64,000 bases of DNA from Symbiodinium natans (Eukaryota > Sar > Dinophyceae > Suessiales > Symbiodiniaceae): positions 372,001-436,000 of the forward strand of contig CAJNDS010000491.1 in the NCBI GenBank assembly GCA_905221605.1. Reading direction: 5' to 3'. Under the pieces are notes generated by a model. The model was given only the letters and a program-made list of their open reading frames with translations. It did not search any database and was not told where the DNA came from. Position numbers and translations under genes: made by a program. Of the stretch, positions 1 to 64,000 are shown one piece after another (the first letter of the stretch is position 1; every line of letters begins with the position of its first letter).

Positions 1-587
1 TAATAACAAGAAGAACAATCATCATAATAAGGCTCTGAGCCCCTCCTCAACCTAAGACCTCGCAAAGCGAAGCCTCGCAAAGACCAAGGAGGCGGGCGGC
101 GGTGCAGGAAGTGCCCGAGCCCTCATCGGAGGTATCGGAGGCCGGGATGAAACCCCCGAGAGAAGCTTCGGAAGAGGAGTGTTTAGAAGCTTTGAGGGTT
201 TTGACTTTTGCTTTTTCAGGAGATGTGTCTCTTCAAACCAGGTTAAGAGCATAAGAGAACGTCCGAAACCGTCGGCAACGAGGATGGCAGGGCCTGTAGA
301 ATTTTGGGTTTGATGTCTTGGGGTTCGTGGAGCGGTTTACGGCTGAGAATTGAGGCGGGTGTCACAAGAGAAGGATTAAGATTCAAGTAGGCGTGGGGAG
401 ATGGCAACGCTTTACAAACAAAGAAGGCTTTCACTGTAGCTCACGATCTCTGCTCACATTGCGGCCCCAAACACAAGGCCCCAAAATCACCCAAGGGCCC
501 TGAACCCCTAAAACCACCTCAGAACCAGACCTGAACTCCCCTAAGAAACCGGAGGAAAAAGCAAGAAACTCGAACAAAGAGCCCACA
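1..587. other. No supported gene
   Basis: Mixed-composition DNA without a convincing exon. Open frames here are short and have no recognisable protein character. It is probably intron or intergenic sequence leading into the exon series that starts near 588. Confidence 0.4.
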
Positions 588-3500
588 GCGCACGAAGTGC
601 CACTTTGCGGAGGCGGCACCGGAGCCGTCAGGCTCCGAGGCGTCCGAGGCCTCGGACCTCTCCGCCGAGCTGCAGGCGCAGGCGTGGCAGCAGGGACTTC
701 AGATGCGTCCCCTGAGGAAGGTCGATCTCAGGGTTTTCCCAGGTTCCTTTTTTTACAAGGGTTTGGGCTTCGGAGTTGGGGGGTTGGATCTTGTTGAGGG
801 TTTTCGGGTTAGCCGTCTCCATGGTCCGGTGTGCAAATTCCAGCGGACTTGGCAGGAGGAAGCAAGCCGTCAGTTCCACCAGATGGAGACCTGCTGCGAG
901 GGCTGAGTAGTCTAGGTCGAGGTTTCTGCGGGAGGAACAGGCCCCCCTTGGAGCATCTTGGGCTGGTGTGTTTGTTTTGGGTCAGGCTTTTAGCGATCAG
1001 ATGCTGTGCTTGACTCCCAGCCACCACCGGAACACCTCAGTAGACGCCGTGTCAGCGCAGCAGGGGTCAAAGCATGCTAAAGTCGTACTAAATGTCTGAT
1101 GCACAATTTTCAAATGTTCTTGGTTAGTTTATTTTTACTTTAGCAATATTTAATATTATTATGCGCCCTGATCCCCCGCTTTGTTTCGGAGAGCTCCAGG
1201 AGAGCTGTGCCAAGAACGCGTGGCAGCAGGCGAAGGCCATGGCAGAAGCCCTGGCGCAGCAGAAGGAAGAGGCTGGAGAAACTCGAAACCCCAACGGTTT
1301 AGGGTTTAGCGTTTAGGATTTCAGAGTGACCCAAAAAACAACTCCCACAAGCTCCAAACTCTGGAGGCCTCAGAATGAAGCCCCGAAGGCCCTTAGCGCC
1401 CGATGAGCCCCGAGCCCTGCGCTACAATTCCACGTTCGCCTCAGCTCGGAGGAGGATGCGCAAGCCGATGCTCGGAGGAGGCTCGCCAAGGCGGGCTGGG
1501 GGGTTGGGGGGGGTGGGGGAAGGAAAGATCGGGCTCGGGAATGCCTCGCCAGAACCTGTAAACAAGGCCTCCCTCCACAACCCGCATTGAGCCTAGTTCT
1601 TACTAGGGGAAGAAGGGGCTGAGTGGGAGGCCAAGTTCCCCTCGCCAGGCGCAGGCAAGTCGCCAGGCTGCCGAAGCCAGAGTCGCCGAGGCCGGGGAGG
1701 GGTCTTTTCAGCCCCTTCGGGAGATTATCTTGACAGCAAGGTGTCTATCCTTGCAAACACACCGGTGTTTACGCACGCCAGCCTATTTCTGAACTTATGG
1801 CGCTTCTTTGAGACAGCCATCTTGTTCAGGCGCGTAAGAAATACCTCCGAAATCGCGCCCTTCACCGTTTATCATCTTTTTGAGTCTGGGGAATGGGTGA
1901 ATTCTTCGGTGTACATATGAAGGCCCCGAGTGTTGCTTGATTCTTGTTTTCATGTTCAGTGTTGAGGGGTTTAGGGGTGTATCGGCTTTTTTTGTAGTTT
2001 TTTTTGGGGCCCAATAGTGTCGAGGCCCTTGTGCTGAACCTACAACATGGAAGTTGTTCAGAAACACCATGTCTATCAACTCCATATGAAGAGGATTCCC
2101 GAAGAAGGGACTGCAATCAAGAGCAGCTCTCAATTACTTCTGGAGGTGCCTGCCCCCTGCGGCTTAGGTGGAGACATCGCTGGAATCCCTTCGCACGGAG
2201 ATCAAGCAGGTCACGTGTTCGCCCTGCTGGGATCTGCTTCTTCACGACTTGCAGCTCTCAGGTCCATACGTATGATGCATCCTGGAACTCAGGGTCCAGG
2301 GCACTTGACGCAGGACAGAGTATTGCATCAGATGACAGCTTATCTTTCAATCGGTAATCTTACCTCTTATCATCTGACTGCTTGTGCGTCGATGCCCTCC
2401 TTCACAGCTGTTGGTTCGAGCCCCCCAATGCTAAACGAGGGCCCAAACATGCCTCAGCCCTAAGATGCTAAAACCCCGGAAGGCAACAACAAAAACACTC
2501 CACACTCAGTCAGCCTGTACGCAACATCGATGGCAATCTCCCAAAAGCTCCCTGACCGCGAAAGGTGGAGGAGGAGTCCCATCAGCGCATCGCCAGCCTG
2601 CGAAGTGAGGTGACTCTCGGGGGTGGTTGTGGGGGGGGGGGGGGAGTTGTGCGAGTTGAGGAGGCAGAGTCTGGTTTTGAAAGGCTCGCTACATGTCTAA
2701 CCAGTACAATGTACCTTATTATGGCAGAGTGGAATGTCTTTTTCTTGCAGGGGGTCTTTGGGGCTTGCCAAGAGACCTCAGCAGCGTGGGAGCACACACT
2801 CACCAGTTCCACCGCCAGGCTTAGGGGTTTAGGGTTCCATCGCAACAGAGTCTTTTTGAGTTTTTGCGTTGCTATGCGCTGAACGAGATCCTAGCCTTGC
2901 ACTTATGAGTGGCTGCTGGTGTGTCGCTACTTCGTGCGGCCGCTCTGGGTTCCCTAGCTGAAAACACATTTGCGTTTCATGAGTACTGCTTGCAGGCAAG
3001 CACAGGTATAGAACATAAGTCATTATTTTTGATTTTCTTACAGTGTAGTATGACCTGACAAAGGATGAGACGAGGGTTATGAGTTAGAAGGCAAAAGACT
3101 CGAGTACATATGTCTGGAGCCTGGGGAAGGCAGAGGCCGCCTCATGCCAGAAGGACACCTGCCTCGCAGAGGCCACGAAGTGAGGGGGGCGGGATTCGGC
3201 TTTCGAACGGTTTCGGGCCTTTTGGGTTGAGGACTGGCACAGGCAAGCCTGGAGCGGAAGTTGCTTCAGGTTGAAGCGTGAATATGACAAGTATTTATCA
3301 TAGAAGTGTCTGCATAAGCAAGAAGAAACATTCATCTTATAAGTCGACTTGCATCTGTTGCGAAGTACAGGCCTCATCCTGAGAAAAGACCTGGGGAATT
3401 GTCTTGTAGAGGCGCAGCCCTCAAATCGAAGCCCTTGGGTCCAGTGTCTTTGATCCCAAGGGCTACCCAGGCAAACCCTCGTCAGCACCCCTGGCCTTTC

Positions 3501-6338
3501 AACCCAAGCGAGCAACCTGGGCTCTTCAGGGTTAAAAAGAGATGAAACCAAAACCCCATGCCCCCGAGGCCGACCCGGTTGTTTCTTGAGGCCCTGGCCA
3601 CTGCGCAGGGCGCCAAGGAAGATGCCCAGCGCCATCTGCAGCACGGAGCTCAGAAGGAGCCCGAAGTTCCTTGGGGCGAGATCAAGATCGTTCGGCTCCA
3701 AATGTCTCAGCAGCCCACTTACTTGCAAAAAGGTTTTTGGGTGCCTTTTTCATTTAGCTTTCTTTACTGCAGAACGTTAACAGTATGCCCAGCATCAATC
3801 TCAGGATATACAAGCCTTTTTTGGGGACGAAGTTAGCTAAGCGACCCGCTTCAGCGGCCCCGCCCGCTTTTTGAAGTTTTGAGTCTGTTTGGTGGTATGA
3901 GGCTCTCCGACACGCTGGCATGCTCTTGACCCCCCCATCCCCCGAAAAAACTCCAGCCTGCAAACTCCTTAAGACTCTCAACCCCGAACTCTCAAATTCT
4001 AAGCCCTAAACCCTCCCCGAAACAGTGAACCCAAAATCCACACTACTATTATATATATATATATATACACCCTAAACTCTGAATCATAAATTCTAACGCC
4101 CTGAGCCCTCCTAGATCCTTTGCACAAGGTCCTTGGAGCAGCGTTGCTCTGCAGAGCTGCGCCTTGCGAAGGAGACTCACGCAGCCTTTGGCTTCAGGGC
4201 AAGGGGTTTACGATATTCGGGGTACCTTATCGGGGTCCTCATTATAAGAAGGGGGTCCTACTATTTGGGAGTTTTTTTTCAGGTGTCCGTATTGTCGTAA
4301 ACCCCGGATAGATGGCCAAGCTGACACATCTGACCAGCCGAGAGGAGAAGTATGCGGATGAGCAGGAGGCCGCGTCTTTGATCTCAGACGGCCCCAAAAC
4401 CCCACATTGCTGAATCTTTTAGGCGCTAATGAAACCCTAAACCCGAAATTTTTGGAGTTTAAACCCCACTCAACGCCAAGCCCAAATCATCCCACATCAC
4501 AGACCCCCCCAAAAAAAACCACAAGAAACGAACAAAAGAAAAGAAGAAACAAAAAACACAAACAAGGCGGTATTGGGTGTCAATGTACATGAGCTTGTCC
4601 ATTTGCCAGGTGCTGCTGCAAAACTTGGCCGACCACCAGCTGAAAGCGCAGGGCAGCGGGGCTCAGCGAGTTTTCGTCAGGTTCTGACGTTGGGGGGCCT
4701 CGGACTTGGGCTTGGGGTCGTGCTTCGCGTCCGGCGAAGTTTTTTTTGCAGGTGCTTGGGTGCTTTGCCTTTGGGGGCCCCAATATAGACCCCCAACTAG
4801 TCAGATCTAAGGTACCCCCTAAGTTCGGAAACGCCCATATTCCCCGACATCCAAAGTTGAATCCACAAGCCCAGGCCCGGTCCTCGAGCTGGAAGCGCGG
4901 GCCGAGGCGCAGAGGCACGCTCCGCTTCTCCCTGCCACTCTCCGCTTCTCTGCCTCTCTGCCTCTCTGTGGCTGTTGCCGTGTGTGTTCGTGTGTGTCTC
5001 TGTGTCTCTCTCTCTCTCTCTGTGAGTGTGTGTGTGTGTGTCCCTGTTTGTGTGTGTGTGTGTGTGTCTCTCTCTCTCTCTCTGTGAGAGAGAGTGTGTG
5101 TGTGAAGTCACCGAGCATGCGATCAAGACATTCCACACGAGAGCACCTTACACAGGATGCCGATCTTTGTCTTTCAGGAGCAAAGGGGCACAGGCCCACC
5201 GTGGTACCTGTGCCGACAAAGCTACCGATTGGATACCGATTGGCCATCGTTGTGTACCTGCAAGTGATCCTGAACGCAACCACATCCCACAGCCTCGCTG
5301 TGCATTGGTACATTATCGCTGTTTTTTTAGGCATTGGAACATCCAAATTGCCAATTGCCAGTTCACATAAAGCACCATTCTTCCATCTTCTCCCTCGACC
5401 TGCTCCTCCTCTCAGTCTGTGCTCTGTCTCTGTCTCTGTGTGTGTGTGTGTGTGCGTGTGAGCATGTACAAAAGACTGATGGCATCCGTTACGTCCCAAT
5501 AAGTTCGTGGAGTGTTTGCAGGAGGTCATATGGGGTTTTAAGGGACTCAAAGCTTTGTCAATTTGACCATGGCAAAAGGCAGGCGGCTGGAGCCGAAGCG
5601 CGGGCGCAAGAGGCGGCGGCCGGCGCCCAAGCGGGATGGGATGTTTCCAGTTTGGCTAGTCGTCATACAATTATCTCATCCGAGCTCCGGGGGAGGGGAT
5701 CGGGCGGGGTGGGTGGTGTGGGGGGCTGTGGGATAGTCTTCTGACATATGGCCCCGAGTGCCCAGGCCCCGCAGCTGGCAGCACTGAAGTGCCGGACTCA
5801 GAACCGAGCACTTGAGCCTTGCGTTTGGTCCCTGGCTGTCCCCTACTCTTCGGGTTTAAGGGTTTAGGGCCCAGGATGGGCCAGAAGAATCAAGAAGCTT
5901 TAGACTCAGCTGACTCGAGCATAGTCTGAAAGTCCTCATTGTCCGACCCCCCTCAGATTCTCAGCAAGGTCGGAGGTGGTCGAGGCGGAGCGTCGGGCAG
6001 CGGCCTCAGAGGAGGCGCGCCCTCCCTTTTTTTGTTGGGTCCGTGGGGCCTTCTTGAGGAGTCCTTCTTTTGTTCCCGAGGTCTGAAGGCGGAGTCTAAC
6101 ACTCAAAACACTCAAGGGCCCAAGGAAAAACATGCAAACTGGATCTTTGACCCCTGAGCTCCACAAGCCGAGAGAAGCTCGCCCCCCCACCCCCCCTCCC
6201 CACCAGAAAAGAAAAAACAAAAAAGAACCTCGAAGAGCAGCTTGGGGTGAAGCGCTTGCAGCTCAGCCAACTTGCACGCAGGCTTGGCGGCGTGCGGAGG
6301 ACCGGGCGCTGGCTGAGGAAGCAAGGCGCGAGTTTTTG
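588..6338 (+). CDS. Short coiled-coil exon series, left gene (candidate)
   Basis: A chain of short plus-strand stretches reads as Ala/Glu/Gln/Arg-rich helix with GC-rich third positions, and several are bordered by AG acceptors. Best segments: 588-694 (ends AELQAQAWQQ), 1176-1278 (NAWQQAKAMAEALAQQKEEA), 3590-3680 (ATAQGAKEDAQRHLQ), 4312-4392 (LTSREEKYADEQEAA), 4610-4669 (VLLQNLADHQLKAQ), 4883-4924 (LELEARAEAQRHA), 5580-5639 (QAAGAEARAQEAAAGAQ), 5970-6020 (SEVVEAERRAAASEEAR) and 6288-6338 (WRRAEDRALAEEARREF). The shared strand and shared amino-acid character suggest one intron-rich coiled-coil gene. Exon phases were not all reconciled, and no start or stop was identified. The family is unknown and the function cannot be inferred beyond a structural or scaffold type of protein. 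The segments could also belong to more than one gene. Confidence 0.4.
1279..3574. other. Intron or intergenic stretch without clear exon
   Basis: No exon is supported. A 138-codon plus-strand frame at 2047-2463 is open, but its composition is unremarkable and it matches nothing I recognise. There is a poly-G run near 2631-2645. Confidence 0.3.
4203..4306. mobile_element. Palindromic dispersed repeat, copy A
   Basis: The element is about 100 bp with imperfect terminal inverted repeats: GTTTACGATATTCGGGG on the left and CCGTATTGTCGTAAACCCC on the right. The interior carries GGTACC, GGGGTCCTCATTATAAG and GGGGGTCCTACTATTTGGGAG. The same blocks recur at 51737-51819, 55903-55987 and 57921-58021. 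This identifies a small non-autonomous palindromic family. The copy contains a pyrimidine run followed by CAG that could serve as a splice acceptor. Confidence 0.6.
4774..4833. mobile_element. Palindromic dispersed repeat, partial copy B
   Basis: Contains the family blocks GGGGGCCCCAATATAGACCC, then GGTACCCCCTAAGTTCGG, in the opposite order to copy A. One terminal repeat is degraded. Confidence 0.4.
4978..5103. repeat. TG/TC microsatellite
   Basis: Alternating runs of TG and TC dinucleotides. A similar shorter run lies at 5410-5462. Long apparent reading frames across this tract are low-complexity artefacts. Confidence 0.85.
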
Positions 6339-6656
6339 GACTCGTGGGGGTTTTAGGGGCTAAGGGGTTAAGGGTTTAGGGCAAAAGGTTTAGGGTAACC
6401 AGGGTTTGGGGGGACCAGGGTTTGGAAGCAGGTGTAGGGATCCTGGGCATCGGAAGCATGCATGGTTGTCGGGTTTTGGGGTAAAGAATTAGAGGTTCTC
6501 GAGCCACGAGTTTGGATCCTTGAATGCACGGCTGGCTATTAGTACCCGCAACCCTGCCCTAGAAAAACCCCCAAAGCCCCCTCAACCCCCAGAGCCTTTA
6601 AGCCTCTCAAACCCTGAACTCCCAAACGCCCTACCCTGAACCCTTACAAGCCCTAC

Positions 6657-7786
6657 CCTGAACCCCTACAAGCTCTACAAACGCTAAAGGCCCTAAACAC
6701 TAAACCCTTAACCCTAAACTTTAAACTTTAAACCCTAAACTTTAAACCCTAAACCCTACACCATAAGCCCTAAACCCTAAACCCTAAACCCTCAAAAGCC
6801 TGAAAGGCTGTGGGATTCCTGCCAGGCTGGCACAGCTCCTGGCGCGGATGCCGCAGGCGGAGGCCGCGGATGCTACGGCGTAGCCCTCGACGAACTCTTC
6901 TTGGAGTTGAGGGACTTGCCCTACCTGCCCTGAGCCTAGGCTCTAATAAACCCCAAACCCCAAACCCCAAACCCTAAGCCCTAAGCCCTAAGCCCTAAGC
7001 CCTAAACCCTAAACCCTAAACCCTAAACCCTAAACCCTAAACCCTAAACCCTAAACCCTAAACCTTAAGTAGGGTTGATGGTCCACGGGTTGAGGGTCGA
7101 GGCGATCATGTCTTGGATGAATCAGCTTTTTCCCGCTCACAACTCTAAACCCCAAACCCTAAACCCTAAACCTAAACCCTGAACCCTGAACCCTGAACTA
7201 AACCTCGAACCCTGAACCGTAAACCCCATTCCTGAGCTCAGTTGCGCGAGGGTTGCCGAGGGTTTCTGACGTTGAAGTCGGCTCCCTGCAGCTGCGGGGC
7301 TCCGTGCCGCAGGCGTATGCCAAAGTGACTGACTAAGGTTAAGGGTTTAGGGTTTAGGGTTTAGGGTTTGGGGTTTAGGGTTCCTTCACTATGACCATCT
7401 TTGGCACTTAGGACATTCCAGCATAGGAGCACATTTACAGACGCCTGCTGGCTCTTCGGGTCTATAGCCGGACCGAGGCCCTAAACCCTAAAGCCTAAAC
7501 CCTAAACCCTAAACCCCAAGCCCTAATAAACTCTAAACCCTAAACCCTTTGAGGCTTGGGGTTTGGGGGTCCGAGCCCAGAATCCTGCGTTTTTTGTTTC
7601 GGCGTGGCCTCAGCATGTTCAGCGCACTGCAATGGATCTTTTCTTGCGCCTACCGGCCAGACAAAGACTGGGGGGAGAGAGCCTGGGCATCGAATCAGGG
7701 TTTAGGGTTTCGGGTTTAGGGTTTAGGGTTTAGGGTTTAGGGTTCAGGGTTCAGGGTTGAGGGTTCAGGGTTTAGGGTGTCAGCCA
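6657..7786. repeat. Interstitial telomere-like repeat clusters
   Basis: Perfect and degenerate CCCTAAA heptamers occur at about 6690-6790, 6945-7068, 7140-7225 and 7480-7550. The reverse orientation TTTAGGG occurs at 7337-7383 and 7692-7779. Both orientations within 1 kb argue against a true chromosome end and for many independent insertions or expansions. A short exon-like stretch (about 6818-6880, ARLAQLLARMPQAEAAD) sits between two clusters. Confidence 0.9.
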
Positions 7787-10700
7787 CATTCTTGAGGTCT
7801 TGTCTTTTGAATTGGGCAGCTGTAGTGTTGTCAGCAGGTCAATGAATACTAGACCTTCAGCCCGAACTTAGCAAACCGAAGCCCTTCAACGATCCACATC
7901 AGACGGACACGGACACTTCTTCTGCCTCAGCGTAGATCAGGGTGTTCCGGACCCACCCCAAGCCTTGCCGAATCCTGCCGAACCCCGCCGAGCCCCGACA
8001 GCCCATACAGACCCCAAGCGTTGGCCTTCGAGCGCGCTTCTGAATCCTGCATCCTTTCGAATCCGAGACTCAGGCGACACCTTTGAAACGAGCCTCGACC
8101 TGCCTCCGGAGGATCCCAGTTCCTTGGCACACCTGGGTGGGGGCGGGGGGTTCGTTGCTCACAGGGCGTGGGGGTGGGGGGGGGGCCGTTGTTGCCTTCG
8201 GAAGCGCAAATGTGGACGTGTGGTGTCCCATGCGATGACGGAAGGGGGGAAAGAACTATCCGGGACGTACTCCAGAGTCTGGAGTACTACTGGGCTTTGC
8301 CTGGTGCTCGCCGGGGATTTTGGTGCAGGAGTTTTCGTTCATCGGATGTGCAGAGCCTCTGGGTTTTCTAAGGTCCAAGGATCAGCTAGCGACCATAACT
8401 GGAGCAGTGGATGCGGGTGTCGCTCTCAAAAGTATGTGCAGTCGCACAGTGACAGCTCAAGCTGCCCCAACACGGCCCCCGGAGAATGCCACAGCCCAGG
8501 ATTGGTTGCATCTTTTGGCTTCGGCTTCGGAGGCTACGACATCGAGACTTGCTTCTGCAATGCTTGACCGGTCAAGCCTTTGGTACTCCTAGGGCGCTCC
8601 AGTCGCCCCAGTCCAAAAGTCCAAAAGCATTCCAGGATTTGACTACCAAACGCTCGACATCGGAAGGAGTTGAATAGACTAATGTATTTGTCACAGCCTG
8701 CACTTGCTACACCCCAACCCCTCGACTCTTCAACCCTTTGCTAGAGGCTTCGAAAGTGTTAGAGGGTTCAAAAGCATGAGCCGCAAGGCATATGTAAGGG
8801 CTCCAAGGCTAAAAGCCCTTGTAACGACCTTGAGAGGGAAGCAGCAGCTGGGGCCATATGCACCCAGAAGCGCACCAACCCCGGAGCATCCCCGACGTGA
8901 GAGGGTGTTGGGGCAGTTGAGGGTTCAAGTTTAGGGGTGTAGATGGGTGTAGGGACGACCCAAATCCCTACAGCCTAGGAAGGGGTCGCATTCTCACTGG
9001 AGTCGGAACTTAGAGTCATGACAACATCTCAAGCTTGGGCCACCTTCCCCAAAAGGAGGGAAGCCCACGTCCTGCCCAGGACAAGCAAGGCCGATTTGGC
9101 TTTGCAGCTGCCTTGCAGTCGTTTCCGGACCCCACCGTGGTGGTGTGCCTTGGCACCGTCGCAGAGATTCGCTTCGAATGCTTCGTAAGGTGCAAAATGC
9201 CATCCTAACCTACTTCTTCTAGGATTTAGGCCCGATGCAACCCCAACAAAGCCCTGAGCCCACAACGCCCTTAGAGGTTGATACTTCATGGGTCACGTAG
9301 CCCGGCAAGGCTGTGCTGCAAGGTACTCAGATCACTTGCATGGCTTTTCCCTTTTTTTTGGGGGGGCGGGGGGGGTGGTTCAACTGGCCGGTTGGAAAGG
9401 GGCTGGGAGGACACACCTGAAGGGACATGCGACAATGAAGCAAGCAGGGGCTATGCCTTGCCAATGTCCAGCCTTGGGCCTTGGATTCCTGAAGGCTCCA
9501 AAGCCCCATAGCTGTTCCTCTCGGAGTCCCTTCTAAGTTGGGAACAGCGCCTGCCGTAGGTTTCTCGACGTGGACGGAGTGCTGCACGCCTCGGCAGCTG
9601 GGTCGCCGGTTGGCTGGGGGGGGGGGGGGGGGGTTGAAACTTGAAATGTACGACTTTGCAGCTTCAGGCTTGACTTGTTTTGGGCTTGAACTTGGTGTAG
9701 TAGCACAAGTGTGTGTCAAACACCAAGTGTGGACTGCGTGGACAGTACCCTAAATCCCCCCTGCCTGAGGATGGCATACAGCGCTTCAATGAGACTTCCA
9801 TGCTCGCCCTGCGGTATCTTGCGACCCTGCTGAGAAGCAGCTGATTCGGGCTTAGGGGGTTTCGGTTTCAGGGCCGACTTTGGGTTTGGGCGACTGGGCT
9901 CGGGAACAGCAATCGCGGGGCTTGACTTCCCTTTTCCGAGCTGCCTGCAAACAGGAGCTAGGAGTCAGCAGCTCTACTTCATCCGCAAGCTAGATCATCC
10001 ATACTTAGCGTACACCTTCGAGCTTGCTATTGAGAAGTCAGGGCTGAGCCTTTGCGGAGTAGGAGCAAGGCTCACGGGATTTAGGGAGGAGGAGGAGTTG
10101 GGCGGAGGTGCTGAGCTGCAATGCCACGGTCGTCCTCAGCTCTGCCTGGCCCCTCGGCAGGAAGAGCTCGGAGACGTAGATGGTCCCGTTTTGGGTCTCC
10201 ATTACAGTAGCCATTACAGTACAGTGCCATTACAGCCTAGGAACCCTCGTAGTCGGTTTGCAGGGTACCAATAAAGAAGGGGAAAAAAACGGCACGCCCC
10301 AGATGGACGTTTAGGATGAACGGGCTCCTGCTGGAAGACCCCTTGAAGTCGTGAACATTTGTCATGCACATGGCTCTGCTTGGAGCAAATGGGAAGCCCA
10401 CCATGCTCACCCTCAACCGAAACCGCAAGTGATCCCAACGTCCTCAATTCTTCGGAATAGCCAGTAGTCGTTGCGAGCCCCATAGCCCTTTTGAGGGGCC
10501 GCAGCCCCTGGGGTTTTGGGGCAAACCCGAAACCTCCAAAACCTTCCAGGAGGGCCAATAACCACTGGTAGCCTCTGCTTTGCAATCTGTTTTACATGAA
10601 AAGGCTACCAAACTAAACAGGCGCCCTAGACTAACTCTCTGGGATTCCCTGCGGAAAGAAAGGCGCCGCTCGCCTCGACAGCTGGCGCTGGCAGATGCGA

Positions 10701-11078
10701 CGCTGCGCAAGCACGGCCTAGCAGGCGGGTCGGGGAGTTCAAGGTTTGGGGCCGGGCTTCGAGTCTATGCCAAAGTGCAAAGGCTCAAGGGAATCAAAGG
10801 CAAAATCTTGCAATTTGGTGATGGAGCTTCATTCGGCTGACTGATCGGCTGTATTGTGTTCTCCTGCCTCGCTGCATGCAGTTCACCTGCCCTTCACAGA
10901 CAGCAGGCGGTAAGACATGTCGTGGTGAATCAGGGTGCCCCCAAGTCAATGAAGGCAACTGACCATACGAGGTAACCGCAGTACACGTAAGGTGAGGCAG
11001 TGAGGCACGCCTGATGGCAGACAAGGGGAGCCTAAGAGAGCTGCGCTGCATCGGGAAAGGCACCGATTTTCACCTAAG
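7787..11078. other. No confidently supported gene
   Basis: Long stretch of mixed composition with poly-G runs (8161-8186, 9354-9375, 9616-9634). The one fragment with coding character is near 10660-10725 on the plus strand (RRSPRQLALADATLRKHG). Other open frames overlap on both strands and show no recognisable domains. Confidence 0.35.
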
Positions 11079-11099
11079 ATGTGGCTTACGGGCGTCGCG

Positions 11100-11600
11100 G
11101 CCATTCCTTCAGCAGGCGCCTCTCTGGGGATGACCCCCGAGCTGCGGACCTGGACCATGACCTGGCCACACGCGAAGAAGAGCTACAACAAGATGAGCGA
11201 CAACGACTTTGCGCTGGACCCAGGCTGCGTGGAGCAGTCTATGGCCCCTGTGGACTGGCAAGCTATTGCTCAAAATGTTCGCGCGACGGCCGATTGCCTC
11301 AAAACAAACGAGAAGCAGCTGGAGGAACGGTTTTCGCAAGGCGAGTTCTCCTTCCCACAAGCGACCTGCCGAGATCCGCTGAGTGCCAGCGCCGAGCAGG
11401 TTTCGATCTTCAGGGACGTCGACTCACGTTACAGCTCCTGGAGGAACGACTGCTACTTGGGTTGGCTGAGCGTTTTCCTCTGCGACGTAGTGTGCACCCT
11501 GCATGAAGCACTCTCAGGGGAGCCTGTGGGCCGCGAGAAATGGCCGCTGAAGTGGAAGAAAGCACAGCTGGAGCTGGAGGGCCTCTTCTTCTACGTGGAG
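11100..11600 (+). CDS. Candidate exon(s), unknown protein
   Basis: The plus-strand frame stays open for about 165 codons downstream of a pyrimidine-rich TTCCTTCAG acceptor. Codon choice is strongly GC-ending and protein-like (AAG AAG AGC TAC AAC AAG ATG AGC GAC). The peptide includes DWQAIAQNVRATADCLKTNE and later KWPLKWKKAQLELEGLFF. The overlapping +2 frame, which spells a Glu/Gln-rich string, looks like its shadow. I do not recognise the family. Lying on the same strand 0.5 kb upstream of the glycosyltransferase-like exons, it could be the 5' part of that gene. Exact boundaries are uncertain and an intron may interrupt it near 11350-11410. Confidence 0.45.
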
Positions 11601-12120
11601 GTGCCCTGGAACTGTCGGCTTCCCCAAGGCCCAAACCACCTTACGCAGACTCCGAAGTCCCACAAACCTTAACTGCTGTTAGCTTACTCTTTCGTTCCAA
11701 TTTGTTGGTACTAGTATCATCGACATAGAGCCCTTGTAAGATACTTGGGTTGCCTACAGAGAAAAAAAAAGGCTTCTGGGCTCTGAGGGCAAGCCCCAGA
11801 AGGCAAAGCTAAGGTGCCCTGGAACATCCTGGTTTCCTGGCCCTGGCCCCTGCCGGCGCTCCTCGCGCGGCTCGCCACAGCCGCTGGGCAGCAAATTGCA
11901 CGGGTTCTTCTGGGTTAGGGAAGCCTCTGGGGTAGCTATTGTAAGCGAGTCACTTTTCAAAAAGGGTGGGGAAGGGTCCTAGTTGAGCAAACGAGGACCA
12001 CGTCCCATCTGATCTTCAGGGCGGTAATGCGGTTGTGGAGAAGCGTTGCAATCCATTCCCTGAAGCCTCAACTGAGGACCCCACCCCGCCAACCACAACC
12101 CAACTCCTCAACCCTTGCAG

Positions 12121-14018
12121 GCATAAGTACTCCTGACAGTGCAGACTCTGGCAACCTGCGGCCACTGCGCCACCCGGAGCCCTATAAGCCCGAGGCGGTG
12201 CGCCTCGTGGAGCGGCAGACGGGGACGGTGAACCGCTGCGATCAGGCCGAGGAGGCCAGGGGAGGATTTGTGGGCGGGGGGGACTTAGGGAATGTGAGGG
12301 TCAGGGTTTGGAGATGTTGGAGTTCGAGAGGACACTGGGGTACCATTGCAGGTTTCGGATTGATTTTCAGCCAAGGTCATGGACGATGCGCTCTATCGAG
12401 GCGGCCGAGAATGGTGGCTTATGCACCCCACTGCAGACACCGACACGCCCTACGTGCCACTGCACCTGGCCGAGCAGTTCATCGACTCTGAGGGGCTAAA
12501 GCCCCTGATGCAAGAGGGCCGCTGCACCCTGGGAGCCACGTCCGCACTCCTTTCCATTGCCTTGCTGGCCCTGAAAGCTAACTTGTTGGAGGGGCTTCCG
12601 GCCGGACCCGCGGCGGGAAGATCTCCAGAAGTTTTGGTGTCTGGAGAGGCGGAGGTCATGGTGAAGCTGTGGGAGGAGCGATCCCCGCAATTCCTGTATG
12701 ACTTGTTGACTAGCCGCTGGCGCATTCCAGAAGTCCTCGAGCAGATTGCGGGTCTGTGGCCGCGGCCTCCGCAGAAAGACCAGCCGTGGACTCCTCGCTT
12801 GTCCACGCGGCGTGTCCTGTTCCTTGGCGGAGGTGATACCACCTATCAGTGGGGATCATTCACGGTGCGCGGCAGGCAAATGGCTAGAGGCTTCCGCAAG
12901 CACGGCATCGATGCCAGAGCGTGGAACTGGCCTTGCAAGGAGTGGTGCAACATCCAAGAGACCTGGAGCCCAACCAGCATCGTTCATGTGAAGTTCCTTT
13001 GCTTGTGTGCGCTGCAAGGCTGGCAGCGTGCGGTCCATGTCTTTGACCCAGTAGACACATTCGATGTGTTGGACAATATCACAGCCGTCGATGTGACGCT
13101 TGTGCAGACATCCTTGGGCAAGAAAGATTTGGAGCAGCAGCCGGCCCTACGTCAACCACTGGCTTCTGGCCAGCTCACAGTGCACTGGCTTCCACACCAC
13201 CATCTGAATAAACACGAGCTGCGAGTGGACCCTTCGGCTGATGTCATCCGAGTAGGCGTGCACACGATACACTCGGACATTGAGTTGCGGCATGTGGTGG
13301 AGGAGGTCCTGGCTGCCTACTCCGCAGAAGCTGGGAGATTGGAGAGGCCTGAGTTCCTCCATCTGGATCCCATGCTGCTGTTCAGGTTCAACGAAGGCAG
13401 GCTCACAACGCCTCAGCACACAGATGCCGTGTATCAGCAGCTTGCCAAGTTGCAAATTGGCTTTGCCAAGCAGTCTGGCTGCCGCTCCGAGTGGTTTTTC
13501 TGTAGCCGGTGGAAGACCGGCCAGCGCCTTCTGAACCTAGGAGTGAGTGTTCTTGAAGATTTCTGTTTCCTTTTGGGGATCTCTGGTTCTATGCAGGTTT
13601 ACATGTAATTCGGCTATATTCCTCACATACACAAGGGGGCCACAATTTTTTTCAACACCTACCAGCATGTTCTTGTCTCACGTTGGGATGCCGTCCTAGG
13701 AACATGATGAGTGTGGGGACGCCCACCATCATCTGGGGCGACGCGCAGGGCTACCTCGATGTGGTGGAGGGGCTCTGGCCTCCGCGAAGTGATGGGATCC
13801 GAGAGATCGGGGACGGCGAGCTTTATCCGAAGGAGCTGATCATCGGCTCGGATGCAGATGTCCCACGGGCTCTCAGGGCACTTCTGAGCAATGCATCCCT
13901 GCGAGTGGAGGCATCCAACAAGGGCTTGAGGCTGGCCGAGCGCTTCCAGTTGGACCGGATCGTGGACCACTTGGATGGCATCCTCGTGGACGCCGAGATT
14001 CGCAAGTCCGCACAGTAA
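12121..14018 (+). CDS. Glycosyltransferase-like protein (GT-B fold), 3' exons
   Basis: Three exons are proposed: 12121-12261 (after CCTTGCAG), 12371-13532 (after GATTTTCAG) and 13700-14018 (stop TAA at 14016). The central exon carries a Rossmann-like start (RVLFLGGGDTTYQWGSF) followed by GRQMARGFRKHGIDARAW. The C-terminal half has KTGQRLLN at the end of the central exon, joined to MMSVGTPTIIWGDAQGYLD in the last exon. It ends with a helical tail (LRLAERFQLDRIVDHLDGIL). This resembles the C-terminal nucleotide-sugar-binding half of GT-B family 1/4 glycosyltransferases. The last intron must start with GA, because the GT donor 13 nt downstream puts stops into the next exon. No signal peptide or membrane helix was seen in these exons. 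Donor and substrate are unknown. The first exon is the least certain; its phase fits a GA-AG intron at 12262-12370. An ATG at 12379 would be an alternative start. Confidence 0.6.
13533..13699 (+). other. GA-AG intron in glycosyltransferase-like gene
   Basis: The intron is 167 nt, begins GAACCTAGG and ends CCGTCCTAG, followed by G. Splicing here restores the continuous frame KTGQRLLN to MMSVGTPTI. The tetranucleotide GAAC is present at both boundaries. Confidence 0.6.
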
Positions 14019-15086
14019 GCAGATGGTGACCTGGCGTCTTCACCTAAGGCCGGTCTTTCGTGGTCCTGCGTCTGATGTTGGAAGCTGCAAGTGTCGGCTG
14101 ACATGGCGGGCGCCACTTGCAACACGGAGTAGGCTCAAGCCTTCGCCGCAATCTGGGCTCCGGACGGTCTCCAAGCAACATGGCTGTGAATGCGACCCTC
14201 GATCGCAGACTCGGGTTCACCTTTACCTCGGCTTCTCCATGGCAACCTCCTGCAACTCCAAGTCACGAAGGTCCCTTGACTCTCAGGAGCCAAGAGGTCT
14301 CCGCAGCGGTCGTGGTGGCCAGAAAAGGCCCCAAGTGATTTGCAGAGGGGGAATCTCCCATCAGTGTGTGACCTTGCGGGAGTGATGCATGGATCCATGC
14401 GAACGACAGATACGGTTCGGGCTGGTTCATTGAAGTTACAGCAAAGCAGCGCGTTTCTGAGAGAGACATGGTGCGGCGAGAGAAAATGCGCACCCAGGGC
14501 TGCAAACCCCTCAAGTGGAGGATTCTCAGCTTTCCTTCCTCCGCTCCAGGGTTCAAAGTGCCCCACCAGTCCCGAACCCGAGTTGTATCAACGTGTGGCG
14601 CAGCCACCTTTAGCCTTCTAAGTTCACTTAAAGGGCCTTTAAGCCAATGTTGGCTATACTATTCATCCCATTGTTCGCAAGATGCTTCAATGCACCAAGC
14701 ACTGAAAGAGGAGTGGCCGACTCCACCCCCGACTTGCGCGATCAGGGCTGGCCCAGAGAGGACGCCGGGGCGAAGGGCTTTGGAGTGGCAAGAGTTGGAG
14801 GAGGAAGTGGTGGCCGAACTGGGATCCTGTTTGAGCTTGGGAGGCTTCGGGTTCAGGGTTTAGGGTTCAAGGGTCTTCGCTTGATTCGGGTCTGGAGAAG
14901 TGACTCAGTCACGGCTTCACTCGTGGGGCAGATCCCTCCCGAAGCACCTCCCGGTTTCCAACCTTAAAGGACCGAACCGCTAAACTCAAAATCCTAAAGC
15001 CCTAAACCCTAAGTCTCCACCCCTAACCTCGGAAGCCCCGCCCCCCCCCCCCCTCCCCAAAATCTTCTCTAAAGCCCCTAAAGAGC
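14019..15086. other. Unassigned, one weak exon
   Basis: Downstream flank of the glycosyltransferase-like gene. A plus-strand stretch at about 14775-14830 (RRALEWQELEEEVVAEL) has coiled-coil exon character but no verified splice sites. Confidence 0.3.
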
Positions 15087-15170
15087 CGCCTAGACCTAGA
15101 CCCGAAGCCGCTGGGCTGGGAGGATGAGATTCTCCTGTACCTGAAGCGGCACCCCGAGGCGCGAGGATGA
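15087..15170 (+). CDS. Candidate exon, unknown protein
   Basis: GC-ending codons spell LDLDPKPLGWEDEILLYLKR and continue HPEAR. A TTTAGGG/CCCTAAA-containing intron-like flank lies to the left. The sequence looks globular and protein-like, but I do not recognise it and cannot assign splice partners. Confidence 0.35.
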   Translation, partial: RLDLDPKPLGWEDEILLYLKRHPEARG

Positions 15171-17174
15171 AAGCCCGGAGAGCCCAATGGCACTGAAAAG
15201 GGGTTTGCTGAGTGCCTTGAGGGTTGCATGAAGGGAAAGATGTTGGGCCAATTTTAGGGTTGATCTCCTGTAATTGATTGAAAGATTTAGGGTTCAGGGC
15301 TGATATGCTGTAAGTGGAAGATATGCCATGCTTGAAGATACGAAGAGTGAAAGGTATGTTCCTTCGGGTGTGTTGGGCCTGCTAAGTAGCGTGGTTTGGG
15401 GTCTGGGGGCTAGCGTGGGCTTTCAAGGCTTCGGGTTCAACGCATGGGGCTTCACTTTTCGGTCCGCGTGATGAGTGCCAGAGTCCACAAGGGGGTTGAT
15501 CCAGAGTACAAGCCTTTTCCGATTATCTGAACTGGAATTGATTCTACTACAATGGAGACCGCTAAAAGGCCACGGAATCAGATCAACGTCCACAGGGTCG
15601 TGTGGGCCGTGGTGCGTTGGCCCTTGGGAACGTGTGGAGGCATGCTGACTTGGAAACCTGCCGACACCGGCGCTTCGCGATTTTTTCGTGTTCCCAGAAT
15701 CCCCACAAAGCAGCGGTTTCCAGCCGTGGGACTGTGGAAAAGCAGTTCGAAAGTGTATAATGAACCAATGTCAATGTCCACTTTGTTTATCCGTTCTATG
15801 ATAACTCTGACTCGTTACTGTTCTGTCTTGCAGCGCATTTGGGAGGGCTCCTAAGCTCCACTGCTGGCTGATGGTAGCTGCAGATCACAGGTCAGACATT
15901 GGGTGGCGCTGGATGACATGGACTTGGCGCCGGCGAGCTCGCCACACAGGCGCAAAAACCCAGAACCAGGGCTTCGAAGTTTCAGATCCAGGGCTTCGGG
16001 CTGCTGAGGGTATCTGGCGTTTGGAGGGTCGTGGTGGATCTTGGGTCTTGTCTTTTCCATCGTGGACAGTTTTAATGGGCTGAGATAGCTGGGGAAGGCA
16101 GCCTTAGGGAGTAGTGGGGGAGTAGTGAAGGGCCCTACTGTGTGCTGAAGAGGCGACTCATGAGCTCCCACTTCGTCAGGACCGACCCGGAGCCCCTTGG
16201 GCTCGCAGGGAGAGTCCGCTTGGCTGGGCCGACGTCCAGGGTACCCCAAATTTAGACCCTATGGCCTGAGGCTTAAGACTTCATGGTTGGAGGTTCATGA
16301 TCTAGTCTGACTAGGAGTTGTTGCAAAAGAAGGTCCCTTTCGGGGGTCGTTTTTTTTTTTCTGATAAGGGCTTCTGTTCTAAGTGGTCGTTTTGATGGGG
16401 GACCCCAATGTAGAAGAGGAGCCAACCTGCCTCCACCCCCCCGAGGCACGGCTTGAAAGAGCCCGGCGCTGCGAGAGCGTTGCGCCTGGTGCGAAACCCG
16501 CGTGGGGACGTGGAGGACAGGGGCAGACCCCCAGGGCCCAACCAAACACATCAGATGCTTTTGGGGTTGACTTGGGGCTGTGAGCTACTTATACTTTTTG
16601 AGTAGGTTGCAGGCGAAGGAAGAGACTTCTTCTAGGCACGGCGTGTTATCCTGGAGACCTACTTTGGCCAAGACCCCCCCAAAATCAGAAATGAAAAGGC
16701 GAACCAAGCTCGTGGCCAGGAGTCCCTGTCCAGAGCCCACACGCGCACCCGCTCGAAGCCCTTTATTCAGATCTGCGTCTGATCTCTTTTGCGGGCCAGG
16801 CCAAGGCGGGATTTGGCTGCGGTAGAAGGGGTTGGTGTGGGCTGCTTTCTTGTTTTTTCATACTCTGCTTTTGCCATACGGCTTCCGTGAAATGGAGGGG
16901 TTTACGAGGTTCCTGTGAGGGCTCCTGCAGTTTGGGAGTTTAGACAGACATGGGTTCAGGGTAGGTGCAACGAAGGATCAAGAAGCTTTGCACGGGGACT
17001 TGGTAGGGTTTCAGCCGAAGCTTGCTGGGAAATCATTTGGCGCCGAGTGTTGAGGAGCTTGTGTTACTCACAGGGTTCATCTCGAAAGGAGTCCTTCCAG
17101 TCCTGCAGCCCCATCTTCCCGCACGGCCGGGGGGTTTGTGATCTTATAAGGTTCTGATCATAGGGAGCTGAACT
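15171..17174. other. No supported gene
   Basis: Mixed-composition DNA. A partial copy of the palindromic dispersed repeat is visible at about 16236-16262 (GGGTACCCCAAATTTAGACC), with a related block near 16395. No exon is supported. Confidence 0.3.
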
Positions 17175-17310
17175 ATGGGGGTCTTGAAGTTCCCTGCGCA
17201 AAACGTCCTCCTTCTTGCTCAGGCTGGCCATGCCATCCACGAGTTGCTCTTCAACCACCGAGAGGGATGGGGGCAGCCAGTCCTCAGTCTTGCCACTTGC
17301 ATGGAAGGTC
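17175..17310 (-). CDS. Candidate minus-strand exon, unknown protein
   Basis: On the minus strand the frame reads KTEDWLPPSLSVVEEQLVDG, then MASLSKKEDVLRRELQ, with GC-ending codons. This is an amphipathic, protein-like peptide and the only good minus-strand exon in the left 18 kb. It marks a separate gene or a pseudogene fragment. No family assignment. Confidence 0.4.
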
Positions 17311-17760
17311 GCAGCATTCCCTGGCACGCCAGGTGATCGGAGTCGCAAGCGAGATGCACCCAAACGACCTTGTACCCGACTTAGCAACCCTAAACCGCCC
17401 TGAACCCCTAAAACCCTTTTGAACCCTAACGCCCAAACCCTAAACCAGGGTCAGGTGGCAAGGCGTGGAGGCAGAGACGTTGAGCGCTTTGCGCCGGGGG
17501 TTCCTTTTTCCTTGACCCCGTGGCGGCCTGGGGGGCACTTGCGCCCTCTTCGCCAAAGCAAGGCCTTTGAGCGGTCTGCCCCAGCTGTCAGGATAGTCCC
17601 CATCAGCCCTTCAAGCACTATCAGCCTTAAAAGCCCGATTATAAGCCCACAAGCCCTATGAGACCCGTAAGGCCTAGAAGGTTTTCGGCCGTCGCCCCAA
17701 AGCGTAGAGCAGCAACCATGCGTGAGGGGGGGCGGGGGCAGGCCACCAGCGCCGCGATGT

Positions 17761-18077
17761 TTTTGGGTTTAGGGTTTAGGGTTTAGGGTTTAGGGCCCGG
17801 GGGTGCCCAGGCGCCGTTTCGAATGCTTTAAAGCAGATTGGGCCCGTGGCCCTCTGCTTTGGGGGGACGCAGGCTCTTCAAGTTGTGGAGAGCCTGGAGC
17901 ATTCCTTGAAGGGGTTATCGGAGGGTTTAGGGTTTAGGGTTTAGGTTTAGGGTGTAGCCCGTTGCGGCCTTTTGCATCGAGGTTTCTGGACTTGAGACCC
18001 AAGGCGCCACTGAATACCCAGAGAGCCCAATACCCTTTACCTTATACTGCACAAGGGCCCCTATACTCCACAGTTCA

Positions 18078-18108
<31 letters not shown>

Positions 18109-19148
18109 AGCCCGGAACCTTTAGGGTTTATTTAGCATAGAATTTTTCTTTTCTCTTTAAACTACCTAATATAAATATTTTCAGAATAGCTGCTACCTAC
18201 GAGCCTTCGGGTATTCTCTACAACACAAAACCCAAGGATTAGAGCCTAGACTGAGGCTCTCCTTGTTTGAAGTCCACCCTAAACCTACTCTAGCCTTAGA
18301 CTCTAGCCACGCAGCGCGGTGAGCACAGCCGCTTTTAGCCTAAAGGAAACATAGGCTCATCACCCTAATCTTTATTCTATGGTTTAGGTTTTAAGGTTCA
18401 GAGTAGAACCTATAGCAGACAGTAAAGCAAATGCGCGTAGACAATGCCGTCAAGGAAATAAGTTTCCTCAGCCAAGGCGTGCTCCGGTAGGGCATCCTCA
18501 CTGGAGATCTGAATCCCGTAAGGTGGCGTCATGGTGGACATAAGAACCAAAGATCTCAGATCAAATGACTGCAGGAATCCTAAACCCTAAACTCTAAACC
18601 ATAAACCCTATACCCTTCATATATTGAGAAGCAAGCCAAAGAAGAGCTTCTCAAACATTTTTGCGCTGGCCGCATCAAGGTGTTTCCAGCCCCCTCATCA
18701 CATCACCTGGGTGAGGTGATTTGGATCTTCGGGCCTTCTTGAGGTAGGGTTTAGCGTTTAGTATTTGTTTCATAGAGCCTTAAGGGGTTTAAGGGTCGGT
18801 ATGCAACCCAGGGTCCCTTGATACTCCGCACTAGTCATTTAGGGTTTAGGTTTTAGGGTTTAGGGTTTAGGGCTTTACTTAGCTTGTGCTTTGTCAAGCT
18901 GAAACTCTAAGGCTGGAGCTGGAAACCCCTCGGCCGTAATTCAACCCCTAAATCCTCAGCTCTACACCATAAACCCTTAATCCTTAAACCCCTAAATCCG
19001 AAACCCTAGCCCTAAACCCGAAACCCTAAACCCTAAACCTCACACAGCCGCGGCACTTCTCCGAGCGCCGGCGGCGCAGGTGATACTCTCTGTTTCGCCT
19101 AGTTTGCTGACGAGGGAGCTTGCGCTTCGGGTTTAGGGTTTAGGGTCA
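17761..19148. repeat. Dispersed telomere-like repeats
   Basis: Short TTTAGGG runs at about 17763-17797, 17925-17956, 18838-18872 and 19130-19148, and CCCTAAA at 18577-18606 and 18995-19045. They are separated by unrelated sequence and by a (TC)n(TA)n microsatellite at 18071-18108. No gene is supported in this interval. Confidence 0.85.
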
Positions 19149-19466
19149 AGGAGACTTATGGGTCAACGCATTCAACTCGAGCAGCATCGTACTCCACAAG
19201 ACACCATTAAAAAAATGAGCCTCCACGGTGACTCCTGGAGCACTCGCCGCATCCTCCTGTCAATGATGAGTTCAGGGCGCTATGCGAGACAGCTTATGCC
19301 ATATGCTCCAGCGGTCCCTCGCAGCCAGAACAAGTTGACTGGTGTTTTGTTGGGCACCTTTGCGCATAAGCTTTGAACGCAAGACTTTCTCGCTCAGAAA
19401 ACTCATTTCGAGTCTCCGGCCGCAACTATTCCGCCAGCAGCAGCAGAGCCGTCCTGACAGAGTTTG

Positions 19467-20990
19467 CATAGGACTACTACTTTTCTGAGTTCTGATTAGT
19501 GTATCTGACAAGCCGATGCACATTGTAGCCGGTAGACGGATATGACTGCAGCTGAATCCGAGGTCACGACTTCTGAGTCGTTTTCCGCCTCGTAGTCAGC
19601 TGGTCCCTGACAAGGGTCAATGCTTCACTAGTTTTTGTTTTTTGTTGTTTGAGGCCCTGGCATCCTCCAGAGTGTTTCCCTCGTCCTGCAGCACTACTAT
19701 TTTTCTGAATTCAGGCACACTACGACTGCAACTGGAGCTTCGTTTATATCACGACTTCTGAGTTGCTTTCCAGCTCGAAGTCAGGTGGTCCCTGGCAGGG
19801 GTCAACGCTTAACCAGGTTTCTTTTGTTGTTGTTCGGGGCCTCGGCATCCTCGAAACTGTTCCTCTCGTCCTGAAGCACCACTATTCTTCAGAATTCTGA
19901 TTAGTATCTGACAAGCCTATCCACATTGTAGTCTGTGGACGGATATGACTGCAGCTGAATCCGAGGTCACGACTTCTGAGTCGTTTTCCTCCTCGTACGG
20001 CTGCGTGTCCTGCCACAAGTCGACGCTTGACCAATTTTCTTTCGTTGTTGTTTGAGGCCTTGGCATCCTCCAGAGTGTTTCCCTCGTCCTGCAGCGCTAC
20101 TATCTTTCAGAATTCAGGCACACTACGACTGCAACTGCAACTTCATTTTCTAAATCTGAGGTCACGACTTCTGAGTTGCTTTCCGGTTCGAAGTCAGGTG
20201 GTCCCTGACAAGGGTCAACGCTTAACCAGATTTCTTTTGTTGTTGTTTGGGGCCTCGGCATCCTCGAAACTGTTCATCTCGTCCTGAAGCGCCACTATTC
20301 TTCAGAATTCTGATTAGTGTATCTGACAAGCCGATGCACATTGTAGCCTGTAGACGGATATGACTGCAGCTGAATCCGAGGTCATGACTTCTGAGTCGTT
20401 TTCAGCCTCGTACGGCTGTGTGTCCTGCCAAAAGTCGATGCTTGACCAATTTTCTTTCGTTGTTGTTTGAGGCCTTGGCATCCTCCAGAGTGTTTCCCTC
20501 GTCCTGCAGCACTACTATTTTTCTGAATTCAGGCACACTACGACTGCAACTGGAGCTTCATTTTCTGAATCCGAGGTCACGACTTCTGAGTCGCTTTCCA
20601 GCTCGAAGTCAGGTGGTCCCTGACAGGGGTCAACGCTTAACCAGGTTTCTTTTGTTGTTGTTTGGGGCCTCGGCGTCCTCGAAACTGTTCCTCTCGTCCT
20701 GAAGCACCACTATTCTTCAGAATTCTGATTAGTATCTGACAAGCCTATCCACATTGTAGTCTGTGGACGGATATGACTGCAGCTGAATCCGGGGTCACGA
20801 CTTCTGAGTTGCCTTCCACCTCGTACGGCTGCGTGTCCTGCCAAAAGTCGATGCTTGGTCAGTTTTCTTTTTTTGTCTTGTTTACGCAGAACAGAGTCGA
20901 GTTTGAAGGCCTCCGCATACTCGGTTCTGCTTTGCTTTCTCTGGACCTCACGAGCTACTATTTTTCTGAATTCTGAGTGGTGTATCTAAG
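19467..20990. repeat. Tandem repeat, about 412-bp unit with diverged halves
   Basis: The block ACTATTCTTCAGAATTCTGA recurs at 19881, 20294 and 20709, with a variant at 19474, so the period is 407-415 bp. Each unit contains two related halves of about 205 bp. Both halves carry GAGGTCACGACTTCTGAGT, a TTCTTTTGTTGTTGTTTG tract and a CCTCGTCCTG block. A final partial copy reaches about 21030. On the minus strand part of the unit spells a recurrent NSEVVTSD-type peptide. Stops in each unit argue against one long coding repeat. Confidence 0.85.
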
Positions 20991-21505
20991 AAGCCGAGTC
21001 ACATTGTGGTCGGTGGACGGATACGCCTGCAGCTTCCTTTTCAAGAGCAAGAGAGCCTGAGCAAGGCATGCGTCGTTTAACGCATTTCATGTTTGTTTAT
21101 CTGAAAATACACACCGCTGTCTAAGTCCATGGCAGGTGGTGCATACGGTGGTGGTCTCGGACACAAAGCCTCACCGGTCGTTGTGGACAGGTGAGCTTTG
21201 GGCTGAGAGGACGCACGCATCTGGCGGTGAGCTTTGGGCTGGCCGGACGCACGCCTGTGGCTGCACCTCAACGGAGGAAATGTTTTGCTTAGCCAAGTGT
21301 GTCCATCAACGATCGAGTTCCAAACACGGGGAACTGGTCGCGGCTCAGGCCGCGCAAGACGGACCTCACGCGTCCCATAAACATGCTGACTGTCCTTTGT
21401 TCTGCGCTCGTGTTCGCCTATATACTGAGCTCGGTGCAGGCGGCCTGTACTGGACCCTGCTAGGCGACGCTTGCCCCTCAGACAAACGACTGAGCCTCTT
21501 CACGA

Positions 21506-21507
<2 letters not shown>

Positions 21508-21556
<49 letters not shown>
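21508..21556. repeat. TG microsatellite
   Basis: Uninterrupted TG dinucleotide run of roughly two dozen units. Confidence 0.95.
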
Positions 21557-21558
21557 GT

Positions 21559-21900
21559 GCTACGTTTGTCTTTCACCTGAGCCGAGAACTACCAAAGGCC
21601 TGGGTTTGGGCTTTCGCGCCCACGGTCCGGCCTGAGATCAACGGCCAAGCGTTTCTCATTTGTTGCAGGCGCTTCTTCCGTGCTTGGTGTATGTGTTGTG
21701 TTGCGCTACGCTTGTCTTTCCTTTATCTGAGTCGAGAACTACCAAAGGCCTGGGTTTGTGCTTTGCCGCCCACATTCGGGCCTGAGATCCACGGTCAAAC
21801 GTTTCTCATGTATTGCAGGCACTTCTTCTGCGCTTGCTTCTGCGAAATCTGAGCTGAAGACTTCCAAGGGCCTGGATTTCGGTCGCGGCGAGGCCCACGC
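21559..21900. repeat. Direct duplication, about 151 bp
   Basis: GAGAACTACCAAAGGCCTGG occurs at about 21583 and 21734. Each copy is followed by a related block ending GTTTCTCAT(T/G)T(G/A)TTGCAGGC. A third, more decayed copy (ACTTCCAAGGGCCTGGATTT) starts near 21857. Each copy contains a TTGCAGGC acceptor-like site, so a duplicated exon/intron unit is possible. Confidence 0.7.
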
Positions 21901-22189
21901 CGGTTGCAGCTCTCTGCTAGTCGCTGCACACATCGCGAGATAAGCCTCGGAGGTGGCTCACGATGGTTATTTGTTTGGTTTGTTGCTGAAAGCCTGTTGA
22001 AATTGGGCTGTGACGCGGTCTCGCGCCGCATGGAAAGTGCTCCAAGAGGGCACCTCCGCGTGATGAATTCATATACTGTTTTTGTTTCCTTCAGATGCCC
22101 GTAATAATATCGTGAGCGGTTCGCAGCACCTGTGGCTCCGTCATGGCTCACAGGCCCCTTCTACAGCCAGAGCCGAAACACACCTAAAC

Positions 22190-22875
22190 ATGCAGTGAGC
22201 AGTTCCTGCAGCCTTTGACTTGATGCTTCAGGTCGCTGCAAACTATAGCTTCTGTCGATAACCACTGCAGTTTCTAGCTTGATGCAGCACATGCAGTTGC
22301 ATTCTGATTTTTAAGCCCAACCATGTATTTGCTGTTTGCAGCACGCGCAAGTCCATTCTAATGCTCTCAACCCAACCATCACATTCAATCTTGCAGCATT
22401 TGCAAGTAGATTCTAAACCTCCCAAACCCTGTCACTGTCACTTGCTCTTGCAGCACATGCAAGTATGCGAGTGAGTCAGCGACGCACGACTGCCAGCACT
22501 GGGTGAGTACTTAGTAGTCATGCCGTCGGTATCTTCTAGTCTTTCCGGGGGCTCCGAGACATCGTTTCCCTTCAATTGCTGTTCAAGCTGGCCGCGCCCT
22601 TCGGGTTCCCGAAACGTCGTCATTCGAAGCAAAATGAGAAAGAAAAAAAGAGAAGGAGAAGTGCTCCTCTGACTCCACTCACTTCACATGACATAGATGC
22701 TAAAGCGGGCGCCGCCGACCAAGCATGGTTAACATTCAGCAATCTCTTGGGAAAAGGCACCTCCTGAAACTCTTGGCAGCCAGGAGCAGCATTCGCAAGT
22801 ACATTTGCCGGCAAGTCCATTCCAAACATCGAAATCATTTGCTCTTACAGCATTTGCAAGTACATTGTAAACCTT
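22190..22875. repeat. Spaced GCAGCAnnTGCAAGT repeat
   Basis: The motif TTGCAGCA(C/T)(A/T)TGCAAGT with following ATTCTAA-like bases recurs at intervals of about 60 bp between 22275 and 22465, and again near 22784-22865. It leads directly into the satellite that begins at about 22880. Confidence 0.6.
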
Positions 22876-22879
22876 AAAC

Positions 22880-24420
22880 CAGCGGCCTTCTGCCAGAGAC
22901 TGCAGGGACAGTAGCTTTAAGCCAGAGATTGCAGGGGCAGTAGCCTTTAGCCAGAGACTGCAGGGACAACGGCCTTAAGCGAGAGACTGCAGAGACAGTA
23001 GCCGGTACGCAGGGCAGCAGAGACAGCAGCCCTAAGCCAGAGACTGGGCAGTAGCCTTTAGCCAGAGACTGCAGGGACAGCAGCCTTAAGCCAGAGACTG
23101 CAGAGACAGTAGCCTGTAGCCAGAAACAGCCAGATTTCAGGGACAGCGGCCTTAAGCCAGAGACTGCAGAGACATTAGTCTGTAGGCAAAAACAGCAGCC
23201 CCAAGCCAGAGACTGCAGGAGCAGTAGCCTTTAGCCAGAGACTGCAGGGACAGCGGCCTGAAGCCAGAGACTGCAGAGACAGTAGCCTGTAGTCGTCAGA
23301 GACTGCAGGGACAGCAGCCTTAAGCCAGAGACTGAAGTAGCCTGTAGCCATAAACTGAGGCAGAAACTAGCTAGAGACTGCAGAGACAATAGCCTGTAGG
23401 CAGAAACTGGAGAGCAGCAGAGACAGCAGCCCTAAGCCAGAGACTAAGCAGCAGCCTTGAGCCAGAGACTGCAGTGACACCACTTTAAGCCAGAGACTGC
23501 AGAGACAGTAGCCTGTAGCCAGAAACTGCAGGGGCCGCGAAACAGCGAAACAACAGCCAGATTTCAGGGACAGCGGCCTTAAGCCAGAGACTGCAGAGAC
23601 AGTAGCCTGTAGTCGTCAGAGACTGCAGGGACAGCAGCCTTAAGCCAGAGACTAAAGTAGCCTGTAGCCATAAACTGAGGCAGAAACTACAGGGCAAGCA
23701 GCCTTAAGCTAGAGACTGCAGAGACAATAGCCTGTAGGCAGAAACTGGAGAGCAGCAGAGACAGCAGCCCTAAGCCAGAGACTAAGCAGCAGCCTTGAGC
23801 CAGAGACTGCAGTGACACCACTTTAAGCCAGAGACTGCAGAGACAGTAGCCTGTAGCCAGAAACTGCAGGGGCCGCGAGACAACAGCCAGATTTCAGGGA
23901 CAGCGGCCTTAAGCCAGAGACTGCAGAGACATTAGTCTGTAGCCAGCAGGGGCAGCAAAAACAGCAGCCTCAAGCCAGAGACTGCCGGAGCAGTAGCCTT
24001 TAGCCAGAGACTGCAGGGATAGCGGCCTGAAGCCAGACACTGCAGAGACAGTAGCCTGTAGTCGTCAGAGACTGCAGGGACAGAAGCCGTAAGCCAGAGA
24101 CTGAAGTAGCCTGTAGCCATAAACTGAGGCAGAAACTACAGGGAAAGCAGCCTGAAGCTAGAGACTGCAGAGACAGTAGCCTGTAGGCACAAACTGCAGA
24201 GCAGCAGAGACAGCAGCCCTAAGCCAGAGACTGCTGAGACAGTAGCTTTCAGCCAGAGATTGCAGAGGCATCAACCTTAAGCCAGAAACTGCCTTAAGCC
24301 AGAGACTGCAGTGACAGTAGCCTGTAGCCAGAGACTGCAGGGACAGCAGCCTTCAGCCACAATAGACTGTAGGGGATGTAGCATTAAGTCAGAGACTGCA
24401 GGGGCTGGAGCACCGCACCA
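22880..24420. repeat. Degenerate satellite, about 29-bp unit
   Basis: More than fifty degenerate units of the type CCAGAGACTGCAGGGACAGC plus AGCCTTAAG. Unit variants are arranged in a higher-order pattern. The block CAGAGACAATAGCCTGTAGG starts at 23381 and again at 23719 (338 bp apart), and the AGTCGTCAGAGACTG block recurs at about 320-450 bp. Repetitive Leu/Ser/Gln-rich peptides on the minus strand are by-products of the satellite. Confidence 0.9.
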
Positions 24421-24540
24421 GGTTAATGTCGTTGCTGACGTGAGCACAACTCTAAGCGTTGAGAACATAGAATTCGCATCATTCCTAAACCCTAAACCCA
24501 AGATGTCGCATGACAGGCTTGCTTTCATGGCAAGCTGACA

Positions 24541-24960
24541 TGAACCTAAACCGCATGAATCATCGTCGTACAATTTCAGGTAACCACGTCCTTGCTTATA
24601 CTTCTCAGTGATCTGAGCGAGATCTGAGCTCCTTCACGCGCAGCTCCCGCAGGCATGCTGGATATACCCTTAATTAGCCTAAATCACATGGATCATCATC
24701 CTTCATCAATGAACGACGAAGGTATTTGCATATCATCAAGTCCTTGCTCATACTTCTGACTGAGCTGAGCGACAGCTGAGCTAACGTTCTGCGCTTGCTC
24801 CTCTAAGAGAAGCTCTGCCCGGAGCTCAAAGGAATGACTCCGGATTGAAGGAGAGGCCTGGAACCTGAAAGGAAAGAGCCCGAGGCCTGAAAGAACGATC
24901 CCTGAAGAGTGAGTTTGCGAGACTCCCCAAACTTCATCTGTAAACTTAACTCACATATAT
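24541..24960. repeat. Short direct duplication at island edge
   Basis: Two related blocks about 130 bp apart share CCTAAA(C/T)C(A/G)CATG(A/G)ATCATC and the later GTCCTTGCT(T/C)ATACTTCT, each followed by GAGCGA-type sequence. After 24950 the DNA becomes AT-rich, with TATATA runs. Confidence 0.5.
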
Positions 24961-25118
24961 AGTATATAATATATATATAAATAAAATAAGTGAGAGAGCA
25001 TCCTTTAGGGTCTACAAAATAATTGATAACAAATATGCTTAATGGAGAATGGTACTATCAGCATTCACATTGTGAGTATCATGTAATTATATTGTTTTAT
25101 GATTGTTAACTTTAGAGC

Positions 25119-25223
25119 AGTGGCTGTAGCTACTTGTAGCTTGTTGAAAATGTATACACATATATTTGCAGTGCATCAATATAGCACATCTCTTTACACA
25201 AGTTACAAGTAGCGACAGCCACT
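25119..25223. repeat. Imperfect inverted repeat, about 26-bp arms
   Basis: The left arm GTGGCTGTAGCTACTTGTAG pairs with the reverse complement GTGGCTGTCGCTACTTGTAA on the right. The match extends into CTTGT, with about two mismatches in 25. The loop is about 50 nt. It could be a MITE, a hairpin or a decayed element end. Confidence 0.7.
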
Positions 25224-25251
25224 ACATTTTCAAGTTTACTCAGGGTATGGC

Positions 25252-25360
25252 AATTCAATCACCGCCCGGACAGGCAGAGGGGTACGTGCAGGAAGCCGGC
25301 CACACCGCTTCCCCCCCCGCCCGTTAGCTCTGTCTTTAGTTTCGGCTACGGTGATTGAAT
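25252..25360. repeat. Inverted repeat TTCAATCACCG
   Basis: A perfect 11-bp arm at 25254-25264 is inverted (CGGTGATTGAA) at about 25349-25359. It encloses a GC-rich segment of about 85 bp with poly-C. It is adjacent to the previous inverted repeat, 1.7 kb beyond the transposase stop codon. Confidence 0.65.
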
Positions 25361-27085
25361 GTAGTTTACGATAAAACAAAATCCGCGCTGGCATCCAGCC
25401 GAAAGGCATCTAGAACAAGCAGACCAAGATATACTTTCCTCCACATATCCGGACCCTCTCAACCCAACGTCTCCGAAGACTATCCTTGGAGACTCCCGCC
25501 GGATATCTCTACCGACATTATTTCACTCGGTCAACTTTTCCTGTTACTTATAAACTTCAAGCATTTAGGGAAAAAGTTGCGTTTATTTGTGACTTGAAGT
25601 AGGTTTTTAAACTGTTCTGTGCTTCTGGATAACAAGGTGACGCGCGCAAGCGCTCAATTTTCTTTTTTTATTAAGTTAAATCAAGCATACAGACATGACA
25701 CTACGGGACTCTTAATTGCGTACTAAGTAATGGATATGTGCTCACAGTATTCTTGTGTTGAGCTAGAATTTATCGATGCTTGCTCACAGTATTCTCACAT
25801 TTCGGAGCTTGCAGTTTGTTGTTAACACGATAACTTAGAAGATTATTTTTTTTATCTCCGACAGGCATTTAGAATAAGCAGACAAAGATTTAGTTTCAGA
25901 ATACATGTTCCAACCATCCTAGCCTTCCGCTCGAGACGTGGTAACAGACAGAGATGTCGGGGGGTTATATGAATTTGAGTTGTAGGTCTGTCGAGCCTCT
26001 TCGCACCGAGCATCCAAAACTTAGAGCTCTTAGACCCCTGAAAAATCTAGCCGATCATAAGTAACAGAATCTAATGCTCTATCCGGACACTAATTAGACT
26101 TAAGAATTCGTAACAAGTACTGCGTGTAGACTCGGTAAGTTTCTTGGATCTTTTCAACTCATAGAAGTTTTACGCTTATATGAGCTGTTTTCAAACACTC
26201 GAACCTCTTGAAGGCTAGAAAGGTTCTCGAGAGTTTAGGCATTCGAATTGCTTTGCGTCTCTTAAGGCTTTGAACACCGATGTGGCAAAAAGAACTCGCA
26301 CTTATCAGAGGTTAAACGCTGCTAGAAATTTTAAGATCTCAAAGCTGTCTAGGTGTACGCTTTGAGATCTTTAGATGTGGCCTCAGCGAGAAAATTAGCG
26401 CTACTCGACAACATATATATATAAGTACATTCCGAATCTGAAACTATCGCGATTTATTATTGCGATTTAATGTATTTAATTTTAAACATGCAATATGTTC
26501 TTTAAATCTATTTGAAGAACAACAGCAAGCGCGCTGGAAAACTTACAATATTGTATTTAAGCGCAATATAAAAAAAAACAGGTTTCTACTTAATAAAATG
26601 CGGTGATCTGAAAGCGCCAGGCAGATGTGCTAGGGGAAGAGTAGAGATGGGGCACAAGAGAGGGTGAGCATAAGAAAACAACTTAGAGCAGAAAAAGAAA
26701 AGTGTGAGAAAAACTAAAGAAGTCGCAACATAACCTAAGCGCAAAACAAAAGAAACATTGCAGGATGATTAACAGATCGGGCCGGCGCAGAGAGAACAAG
26801 AAAAGCGTACACCGTAGAACAAACCAGCAAATTCTTAATCAATATTAAAAGGCAGAGTTGGCCTGTCGTATTATTTTCTGTAAAATGATTTTATTCCGAA
26901 ATTTTAGGGGTGCGACTACTACGACTACGACTACCGCCAAAAGCATGTGACTTGCAGCACAGCTGACTGCTGCCTTTTCTTGCGTCAAGCGCGAAGATAT
27001 TCTTCATCGTTCTTCTATACATCAGCAAGTCACAGTACACAAAACAACGCACTTCAGTTGATGACTAAAAGATACTAGAAGCACG
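25361..27085. other. AT-rich non-coding flank of the element
   Basis: No exon is supported. It contains a diverged direct repeat (GGCATCTAGAACAAGCAGAC at about 25407 and GGCATTTAGAATAAGCAGAC at about 25864). A 13-bp perfect hairpin stem with a 13-nt loop lies at 26333-26371 (AGATCTCAAAGC arm). Sequence near 26900-26940 has ACGACT microrepeats. This is the 3' flank of the minus-strand transposase gene. Confidence 0.5.
26333..26371. repeat. Perfect hairpin
   Basis: The arm AAGATCTCAAAGC (26333-26345) and its exact reverse complement at 26359-26371 flank 13 nt. It lies downstream of the transposase exon on the minus strand. It could act in transcript 3' processing or be incidental. Confidence 0.7.
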
Positions 27086-28504
27086 TCACTTCGACTTGCT
27101 CTTCACACCTGAGCTTCGCAGTGTGTGGTGTCTCAGAGCTTGAAGAGGAGTTCTCTTCAACTTTAGACGCTTGCGTGTTGCAGCGGCTGGTCGCTTGGCG
27201 AGCCAGTTTTTGGAAAGCCGCTTTTCGTTCTCACGAGCTGCGACAAGAGGCAGCTGCGCTTTCTTTTGTCTGCCGCAAGTTTCTTGATCCGCACACCACC
27301 CCGTCCACTCTTCACTTGTCCAAATTGATTTGCTCATGGCTCTGCTAAGCAGAGCAGTCTCAGAGACAATGTGTGTCAGCGGAAAGTAATTAGCCAGATG
27401 ATGCGCCAGCAACTTAATGTAGCGATAATAACGTAGTTTTAAGGCAAGTGTGGATCGGTGCATAGTGTTCGTGCTGCGCGACCATGAATTTATCTCGGCG
27501 TGCAACGCCTCATTGCTTGCAGTACCGCTCGGCAAGAAGTGGAGATGATGGCTGGGGACGGACTGCCGCACACGCACATTATTCATAAGCCATTCCAGTC
27601 TATCCGGGGCGCAGGCGGACCACAAGATCTTAAAAATTTCCTTGTTCGGTCCTGCAGCCTTCCGCTTGACTTCGTGCGCGAATTTGGCACAAATGGCTGC
27701 AACCGATGTGATGAATTCAATCCTGCTGCGTAGCGGCTTGTCGCACTCCATTGCAGCAAGTATGTCGTTGGCCTGGCTTATAGGCATAGACATTGAAAAA
27801 ATCATGTCTCTGCATTGCTCCTCGGCTTCCTCCAGAGGTCTGGACATGTCGCCGTCGTAGAAGGACACGTCGCGAGACTTCTCCGATGTGTCCACTGCAA
27901 CAGTTTTTCTCAGAAGACTGCGTAGCGTCTTGGATCCAGGCGTGCGCTTGTTCCAGTGCCCGTACTCATAGACGATGGCGAGATGCACTGGATCCAGCAT
28001 CATTCCCTTCAGATTGGGACAAATTTGTCGCAGATCTTTGTAAAATTTTGCAGAAGGACTGTCAGTGGCGACAAACTCTACTGATTTCAACTGCTCTTCG
28101 GTAAAACATTCCTCCATCACCGACACCACATGTTCAGATTTTTCTGATTGCAAAGGGTGAAGAAGCAGCACCGCGCTGGATCTGCCTCTCACCGTCAACA
28201 AACGTCTCCATGCTAGATCATCTCCGAATGGAGCGTTGTTTCTTTTCTCAGCTGCGGCCCGATAGGACTCTTGACCTTTAAGCTTGAGGCATACCTTCAG
28301 AGTTGCGTCCATGCTCAGATACAGCCATTCCTTGTCTGCTTCCAGATGTTTTACCATGGACGTCAGCCTGGCTTGGTACGCCGGTGACGCAGTGATGTCC
28401 TCCAGCATAGGAAGCCAGTGCTGCCCGAGCGAAGGAAGCAGTGTGGCAAGTTCGTTGCCGGACTGCATAGCTGCCAAATGGCAACGAGGCCAGATGGTTC
28501 TCAC
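27086..28504 (-). CDS. MULE-like DDE transposase domain (last exon of composite element gene)
   Basis: The exon has 472 codons and ends at a stop at 27086. It opens at GTG 28504 directly after an AG acceptor, so this is an exon boundary and not a start codon. Candidate catalytic residues are D66 in LYLSMDATLK, D148 in FVATDSPSAKF and E332 or E336 in SGTASNEALHAEINSW. Between them lies a D-x2-H motif (MLDPVHLAIVYE, D171/H174). This spacing and the NEALHAEINSW context resemble MULE/Mutator-superfamily transposases, which cut and join DNA at terminal inverted repeats. The basic C-terminus (residues 436-472, many Lys/Arg) may bind DNA or act as a nuclear-localisation signal. The reading frame is intact. 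It joins in phase 0 to the exon at 28614-33818, so in this model it is the C-terminal domain of the composite protein. KDZ or another DDE lineage is the main alternative. Confidence 0.7.
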   Translation of the reverse strand: MRTIWPRCHLAAMQSGNELATLLPSLGQHWLPMLEDITASPAYQARLTSMVKHLEADKEWLYLSMDATLKVCLKLKGQESYRAAAEKRNNAPFGDDLAWRRLLTVRGRSSAVLLLHPLQSEKSEHVVSVMEECFTEEQLKSVEFVATDSPSAKFYKDLRQICPNLKGMMLDPVHLAIVYEYGHWNKRTPGSKTLRSLLRKTVAVDTSEKSRDVSFYDGDMSRPLEEAEEQCRDMIFSMSMPISQANDILAAMECDKPLRSRIEFITSVAAICAKFAHEVKRKAAGPNKEIFKILWSACAPDRLEWLMNNVRVRQSVPSHHLHFLPSGTASNEALHAEINSWSRSTNTMHRSTLALKLRYYRYIKLLAHHLANYFPLTHIVSETALLSRAMSKSIWTSEEWTGWCADQETCGRQKKAQLPLVAARENEKRLSKNWLAKRPAAATRKRLKLKRTPLQALRHHTLRSSGVKSKSK

Positions 28505-28613
28505 CTTTCAAAAGAAATATCAGACTAACCCGACATGTCAGAAAGTAGAATTTAAGTATTTTACTACGTCAAATGCAAAAGACAAGAACTACGACCGTGT
28601 GCGTGCAGCACAC
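28505..28613 (-). other. GT-AG phase-0 intron in element gene
   Basis: On the minus strand the intron begins GTGTGCTGC after CAG (28616-28614) and ends TTTTGAAAG before GTGAGAACC. It is 109 nt. The upstream frame would otherwise run 14 more codons to a stop, and the downstream frame has no ATG at its beginning. Splicing makes one continuous frame, SHAQ to VRTIWPR. Confidence 0.65.
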
Positions 28614-31600
28614 CTGAGCGTGACTCATGACCATTTCACGGAGAAGCATGTCCGCAAACTTGTGCGTGTAGTAGATATTGCCGACTCTGCGCACGTGGAC
28701 TGACTTGCCAAGAGCACTTGCGTTCAAGTAGACAGGCCCACTGTCGTCGAAGACAAGACAAATATGCTTGTCAACAAGATTGATCGTGGTCTCGAGAGGC
28801 GGCCGAATAGTTTTTCCAAGCACCTCTGCGCTGCGTCGCAGCAGAGCCGTCGTCTGAACCTGCAAAGAAGCGTCGTTGTCGTACAGCGCCAGAATGACTT
28901 TCGTCTGCTTCGTGCCACTGGCGACAAACTGTGTTTGCAGACTGTGATATTTCGTCACATGAGTGCGCAGGTATTTTAGCCGAGTGAAAGAACGAAACGG
29001 ACAAAACGGGCATTTGCGCTTGCCGTTCACAGCCTTGCAATTGGAATCCAAGTTCTCCAGCATGTCTGCAACCTCACGCTCCAAACGCTGCATGATGTTG
29101 TCAGAAATAAAAGGGCGGCCTTCCGAGTCGAAATCAATTCTCGACGCAGACAAAGATGGCAGATTGTTGCCATCGTCGTCAGACTCTTCGGAACTGCAGC
29201 CTGCGACCATATCCAAAAGCTCGTTGACGTGCGCAGTATCTGCTTCTCGCGACTGTCTCAGCCAGTAGGATGCGATAGTGCTGCGATCCACTGCACTCGC
29301 AAAAGCTTCTTGAAACTGTTCAGCGCTCACTCGGAAACCTTCCTTCGCGTCAAAAATCATGACAGTGTCTCTTTTACTTGAAAATTGAACTGCGACGCAG
29401 TGAGGACGACCTTTGCCTTCTGCATGAAGCATAAAGGATTGAACTTTGTCATGTGGAAGACCCAAACTGGATTCTAAATCAGCTTTGTAAAGAACATTTG
29501 CGCTGCGATAGGATCTGTAGCCAACCTCCGCAGCCTCCTTGTTGGCATCGGAGTTCGCATCTTTAAGCGACGACACGATGGTTTCGCGGAGAATAGGAGC
29601 GATATGCCACAAAGCGCACGGTATGCAGTTTCCGGCCCGAGTGCAGATATCAGGAAGTGACTGTCGAGGCGGAACTGCAGTTGCGTTTTCTCGAGCTGCA
29701 GAAAGAAAGTCTCGCCCGATCTTCTGAACGATCTTAACCTTGAACAACACCTTCTCTTCGATTTCTTTCTCGCAAGATTTGCAAAACTGCGGAATATCGA
29801 CAATTGCATTGCGCGACACTCGCATCCCGTCGAAGTGCAGAGAAACGTGGAGCGGCTTCTGGTCTTGTCGCAAAACATGTTCGGACCAGCACTGAAGAAT
29901 CCGATCTTCAACTGCATGCCACATAAGCGAAAACACAGTCGCTTCAGGGAATGGTTTGCTTTTGACATCCTTGAGATTCAGGTAGTCATCGTGAAGAAGG
30001 TTGCAAGCTGTCCAGCGGAGATATAAAGACAGCTTCTGAAGCGACTGTACATTCTCGTCGTTCTTGAAGTTGTCTGGTATGCGACCGCCATTCACCACCG
30101 TATTCACCAGCTGCTTTCCTTCACTATGATGTGCATTGATTTTGCGAAAGAAATCCTCGCGCTTGTAAGCGAGTTCATACAGCAGCTCACTTAATTTCTG
30201 CGGCAAAGCTGGAGTGGGCTTGATCTTTTCCAGGATTTGATAAACAAGGGTCAAGCAGCAGTTCTGAATGTCTAAATCTACACAATGCGCATCCAGAACA
30301 TGTACCTGCAGTCTTCGGGACATGGCCTGTGCGCTGCCAGCACCACTGTAGCGACGGGGCTTCACTGAGTAGGCCGGCTCAGCAGGATAGTGATACTTGA
30401 TTTGCTTGGACACTAAAGTCCGGAAAGCAGAGTCTTGCGATGAGGGAAGCTCTTCCGACTGCAACTCTTTTGGCGTGTAACGTTTTCGCTGAGAAGCCTT
30501 GACGCCGGTGGACGTGTCAATGTCGCCGCGAAGCACAATCTTGATGCTGTCCTCGTGAGCCTTCAGCTTCAGCAGTGCACTCTTGTGTTCTCGCATAGCG
30601 TCCTGTATGTCTGCCTGCCTCCTGCCTTTCTTTGCGTCGGATCCAGTGAGACGTTGACAGGCGCTCTTGTGATGTGCCTCTAACACTTCCGCGCTGCGCC
30701 GTCGACTGCCATGCGAAAACGCATAGCTCCGCAATTTCTGAATGTCGTGTTGCTCTTCAAAATGCATTCTAACATCATCTTCACTCACCGGAGGCAAAAT
30801 GTCCTTGAAGTCATGCGCGAAAGTCATGAAAGGCAGAAACGATCCTGGCTTCACCTTGCTGGTTTTGTGCTTCACAATTCCAGGTCGAAGCACGCGCTGC
30901 GCTTCCACTGCATCCCACAATGCTTCTTTAGTCATGTTTGGTATTCCGGAGTTCCTCAACGTCAGCTTCTTGAACTCGGTGTACGATAGCAACTCCATGC
31001 CAGAAGAAAGCATTGTGTCGAACAAGAACTGTCGAAAATTGTCCCACTCATCGTCTTTTGCGTCCCGTGCCTTTTGACTTTCAGCATCTGCTTCGAGGAC
31101 GGCGGCCAGGCCGACATCTTTTTCTTCTTGTACTTGTCTGTGTCGCACTGGTAGACCGCAGGCTTGCCTCATAACATCCTCCGTGATGTAATTATCCTCG
31201 CCGTTGCAGTAATCTTCGATGAATTGGTAGCATGCATCGCGACCATGCATACGCTCGAACGCCCATTGTATTCGAAGACCTGCCACTGAGGCTTGTGATG
31301 TTGCAAGGAACTTATTGAGGCTGGGGTCTGCTGCAAAGATGCCGTCTTTCTCATGATCGAGGTAGTTGCAGAGAAACTTCTGATGTATGAAGCGAGCTTT
31401 GGCTTTCCATACAAATCCACGTCTGAACATGGAATTAAAATTGGAAACGGAGACGCCAGCGAAGTTCATCATTCGGTTCATTTCAAGTCGCTTCCAGCCG
31501 ACGATCTGCCACATTCGCGTAGTGTAGCCATACGGCTTGCGGCCCATAATGCCGTCTCCAGACATAGTCTTCTTGAAAAGATCTATGTGTAGCTTCTTGC

Positions 31601-33818
31601 TACTTTCTGGCGCTTCCTGACCAGTCAAAATAAAGCACTTAGCGAGCGACTCAGCCTGTTTCCGTAGTTCTTCTTCCATGTGCCAGACATTTGGGTCGAA
31701 GAACATGTGATGCTGTTTGTACATCTCAGAAAGATGTAACGAATACAGACTCTGGCCAACGCCGCCTGGAGAGATGCCTATGAAACATCTGTCGATGTTC
31801 AATCCTCGCTTTGCCAAGGCGAGCGCTGCTTGAAAGCATTGAAACACCTTGAAGTTACACCAGAATGTCTGTTCGTAAAATCGCTCCAAGCGCTTCATAT
31901 TGGCATCGAGAACAGGGTCCAGCAAATTATGTGGAATGTGCACGTAGCAGTTGTTCGCCGGACCTTTTCTGACTGCCTCGATGTGTTGCTCTGACCCTGG
32001 CCGATCGTACACAAAGCAGGAATCATTGTAGCACACCGCTGCCTCTCGTTGGTCTTCGGTTTCGCACCATTCCACGATAAGCGAGATCATGCGCGTCTGC
32101 ATGAGCTCAAACTTCAAAACGCAGCAGACTTTCCAAGTCTTCTCAGCCAAGTCATCGGTCCATGAGTCATTGCTTGTTTCATTTTCCTCACAGGCACGTT
32201 GCTCATCCGGATCTGCGTCGAGACGCGCGTCAGCTTGAACTTTCTTTTTGCTTCTGGCAGCACGCCGACAATTCTCCAGAAATACAGCTTCACTTGGAAA
32301 GTTTTGAGAATCGCTTACGATCGCTGTCGCGATGGCTTGACTGTTCCTCTGCACATCATCTTTCATTCGTCTGTAGATTCCTTCCAACTCAGTGAAGAAA
32401 TTCGATATCCGATGAAGCGCAGCCTCAGGAGGAATTCCTCCGAACGTCACGAAAGAGCCGTCGTCGTTGTAAATGTGTAAGAAGCCCTTATGAACTCGAA
32501 CGTGTCTTCCGCCCTCCACAAGCCAAAAAACTGCGGCAGCATCTGACAGCATAATCTTGTCCGCAATGTTTTTTTCAGAAATGTAAGCGGCCACCATAAT
32601 AAGTCGCAAGAGCTCTTCGGACGCTGTAGGAAAAACCTGCCTGAGCTGACCCAAAGATGCATTCGTACTCTTGACAATCTCACTGCTGCTGTTCTTCACG
32701 TCAGGCGTCACGAGGTTCAACTCGGATGATATGCAGTGTTTTGACTTCTCAAACATAGATTGGAACTGATCCGATGTTTTGTCAGCTCCTGGCATGCGTC
32801 TCCGTTTCTTTGCAGCCTGCGGCACCTCGTCAGTGTCATTATCCAAAAGAATACTCAGAGCCGCTTTAAATTCATCGGCAAAATGATCGCCGTCATGTGC
32901 CGCAGTTCCTGACAAGCGAACTTCAAAGGGTTCTGTAGCTGGAATTGCAACGTCCGCGCGTGTTTCTGCTGCTTTGGCAAGCAACTGCTGTCTTCTGACA
33001 TCCATAAGCTGCGAAACAGATTCTTGCATATCCGGAACTTCGTCAATGAATCCGTCTGGAAGATAGTTGGGGTGCACGCAGACAACTATCATCTTGACAA
33101 TTTTTATGTCGTAGTACCTCTCCAAGATCCAGCGGTAGGTGTTCAATTGAAGACGATAATGGTGTCCTTGACAGTCCGGCACCTCTTGCAGCGGCACTTT
33201 CATGTTTTTGCCGTAACTATTGAACTTATCCTTCAACTTCTCGCTGCGTTTCCAGTCCAGCACAATGAATTCACTGGAACCTTTGATTTTTAGTACCACG
33301 TCGATGGATCCAGCTAGGTCCTCCTCCGGAGCATGAACACACCATTCGGTTCGAAATACTTCGACATTGCCCATCTTTTCAAGTGCGCGGATAGCAGCAT
33401 TAAGCTCACCCTCCATGCAGCCAGGACAAATCTGATAGCCATTCAGTAAATGTTCAAGCATTGCATGCATCCAAGTGCCGCAGTTCGCTGCCCTTTCCCT
33501 TTTGAGATTCCACGTATCAGCAATCTCGTTATCGTGAAGCACGAGATGCGCCATGATCTCGTCCCACGTGTTCAGCTCCGCACGGCTTGCAACGAACAAT
33601 TCGCAAATCTTGCTGAGGTCTGGCGGAGTCTTCTTGAGCTCTTCAACGAGATCTGCCTGGTAGAAGAAGTCCGTGCCGATTAACATGGCGCCAATAAGTT
33701 TGAAGTCTGCGTCGGGCGCAATATATTCCTTTCGAGGCCAATTTCGACCAGACTTCATTTTTTGTAAAGCAAGTGTAGCATCGAACTCTTCGGAAAACTC
33801 GTGTATCAGGGCGGTAAC
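28614..33818 (-). CDS. Composite element protein: nuclease, SF3 helicase, TV-Pol-like polymerase, Cys peptidase-like, C2H2
   Basis: One exon of 1,735 codons without a stop. Numbering below counts from the first codon of the open frame at 33863. Residues 16-250 are a RecB/Cas4-like PD-(D/E)XK nuclease: GTWMHAMLEHL (H133, E137), GSIDVV (D188), VLDWKRSEK (D203, K205) and QLNTYRW (Q239, Y243). Residues 690-830 resemble an SF3/D5-like helicase: GISPGGVGQSL in the P-loop position with Gln replacing Lys, then ILTGQEAP, FKKTMSGDGIMGRKPY, WKRLEMN and RRGFVWKAK. Residues 1190-1350 show family-A/TV-Pol-like motifs: DLDIQNC (A), KQLVNTVVNGG (B) and SLHFDGMRV (C). Residues 1410-1510 form a papain-like triad candidate: GNCIPCAL (C1413), PHCVAV (H1488) and IFDAKEGF (D1505). 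A C2H2 finger is at 1618-1640. A DDE transposase follows after the intron. The predicted role is replication, processing and integration of a mobile element. Domain identities are by motif only; the nuclease and C2H2 calls are firmest. Confidence 0.7.
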
Positions 33819-33921
33819 CTCGACGAAATAACTTAGAAACGCTAAGAGGTTGCTTTTTGCCAACTCTTACTATGTATATATTTCACTACGCGCGTGGCAA
33901 GATGCAAGCCAGCCAGGTAGC
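33819..33921 (-). other. GC-AG phase-0 intron in element gene
   Basis: On the minus strand the intron starts GCTACCTGG after codon AGC (33924-33922) and ends TTCGTCGAG before GTTACCGCC. It is 103 nt and contains stops in the upstream frame. Splicing joins HKYFYNDTVVGCS to VTALIHEFSEEFD. This recreates the H-x-Y...SVT...F segment that precedes the catalytic core in many RecB/Cas4-like nucleases. The 5-prime GC donor matches donors seen in the eL19 genes. Confidence 0.65.
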
Positions 33922-34116
33922 GCTGCATCCGACGACTGTGTCGTTGTAGAAGTACTTGTGTCCCTCTGACTCGAAGCGCAAGAACTCATCGGTGGGAAAG
34001 TGATTGATTCTGGCCAGATCCGTACATGCGCTCAAGGACGCTGTCGCTGCGGTCTCAGGCTGAGAGGGCATTTGAAAAATCCGAGGTATGGGGTCGCGAC
34101 GAAGAACTTCACCCAC
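33922..34116 (-). CDS. N-terminal exon of composite element gene (nuclease lead-in)
   Basis: The frame is open from about 34161 to 33922. Protein-like sequence includes FPTDEFLRFESEGHKYFYND just before the intron. HKYFYND followed by the SVT created by splicing fits the N-terminal strand-turn of PD-(D/E)XK exonucleases. The first codon at 34116 is GTG, so the true start is not fixed. The internal ATG in QMPSQPE (about 34071) or a further upstream exon are both possible. With this exon the composite protein reaches at least 2,270 residues. Confidence 0.55.
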
Positions 34117-34161
34117 AATTGAATCGAGGGGGTGAGTCCAGCCTCCTTCGTGCAGGACTGC

Positions 34162-34560
34162 CTATGTTTTCTATGTCACACTCTCTGAGAAAAATACAAA
34201 GACAACTCGCAGTCCTGCCGCAGAAACGTCAGTAACGTCCATGGCTTCTTCGCTTTCATGATCTGATTCTTGACCGTCCTGAGCAAATGATCAGGTTTGA
34301 TTCAGGCGCGCATTCTAATAATTGCGTAGTCGCATTTTAACGAAGGTAAACGACATTATGTGTCTATGAAGGTAACAGGACCTAGTTTAATTTGCAACCA
34401 GGCACTGATCCACCCAGACCGTCGAGATCATCGTCTGCAAATTTGTTGGTTTGATCCTCGACACGGTCGCGCGGATGCAATCACTTTGATCGCTGGGGAA
34501 ACGATGAACACACAAAAACGAATGCAATCTATACAGCTGCGCTCAAGTAGTAAAAGTGCA
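34162..34560. other. Spacer between two minus-strand element frames
   Basis: No exon is supported. It may hold the promoter or 5' exon of the composite gene, or an intron if the two large minus-strand frames belong to one transcription unit. Confidence 0.35.
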
Positions 34561-37470
34561 TTAGAACTTATACATTCTGCAGTGCCAAGACGCGATTGAT
34601 TGAGACGTTGCAACTTTCTGGAGTACTCTGGCTGCGTGTTCACAGCGAGCTTCTGCCAGCGATACGTGGATCTCCAGAGCATAACGCAGGGCCACACGTC
34701 TCCACTCTTCTAAGGAAGAAAATGAAGTCGGGTGAGGACAATGCAAGAGAGTATCGCCGAGATCTGGCCTCAAGCGGCGAGCCTGATCGTAAATGAAATG
34801 GTATAACACGACGTCTTGGCCTTGGTGCAGCAAGTCCAATATGATTCTCGCTCTGTGGAGAACTTGTTCCCACTGTCGCTTGGCCATACTGGTTTTCTCA
34901 TCCGGATCAGGCAGCAAGTACAGTGCCTCAGGCATGTTGTTCCAAACATCCGCGTGCTTGCGCAGGATCTTGTTTATGACGCCATGGAACTTGCAATCAG
35001 ATTGGAGATGCCATTGCATTCTTTTATAGTATGTGGCTGCGTGCACGTAGGGAAACTTGTCAGCCTCAAGCTTCGCCGCAGCAGAAACTGTAACTGACAA
35101 GTAGTCGCTACTGCCCCCGAGAGCATCCTGAAGTTGAGCAGGACAGAAAGGGCATAAGCGGTCTGGGTGATGTAGCACATGCCTGTGGCACATCCATGTC
35201 GAACACGTCGGGCAGACTCTCCAACGTGTTGCAGTGATGCATCTCGTCTGCGCGCAGATGCTGCACTTCACTGTCGCAGTGTGAGATAAAGGAGATGGCT
35301 TAGACCTGAAGCTTGGCTGGAAATCGTCTGCGTGTGTTCGCCTGTACAGCCACACGAACACTTCTGCTAAGGGAGGCGCCATCTCCATGCCGTTGGCGTT
35401 TGTGGTAATTCTAGTCACCCCGACGTTATCGAGTGAGACTTCAAAGCAATGGCTGCTCCACTCGAGCGCGAAGTTGTGGACGGTGTCTGCTCGAATCTGA
35501 TGCCGTTCTCTGCCGTAATGAGGACGAGGCATTTCGCCGTTCAAGCCATAGGACCAAGTTGCGTTGCTTCTGAATAGATTGTCTATACGACAATATGATC
35601 TCTTGATTCCCCGCCATTCCTTAACGCCCATGTAAAGGCCACAAGTAGATGCAGGGAGGATGAGGTCGAACGTTGCTCTTCCCATCATCGGACCTATGGA
35701 GTGGAAACCGAGAATGTCCGTTCCGACGTTGCCAGGCAAGCGCATACGCTGCACTGGCATACTAACATAGATGTTTTGCGGCATAGTTGGGAATAAACAA
35801 AGTTGCCTGCATCTCACACTTGCCGCGCTTGCGATGTTGCAAATAGGTAGGATCGAGTTGATTACAGAGCGATCATGGAACTCGTCCCCCTCTAAGTACA
35901 AGACTCTGTTCTGCCAACGACTAGAGTCTCGCACGGCCTCCTTCAGTGCTCGGCAGGTGGAAGCCAGTGTCCTGAGATGAGCTGGCGAAAAATGAAACAG
36001 GGTTAGATCTCTGACAACATCCAGAGGAAGACTGCCTCCGATGCCGTCGAAGTCGTCTGCGTCCCAGCGCTTGTTACCCTGCGCATTTGCTGCCAGCACA
36101 GCAGCTGTACTCGCATCATCTTGCTCATGAACTTGCTTTTGTTGGGCTTGCAGGCAGCACGCCACTCTCATGAGATCCGCGGCAAGGCAGCTATCGTCAG
36201 AGCCGTTTTCGATGCACTGATAGCATTCGTCACGGCAATGAACACGTTCGAATGCCAGTTGCGTGCACAGCCCTGCGTTGGCAGCCTCTGACGTCGCGAG
36301 AAATTTGCGGAGCGCGGGTTCTGCAGCGAAGACGCTGTCTTTCTCATGATGCTTCACAGAGTACTCTGTTGCGACGCACTCTGTGCTGCCACCCATAGCA
36401 TCCTCATCATCTGCACATGGGTCACCTGACATGCTTTGTTTTCTGCTGAAGCCGGACACAATTGCTGCTTCCTGCCAGATGGGCTTCCCGACAGTAGAGC
36501 CTGGCAGTAGTTCGAAATTCACGAAGTCATTACCGAAAGCATGTAGCGTGCCCAGGTACAGACTGATAAGTGCAGGATGGATGCACATTGGAATCTGAAT
36601 TTCATACTGTGTTTTTGCAGGCCCGCGTGGTCGGATTAGATGCGACACATCACTGCATGTATCGGCACAATGCTGCCCCAGCGTTCCTTGTCTCGCGCAG
36701 CCGATGTACTTCTTGTAATCAAAATCCGAAACTCTGCGGCCGCAAGCATAACAAAGTTGTCGCCGTCTGCACATGGCAGCTTTCAGAATTGTATGCTCGC
36801 TCTGAAACCAGCGGACGAACATGTCTTCCGTTTCTGGCCAGGCGAACGCAGATCCTGCCAATGGCGGAAGTGCTATTTGCGTTGAGCGGCGTTCACTTGT
36901 CAGTCGTACATGACAGCCAACTGGCAGCCAGGATATATCATCGCTTTCTTGAAGGCAACATTCACCAACTTCAAGGCGGTATCTGTTTCCGCGCGTTTTC
37001 AGAAATCCGAAAGCAATGTCGAGATACGACCAAATGCCGTCCCAACTGGGATAAGGTAAGAAAGGAATGATTACTGCTTGCTCGATTCCGGCGTCGCCTA
37101 ACTCAAATAAACAGAATGAGATGCGTGTAGTTCCCAGTGGGTAGAAAGGCACTGCCATGAACATGAGGGTACGCACTTCTTTGTCGAATAGGATTGCAGG
37201 CAAAGCTCGACAGCCAGGTCTGTTGATGTTGTATGCCCGCGCGACTACGTCAAAGGGAACCTCGCCAGGCGAAATCCCAATAAGTGTACTTCGTCGTTGT
37301 CCGAAGAAAAAAATTCTGCATCGTCGATTTGTGGAGGAGGTCTCGTGTATCGCCGGCACGCAATCCTGCGAAAACTCTGAAGCGCCTCCTTTGCCATCTT
37401 GCTCCTGACGCCGATTCCATCGCCTGCAAACGACGAAGAAGGTGCATACGTATTGGCAGCTGCGTGCCAC
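34561..37470 (-). CDS. F-box / SPRY-like / RING-like fusion protein in the element
   Basis: The minus-strand frame has 969 codons without a stop and begins at GTG, so an upstream exon or another start is likely. Residues 365-472 (HHEKDSVFAAEPALRKFLAT...AFERVHCRDECYQ) are clearly paralogous to residues 832-938 of the composite protein (DHEKDGIFAADPSLNKFLAT...AFERMHGRDACYQ). Residues 480-525 look like an F-box (LPLDVVRDLTLF...LRTLASTCRALKEAV...W). Residues 595-710 resemble a SPRY/B30.2 fold (WSYGLNGEM, FALEWSSHCFEVSLDNVGV). Residues 736-776 form a Cys/His zinc site (CSIC...CPTC...CHRHVLHH...CPFC), RING-like. A basic and helical C-terminus follows. F-box-SPRY proteins act as substrate receptors of SCF ubiquitin ligases, so a role in targeting host proteins is possible but inferred. 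Around 37245-37320 another minus-strand frame is also open and protein-like, so the extreme N-terminus is uncertain and a frameshift there cannot be excluded. Confidence 0.6.
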   Translation of the reverse strand: MARSCQYVCTFFVVCRRWNRRQEQDGKGGASEFSQDCVPAIHETSSTNRRCRIFFFGQRRSTLIGISPGEVPFDVVARAYNINRPGCRALPAILFDKEVRTLMFMAVPFYPLGTTRISFCLFELGDAGIEQAVIIPFLPYPSWDGIWSYLDIAFGFLKTRGNRYRLEVGECCLQESDDISWLPVGCHVRLTSERRSTQIALPPLAGSAFAWPETEDMFVRWFQSEHTILKAAMCRRRQLCYACGRRVSDFDYKKYIGCARQGTLGQHCADTCSDVSHLIRPRGPAKTQYEIQIPMCIHPALISLYLGTLHAFGNDFVNFELLPGSTVGKPIWQEAAIVSGFSRKQSMSGDPCADDEDAMGGSTECVATEYSVKHHEKDSVFAAEPALRKFLATSEAANAGLCTQLAFERVHCRDECYQCIENGSDDSCLAADLMRVACCLQAQQKQVHEQDDASTAAVLAANAQGNKRWDADDFDGIGGSLPLDVVRDLTLFHFSPAHLRTLASTCRALKEAVRDSSRWQNRVLYLEGDEFHDRSVINSILPICNIASAASVRCRQLCLFPTMPQNIYVSMPVQRMRLPGNVGTDILGFHSIGPMMGRATFDLILPASTCGLYMGVKEWRGIKRSYCRIDNLFRSNATWSYGLNGEMPRPHYGRERHQIRADTVHNFALEWSSHCFEVSLDNVGVTRITTNANGMEMAPPLAEVFVWLYRRTHADDFQPSFRSKPSPLSHTATVKCSICAQTRCITATRWRVCPTCSTWMCHRHVLHHPDRLCPFCPAQLQDALGGSSDYLSVTVSAAAKLEADKFPYVHAATYYKRMQWHLQSDCKFHGVINKILRKHADVWNNMPEALYLLPDPDEKTSMAKRQWEQVLHRARIILDLLHQGQDVVLYHFIYDQARRLRPDLGDTLLHCPHPTSFSSLEEWRRVALRYALEIHVSLAEARCEHAARVLQKVATSQSIASWHCRMYKF

Positions 37471-37972
37471 TTGTTCACCAATGTTGTACTATTCTGTTTA
37501 TGATGTCATTAGTTGCAAACGTGTGAGGCATTGAGTTTGATATTTCTGCTGAGATTCGGTGCTTTGGTTATAGGCTGGAAGTCGGCCGCGGCATCACTTC
37601 TCTCGCACCTGCAGGATTCGACATGCGCTTGCTTTCTCAGATGATGCCGCGCAATACACAAACAAGCATCTTTGTGTAGTAATTGTCCCGCGTGACCTTG
37701 CATCAGAAGATGTTGACGACGTTGCTACATAGCTGCTGGACGTCCTCGCAAGCGCAGATTCTGAAATGCATATTCGCAATGCTGGTGTTGTTAATAAAGT
37801 TTTGCTACTGAATTTCTCAGCTGCGCAAAATTGCAGGCAGTCCGCGGCGAAGCCTGCAAAGATGTGAGCGGTGTTGCCTTGCGTCGAGACCACCTCACAA
37901 AATTTAAGACATTGATTGTTTGATGAATGAATTGAACCACTGTGCGCAATGTCAAGTGCGTGTTGGGTTTTA

Positions 37973-38662
37973 CTACCGCAAAGTGCGCCTTCTGGACGAC
38001 ATCGTAGTCAAAATATCGTCGAACTCCCGCAGCATCGCCCGTGAATCTTTGATCGTATCCGACCAAAACGCTGTTTTCAGTGAAGGGCAGTACAGCATTG
38101 CGCCGGGAAAGCCGCGTGGAAACCCCAATTGTCTGATGAGGGGATGTTGAGGATGTAGCTGCCACGCTTCATATCGATCACGAAAATCCCCAACGTTGCA
38201 ATCGCTGATTGAGTTCAGCGTTGGTCGAGGCGTGCATTGGCTTCTACGAAAAACAGCCCATTCATCTTTTAATCTCCACTCCAAATGTGAACCAGGGTGG
38301 AAAGGCTCGAAGTTGCTTGGAATTTTGTACGAAGAAGGCTGCGCCTGAAGCGTGGTTCCAAGCAGATTTACAAGTGCAGATGGGCTGCTCATTCCGATAG
38401 CTGCAGACACTCGTAGGATACTATTTCCTGCCTTGGGCTCCAAATCTATGGATGCTGTAGATGTTTGGCTAGAAGCCGAAGTTGCCTGCACACACGCAAG
38501 CATATTCATGCAAATTACAGACACTTGAAGTAACTTTGCCCGTATGCAAGCATTTGCAATATGCTCATGCACGCAGCCTTTGCACGGGATGTTCTTGACG
38601 AACGAGACGTTGAAGACGCAGCCGAGTCTGCCTTTTTGACTTATAAAAATAGGAACAGGCAC
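37973..38662 (-). CDS. Hypothetical minus-strand element protein fragment
   Basis: Frame of 229 codons. The best protein-like part is 38010-38400 (SNFEPFHPGSHLEWRLKDEW, QHPLIRQLGFPRGFPGAML, TAFWSDTIKDSRAMLREFDD). The N-terminal part contains VKNIPCKGCVHEHIA, which has a diverged twin about 190 bp upstream on the minus strand (VEIVKNIQCKCC). An overlapping frame at 37791-38165 is also open (RRYFDYDVVQKAHFAVVKPN), suggesting a frameshift or splice. I do not recognise the family. It lies upstream of the F-box frame in the same orientation and is probably part of the same element. Confidence 0.4.
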   Translation of the reverse strand: MPVPIFISQKGRLGCVFNVSFVKNIPCKGCVHEHIANACIRAKLLQVSVICMNMLACVQATSASSQTSTASIDLEPKAGNSILRVSAAIGMSSPSALVNLLGTTLQAQPSSYKIPSNFEPFHPGSHLEWRLKDEWAVFRRSQCTPRPTLNSISDCNVGDFRDRYEAWQLHPQHPLIRQLGFPRGFPGAMLYCPSLKTAFWSDTIKDSRAMLREFDDILTTMSSRRRTLR

Positions 38663-38840
38663 GCTTTTTACACGAGCAAGCTGAGTTTTGAGAAAATATA
38701 ATCAATTGATGTTCTTTTGCTGCATGAAAGCACTTGCAACACGCTTAAGCATGCAGCATTTGCACTGGATGTTCTTGACGATCTCGACGTTGATACAGTT
38801 GAGTTTGCCTGTTGACTTATTTAAAACAGAAGCACGCATG
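38527..38840. repeat. Diverged direct duplication inside the element
   Basis: Two blocks of about 120 bp (near 38530-38650 and 38718-38837) share GCAGC(C/A)TTTGCAC, GGATGTTCTTGACGA, GTTGA and GAGT(C/T)TGCCT segments. On the minus strand both encode a NV-x2-VKNI-x-CK-x-C peptide, so the duplication covers a small cysteine-containing module. Confidence 0.6.
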
Positions 38841-38931
38841 CCTCGCATCCGTGAACTTGTCACACGCGAAGCGCTGCGCTGTACTCAACACAAAAGCAGA
38901 ATCATAGGCCTTCATCGTCGAGCTGCTAGAC

Positions 38932-39246
38932 AAGGTCGGGGTCTGTCAATAATTTCGCATGTGACGAAACTGATGATCTACTGACGAAGACATGCAACGC
39001 GCAAGGCCTGACTGTCTTGTCTTGCACTGCAGAAAGCCTGACATATTTGTTTTGCATGTGACATAACAATGACTTGAAGATACTGCGCTTGCTAAATGTC
39101 GCCTCCAGCATGCCCGGAATGTCCAAGATCACATCTTGCAGTGTCTTTGTTCTTGGACTTGGCACGTCTCCGCCGTGTACCACCAAGTCTTTGCGCAAAG
39201 CTCTTTTCATCCAAGGCCTACGAAGATTGTCGTGAGCAAACGCCAC
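38932..39246 (-). CDS. Hypothetical minus-strand element fragment
   Basis: Frame of about 105 codons beginning at GTG. It is protein-like over 39065-39240 (FAHDNLRRPWMKRALRKDL, KTLQDVILDIPGMLEATF). No recognisable domain. It is possibly an exon of the same minus-strand gene set. Confidence 0.35.
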
Positions 39247-39495
39247 ATGAGTTTATGGGTACGTGCGCCAATATGTATTGGTTTCTTAGGTTCTGACTCG
39301 AGGCCAGAGCCCTGAGAATCCTCAGAGATGTCTAGGATGTCCACAGAAGATCCCGCCTGACGTAGCAGAGCGCTTTAAAAATACGAGCTACACGACTGAA
39401 CAGCGCCTGCAAGCGGTAGATTTTGTACGCTTGCTTGGGATTCAAGTAGACGACTCTCGTAAATGGACATCTCCACCAGGTAGCCTGACGTAATC

Positions 39496-39900
39496 TCAGC
39501 ATGCAATTTTATCGATTAGAGATAATTCGCAAAGTGCCTCCGTGTTCGAGAGACACGCTCGTTCCCATAAATGTCGCTGCTTGGTGAAATTAATTTCGCA
39601 GCCATTCTCGTCAACGCGAACAGCTACGAAGTGATTGTCAGCCAAAACGATGTATTCGCCGAAAGATGATAGGCTTTTGGTAGGCACCGGTGTCAGGCGC
39701 TTCCTTAGTTTGCTGGCTCGTGCAGTTATAGGGATTGAATACATTGCAATACAAGTTCTGCTGAGTGTCTCGAATGGAAGCAGCATTTCGTTGCCGTTTC
39801 TGAGTGCCCAGAAAGGTCCGTCGCAGCTGTAAGGGACCTTTACGCCGTGTGATCGGATGGCGTCGATCAGGCAAACTTCAGCGAACTTCTTCTGACCTGC
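39496..39900 (-). CDS. Hypothetical element module, copy 1 (GVKVPYSCDGPFW)
   Basis: The frame is open from an AG acceptor near 39900 through ATG 39786 to a stop at 39496. Key segments are VCLIDAIRSHGVKVPYSCDG, PFWALRNGNEMLLPFET and FGEYIVLADNHFVAVRVDEN. The last has a His followed by Asp/Glu-Asn, reminiscent of a cysteine-peptidase second half, with a Cys in YSCDGPFW. This is speculative. A second copy of the first segment occurs at 40190-40325. Confidence 0.4.
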   Translation of the reverse strand, partial: AGQKKFAEVCLIDAIRSHGVKVPYSCDGPFWALRNGNEMLLPFETLSRTCIAMYSIPITARASKLRKRLTPVPTKSLSSFGEYIVLADNHFVAVRVDENGCEINFTKQRHLWERACLSNTEALCELSLIDKIAC

Positions 39901-40189
39901 GCATGACGCACTGCTTGCTTGATGAACTGACTATAGGCATTTGTCACTATTCAAAAGTTACGAGTCCAAAACCCTTAACCTACGTGACTCTTTCGGTTGG
40001 CGGTTCGGGCTGTGGGCACGCAGAAGTGCCAACTCAACTTCCAAGGTTGCGCCGATCCAGATGCACACCGTTAAGGCGCTATGTGTTTTCCGAATTATTG
40101 CGCTTTACTTACTCTGCATTGTTATATGCTTTATGCATCACAGTGTTAAAACTCTGAATTGTTTTATTTACTGCTCGCAGTGACCTGGT

Positions 40190-40325
40190 TGTTTTGCCCA
40201 GAAGTGTGTGCAGAACGAAATCAGAGACGTGTCGTTGTCGGTTGCACTCCAGAATGGGCCGTCGCGACTGTACGTCACCTTGAAGCCGGTGCATTGCACA
40301 ATGTCGAGCAAGTCACGATGACCTC
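40190..40325 (-). pseudogene. Hypothetical element module, copy 2 (GFKVTYSRDGPFW)
   Basis: The minus-strand peptide LDIVQCTGFKVTYSRDGPFW, then SATDNDTSLISF, aligns with copy 1 (IDAIRSHGVKVPYSCDGPFW, ALRNGNEMLLPF). The Cys of copy 1 is Arg here. No long frame extends from it, so it is an isolated duplicated exon or a decayed copy. Confidence 0.45.
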
Positions 40326-41235
40326 ATGATATAATATATTGATCTAGACACACGTGTGCGCTTTCAGTGACATGTTGTCTTGCTACAGTCTCGACAGAAG
40401 AACACGCACTCGCACTTTGGGCTGCTATATTATTTCTTTGAGCATTGAATATATCCAAGATGCTGGTGGAGCTCGAGGGCTTGTGTGTGCTTCGCTCGCG
40501 GCAAATTGATCGAAAGTTTCGACCTCAGAGAAACATGAACGCAAACTATTCGGACTTAACTGCGCTAAAACTTATAAGATCTTATAAGTACACGTGCGCC
40601 TCTCCGACCAAAGCCTCTGTACCAAGCAGGTCTGGTGATCGACTTCCAGGAAATTGAATCCTTCTGTAACAACAATTCGCTCGAACATAAGGCAGTCGTC
40701 ACTCAGTTACGTCCTGCGTAGTCGCGCGGCGATGTGTACTGCAAAGTCGATGAAATATGTTCTTCGCGATCACATCGCCGACGTTGTCAATGCACTTCTT
40801 CACGCAGAAGCCAGTGGCGATCCCTTGTGAAACACATGCAGAATACGCAACATATTCTGGAGTTGATTCATTAAGTCCAGAGACAGGTGGGCTCGGTCGA
40901 CTTCAGGAGCGACATGTCGGCCTGGATGAATGGCATGTCGCTGAACCTGTTCGGCAAACTCACGAGCGACGCAACACTTTGCACGTTCACGTGCGTGCTC
41001 TTTCAATCTAAAAGTATGGCGCACGCGAGCGACGCTGTCAACCTGCTCAGTCATGCAGGCAGCATTGTAGCAATGTGAATTTGCTTTTCTAATTGCAGCA
41101 CAACTCAGCGCGGCGCTCAACTTGGAGGAGCTTGTCAATATGCGTAGATGTTGCCAAAGCGTCCGACAAGGCTTCAATGGGCATCTTCCTGGTTTATGAG
41201 GCGTAGTTCTTTGGGAAGAAATGCATGCTAAACAT
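40326..41235. other. No supported gene
   Basis: Within the island. Short open frames on both strands overlap and lack recognisable domains. Confidence 0.3.
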
Positions 41236-41675
41236 ATCGATGATATAAATACATATTGAGTTCCACACTCATTCTTCGCAACCGTCGGGGAGTCGATGGC
41301 TTGCCTCGTTCTGGTCCCCGTTTATTACTTTTCAAGCAATTCATCAGAACCCTGCTCACTTAATCACATTCTCATCAAGCGACGCAAGCGCGCTGGTCAC
41401 GTGCTGGGTCCTGCCAGGATGCGTATGCCACAACACGCCGGAACGATAAGCGCATGCCAAATAATTAGTTGCTAAACATAAATAATGAGTTCCACGCTCA
41501 TTCTTCGGTACCATCAGGGACTCGCTGGGTTGCCTGGTTCTGACAACGGACGATTACGTTCTAAGTGATTATTTAAAATTCTGCGCACTTAATCATATTC
41601 TCATCAAGCGACGCAGGCGTGTTGGTCATGTGCTGGGTCCTGGCAAGATGCGTGTGCAACAACACGTCTAGACGA
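41236..41675. repeat. Tandem duplication, about 227-bp unit
   Basis: GAGTTCCACACTCATTCTTC at about 41260 recurs as GAGTTCCACGCTCATTCTTC at about 41487. In both copies TCTCATCAAGCGACGCA and GTGCTGGGTCCTG follow at matching spacing. The copies are about 80% similar by eye. Confidence 0.75.
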
Positions 41676-42247
41676 TAAGAGGTTGTTTAAGTCCTTCTCC
41701 AGCGACCGTCAGAGTCCAGATGCCCTACATGAGAAAAGATCGCACACAGATGCTGCTGTACTTAAAAAACTGAGACGCAGGCACTTCGAGAGGTTCTTCT
41801 TGCGTGAAGCTGGCGGAACATTCGTTGTAGGCCTAAGCAATTCTCGCATGTTAATTTATGAGCGATTCACGCGCAACAAGAACCTGGGTCTGGCGCTCTA
41901 GGCACTGAGACGACTCAGCTGCCTGAAGCCTCAATAGTAAGATGTGTGATGTTGTTACGTGAATCCAACGATGTCGTTGCTTAGTTAAGCGTCAGACTTC
42001 TTCAAAAACTCTGCAGGCGTCATGACGGTGGAAGACCTCCTGACAGCACATGTTTCTTAAGGAGTAACATTTCTAAGCAAACGTGCTGAGTTCCATGCAA
42101 GTCGGTCCGCCATCGAGGAATCCGCACTGCAGGACGGCCTTCTTGTCAGTTATGCGTACCCTGATGCTGATCGTAGCGGCTTTTGCCAGGGAACTCTTCG
42201 AAGATGTGACTTCGGCCGTGAGATCGGCCTTGGCCCTTAGATGAGTT

Positions 42248-42347
42248 NNNNNNNNNNNNNNNNNNNNNNNNNNNNNNNNNNNNNNNNNNNNNNNNNNNNN
42301 NNNNNNNNNNNNNNNNNNNNNNNNNNNNNNNNNNNNNNNNNNNNNNN
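42248..42347. other. Assembly gap (100 N)
   Basis: Exactly 100 undetermined bases, a conventional size for a gap of unknown length. The right end of the mobile island therefore cannot be defined here. Confidence 0.99.
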
Positions 42348-44720
42348 TAAATAATTTAAATAATTTTTGCTTATTTAAATTATTTTAATTATTTAAATTA
42401 TTTAATAGGGGTCAATTAAATAATTTAAATAATTTAAATAAATTAAATAAATTAAATAAATTTAATTCAGGAAACTTTCCAGACCAGCCAGAAAAAAATC
42501 AATTAAATAATTTAAATCCCGCAGTTTAATTAAATTATTTAATTGAGCTGTCGAATTTAAATTATTTAATTGTTTTGCTGGTTGGCCTGGAAAGTTACCG
42601 GAATTAAATTTATTTAAATTATTTAAATTATTTAAATTATTTAAATTATTTAATAGGGGTGAATTAAATAAATTAAATAATTTAAATAATTTTGCTTATT
42701 TAAATTATTTAAATTATTTAAATTATTTAATGGGAGGCAATTAAATAAATTAAATAATTTAAATAATTTTGCTTATTTAAATTATTTTAATTATTTAAAT
42801 TATTTAATAGGGAGTCAATTAAATAATTTAAATAATTTAAATAATTTTTGCTTATTTAAATTATTTTAATTATTTAAATTATTTAATAGGGGTCAATTAA
42901 ATAATTTAAATAATTTAAATAAATTAAATAAATTAAATATATTTAATTCAGGAAACTTTCCAGACCAGCCAGAAAAAAAACAATTAAATAATTTAAATCC
43001 CACAGTTTAATTAAATTATTTAATTGAGCTGACGGATTTAAATTATTTAATTGTTTTGCTGGTTGGCCTGGAAAGTTACCGGAATTAAATTTATTTAATT
43101 TATTTAAATTATTTAAATTATGTAAATTATTTAATAGGGGTCAATTAAATATATTACATAATTTAAACAATTTTGCTTATTTAAATTATTTAAATTATTT
43201 AAATTATTTAATAGGGTCAATTAAATAAATTAAATAATTTAAATAATCTTGCTTATTTAAATTATTTTAATTATTTAAATTATTTAATGGGAGGCAATTA
43301 AATAATTTAAATAATTTAAATAATTTTTGCTTATTGAAATTATTTTAATTATTTAAATTATTTAATAGGGGTCAATTAAATAATTTAAATAATTTAAATA
43401 AATTAAATAATTTAAATAAATTTAATTCAGGAAACTTTCCAGACCAGCCAGAAAAAAATATCAATTAAATAATTTAAATCCCGCAGTTTAATTAAATCAT
43501 TTAATTGAGCTGTCGGATTTAAATTATTTAATTGCTTTGCTGGTTGGCCTGGAAAGTTCCCGGAATTAAATGTATTTAAATTATTTAAATTATTTAAATT
43601 ATTTAAATTATTTAAATTATTTAATAGGGGTCAATTAAATAAATTAAATAATTTAAATAATTTTGCTTATTTAAATTATTTAAATTATTTAATGGGAGGC
43701 AATTAAATAAATTAAATAATTTAAATAATTTTGCTTATTTAAATTATTTTAATTATTTAAATTATTTAATGGGAGTCAATTAAATAATTTAAATAATTTG
43801 AATAATTTTTGCTTATTTAAATTATTTTAATTATTTAAATTATTTAATAGGGGTCAATTAAATAATTTAAATAATTTAAATAAATTAAATAATTTAAATA
43901 AATTTAATTCAGGAAACTTTCCAGACCAGCCAGAAAAAAAGTCAATTAAATAATTTAAATCCCGCAGTTTAATTAAATTATTTAATTGAGCTGTCGGATT
44001 TAAATTATTTAATTGTTTTGCTGGTTGGCCTGGAAAGTTACCGGAATTAAATTTATTTAAATTATTTAAATTATTTAAATTATTTAATAGGGGTCAATTA
44101 AATAAATTAAATAATTTAAATAATTTTGCTTCTTTAAATTATTTAAATTATTTAAATTATTTAATGGGAGGCAATTAAATAAATTAAATAATTTAAATAA
44201 TTTTGCTTATTTAAATTATTTTAATTATTTAAATTATTTAATGGGACTCAATTAAATAATTTAAATAATTTAAAAAATTTTGCTTATTTGAATTATTTTA
44301 ATTATTTAAATTATTTAATAGGGGTCAATTAAATAATTTAAATAATTTAAATAAATTAAATAATTTAAATAAATTTAATTCAGGAAACTTTCCAGACCAG
44401 CCAGAAATTATTTAAATTATTTAATTTCTTTAATAGGGGTCAATTAAATAAATTAACTAATTTAATTAATCTTGCTTATTTAAATTATTTAAATTATTTA
44501 ATCGGTGTCAATTAAATAAATTAAATAATTTAAATAATTTTGCTTATTTAAATTATTTTAATTATTTAAATTATTTAATGGGAGGCAATTAAATAAATTA
44601 AATAAATTAAATAATTTTGCTTATTTAAATTATTTAATTTTTTTAAATTATTTAATGGGAGTCAATTAAATAATTTAAATAATTTAAATAATTTAATTTA
44701 ATTTCACTTATTAAAACAAA
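42348..44720. repeat. AT-rich satellite, about 480-bp unit with internal dyad
   Basis: Almost entirely TTAAATAA-type sequence, with one GC-containing block per unit. The block TTCAGGAAACTTTCCAGACC starts at about 42466, 42947, 43426, 43908 and 44379, a period of 471-482 bp. About 100 bp after it, each of the first four units carries the inverted counterpart GCTGGTTGGCCTGGAAAGTT, so each unit can fold into a long stem. The fifth copy is truncated. No coding capacity. Confidence 0.9.
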
Positions 44721-45249
44721 GGAAGGAGCTAAATAGACCCGAAAGGTTGCTCTCTCATATATATATATATATAGCAGTAGTGATGTATTCCCTTTTTTCA
44801 AAGGCTATTGGGCTGAATCCTGAACCTTAGGCAGCCTCGGGAGTGTGCTCGGCCAAAGCCCCCGCCTTGCCCTTAAACGGCACCTTCCTGAGACGCCCGA
44901 AGGCCCCCTGGCTGGCCTCACAGGGCCCCTCTTTTCAGGGGCCCCCCTCTCCAAAATCCGATAAAAGTAAAATAAAGAAATGGTTCAATTCGAGGGCCGC
45001 GGGGCATGGCCTGCAAGGCGGTTTTGGCCTTGCCTGTCCTTGCAAGAGGGTTCAGGGTTCAGGGTTAAGGGTTTAGGAAACCCGCCGAATCCCTGTTCCC
45101 AAGACACTGCCAGGCCCTCAATCCCAAGCCCGCCCTTCAGGTTGCACCCCTCAGGCCCCTCACGCCCTGCTGTACCCTCCAACTCCCAGTTCTCGGACTA
45201 ACGAGGAGCGTTCAAGAGAAATCTGGAAAGGTCCATCCCCGCCGGCCCT

Positions 45250-48200
45250 CTAATGCAATTGGAGCAAAGATGGTCAGACATGCAGTTTTTGCGTGAGGCA
45301 CTTTGCGAAGTTCTGGAGCCTCGCCGATAGCCGATTTCTCAAGACGAGCTTGGCATCCATCTACCCGATACCCGACACTCCCGAAACCCTACATCCCCAA
45401 ACTCGGGACAAAAGAAGTTCAGGGACCTCCTGGAATCAGACCCGCACCGGTCACCTTGAGGAATCCAACGGTGATTCCGTGCATGATTCTTGGTTGGCGC
45501 CTCTGTCAATCCGACAGGCACGCAGCAAAAAGGTACTTCGTGTGCGTTGATCCAAACACCCCGAGGCTTGGCACCTGTGTGCGTTGCTGTGGCAGAGCGG
45601 ATCCTAGCATTGAGTGCCCCCCGGAAGTTTCGTTCAGAGCAAAGGCCCGAGCTGGGAACCGGTTTTTCCCTCCCCCTGGTTTGGGGGGTGCTCATAGTCT
45701 CGACAGTGCAGGCCGACGCCGCAAGAGAGAGCCAAGAGCTCGTGGCTGAGGCCGCCAATCTGCGGAGGGTCTGCGTTGAAACGCGCCGACTGGCGTGTAA
45801 GATAGGGGTCGGAATAACTACTAATGGTATTCCCGGATGGTCCCTTTATAACGATACTAGAAACAACAGCCCCAAAGCCCTCTTCTAATTGTGCGGCCGG
45901 AACCTGGACCTCAGCCAACGTTTCCTCCACCACCGCTCGTCCAGGCAAACCGAGCGGCCATCGCAATGGTTTCAGAGGCAACCTGCTGTTTTCATTCAGG
46001 GGCACAGACCCGGCTTTCCTTACGGGAAAGTGGTGGATGCTCCACCCGGATGAGTAGGGTTTAGGGTTTAGGGTTTTAGGTTTTACGGTTTAGGTTTAGG
46101 GTTTAGGGTCTGGGGTTTAGGGTTTAGGGTCCTTTACAATCGCACGTTGAGCTACGGAGGCATCTCAAACCCCTTATCACACGAGAGTGCCTTCATCAAA
46201 ATCCGACCCCTCGCAACCCAAAAACTTGTCGCCCAGAACTGTCAAAGCCCCAGCCGCTTAGTCCCTTAACTCTGCCCCCCTCTTGTCCCCTCCCCAAACC
46301 CTAAACCCTAAACCCTAAACCCTAAACCCTAAACCCTAAACCCTAAACCCTAAACCCTAAACCCTAAACCCTAAACCCTAAACCCTGAACCCTAAACCCT
46401 AAACCCTAAACCCTAAACCCTAAACCCTAAACCCTTCCGGAGGCCACTGAGGCGTCTGAGCGCGAAGCCGAGCGCAGCAAGGAGCGGCTGCAAGAGTCCC
46501 AGGAGCCCGGCTCCCTAGCCAGGACAAAGGGGGGGGGGGGAAATTCAGGGTTTAGGGTTTGGGGTTTAGGGTTTAGGGTTTGGGGTTTAGGGTTTAGGGT
46601 TAAGGGTTTAGGAGACAAAAGGGGGGGAAATTTGGGGGCTCTGCGGGCTGTGGGTTCGAGGGGTTTAGGGGGGTCGCGGTGGGCTCCCCATGCCATCTGC
46701 TTTTCGGGCGTGGGGAGGATCGACTGCGTGCTTGCCTATGACCTTTCAGCTGACCTTTCAGGTTGTTGGAATCCGAGCGGGTTCGCACGCAGCACGCCAT
46801 CGAGCAGCTGGGGTCCCGGAGCGGAAGAGTGCCGCTGGTTTGGAGCCCCCAAACCATTGAGGGGAGGGCTTGTTGAACCACCCCAACACCCTGAGCCAGT
46901 AAGCCCAAAGCCTCCCCAAAAACTCCTAGTAAAAAACCCCAGAAGCTCTGGAAGCCCTTTTCCCTGAACCCATGAGGTTGCTCTTCATTTTTCCCTTGTG
47001 TCGGGTGATGTGGTTTTGCTGCACCTTCCGACCTTTAGCGTTTAGAGGAGAACCAGGTTTCCACGAGCTTCCGCTCAGACCCAGGCAGCTGTCCGCCGCA
47101 TCGTCAGCGCAGCAGCAGGCCGAAGAGGCCCCCTTTTGCATGCTTACTTTGGGGTGTAAGGGACAGCCCACACTTGGCTTAGGGTGCCTAAGAGTTATAT
47201 GGCTGATGGTTGGGGGTGTTTGAGGTTGAGGCGTTCAGGTGTTTTTTCCAAGCAGCGCGCCAACACTTTGGGGTTCCACCATTCCCAAGTGCCTCGCTAA
47301 TTTGGGTCCACATCGCGGTCTCGCCTAGGCCCCGGCCTCGTGCGCATTCCTTGGTCCAACTCGCGCTCTCTCAGTCCCGTACACTTTTCAGGTTGCTGCA
47401 GCCGCTCGGTGGAGTGTGCCGAACTGTCGTCGCTTTTGGGCCTCTTGGGTCGTGCTTTTGTTTTTGGGCCCTAAACTGGCCTGAGCCGTAACCTCCATAG
47501 ACCTTAATTCGATACCTTAATCATAAACCCTAATGAGAAACCCTAATAATAAACCCAAAGTCTTGCCTGTTCCCCGAGGTGCGGCCTGGGCACCCTACAA
47601 ACCCTAACCCAGAAACCCATATTTTTTAACCCTACAAACCCTAATGATAAACCCTACAAGCCCTAATGATAACCCTAGAAGCCCTAGTTATAAACCCCAT
47701 AAGCCCTATTCTTCAATACTGCTTTCTTGGGCCAGGCCGCCGCCGCGGCGGAGCAGGCGGCCATCGAAGCGGAGGAGCAGACGGCGCCGCGGCGCGCAGG
47801 ATGGCTTTCAGGGGGGCTTCCTATAAGGGCTCCTTTAAGGGCTCCTTTAAGGGCCTGCCTATAAGGGGGAGCTCTGACAGGGGGTTCTAAGGGGTTCTTG
47901 GGAGATCTTCGGGTTGGGCCGGTTTGGGGGTTCGTGGTTTCGGGGGCCCCCTGCTGTTTGTTCGTATGGCGATGTATTTCGACGAATCAAGTGCCCAGCA
48001 CGAATTTAGATGTCCGACACGGGCCGAGCTGAACTCGCCGAACTCGCTCCGTAGCTTTGTCACGTCAAGAGTGGATGGGTTGCAACGCTCGTAGCACTGA
48101 CAGGGCTCCGGTTTGAGCTGGGGGAATGCTCTTAGGCATGCTCCCTGGTATCGTCTTCAGAACCATCCTCTCGACCTGTCCTTTGGAAGCAGCATCTTAG

Positions 48201-48910
48201 CCTTGGCTGCTGCGAAAAACTGCCCTATAAAGCATCTCTTCGTAGATACGCATGCAATGATGGTTTAGGGTTTAGGGTTTATGGTCACTAGAACCGGCAA
48301 CCATGCTCAACGTTCGAAAAGACTCTAACACGAGCGCCTGAACTCTCTGAAGTCCCTCGCCAGCCTAGCCGGGTGCTCAGGCACGAGCTCTGAAGGAGTC
48401 GTCGGATGCCTACGCAGCGGCCAAAGGCGGGAGCTGGACGTCAGTCCTGACCTTTGCATCTCATTGGGTTGTAGAGTCTATTTCTTGGGCAGCTTCGAGA
48501 GCTCCTAAGCCCTCACACCCTACGCCCCAACTTCCAAATGTCGAAGGTGAGGCACGCAGCCGCACGGCGGCCGCGCAATGCCAGCAGCGTGACACGGAGC
48601 TCGGGCGCCCGGTTCAGGGATGACGGGTTTAGGGGTTTATGGTTTAGAGGTTAGGGTTTCGACAGGGAGAGGGCGCACGAGCGCAGCTAGTCTGATTGGA
48701 TTGATGAAATGCTTCCCGTAGCCTCCAGCATTGGCTTGATGGCTGTGACATACTGCGGATCACTGCAGAAGTTCGCTTAGTTTCCCAAGCCATTCTTCAG
48801 TCAGCCCTACATCCCCCGAAGCCCAGCCAGTTGCTTACAAGATGCTGAGGAAGCAAGTCGCGGAAAACATCGCAAATTTGCGTGCTGAGCACTCGCGCAA
48901 GGCGTGGCCG
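45250..48910 (+). CDS. Coiled-coil gene, upstream exon series
   Basis: Plus-strand short exons with heptad-like composition lead toward the terminal exon at 49492. They are 45257-45322 (EQRWSDMQFLREALCEVLEP), 45707-45800 (DAARESQELVAEAANLRRVC, followed by a GTAAG donor), 46437-46515 (EATEASEREAERSKERLQES), 46762-46832 (LLESERVRTQHAIEQLGSRS), 47729-47795 (AAAAAEQAAIEAEEQ), 48545-48605 (EARSRTAAAQCQQRDTELG) and 48842-48902 (MLRKQVAENIANLRAEHSRK). The introns between them hold telomere-like repeats. Phases were not all solved. The ATG at 48842 could be a start codon, but upstream exons of identical character suggest it is internal. The product is probably a long helical scaffold protein. Confidence 0.5.
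46054..46615. repeat. Telomere-like repeat clusters within introns
   Basis: TTTAGGG runs at 46057-46131, a long perfect CCCTAAA array at 46297-46437 and TTTAGGG/TTTGGGG runs at 46546-46612. They flank the coding exon at 46437-46515 in opposite orientations. Confidence 0.95.
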
Positions 48911-49009
48911 CTCCTGCCTCTGACGAGGATTTGATGTGATCATGTGTTGTGTCGGGTCTTCGCTTGCGAGAGGTATTGGGTATTTGATCATGTCTTCTTC
49001 TTTCAGGGA

Positions 49010-50816
49010 GCTCGCAGTCGCAAACGACTTTTCGCAGGTGCTGGCAGCTACCCGGGCGTCTGAGGAAGCAGCGTGTGAACCTCGGAAGGTCCTGCCTGGT
49101 GTCCCCGAGAGCTTTTGGCATTCAGCTTCGCACCTGGCGGCTAGAGCTGTGCTCTTACGAATGAGCTTGTTCCCTCTCGTTTCTGTCCTCTGCACCTTGA
49201 GATCTCCGATTTTGTGCAGCTGTAACATGATGCAGTATCATGTAGTGTGGTGCCACAGTGCCAATGCAACCGCATAGAATGCAGGCTAGCGTGTCCGTTC
49301 CCCAATCGTCGTTGGCTGAGGCAAGCTGCGAAAAGGCAGGTGGAGGCCTTGCAGGCAAAGTTCAAGGCCCATCACCATGAGATGAGTGCCAAGGCTGGCG
49401 ACCCAGCAGCCCTCCCGAGGTTTGGTGGGGTTCAAGAGATGTTCGGGCAGTTTTCGTCGTTTGGGGATGTCGCATTGGTTCATGCCCGGTAGCATCTCAC
49501 TTGCCAAGGTCCAGGATGCCGAGTGCAAGATGCATCGGGCAGGGAGTGACCTTGAGGAGACGAAGAAGTGGTCGGAGGAGGTCCGCACGAAGATGTGCCA
49601 ACTCGTGGAGGATTCCCAACAGCAGCTAGCGGAGCAGGAGAAGGTAAGCCACAAGCAGCTTGAGGCCGAGGAGGCCGCGGCAGAGGAGAGGCTCGAGGCG
49701 GCCAGGGCGCTCCGCCATGAAACCGAGGCTCTGGCAGAGGCCGCCGACCAGGACGGTCGGGCGCGCCGCGCCGCGGCGAAAGCCGAGGCAGAGCGGGCCG
49801 CCGGGTCTGCAGAGCGTCGCCGCGCCGAGGCGGAGGCCGCCCTGGCAGAGCGGGAGCTCGAGGCAGCGGCGGAGATCGAGGCCGTGGAGGCGGAGGCCGA
49901 GGAGAACTTCGAGGCATTGGGCTTGAAGGTGAGCCAGGCGTGGTCCACATGCAAGGAGCAGAGCGTCCAGGCTAGGCAGCAGTTGTCAGAGGCGGAGAAG
50001 GCGGCCAACAAGGAAGTGGCCCGGATGAACTCGCGCCTTGAGGAGGTGCGTGAGTTAGCCAAGGCCGCCGCGGCCCAAGCAAAGGAAGCCGCGGAGCGAA
50101 AGGCGGAGGCGAGCCGGCAGCTCCAGAGCGAGGAGTTCCGCGTGCAAGCTGCGCGCTCCGAGCTGTCGTCCGCAGAGCGGAGCTTGGACTGTTCCGTCGC
50201 CCAGTGTGAGGAACTTTTGGCATCGGCAGAGTTGGCGGCGCAGGAGCACGCGGAGGCCTTCGCTGCGCTTTGTAACGACCGAGCGCGGGAGGAGGAGGAG
50301 CAGGCAGAGGCGGCCGAGCAGCTGGCGTTTGCCGAGGAAACCCGAGCCCTCGCTGCCGAGGAGGCTACAGTCTTCGAGGATTTGACCTTCCAAGGACAAC
50401 TGGAGAGTGAGCGGAAGAGAATCCAGGATGAGATTGACCGAGCGATGAAGAGGACGATAGAGGTGGAGAGTGCTATTCAGGAAGCTGTCTCTTACAGCGA
50501 GAAGAGTACGAGGGAGCTTCTCAAGTACATGGAGAAGGTAGTCCAGCATGCAGGTGAGCCCATCGAGTCATCGCAGGCCTCGCAGGCCACGGATCCCTTA
50601 GACGGCTCCCAGTGCTCCCAGTGCCATGTGGAGGCTTCTCCTGGAGCTGCCTACTGCAAGAACTGTGGACACCATCTCCAGCAGCCCGCGATCTCAGACT
50701 CTGGGAGTCCCTCGGTGCGAAGGACGAAGCCTTCTGGCCACTTCCTCAAAGGCAGTCCCATGCAGCACTTGAGGAACATGGGCCCGCCTCGCGGAAGGAA
50801 GTCCTACAAGTGGTGA
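49010..50816 (+). CDS. Coiled-coil protein with C-terminal zinc ribbon, last exons
   Basis: The large terminal exon runs from about 49492 (after CCCGGTAG) to the TGA at 50814-50816. It is preceded by exon candidates near 49010-49105 (ELAVANDFSQVLAATRASEE, after TTTCAG) and 49315-49420 (KRQVEALQAKFKAHHHEMSA). Roughly 340 residues of the last exon are uninterrupted Ala/Glu/Arg coiled coil. A single zinc ribbon follows (CSQCHVEASPGAAYCKNCGH, C-x2-C-x10-C-x2-C), then a basic tail ending PRGRKSYKW. The GC3-rich codon use matches the eL19 genes and differs from the 25-42 kb island. Such proteins are usually cytoskeletal or scaffold components. No specific family is recognised and the function is unknown. 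It is the best-supported host gene of the right flank besides eL19. Confidence 0.7.
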
Positions 50817-52218
50817 GCAGATGATTCCAGACAGTCGCGATGGGTTCGAGGAGATTTTTTGCACGAGTTGAGATTTCCAAGTGCACCGCTCCTGGCAGGT
50901 GCAGGCCCACCATTGCAGTAGGTTGGCATCGAGCAGAGAGTGGAAAGATCAGAGTGGGCTTGATTCTCGAGTCTTGTAGATTTCTCAAACGTCAAACGTA
51001 ACCAGTCGAGTGCAGTAGAGAAGCACTGCCATAATAGAGATCCTTGGGGATACTTTACGCTACTCTGCCATGTGGCACTTCATGCATGGGCCAAGAATTC
51101 GCCCCCAAAAAGACCTGCGATTCCACACGCGGGGCCGCCTCGGGTCTCCTTGCTTCAGCTGTGAGGGGATGTGAGGGTTTAGGGTTTAGGGTTTAGGGCA
51201 GAGAGATTCTTCAGATGTGAGGGTTTAGGGTTTAGGGTTTAGGGCCTAGAGAGATTCGTCGGAGATGCTTACGTCAATGTTCGGCTTTGAGGAGACAGCC
51301 CGTGAGTGTGCAGGCAAGTGCACAGAGGGCCCAGAACTGCCCACTCAGCAAAACGCTGCGGTCAGGATTGAGAACGGGGCTGGATTCCTGCACACTTGAC
51401 CCCTCCATCACCTTGTCAGAACTAGACGTCTTTCCTCTACTGCCCCAGGGTGCCTGACACTGCCCAGCAGCAGGCCAAGCGTGCCACAGACAGGCGACGA
51501 TCGCCGGCATTATCCTATCTCTACGTCAGACGCGCAGAGTGTGCGAGAAAAAGGGCGGCGTCTTTCTGTTTTCTCTTTCTGTTCTCGACCTGGAATTCTC
51601 CCGACATGCTTTTGAACCCCCGCCCGTACCCATCAACCATACAAGCCCTCGAGCCCTGCACGTATTCCGAAGCCCTCAAAATGCCCATAGGGGCGGTTGA
51701 TCTTCACTCCAGGCCCGGTTTATCATACATATGGAAGTTTACGAAAATAGGGGACCCCAAATATAGACCCCTTATCATAAGGACCCCCAAAAAGGGTACC
51801 CCTATTTTCGCAAACCCCCATAAACAGTATGCTTCCATAATGTATATCCTCACATGTCGCCTCGATTTGATCAAGGGTGCTGTCCACCTCCAAACCCGAA
51901 GCATCCCCATATTTCCTGTCAAGGAGCGTGAATGAACCGTAACAAAAGTATGGGGCTTTATATGGGCCTTGAACGTTTTTGGGGGCATGTGGGGGGGTAT
52001 GTCAGAGGTATAATCTTTAGAGCCCATGTGTGGGGCACATGCAATAAAAACCCAGACCAGCGGCAAGTAAGCCACACCAGCGACATCCAAAGTAACCTCA
52101 AACCCTAAACCCTAAACCCTAAAACCTCTTAGTATAAAAACCTGAAACCCGCAACTCAGGGGCCGGTCAGGTTCAAGACTTGCCCGTTGCAGGGGGGGGC
52201 CAGGAGCCGGCCTCGGCC
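50817..52218. other. Intergenic region between coiled-coil gene and eL19 array
   Basis: No exon is supported. A roughly 47-bp unit containing three TTTAGGG heptamers is duplicated (about 51172-51200 and 51218-51245). A palindromic dispersed repeat lies at 51737-51819, and CCCTAAA repeats are near 52097-52127. Confidence 0.5.
51737..51819. mobile_element. Palindromic dispersed repeat, copy C
   Basis: Cleanest copy. The left end GTTTACGAAAATAGGGG and right end CCCCTATTTTCGCAAAC are inverted repeats with one mismatch in 17. The interior contains GGACCCCAAATATAGACCCC, CTTATCATAAG and GGACCCCCAAAAAGGGTACC. Confidence 0.7.
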
Positions 52219-54250
52219 ATGTCGCTGAAGCTTGGAGGAGCGTTTGGAGGGGTTCAGGGTTTAGGGTTTAGGGTTTAGGGTTTGGGGTTTAGGGTTTGGG
52301 GTTTAGGGTTTAGGGTCAGCGGTTAGAGGGTGTGAGGGTTTAAGGGCGGTGGGGGCTTCAGGGGTTTTAGGGGTTTCAGGGCCATAGGGTTTGGGGGTTT
52401 AAGGGCTGGGGGGGCTTCAGGGCTCTTAGGCGTTTAGGGGTTTAAGGGCTTAGGGCGTTTCAGGGTTTCGCACTTCGGGGCTCTAAGGCTTGGGCATAAA
52501 ACCCCCTCGAGATGGCAAAGTCGAGAGGTTTCACGCTGTAAGGACTTGACTTACTTTAGGGTTCAGGATTTTCGGGTGTCAGATGTTGCTGGGGCAGGCC
52601 GTGCGCTTCTTCTTGCTTTGGGGGCGGAAACCTACGCAAAGGCGATCCACACCCTCCACCCTGAACCTCGAAGTCTGCCCCGCACCGGACCCGAAGCCTC
52701 TCTCCTGAAAGTCCAAGGGCTCCGAGTTTCGGCCGTGAGATGAAGCTTTGCTTAGAGTAGTTAGATAACCCTGAACCTTACAAAGGGCAACCGCCCAACA
52801 CAGCAGCTTCGCTGAGTAAGACTCAGCCAAGGAAGCTGCAGAAGCGGCTTGCCGCGTCCATCCTGGGCTGCGGCAAGAACCGTGTGTGGTCGGAGCCTCA
52901 AGTAGAGTTGGTGTGTGTGTGTGTGTGCTTGTAGAGTGTAGGGAAGAACTGAGTCCCTGGTTCTAAGAGTCCCGGAGATGAGAGTGCTGGCAGATGCCAG
53001 GCTCGACCCCAACGAGACCAATGAACTCTCCATGGCGAACTCGCGCTTCAACATCAGGCGGGGGGCAGCATCCCAGCGCCTCGCACATACAGGGACCTTC
53101 CGTCATGACCGACTTTAGCCTGCATACTGTGTAGATGAGCAACATCTCATAACTTTTTGCGGAGGAAGATGATCAAGGACGGCCTGATCATCCGCAAGGC
53201 GGTGAAGATGCACTCGCGCTCCCGGGTGCGAAAGAACTTGGAGGCCAAGCGCAAGGGCCGACACACCGGCATCGGAAAGCGAAAGGGTACCCGTGAGGCA
53301 CGAATGCCCACGAAGGTGCTGTGGATGCGCCGCCAGCGCGTCCTGCGCCGTCTCCTGCGCAAGTACCGACAGCAGAAGAAGATCGACAAGCGAATCTACC
53401 ACTACTTCTACCGCCACGCCAAGGGTAACTGCTACAAGAACAAGCGCGTGCTGATGGAGGCCATCCATGCCAAGAAGACCGAGAAGATGAAGGAGAAGGC
53501 CTTGCAGGAGCAGTCCGAGGCACGCAAGGAGAAGGCGCGCCTGGCCAAGGAGAAGAAGCTGCTGCGACCCGTCCGAAGTTGCTGACCGTCCTATTCAGAG
53601 TGCGGGGGGACCGAAGTTATTCTAAATTGGCGTTTCTGGTTAAGGGTTTAATTTCAAAAGGTGCTGGTATGCAATTACGCATGAAGGGACCAACAACCTC
53701 CACGTGGGCGCAACGGGTCTCGTGCCATCCCAAGCGGTGCTGTGGTTGAGGCATTTGGGGGTCCATGATCATGGGTTTTCTGTCCTTCAGCACAAGCAAC
53801 CAAGTTGGTCTTGTAAGGGTCAGTACCCCTGACCCCCCAAAAGCACCGCTGCCCAGGAAGAAGGCGGATGCGGCCAGGACCGACGAGGATGCTGGCTGGC
53901 AGCAGGTGTCTGGTCCTCTTGTTTGGGGCCCCCCGGGGCCATGCTAAGCTGTCAACCTAGCCCCCCCCTAAGCCCCAAACATCATTCCGCCAAGGCTCCA
54001 CTTAGGAGGAACACAGTGCTTCCACAACAAACAGTGCACACTAATTCGCCGCCCGAAGCCTGGATCTCGGGTCCGAATCGCGCCCTGAAACCGAAGATGA
54101 AACATTTCAAACTGGAGATGTTTCATAAGTATGTATGTATGATATAGCCGGAGCTCAAGCTCTCTGTGGGTGGGAAGGAAGTTCGGTAAAGTTTCGGCTA
54201 CATGCAGCTCCGCCTCCCTCTGCTTGCCTTCGCAGGCAAAGAAGCGATGA
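52219..54250 (+). CDS. RPL19: Ribosomal protein eL19, copy 1
   Basis: Large-subunit ribosomal protein eL19, a component of the 60S subunit. Proposed exons: 52219-52226, 52832-52888, 53001-53057, 53165-53563, 53857-53905 and 54236-54250, giving 194 residues (family about 190-200). Diagnostic segments are [70 protein letters not shown] and the helical basic tail ending WQQAKKR. The five introns use donors GA, GT, GC, GC and GT, and each ends AG before G. The first exon is just ATGTCGCT. Intron 1 (605 nt) contains a TTTAGGG array at 52254-52313. Codons are strongly G/C-ending, as expected for a highly expressed gene. It is first of three head-to-tail copies. Confidence 0.88.
52254..52313. repeat. 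TTTAGGG array inside eL19 copy 1 intron 1
   Basis: About eight heptamers of TTTAGGG/TTTGGGG type within the intron, followed by degenerate GGGTTTAAGGGC-like sequence to about 52460. Confidence 0.9.
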
Positions 54251-54581
54251 GGCACGGCCCTTTGCAACCTCGACTGAACCTGACCACAATGGCTGCGGAG
54301 AAAAGCACATGGGATTGAACTTGGGCTTCTTGTGAAGAACTGCATTATGATTGCGAAGTGTATTGGTTTGCAGGATTCCACAAGCGCACAGGCTGCGGGT
54401 TTTGTGTGCTCGGGCTTAGAGTGACCGATGGAGCACGGCTTTGACAGAGCTCAGGGGTAGAGGTTGAGGGTTTATGCCCGCAGAGCAAATCAGAAGATCA
54501 CAGAGACCACTCGCGCGACGCAGGAGGTACTGGCTCTTTGTTCCCCCCCCGCCCTCTCCTGCGAACTGGGGGCCCTCCATC

Positions 54582-55793
54582 ATGTCGCTGACACTCGGTC
54601 TTAAAAGTCTTGCTTGTGAACAGTGGACCCTGAAACCACCCGAGAGAAGACGGAAAGCTTGTCGTGCCTGCCCCATCTGACTTCCAACGTGTTCATTCTA
54701 GGTCCACACTCAAGAGCATGACGATCATTTCCATGTCTGCCTATCCGACTAAGATCACAACTCTGACGGGATTCTTAAACCGTGCCCGATGTGCAAAGGA
54801 AACTGCAGAAGCGGCTTGCCGCGTCCATCCTGGGCTGCGGCAAGAACCGTGTGTGGCGGGGGTCCTTAGGGGCTCATGGCCTTCTGTTGCTTTTGCCCTT
54901 CTGCTCCTCGTTCCACCCTCGTAGCCTTGACCTCAAGGCTGGACCCCAACGAGACCAATGAGCTTTCCATGGCCAACTCGCGCTTCAACATCAGGCGCGG
55001 TCCCAAGCGCTTGTGAACAGAGTCGCAAGGTTCGGGATGTTGTGGAGTGAGTTGATGCGTTTGAGGAAGATGATCAAGGACGGCCTGATCATCCGCAAGG
55101 CGGTGAAGATGCACTCGCGCTCCCGGGTGCGAAAGAACTTGGAGGCCAAGCGCAAGGGCCGACACACCGGCATCGGAAAGCGAAAGGGTACCCGTGAGGC
55201 ACGAATGCCCACGAAGGTGCTGTGGATGCGCCGCCAGCGCGTCCTGCGCCGTCTCCTGCGCAAGTACCGACAGCAGAAGAAGATCGACAAGCGAATCTAC
55301 CACTACTTCTACCGCCACGCCAAGGGTAACTGCTACAAGAACAAGCGCGTGCTGATGGAGGCCATCCATGCCAAGAAGACCGAGAAGATGAAGGAGAAGG
55401 CCTTGCAGGAGCAGTCCGAGGCACGCAAGGAGAAGGCGCGCCTGGCCAAGGAGAAGAAGCTCCTGACGCTGGATTGCATGTCAAGCTGCAACTTTCACAA
55501 GGGGGATCTGACAACAGCAAGAAGGTCCAAGGTCCATGAAGTCCATGACCCTACATCGCAGGTAAGCTGACTAGGGTGGACATGGTGGGGCATATGATAT
55601 ATGCTTCAGGGCCGCGCTTGATATTTGAGCACTGTAAGGAAGAAGGCGGACGCCGCCCGAACAGAGGAAGATGCTGGCTGGCAGCAGGTTTCACGGACTT
55701 GTTTGCTGGTTTTTTCGCACAGGTTGCGAAGTTCCTTTTGCTTAGAGTTCATGTTGTGGCTTCTTGCAGGCGAAGCAGGCAAAGAAGCGCTAG
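54582..55793 (+). CDS. RPL19: Ribosomal protein eL19, copy 2
   Basis: Proposed exons: 54582-54589, 54799-54855, 54938-54994, 55066-55464, 55639-55687 and 55770-55793, giving 197 residues. The intron positions match copy 1, but the intron sequences are unrelated except intron 3, which is shared with copy 3. Donors are GA, GC, GC, GA and GT; all acceptors are AG before G. The 399-nt main exon appears identical in nucleotide sequence to copies 1 and 3 except for the last few bases. The C-terminus is three residues longer than copy 1 (AKQAKKR). It starts about 330 bp after the copy 1 stop codon. Confidence 0.88.
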
Positions 55794-55902
55794 AGACATC
55801 GGCCTGGACCTCAGCGTGACTTGTAGACAATTTCTTGGCTAAGGATGGCAATGCAATACTCAGCTAGTTCAGGTCACAGAGGGACAAGGGGGTCTGCATA
55901 TG

Positions 55903-55987
55903 GGGGTTGACGAAATGAGGGGTACCTTCTTGGGGTCCTTAGGAATCCTACTATTTGTGAGTAGGGGTCCCTGATTTCCGTAAACCC
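55903..55987. mobile_element. Palindromic dispersed repeat, copy D
   Basis: Starts GGGTTGACGAAATGAGGGG and ends CCCTGATTTCCGTAAACCC. The interior GGTACCTTCTTGGGGTCCTT matches copy A. It lies between eL19 copies 2 and 3. Confidence 0.6.
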
Positions 55988-56441
55988 TGAACCGATTCGA
56001 TGGCCAAATCTTCGGGTGTCCTCGAAGAAATCCTGCGCATCATGGTCTGCCAAGGTCCGCTGGCAGTGAGCTGACAAAAAGAAAAGCCTGTATAGATGAT
56101 TAGCTCCAACCTTTCCTATTCGCGCCGACGGAGGGCCCCATGATCGAGGGTGGACACGCAGCACCAGAGAGCAGCTCGCAAAAAGGAGGTAGCTGCTGAT
56201 CGGCCAGTGCTTCAGACTCAACGCATCTCAGTCCTGGGTTTCACGATGTCGTCTCTCTTCCTCCCCCTCGAGGTCTCTCCCTCTCTCTCTCTCTCGCTCG
56301 CTCTTTCTTTCAGTTTAGTCCTCAAGTTATGGAGCGCCGTGATGCCAAACGCCCAAAGCCACACCACCCAATTTCGAGAGATCCGCCAGGACCGTGGCTC
56401 TGGTCAGCTTGCTCCCAGGGAAGGGCCGGGGGGCTTCCAAG

Positions 56442-57778
56442 ATGTCGCTGAAGCTGCAGAAGCGGCTTGCCGCATCCATCCTGGGATGCGGCAAGAACCG
56501 CGTATGGCCTGGGCCTAACTTTTTCGACGTGTGTTTCCGTCTTGGTTCAGGAGTCTTCGGGTTTTGCGGCTTTCTTTTGGGTGCAGGAAGTGGAACTACG
56601 CAGCTACACATCTGCCGAACTCTGCAGAGTGTTGTGGAGTCTGCATGTTCCGCCCTCAAGGCTGGACCCCAACGAGACCAATGAGCTTTCCATGGCCAAC
56701 TCGCGCTTCAACATCAGGCGCGGTCCCAAGCGCTTGTGAACAGAGTCGCAAGGTTCGGGATGTGGTGGAGTGAGTTGATGCGTTTGAGGAAGATGATCAA
56801 GGACGGCCTGATCATCCGCAAGGCGGTGAAGATGCACTCGCGCTCCCGGGTGCGAAAGAACTTGGAGGCCAAGCGCAAGGGCCGACACACCGGCATCGGA
56901 AAGCGAAAGGGTACCCGTGAGGCACGAATGCCCACGAAGGTGCTGTGGATGCGCCGCCAGCGCGTCCTGCGCCGTCTCCTGCGCAAGTACCGACAGCAGA
57001 AGAAGATCGACAAGCGAATCTACCACTACTTCTACCGCCACGCCAAGGGTAACTGCTACAAGAACAAGCGCGTGCTGATGGAGGCCATCCATGCCAAGAA
57101 GACCGAGAAGATGAAGGAGAAGGCCTTGCAGGAGCAGTCCGAGGCACGCAAGGAGAAGGCGCGCCTGGCCAAGGAGAAGAAGCTCCTGACGCTCGATTGC
57201 ACAACGCTTTTGGGGAGATGTGCGATCATGCCAGGTTTTCCTTTCGCATCCTACTGTCAGGAGCTTGTGCAAGTTTGGCTTGTGGTGTTGTCCTGACTCA
57301 GCAGGGGCTCAGCCTCCACGACACCTCACTGAACCAGGCCTTTCCCGAAGTCTCTAAGCCTAGTCTTCGGCCACCAAGGAAGAAGGCTGATGCCGCAAGG
57401 ACGGGGCTTCAGTGGCTTGCTCTTGCTCGGGGGGGCTGTTCCCATTGTAGCACGTTGGTTTAACATCCTATCCCTAAACCACGGGGATTCTTTGGCGATC
57501 GGACGTTGAGTGGCCCAGCACAGACCTTAGCAATCCGAAGCAGAAATCCTCAATTCCGATACGTTCTGTGACCCAACACTTCTGTGCCCTGAGCCCCACA
57601 GCGCCCCGGACCCTGAACCCTCAACTTTGAAGCCGAACCCCCCCCCCCCCCTCCCTCCCCCCTTACCCCGAAGCCCTTAAACGCCCAAAACCCTGAACCC
57701 TTAAACCCCAAAGAACCCGGCCCACACGCCCTCTCCAGGACCGAGGAGGAGGGCTGGCAGCAGGCGAAGAAGCGATAG
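56442..57778 (+). CDS. RPL19: Ribosomal protein eL19, copy 3 (different intron set)
   Basis: Proposed exons: 56442-56506, 56661-56717, 56789-57187, 57379-57399 and 57739-57778, giving 193 residues ending EGWQQAKKR. The first exon fuses what are exons 1 and 2 in the other copies, so intron 1 is absent. The last intron of copies 1 and 2 (between WQQ and AK) is also absent. A new intron splits AR from T (57400-57738). Donors are GC, GC, GA and GA. The main exon encodes the same peptide as copies 1 and 2. A pyrimidine tract with CCCAG at about 56411-56419 could be a trans-splicing acceptor, but no spliced-leader relic is visible. Confidence 0.88.
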
Positions 57779-57787
57779 GAAGGCCTG

Positions 57788-57850
57788 GTGTTTAGGGTTT
57801 AGGGTTAAGGGTTTAGGGTTTAGGGTTCAGGGTTTAGGGTTTAGGGTTCG
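57788..57850. repeat. TTTAGGG array after eL19 copy 3
   Basis: About eight heptamers (TTTAGGG with some TTAAGGG and TTCAGGG) beginning 10 bp after the stop codon. Confidence 0.95.
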
Positions 57851-57920
57851 AGCTTCATCGTGGGCCCAGCAAAAACCGTTTTCTCTCCCATCCTGAGAAG
57901 CTACACTCACCTTGAGATGT

Positions 57921-58021
57921 GTAACCTTGCGAAACTAGTGGACCCTAGTATGGACCCCCAAAATAGCAGGTCCTCTTATAATAACGACCCCAGTAAGGTA
58001 CCCCGAACTTCGGAATCCCCC
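57921..58021. mobile_element. Palindromic dispersed repeat, copy E
   Basis: Contains GTGGACCCTAGTATGGACCC, then AGGTCCTCTTATAATAACGACC, GGTACCCCGAACTTCGGAAT. This is copy A in the opposite orientation. Confidence 0.55.
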
Positions 58022-60167
58022 ATGTGGGGAAGATTGACCCTCCAAGGGACCCGGATCCGCGGGAAGGATTCGGACTCACTTCTGTAGGCTCGGGCGTCTT
58101 ACTTGGCAAGCTGTGAGCACAACGCTGGAAGACCTTTCCTTGCACCCACTGTGGCTTGCATGATCTTTGGAGAAGGTTGAGAGGTACATACCTAGGATTT
58201 TGTGTGTAAAAGCAGCTTGGGGCTTGGCTTTTGGAACGTTTGGGGTCTTTCATGTCGACTGGGGGATATCAGGGGAAACAAGGTTAACCCTAAACCCTGT
58301 CGCCAGGAGCCTACCTTGGGAGCGGGACGAGCAGCTCGGAGCGACCGAAAAGTGAGACTGCACGATCTGGGCTTGACAACAGGACTTGCACGCCGAACTA
58401 CACCCAAAGGTCTGGTCAAGACTCGGTAGGTTCCCCCAATTTAGGGTCCTTTATGTTCAGGCCCTGTCCCCACATCCCCCCAGTTGTTGTCATATCATAT
58501 CATGTACCCATTTTTTTGGATTCGTGCACTCCATTCTAGTCTATTGCCTTGCTGTGAAGACTGTTGCGCAGAACTCTACGGTAGTCTGTGTGCTCTCTCT
58601 TTTTGTCTGTTGTCTCTCTGTCTGCCTCTCCTTTTCTGTCTGCCTCTGTGTCCTCTCTCCTGACTCTCCCTTTCTCTGTCTCTCTGGCAGCCTCTCATGC
58701 CTCCAGTTGTGCATGCATGAGGCCATGGAGACCAGTATGCAATTTAGTGCTCAAGTGCGCGTTTCGCAAGCAATGTCCTGTAGGTTCTCCAGAATCGGGC
58801 GCCTGCAGTGTTAACACAGCCGCAGCTTGCAAACCTATGGCAGATGCTTAGTATCAGCGTGCGTGGCAATGAGATTAAGGCAATGAACCTTGTAAGCACT
58901 GACCTCCTTTCAACACAGAGCAGGCTACGATGTGATATTGGATAGACATGTTTCCTGGTGAACCAGAGATGGCATGCGCGGCTGGTGGATGTTGCTGCTG
59001 CTTGCTTGCTCTAGTTGAAGCCCGCAGCTTGCACGGCATATGGAGCAGTACGTTGCGCAAGGCCACTGTTTCTCCGCACGCAGGCCCAGATCAGGGCCGG
59101 CGTCTTAGAAGACAGAGCAAGGTGATGCCAGACGTACAAGCATGTGAGCGTCAGGCCGCCCAACAAGCATGCCGTGGTCAGGAAAGCGCTTCGTTGCCAC
59201 CCCCTCAGTGAGTCGGACCACGCCAGAGTGTGGCGCAGCTGCTGTGCAGCGAAGCTGCTGTCTGCTGCTGTGATCTGTCGTGTATGGCAGCTGCTGTGGG
59301 GGCATGTTGAGGTGTCACTACTTGTGGCCGCGAGCGGCGGCAAGCACGGGCCCATGACACTGGCCACTGACCGTGCTGAGAAGAGCTGACATGGCCAGGT
59401 CAGCAACGAGATACGCCCGAATCAAAAATCGCGACTTTGCTGCAACCCTCAAGGCGCTGCTAGCACCTCCGACACGTCCTTTTGCAGTGCCCAGGTATGG
59501 GGGCACTGCTACCTGCTTGACATATGGCGGGACGGAAGCGGCCAGGGTCTCATCATACGAAATGCGATGGTAAATTCCTTCGTGATGTGTTGGAACCGCT
59601 GGGTTGCAGAAGTTTTTTTTATGTTTATATTTTTGGATGCAAGAACCAGTTTTCTTGCAGAAAGCTCCTGTCAAATCGAGCTTTTCTTGTAGGTCTCTTG
59701 AATCAAAATGCATTTCAGATGATCTGTACTTCTGAAGTTTTTGGGTTGAATTTTGCTGTTCGCACACGTTGGGCCTGTGGAAAACGGACCACTGGCAGCT
59801 TGCATCTGTTGCTGGGGGACCAGCAGGGATGCTTGTTCGTTTTTCCGGCCTGAACTGCAGTGCTTGTATATGAAAAGTCCGTGCCAAAGCTCGAGTCCAA
59901 AATCGATTGCACATTAAATCGCAGAAGCCAAAGTGGGACACTGTCGGTATCCGTGTCTTTCACAGGAAGCCAATGGCAAATCGGGATGGGCACAGGTAGA
60001 CTACAGACGGATCCGAGAGAGCTTGCAAGGCGGCTTGTTCGACTTCGACGGACGACTGCGATCTTCGATGCTAGCCTGTTTCTGCCTTAGAGAACTGTTG
60101 CCGCAACAGCTGCTGCTTGCCATGTTGTTTTTGTCCTAGCAAGCGGTAGACGTGCTGCCTCGTTGCT
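58022..60167. other. No supported gene
   Basis: Mixed DNA with TC-rich tracts (58590-58690). Open frames on both strands overlap without recognisable domains. The telomere-like repeats typical of the left part of the window become rare after 58.3 kb. Confidence 0.3.
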
Positions 60168-60294
60168 GTGCGGATCCGAGGTTTGGAGGATGACAAGTTG
60201 ACGCCGGACGAGCTGGCAGCGATGGGCTTCATTTTCTCGCAAGGCCCGGAGATGCCCTCATCCCTCGACATTCTGAACCCTAAACTCCTGTGTC
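60168..60294 (+). CDS. Candidate exon, unknown protein
   Basis: The frame reads RIRGLEDDKLTPDELAAMGF, then IFSQGPEMPSSLDIL, a plausible globular sequence. The first codon GTG follows CGTTGCT, so it is an exon and not a start. No family recognised. Confidence 0.4.
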
Positions 60295-60581
60295 TGGCAA
60301 CTTGTCAGCTGCTGAGGAGCCAGCAGCGACTCCCCCTCCGAAGCGCGGCTGACACAGATTCTGGCCTGGGCTGCCAGGTTGCACCGTGAGACATGGACCG
60401 GAGATCTGAGCTTCACTCGGAAGCAACAAGTTGTGATACATGTGGTGATCTTCAAGATGAGGTGGTGGGTGGAGGTTGGCAAGTGCTGGCCGTGGTGTCA
60501 TCTACGTTATGTTGTTTGCTGGGCGCTCATGCCTCAGAGAGGGTTCGGGCACGGATAACATGAGCCGTCAGTCACTCGTCT

Positions 60582-60812
60582 ATGCTGGGCGAAACCGGCC
60601 ACCCATCAGACGCCAACGCCACTGTTGAGCTCTCGAATATTCTGTTTTTTGAAACCCTAAGATGCAAGGCCAGAATTCAGAATGATAAGACAGACCCCAA
60701 CAAGGAGCTGACCAAGCTGATTTCTGAAGCAACTGTTGCCTTAGCATGTCTCAGCCGCTTCGTTCTTGTTGCAACATCCCTTCCTTCAACGAGTGCAGCA
60801 GGAACTTGTTAA
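60582..60812 (+). CDS. Small hypothetical frame
   Basis: ATG-initiated frame of 76 codons. The middle part (FFETLRCKARIQNDKTDPNK, ELTKLISEATVALACLSRF) is protein-like. It may be an exon that reads into an intron. No family recognised. Confidence 0.3.
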   Translation: MLGETGHPSDANATVELSNILFFETLRCKARIQNDKTDPNKELTKLISEATVALACLSRFVLVATSLPSTSAAGTC

Positions 60813-62264
60813 CCAATTTGGACAGCGCAAGAGATCTCAGCAACTTTTGAACGACTGCATGCCGTCGGGCCTGCGGAAATGTTTTGCCGTGTTAAGATTC
60901 GATCGGCTCCTCTACTGCACGGCTGGCTGCAGCGGGCCTTTGTAGTTGAAATGCACGGGCCGATATGGCGGGCAACGCTTGTGGCAGTTTGCTTGCGCAG
61001 CGCTGCTCGGACGTCGTCTTTGAGTTCGACCTCTGACAAACAACGTGGGATTCGAGAATATTCCGACCCCAAAGCCTATGATGTCAAGGTATACAAAAGC
61101 ATTGCGGCGGCCTTGTGCAAGTGTGTTGTTGGCATGGCCCGAATGACGTCGCTGGCCGCGGGCATGTGGGTGGAGAGTGTGTGCTGACGCAAATGGAATG
61201 CTCGTCAGTGCTCCAGGGCGCGTGCAGGATAGATGGCTGGGAGATTGTTTCGGTTCTTGTGGCCCGCGCTCGAACAGAGGCGCGAAGTCCAATGCGGGGA
61301 CCTGCAGCGAAGGACCGTACGTGTCGTACGTGTCGAGGCGAGCACGGCGTTGGCACCGGACGGAATTCAGAGGGAAGGGCAGCCGGAGTCGACACAACAC
61401 AAACACGCGAAAGGGGAGGAAAAAATGGAAGCCAAAGGTAAGCCTGGGGTCGAGGGCAGGTGCGAGGTTCGCTGCAACACGGTCGCCAACGGTCCGGATG
61501 CGATTTGCTGCCATCCGTGGTGGCGTGTGCGCAGCTTGCGGTCGACAGCACGGTGCTCGGCGCAGTGTGGTCGCCACTCTTGTCGCAGCTCGGCACCAGT
61601 TCTTTAGTGTCGCCCGGCCCAGCATGCCGACGTAATCAGCTGACTGACCTCCGCTCCTGGCTTTCCGACTGCTTCGCGGCAATGTCAATGTTTCCGTTTT
61701 TTCTGCCAAAATGTTTTCTCTCTTTTCTATCATTCCTCTCCCGTCCATTTCATTTGGCGAAATTGCGCGCTGTCATCACGCCGTCCCTGCTCAGCGCAAC
61801 GGCGGCAGACGGCGTGGGGCTGGAGGGTCAGCAAACTCAACTTCGTTTTTTTTCTCGCGACTCCGGCTGCTCCGCGAACACACGCGATGGGGCCTGCATA
61901 GCTCCGTCCCGACTGGGGCGCGGGAGTTGGCGCCTTGTCGGGCTCGGTCCGTAGTGGTTGCGCGGTGGGGCCATCGTGGGTCAGCTACCAGGTAAGGCGC
62001 AGATGAAGACAGCAGACGCGCACAGCCAGCAAACAAGCAGCTCCGCCTTTTGTGCTACCGCGCTGCGACGTGCCTCCCGACGTTGGCGTCAAACTGTGGA
62101 GGTCAACTGCTCGGGCGGTCAGCACGCTTGGCTTGCTGGCCGTCCGACAGGACTCCTGCAAAAACTCTTCTGGGAGCGCGGCATCCCTGCCAGCGGCTTG
62201 TGACTGCTTCCACGGCCGCCCTGGCTGCTGCAGCAGCTGCCCTCTGTACCAGGTCATCATCTCC
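60813..62264. other. Unassigned GC-rich region
   Basis: Several overlapping long frames on both strands reflect high GC content. A Cys-rich plus-strand stretch near 61455-61580 has no recognisable zinc-finger spacing. No gene is supported. Confidence 0.3.
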
Positions 62265-62618
62265 CTAGCGATTGTTTCCGCGCCAGCCCTTCTGTTTGCC
62301 ATGGCCCTTACCGCCAGTTTGCTTGCCACCGCTCGGCCTGCCGCCGGCCGACTTGCCGCGAGACGGGCCGCTACTGCGGCCGCGAGGCTCCGTTGGTTCC
62401 GCTCGCTCGGGCGCTGGGCTGCGAGACGGCGGCTCATAGACCATTGCATGGCATCCACTGCTGCGACCAAAAGCGCCAAGGTTGGTGGCACGGCCCAAGC
62501 CGGCAGCTTGTTCTTGCCATGCGCGCACTATCCGCTGCAGGCGGGCCACTTCCATGCATGGCCGGCAGCAGCGGCCTTCCACCTCGGCACGGGTGTGGCA
62601 TATTTTGCAAAGCAACAT
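62265..62618 (-). CDS. Zinc-ribbon / Gly-Lys-rich protein (possible retroelement ORF1-type)
   Basis: ATG at 62618 on the minus strand, 117 codons. The N-terminus has two Cys pairs (CKICHTRAEVEGRCCRPC), then a short helix (ARLQRIVRAWQEQAAGL). The low-complexity tail is rich in Ser/Gly/Lys/Arg (GGKGHGKQKGWRGNNR). Such Cys-pair plus basic-tail proteins bind nucleic acid, and similar leaders occur in dinoflagellate retroelements. A long plus-strand frame overlaps it but lacks such features. Confidence 0.4.
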   Translation of the reverse strand: MLLCKICHTRAEVEGRCCRPCMEVARLQRIVRAWQEQAAGLGRATNLGAFGRSSGCHAMVYEPPSRSPAPERAEPTEPRGRSSGPSRGKSAGGRPSGGKQTGGKGHGKQKGWRGNNR

Positions 62619-63239
62619 GTCAGAGTGATTGGCCTGTAGCCATCATGGGCATTGTGATTCGCGGCCCTTTTAAAGAGAGTGATCACAATCACGCAAGATC
62701 AAAAGTTGCTCACTACCGGATCAGCCCCTTCAAAACATGGTCAAACCCACTCCAAACCCCGTGCACAACCCTTTCGCTGGGGACGTCGCCCTTCCCCAAA
62801 ATCTTCTTCATTGGGCGCATGGCAACTTAACATCCGGGCCTGCAACACGCTTAAATATCTTCGCTGTTCAAAGCCCAAGCCTGCCAAAAGCTTTCATCTG
62901 CAATGTCTGGCAAACGACTCTGCGCAACCGCAGAAAACGTTAAAGCCACGTTGGTCAACTCCCCAGAGCTTGAAGCGTGACTCCTATCCACAGAAAACAC
63001 CAACAAAGACTCGCAGCTCAACTGACGGGCCAGCAGCATTGCCAGGACAAGTTACGGGGAAGTCGGGCGACCCCACTTTCAGGGCCGCAAAACACAAGCA
63101 ATTTTGGCTTCGCCAGGACGGGACTCCACAGTTGCAGTTCTGCCTCACTGCAGCGTTACAAAGACGAGCGTGCAGCTGCTTCGGACAAGCCCCCGCACGC
63201 TCAGCGCGACGCTGCCCAAAGTTACTAGAAAACTACGAT
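62619..63239. other. No supported gene
   Basis: Between the zinc-ribbon frame and the reverse-transcriptase remnant. The plus-strand frame across 62679-63353 is Ser/Thr/Lys/Pro-rich without a domain. Confidence 0.3.
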
Positions 63240-63700
63240 GTCGCGCTCATGTGTAGGCTGGTTTCCCCGCCACATCGGCACCAAGATGCCCCAGGCCTGG
63301 CGGAGAATCTGCTTCCGACGCCGCCCCCGGCGCCCACTTCTTGCCGAGGTTAGAAGCGATGCCGCATTCATCCGTGACGGTCCCTACGACCGCGTCCGGC
63401 GCAGCACTGTCATGACGCTGGCGAGGGCATCGTGCTGGCCAAAGGCGAAAAAATGCGACAAATAAGACTTTTCCAAGCGGTGGTAAAAGATGCACAACCA
63501 CTGTTCCCTGCATCGAAATCCATGTGCCGGCTGTGCCGGCGGCCCACACCACATTGATGAAATTTGCCAGCCGCGAGCCCAGAAAACGTTAGGGAAACAA
63601 AAACAAAGCATGCGCACGAAGGGCAGCAACTCTGGAGCAATCTCCTTCAACTTGCCGAGGAAGGCCTCGCGCGAGATGCTGTCGAAACCACACGGCATCG
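63240..63700 (-). pseudogene. LINE-type reverse transcriptase remnant
   Basis: On the minus strand, FDSISREAFLGKLKEIAPEL followed by LPFVRMLCF resembles the palm-entry region of LINE reverse transcriptases. In another frame, FFAFGQHDALASV follows where the (E/V)QGDPL...ALFALGQH block is expected. In a third frame, NLGKKWAPGAASEADSPPGL and LGADV resemble the GKTRVWN...LGADVW block downstream of the palm. The matching motifs lie in different frames, so the element is broken by frameshifts. It continues beyond the window or is 5' truncated. Confidence 0.55.
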
Positions 63701-64000
63701 GCTCGCCCGTCTAGCGCCGCCCAGAGCATCCGTCCCTGCCCGCGGCTACGCAGCAGTCACGCTGGGCGGCGGCATGCGCAGCGCATACTGCGCACGAGCG
63801 ACACGCAAACAAGAAGGAGAAGCCAGGCGGCTTGCAGACGCACGTGTTCTTACAGCGCAAATGCCCGCATCGTTCAGCAGGCGGATGAACTTAGGCGTGA
63901 ACGCCTGCACCCCGCGGGACTTTGGCCCGGCGGACCAATTTGGTCACCGGAAGGGCCGCTGGAATCGGGACGAGTTGGTTCAGCAGCTTGTGCACGTAAA
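63701..64000. other. Probable continuation of LINE remnant
   Basis: GC-rich DNA upstream (minus-strand sense) of the reverse-transcriptase remnant. No intact frame. Confidence 0.3.

Follow-up and report, generated by a model that had tools for sequence, protein, structure and literature searches.

The window, a 64,000-nucleotide stretch of a Symbiodinium natans contig, carries on its minus strand one gene of three exons separated by two short phase 0 introns. Exon 1 (33922..34071, counted from the first ATG) encodes the N-terminal part of a nuclease domain (...FESEGHKYFYNDTVVGCS) and is followed by intron 1 (33819..33921; 103 nt, GC-AG). Exon 2 (28614..33818) contributes 1,735 codons, from the nuclease to a linker, and is separated by intron 2 (28505..28613; 109 nt, GT-AG) from exon 3 (27086..28504, stop codon included), which encodes a DDE transposase and a tail. 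When the exons were joined and translated, a frame of 2,257 codons was obtained from the ATG at 34071, with the terminal stop as its sole stop codon. Open frames of the gene reach 1,765 and 473 codons, lengths probably far in excess of what chance would give.

The same exons and introns had been proposed in an earlier sequence-only reading of this DNA, and their boundaries were borne out by the translation and by the alignments of relatives. At the joint left by intron 2, the alignment was gapless in 11 of the 14 relatives examined, namely four gene models and seven ENA proteins resembling unspliced frames, from which intron 2 is missing. P0204 has small gaps, but these lie elsewhere in the alignment; the alignment of P0020 starts only at this joint, and P0007 carries a 35-residue in-frame insertion exactly there. 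At the joint left by intron 1, six of the 11 relatives examined (four gene models and two proteins from the sources jgi and lgn) aligned without a gap and two showed one single-residue gap located elsewhere. In P0022 and P0037, a gap of 3-4 residues lies at or near this joint, and P0019 has a 26-residue in-frame insertion exactly at it. The sequence-only reading had counted at least 2,270 codons from position 34161. Upstream of the ATG, the likeness to P0008, P0021, P0022 and P0037 goes on to about 34140-34257, which suggests that the true start may be nearer to 34161 than to the ATG.

The first domain is a PD-(D/E)XK exonuclease of RecB/Cas4-like type (32994..33818, minus strand), with H118, E122, D173 and D188-x-K190 in exon 2 numbering. 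The PHROG_298 exonuclease profile matched exon 2 residues 94-278 with an E value of 1.9e-18, and the same match was obtained in 18 of 22 relatives (best E 6.5e-20). Furthermore, PDDEXK_1 of Pfam matched 4 of the 22 (best E 2.4e-5), and the cas4 model matched 14 of them, its best E of 8.3e-5 being below the cut-off of that model. Profile match and catalytic residues, the two marks of a PD-(D/E)XK nuclease, were thus both found, as the nuclease call made from the letters had anticipated.

A D5-type superfamily 3 helicase module follows (31134..32558, minus strand). Comparison of its predicted structure revealed the D5 fold, the B', C and Arg motifs are present, and the best structural matches of the model were poxvirus and ASFV proteins. 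The SF3 models of Pfam and NCBIfam gave no match in the 22 relatives scanned. The phrog_1156 'DNA primase' profile matched one of these 22 (E 4.6e-4), a member outside the four that were rescanned, so this match is not placed on a region. The SF3 helicase announced earlier is upheld by structure comparison as a D5-type module, and its P-loop-like GISPGGVGQS is real; an active helicase is unsupported, since in this degenerate Walker A (31778-31749) the lysine is replaced by glutamine (codon 31754-31752). Among the 34 family rows with a residue at this position, 33 have Gln and one has Gly. With this lysine gone family-wide, the D5-type ATPase is more likely to act as a DNA-binding ring or loader working with a host helicase than as an autonomous motor. 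The loss of this lysine from a module otherwise conserved presents a sharp biochemical puzzle.

The next domain (29712..30806, minus strand) is a family A DNA polymerase, with motif A DLD (D1181, D1183), motif B GK1235...NG and motif C HFDG (D1330). Structure comparison of the model revealed the palm, fingers and thumb of this family and the two catalytic aspartates. The sequence-only reading had specified a TV-Pol. TV-Pol hallmarks are an RxxxK motif in the fingers and a conserved Arg of the beta-hairpin before motif A (Iyer 2008). K1235 is present in 36 of 36 rows, but an Arg four positions before it in only 2 of 36, so RxxxK is lacking with this placing of the motif, for which an alternative is possible; in the alignment, R1155, upstream of motif A, occurs in 36 of 36 rows. 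The polymerase call and the family A fold thus stand, whereas the strict TV-Pol assignment is not sustained, RxxxK being lacking and the order of the domains reversed.

Downstream of the polymerase, a cysteine-peptidase-like domain (GNC...PHC...DG; 29184..29666, minus strand) is suggested by residue conservation and weak Foldseek matches, which is as far as the peptidase named in the sequence-only reading can be followed. In the family alignment, N is conserved in 35 of 35 rows, C in 30 of 35 (S in the other five), H in 32 of 36 and D in 28 of 36. The Foldseek matches were to USP-type proteases, with E about 1 and no matched place given in the model; they were too weak for any family to be named. 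A cysteine protease is also carried by Polintons/Mavericks. Then comes a C2H2 zinc finger (CPFCPFRSF...H...H; 28944..29027, minus strand), seen in the alignment and in Pfam matches of relatives: zf-C2H2_4 matched 13 of 22 (best E 9.5e-4), and the window's own protein at just E 0.12.

The transposase encoded within exon 3 has an RNase H fold with a helical insertion before the glutamate of the triad, as established by alignment and structure comparison, and structurally it resembles ISCth4, of IS256/Mutator type. Among the rows with a residue, D66 is conserved in 50 of 50, D148 in 50 of 50 and E332 in 51 of 51, and the C/DxxH motif of the IS256/Mutator type is present as D171xxH174 in 51 of 51. 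Pfam transposase models gave faint matches in these 51 members: DDE_Tnp_ISL3 in two (best E 0.07) and TNP-like_RNaseH_C in one (E 0.15). The DDE transposase recognised earlier can thus be assigned to the IS256/Mutator kind, and all the motifs listed with it were found in the sequence. When the near flanks were compared, neither terminal repeats nor a target-site duplication were detected between them, and near the element nothing exceeded 20 shuffled controls; the six best rows of a wide flank comparison lay within TTTAGGG arrays.

Upstream of the gene, a 975-codon open frame (34561..37488, minus strand) contains a weak F-box-like stretch, whose Pfam matches (E 0.027) remained below the cut-off. 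The second half of this frame aligns colinearly with N-terminal portions of P0006, P0008, P0020, P0022, P0037 and P0057. A stray helicase piece of about 97 aa was also noticed inside it, at 36348-36055. Farther upstream, the conserved pieces CLIDAIR...DGPFWAL and NHFVAVRV (39541..39894, minus strand) match N-terminal parts of P0050, P0051, P0053 and P0037, and could possibly represent a second peptidase-like region.

In addition, the single-polypeptide fusion was found to recur across a family of dinoflagellate proteins; a search of dinoflagellate proteomes for the architecture had been proposed in the sequence-only reading. The organisms named among the family matches listed (120 of 129 in one list) were Symbiodinium, Cladocopium, Effrenium and Polarella, all of them dinoflagellates. 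The genes are essentially unannotated, the names given being mostly 'unnamed protein product'. Pfam gave no match above cut-off on four proteins of the window, and sequence searches of the PDB returned chance-like matches only. A profile search with divergent members scored 8,000 candidates and retrieved 41 proteins; as each of these had E < 1e-170, the search revealed no link to other families. In a set of one genome per bacterial or archaeal species, 35 stretches fitted a pattern and tblastn confirmed none.

It could be argued that a Mutator-like transposon was inserted behind an unrelated replication gene and is joined to it only by reading two introns; indeed, 102 of 215 proteins are DDE-only, although the length window of the search favours such proteins. 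This account is barely credible and already contradicted: seven unspliced-looking relatives show the fusion with its order and joint unchanged (29-47% identity around the joint), the fusion occurs on most deep branches of the family tree, and its parts diverge in a correlated fashion.

The sequence-only reading had also considered an integrated virus-like element, in which case the gene would serve the replication and integration of a virophage or polinton-like virus. D5-type helicase and family A-related polymerase form the replication set of Sputnik-like virophages (as described in PMC2579912, PMC3671162), endogenous polinton-like viruses are described in the dinoflagellate Oxyrrhis (PMC12721341), and the poxvirus and ASFV matches of the helicase point the same way. 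We nevertheless regard a viral origin as quite improbable, and that earlier suggestion as neither settled nor supported. One protein-based and two alignment-based scans of IMG/VR viral contigs, each with a few peptide patterns, yielded no relative, the 22 and 35 stretches fitting a pattern in the latter two being confirmed in no case by tblastn. Furthermore, nothing resembling a capsid protein or a packaging ATPase was seen in the 10 frames of the window scanned with Pfam, and in the fusion described previously the helicase follows the polymerase.

We favour, with a probability of about 0.6, a self-synthesizing DNA transposon specific to dinoflagellates, of which the gene would form the core. 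The gene structure in the DNA, the domain identities obtained by profile or fold, the conserved catalytic residues, the recurring fusion and the correlated divergence were observed here, and mobility, copy-out/paste-in, use of the polymerase and self-cleavage are inferred. One polypeptide would supply nearly everything needed, possibly after being cut by its own peptidase-like domain. The IS256/Mutator-type transposase, together with the C2H2 finger, would recognise the element ends and carry out strand transfer. The copying step would fall to the family A polymerase within the fusion, seated on the D5-type ring, the RecB/Cas4-like nuclease may trim or resect the DNA ends, and the transposase would then paste the copy in. 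The replicative transposon of the sequence-only reading is thus retained for its single-polypeptide fusion, whereas transposition itself is unsupported, no terminal repeats having been found between the near flanks.

That same negative result would suit a domesticated dinoflagellate gene family, in which an ancient transposon-replicon fusion was retained by the host as an enzyme of genome maintenance or repair and expanded by gene duplication and not by transposition. The window's frame is intact, with introns where P0019 and P0007 carry insertions, colinearity of an upstream region extends to six gene models, and some relatives contain host-like modules (ankyrin repeats in several, RCC1 repeats in the Polarella ones). 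Domestication nevertheless appears unlikely, as the DDE triad and DxxH are invariant across 51 divergent sequences and many copies are divergent and fragmentary, some lying inside unrelated gene models. We also know of no host gene of the nuclease-helicase-polymerase-transposase kind.

If the self-synthesizing transposon is pursued further, a bolder claim may be advanced tentatively, at somewhat less than even odds: that the gene represents an entirely new category of transposable element, with replicase and transposase all in one. A transposase of IS256/Mutator type would have taken up into its own polypeptide a replicase of family A, an end-processing nuclease and a D5-type ring whose P-loop has no lysine, and copy-out/paste-in would thereby be freed from host replication of the intermediate. 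Such a class would have arisen and radiated within dinoflagellates and would add to their giant genomes, providing one mechanism for genome growth. If true, it would constitute a second, unrelated solution beside polintons, so that replicative transposons would have arisen more than once. The family would then offer a direct test of whether copy-out/paste-in takes place in eukaryotes.

The sequence-only reading knew of no described element with this exact architecture, and in the openly licensed literature, a body outside which subscription papers and bioRxiv preprints fall, no title or opening of an abstract among the matches listed described it. MULEs differ from the present gene in that their transposases are not known to be fused to a polymerase, a helicase or a nuclease. 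Casposons differ from the proposed element in being prokaryotic and in having a family B polymerase and a Cas1 integrase. They resemble it as self-synthesizing transposons with their own polymerase (as outlined in PMC4046053), and exon 3 resembles the IS256/MULE transposases, structurally ISCth4, in its RNase H fold, D, D, C/DxxH, helical insertion and E (PMC7780238). KolobokP, a DDE transposon, is comparable in carrying an accessory gene for a nuclease, but this nuclease is a small His-Me finger, and the part of its description on which we draw mentions neither polymerase nor helicase (PMC9587614). In Teratorn, a transposase is likewise joined to replication machinery (PMC6431247, PMC10175614), but there a piggyBac-like transposon is fused with a herpesvirus and about 90 other genes are present.

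Sputnik V13 and its kin, proteins of mobile elements, resemble this gene product in joining a D5 helicase to a polymerase related to family A, and RNase H-fold transposases are encoded in some of the TV-Pol and D5 helicase neighbourhoods (PMC2579912). In those proteins the polymerase precedes the helicase, whereas here nuclease, helicase, polymerase and transposase follow one another in one chain and RxxxK is lacking; in the same source, TV-Pols are reportedly never fused or linked to nucleases. Finally, the self-synthesizing transposons described in eukaryotes are mainly polintons with a family B polymerase (PMC6431247). As described there, Polintons/Mavericks resemble this gene in bringing together a DNA polymerase and a DDE integrase on one large eukaryotic element. 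Polintons have capsid genes, a family B polymerase that is protein-primed and an integrase of retroviral-like type, whereas here one polypeptide contains an IS256/Mutator-type DDE transposase together with a nuclease, a D5-type helicase and a polymerase of family A; in the structure comparison, made for this gene only, both its polymerase and its DDE domain match families other than those of Polintons better.

The sequence-only reading had proposed three minus-strand exons joined in phase 0 through two short introns. By open-frame and splice reading, these exons were placed at 34071-33922, 33818-28614 and 28504-27086, and the introns between them (intron 1, 103 nt, GC-AG; intron 2, 109 nt, GT-AG) were both of phase 0. 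The splice reads 2,257 codons with the sole stop at its end. The minus strand from 34.1 to 27.1 kb is thus predicted to carry a single gene, open throughout once spliced. Its true start may differ from the ATG at 34071: upstream of this codon four relatives (P0008, P0021, P0022 and P0037) still align, reaching 34140-34257. Farther upstream on the same strand lies a frame of 975 codons (37488-34561), the second half of which is colinear with the N-terminal parts of 6 of 180 proteins compared, and conserved pieces at 39.9-39.5 kb (39541-39894) match still farther N-terminal parts of P0037, P0050, P0051 and P0053. The element or its gene may begin near 40 kb. Pieces reading CLIDAIR...DGPFWAL and NHFVAVRV (39541-39894 and 40213-40311, minus strand) resemble a second, partly duplicated peptidase-like region.

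The joints were then compared with those of the relatives. At intron 2, 11 of 14 relatives examined aligned gaplessly across the joint; seven of these are ENA proteins resembling unspliced frames, and four are gene models. Among the ENA entries, P0001, 99.9% identical, seems to extend into intron 2, like an unspliced frame. P0007 carries a 35-residue insertion precisely at this joint, the alignment of P0020 begins only there, and P0204 has small gaps away from it. The intron 1 joint was gapless in 6 of 11 relatives, four of them gene models; two others showed a single-residue gap elsewhere. A gap of 3-4 residues lies at or close to the joint in two more, and a 26-residue insertion precisely at it in P0019.

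Three protein searches gave 215 relatives, whose domain content was scored with profiles made from our own alignments. The predicted architecture was found again in this family: nuclease, helicase, polymerase and DDE transposase together in 11 of the 215, helicase, polymerase and DDE in 20, and DDE alone in 102. Partial forms are expected, because most entries resemble unspliced frames and because the exon 3 search, limited to lengths between 0.55 and 1.75 times 472 residues, could return no fused protein. Domain order was uniform except for additional helicase pieces in P0006, P0028, P0181 and P0182. As a stray helicase C-terminal piece of about 97 residues also lies inside the 975-codon frame (36348-36055, minus strand), upstream of an F-box-like stretch, small helicase duplications are a recurrent feature of the family. 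All matches listed with an organism name belong to Symbiodinium, Cladocopium, Effrenium or Polarella; scans with a few peptide patterns confirmed a relative in none of the viral contigs, nor did such a scan in bacterial and archaeal genomes. Precomputed Pfam domains include ankyrin repeats in several relatives (P0024, P0026, P0036, P0038, P0044, P0046, P0048, P0186 and P0215) and RCC1-type repeats in three from Polarella (P0051, P0053 and P0056).

A maximum-likelihood tree of the helicase-polymerase part was built from 69 rows, namely the window and the 68 of 215 proteins that passed the length filter. Of the 20 fused proteins, 16 are represented in it. They occupy the two outermost rows, which stand on long branches and are thus of unsure position, most of the branches in between, and the clade of 20 rows that includes the window. 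None occurs on a deep branch of three rows (P0194, P0044 and P0183) or at the single row P0040. The fused label required seven changes on this tree, a value equally low in 86 of 500 shuffles. Because the joint is identical everywhere, we read this pattern as an old fusion with incomplete entries rather than as repeated fusion events. Pairwise distances of the DDE part correlated with those of the polymerase (r 0.78) and, at r 0.73 in both cases, with those of the helicase and the peptidase, a strength similar to that between helicase and polymerase (r 0.77); these values, from the 19 or 20 of 21 sequences left after length filters, were reached in none of 2,000 permutations.

Polymerase residues D1181, D1183, K1235 and D1330 were unchanged in 36 of 36 alignment rows. 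The triad assigned earlier to the transposase (D66, D148 and E332) proved invariant in all rows having the residue (50, 50 and 51, respectively), and so did its C/DxxH motif, D171xxH174 (51 rows). In the helicase, the Walker A lysine is replaced by glutamine in 33 of 34 rows with the residue, and the remaining D5 motifs are retained. The replacement is a trait of the whole family and not decay of the window copy; the missing lysine argues for a D5-type module acting as a ring or loader, not as an independent motor.

Around the gene, GC content is 0.19-0.51 per 2-kb bin from 24 to 46 kb and 0.52-0.60 elsewhere in the window, with the sole exception of 18-20 kb (0.48). No terminal repeats were found near the element. 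An AT-rich minisatellite (42348-44716; 9-bp and 481-bp periods) adjoins the low-GC stretch with the element, and the 42-44 kb bin has a GC content of 0.19. Interstitial TTTAGGG telomere-like arrays occur across the window (for example 6691-7778, 17761-19039, 46055-46612 and 52250-52342). Dinoflagellates typically carry genes in tandem arrays; here, two very similar ribosomal protein L19e frames follow each other on the plus strand (54962-55570 and 56685-57296; Pfam E 1.7e-32 each). A third copy is suggested by an antisense frame at 53115-53594, which resembles one lying opposite the first.

What the analysis shows is the set of parts, how well they are conserved and that they recur together. 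According to one structural study (PMC7780238), IS256 transposases resemble those of Mutator-like elements, and the IS256-family enzyme ISCth4 has the same triad, C/DxxH motif and helical insertion domain as the exon 3 transposase. That study attributes to the nearest solved transposase a copy-out/paste-in mechanism whose intermediate is a double-stranded circle, and proposes that the figure-eight could be turned into this circle by host replication factors (PMC7780238). The fusion of such a transposase to a polymerase, a D5-type ring and an end-processing nuclease suggests, by inference from these parts, an element able to replicate its own intermediate.

The element is rated as a probable self-synthesizing transposon, and should its ends and mobility be demonstrated there is a real chance that it forms a separate class. 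It is like the polintons in logic, with its own polymerase, DDE transposase and putative protease, but the parts differ. To the TV-Pol/D5 replication proteins of virophages it is alike in parts but not in domain order, and the RxxxK motif of TV-Pols was not found in the polymerase alignment. For these reasons the gene is placed neither with the polintons nor with the TV-Pol/D5 proteins.
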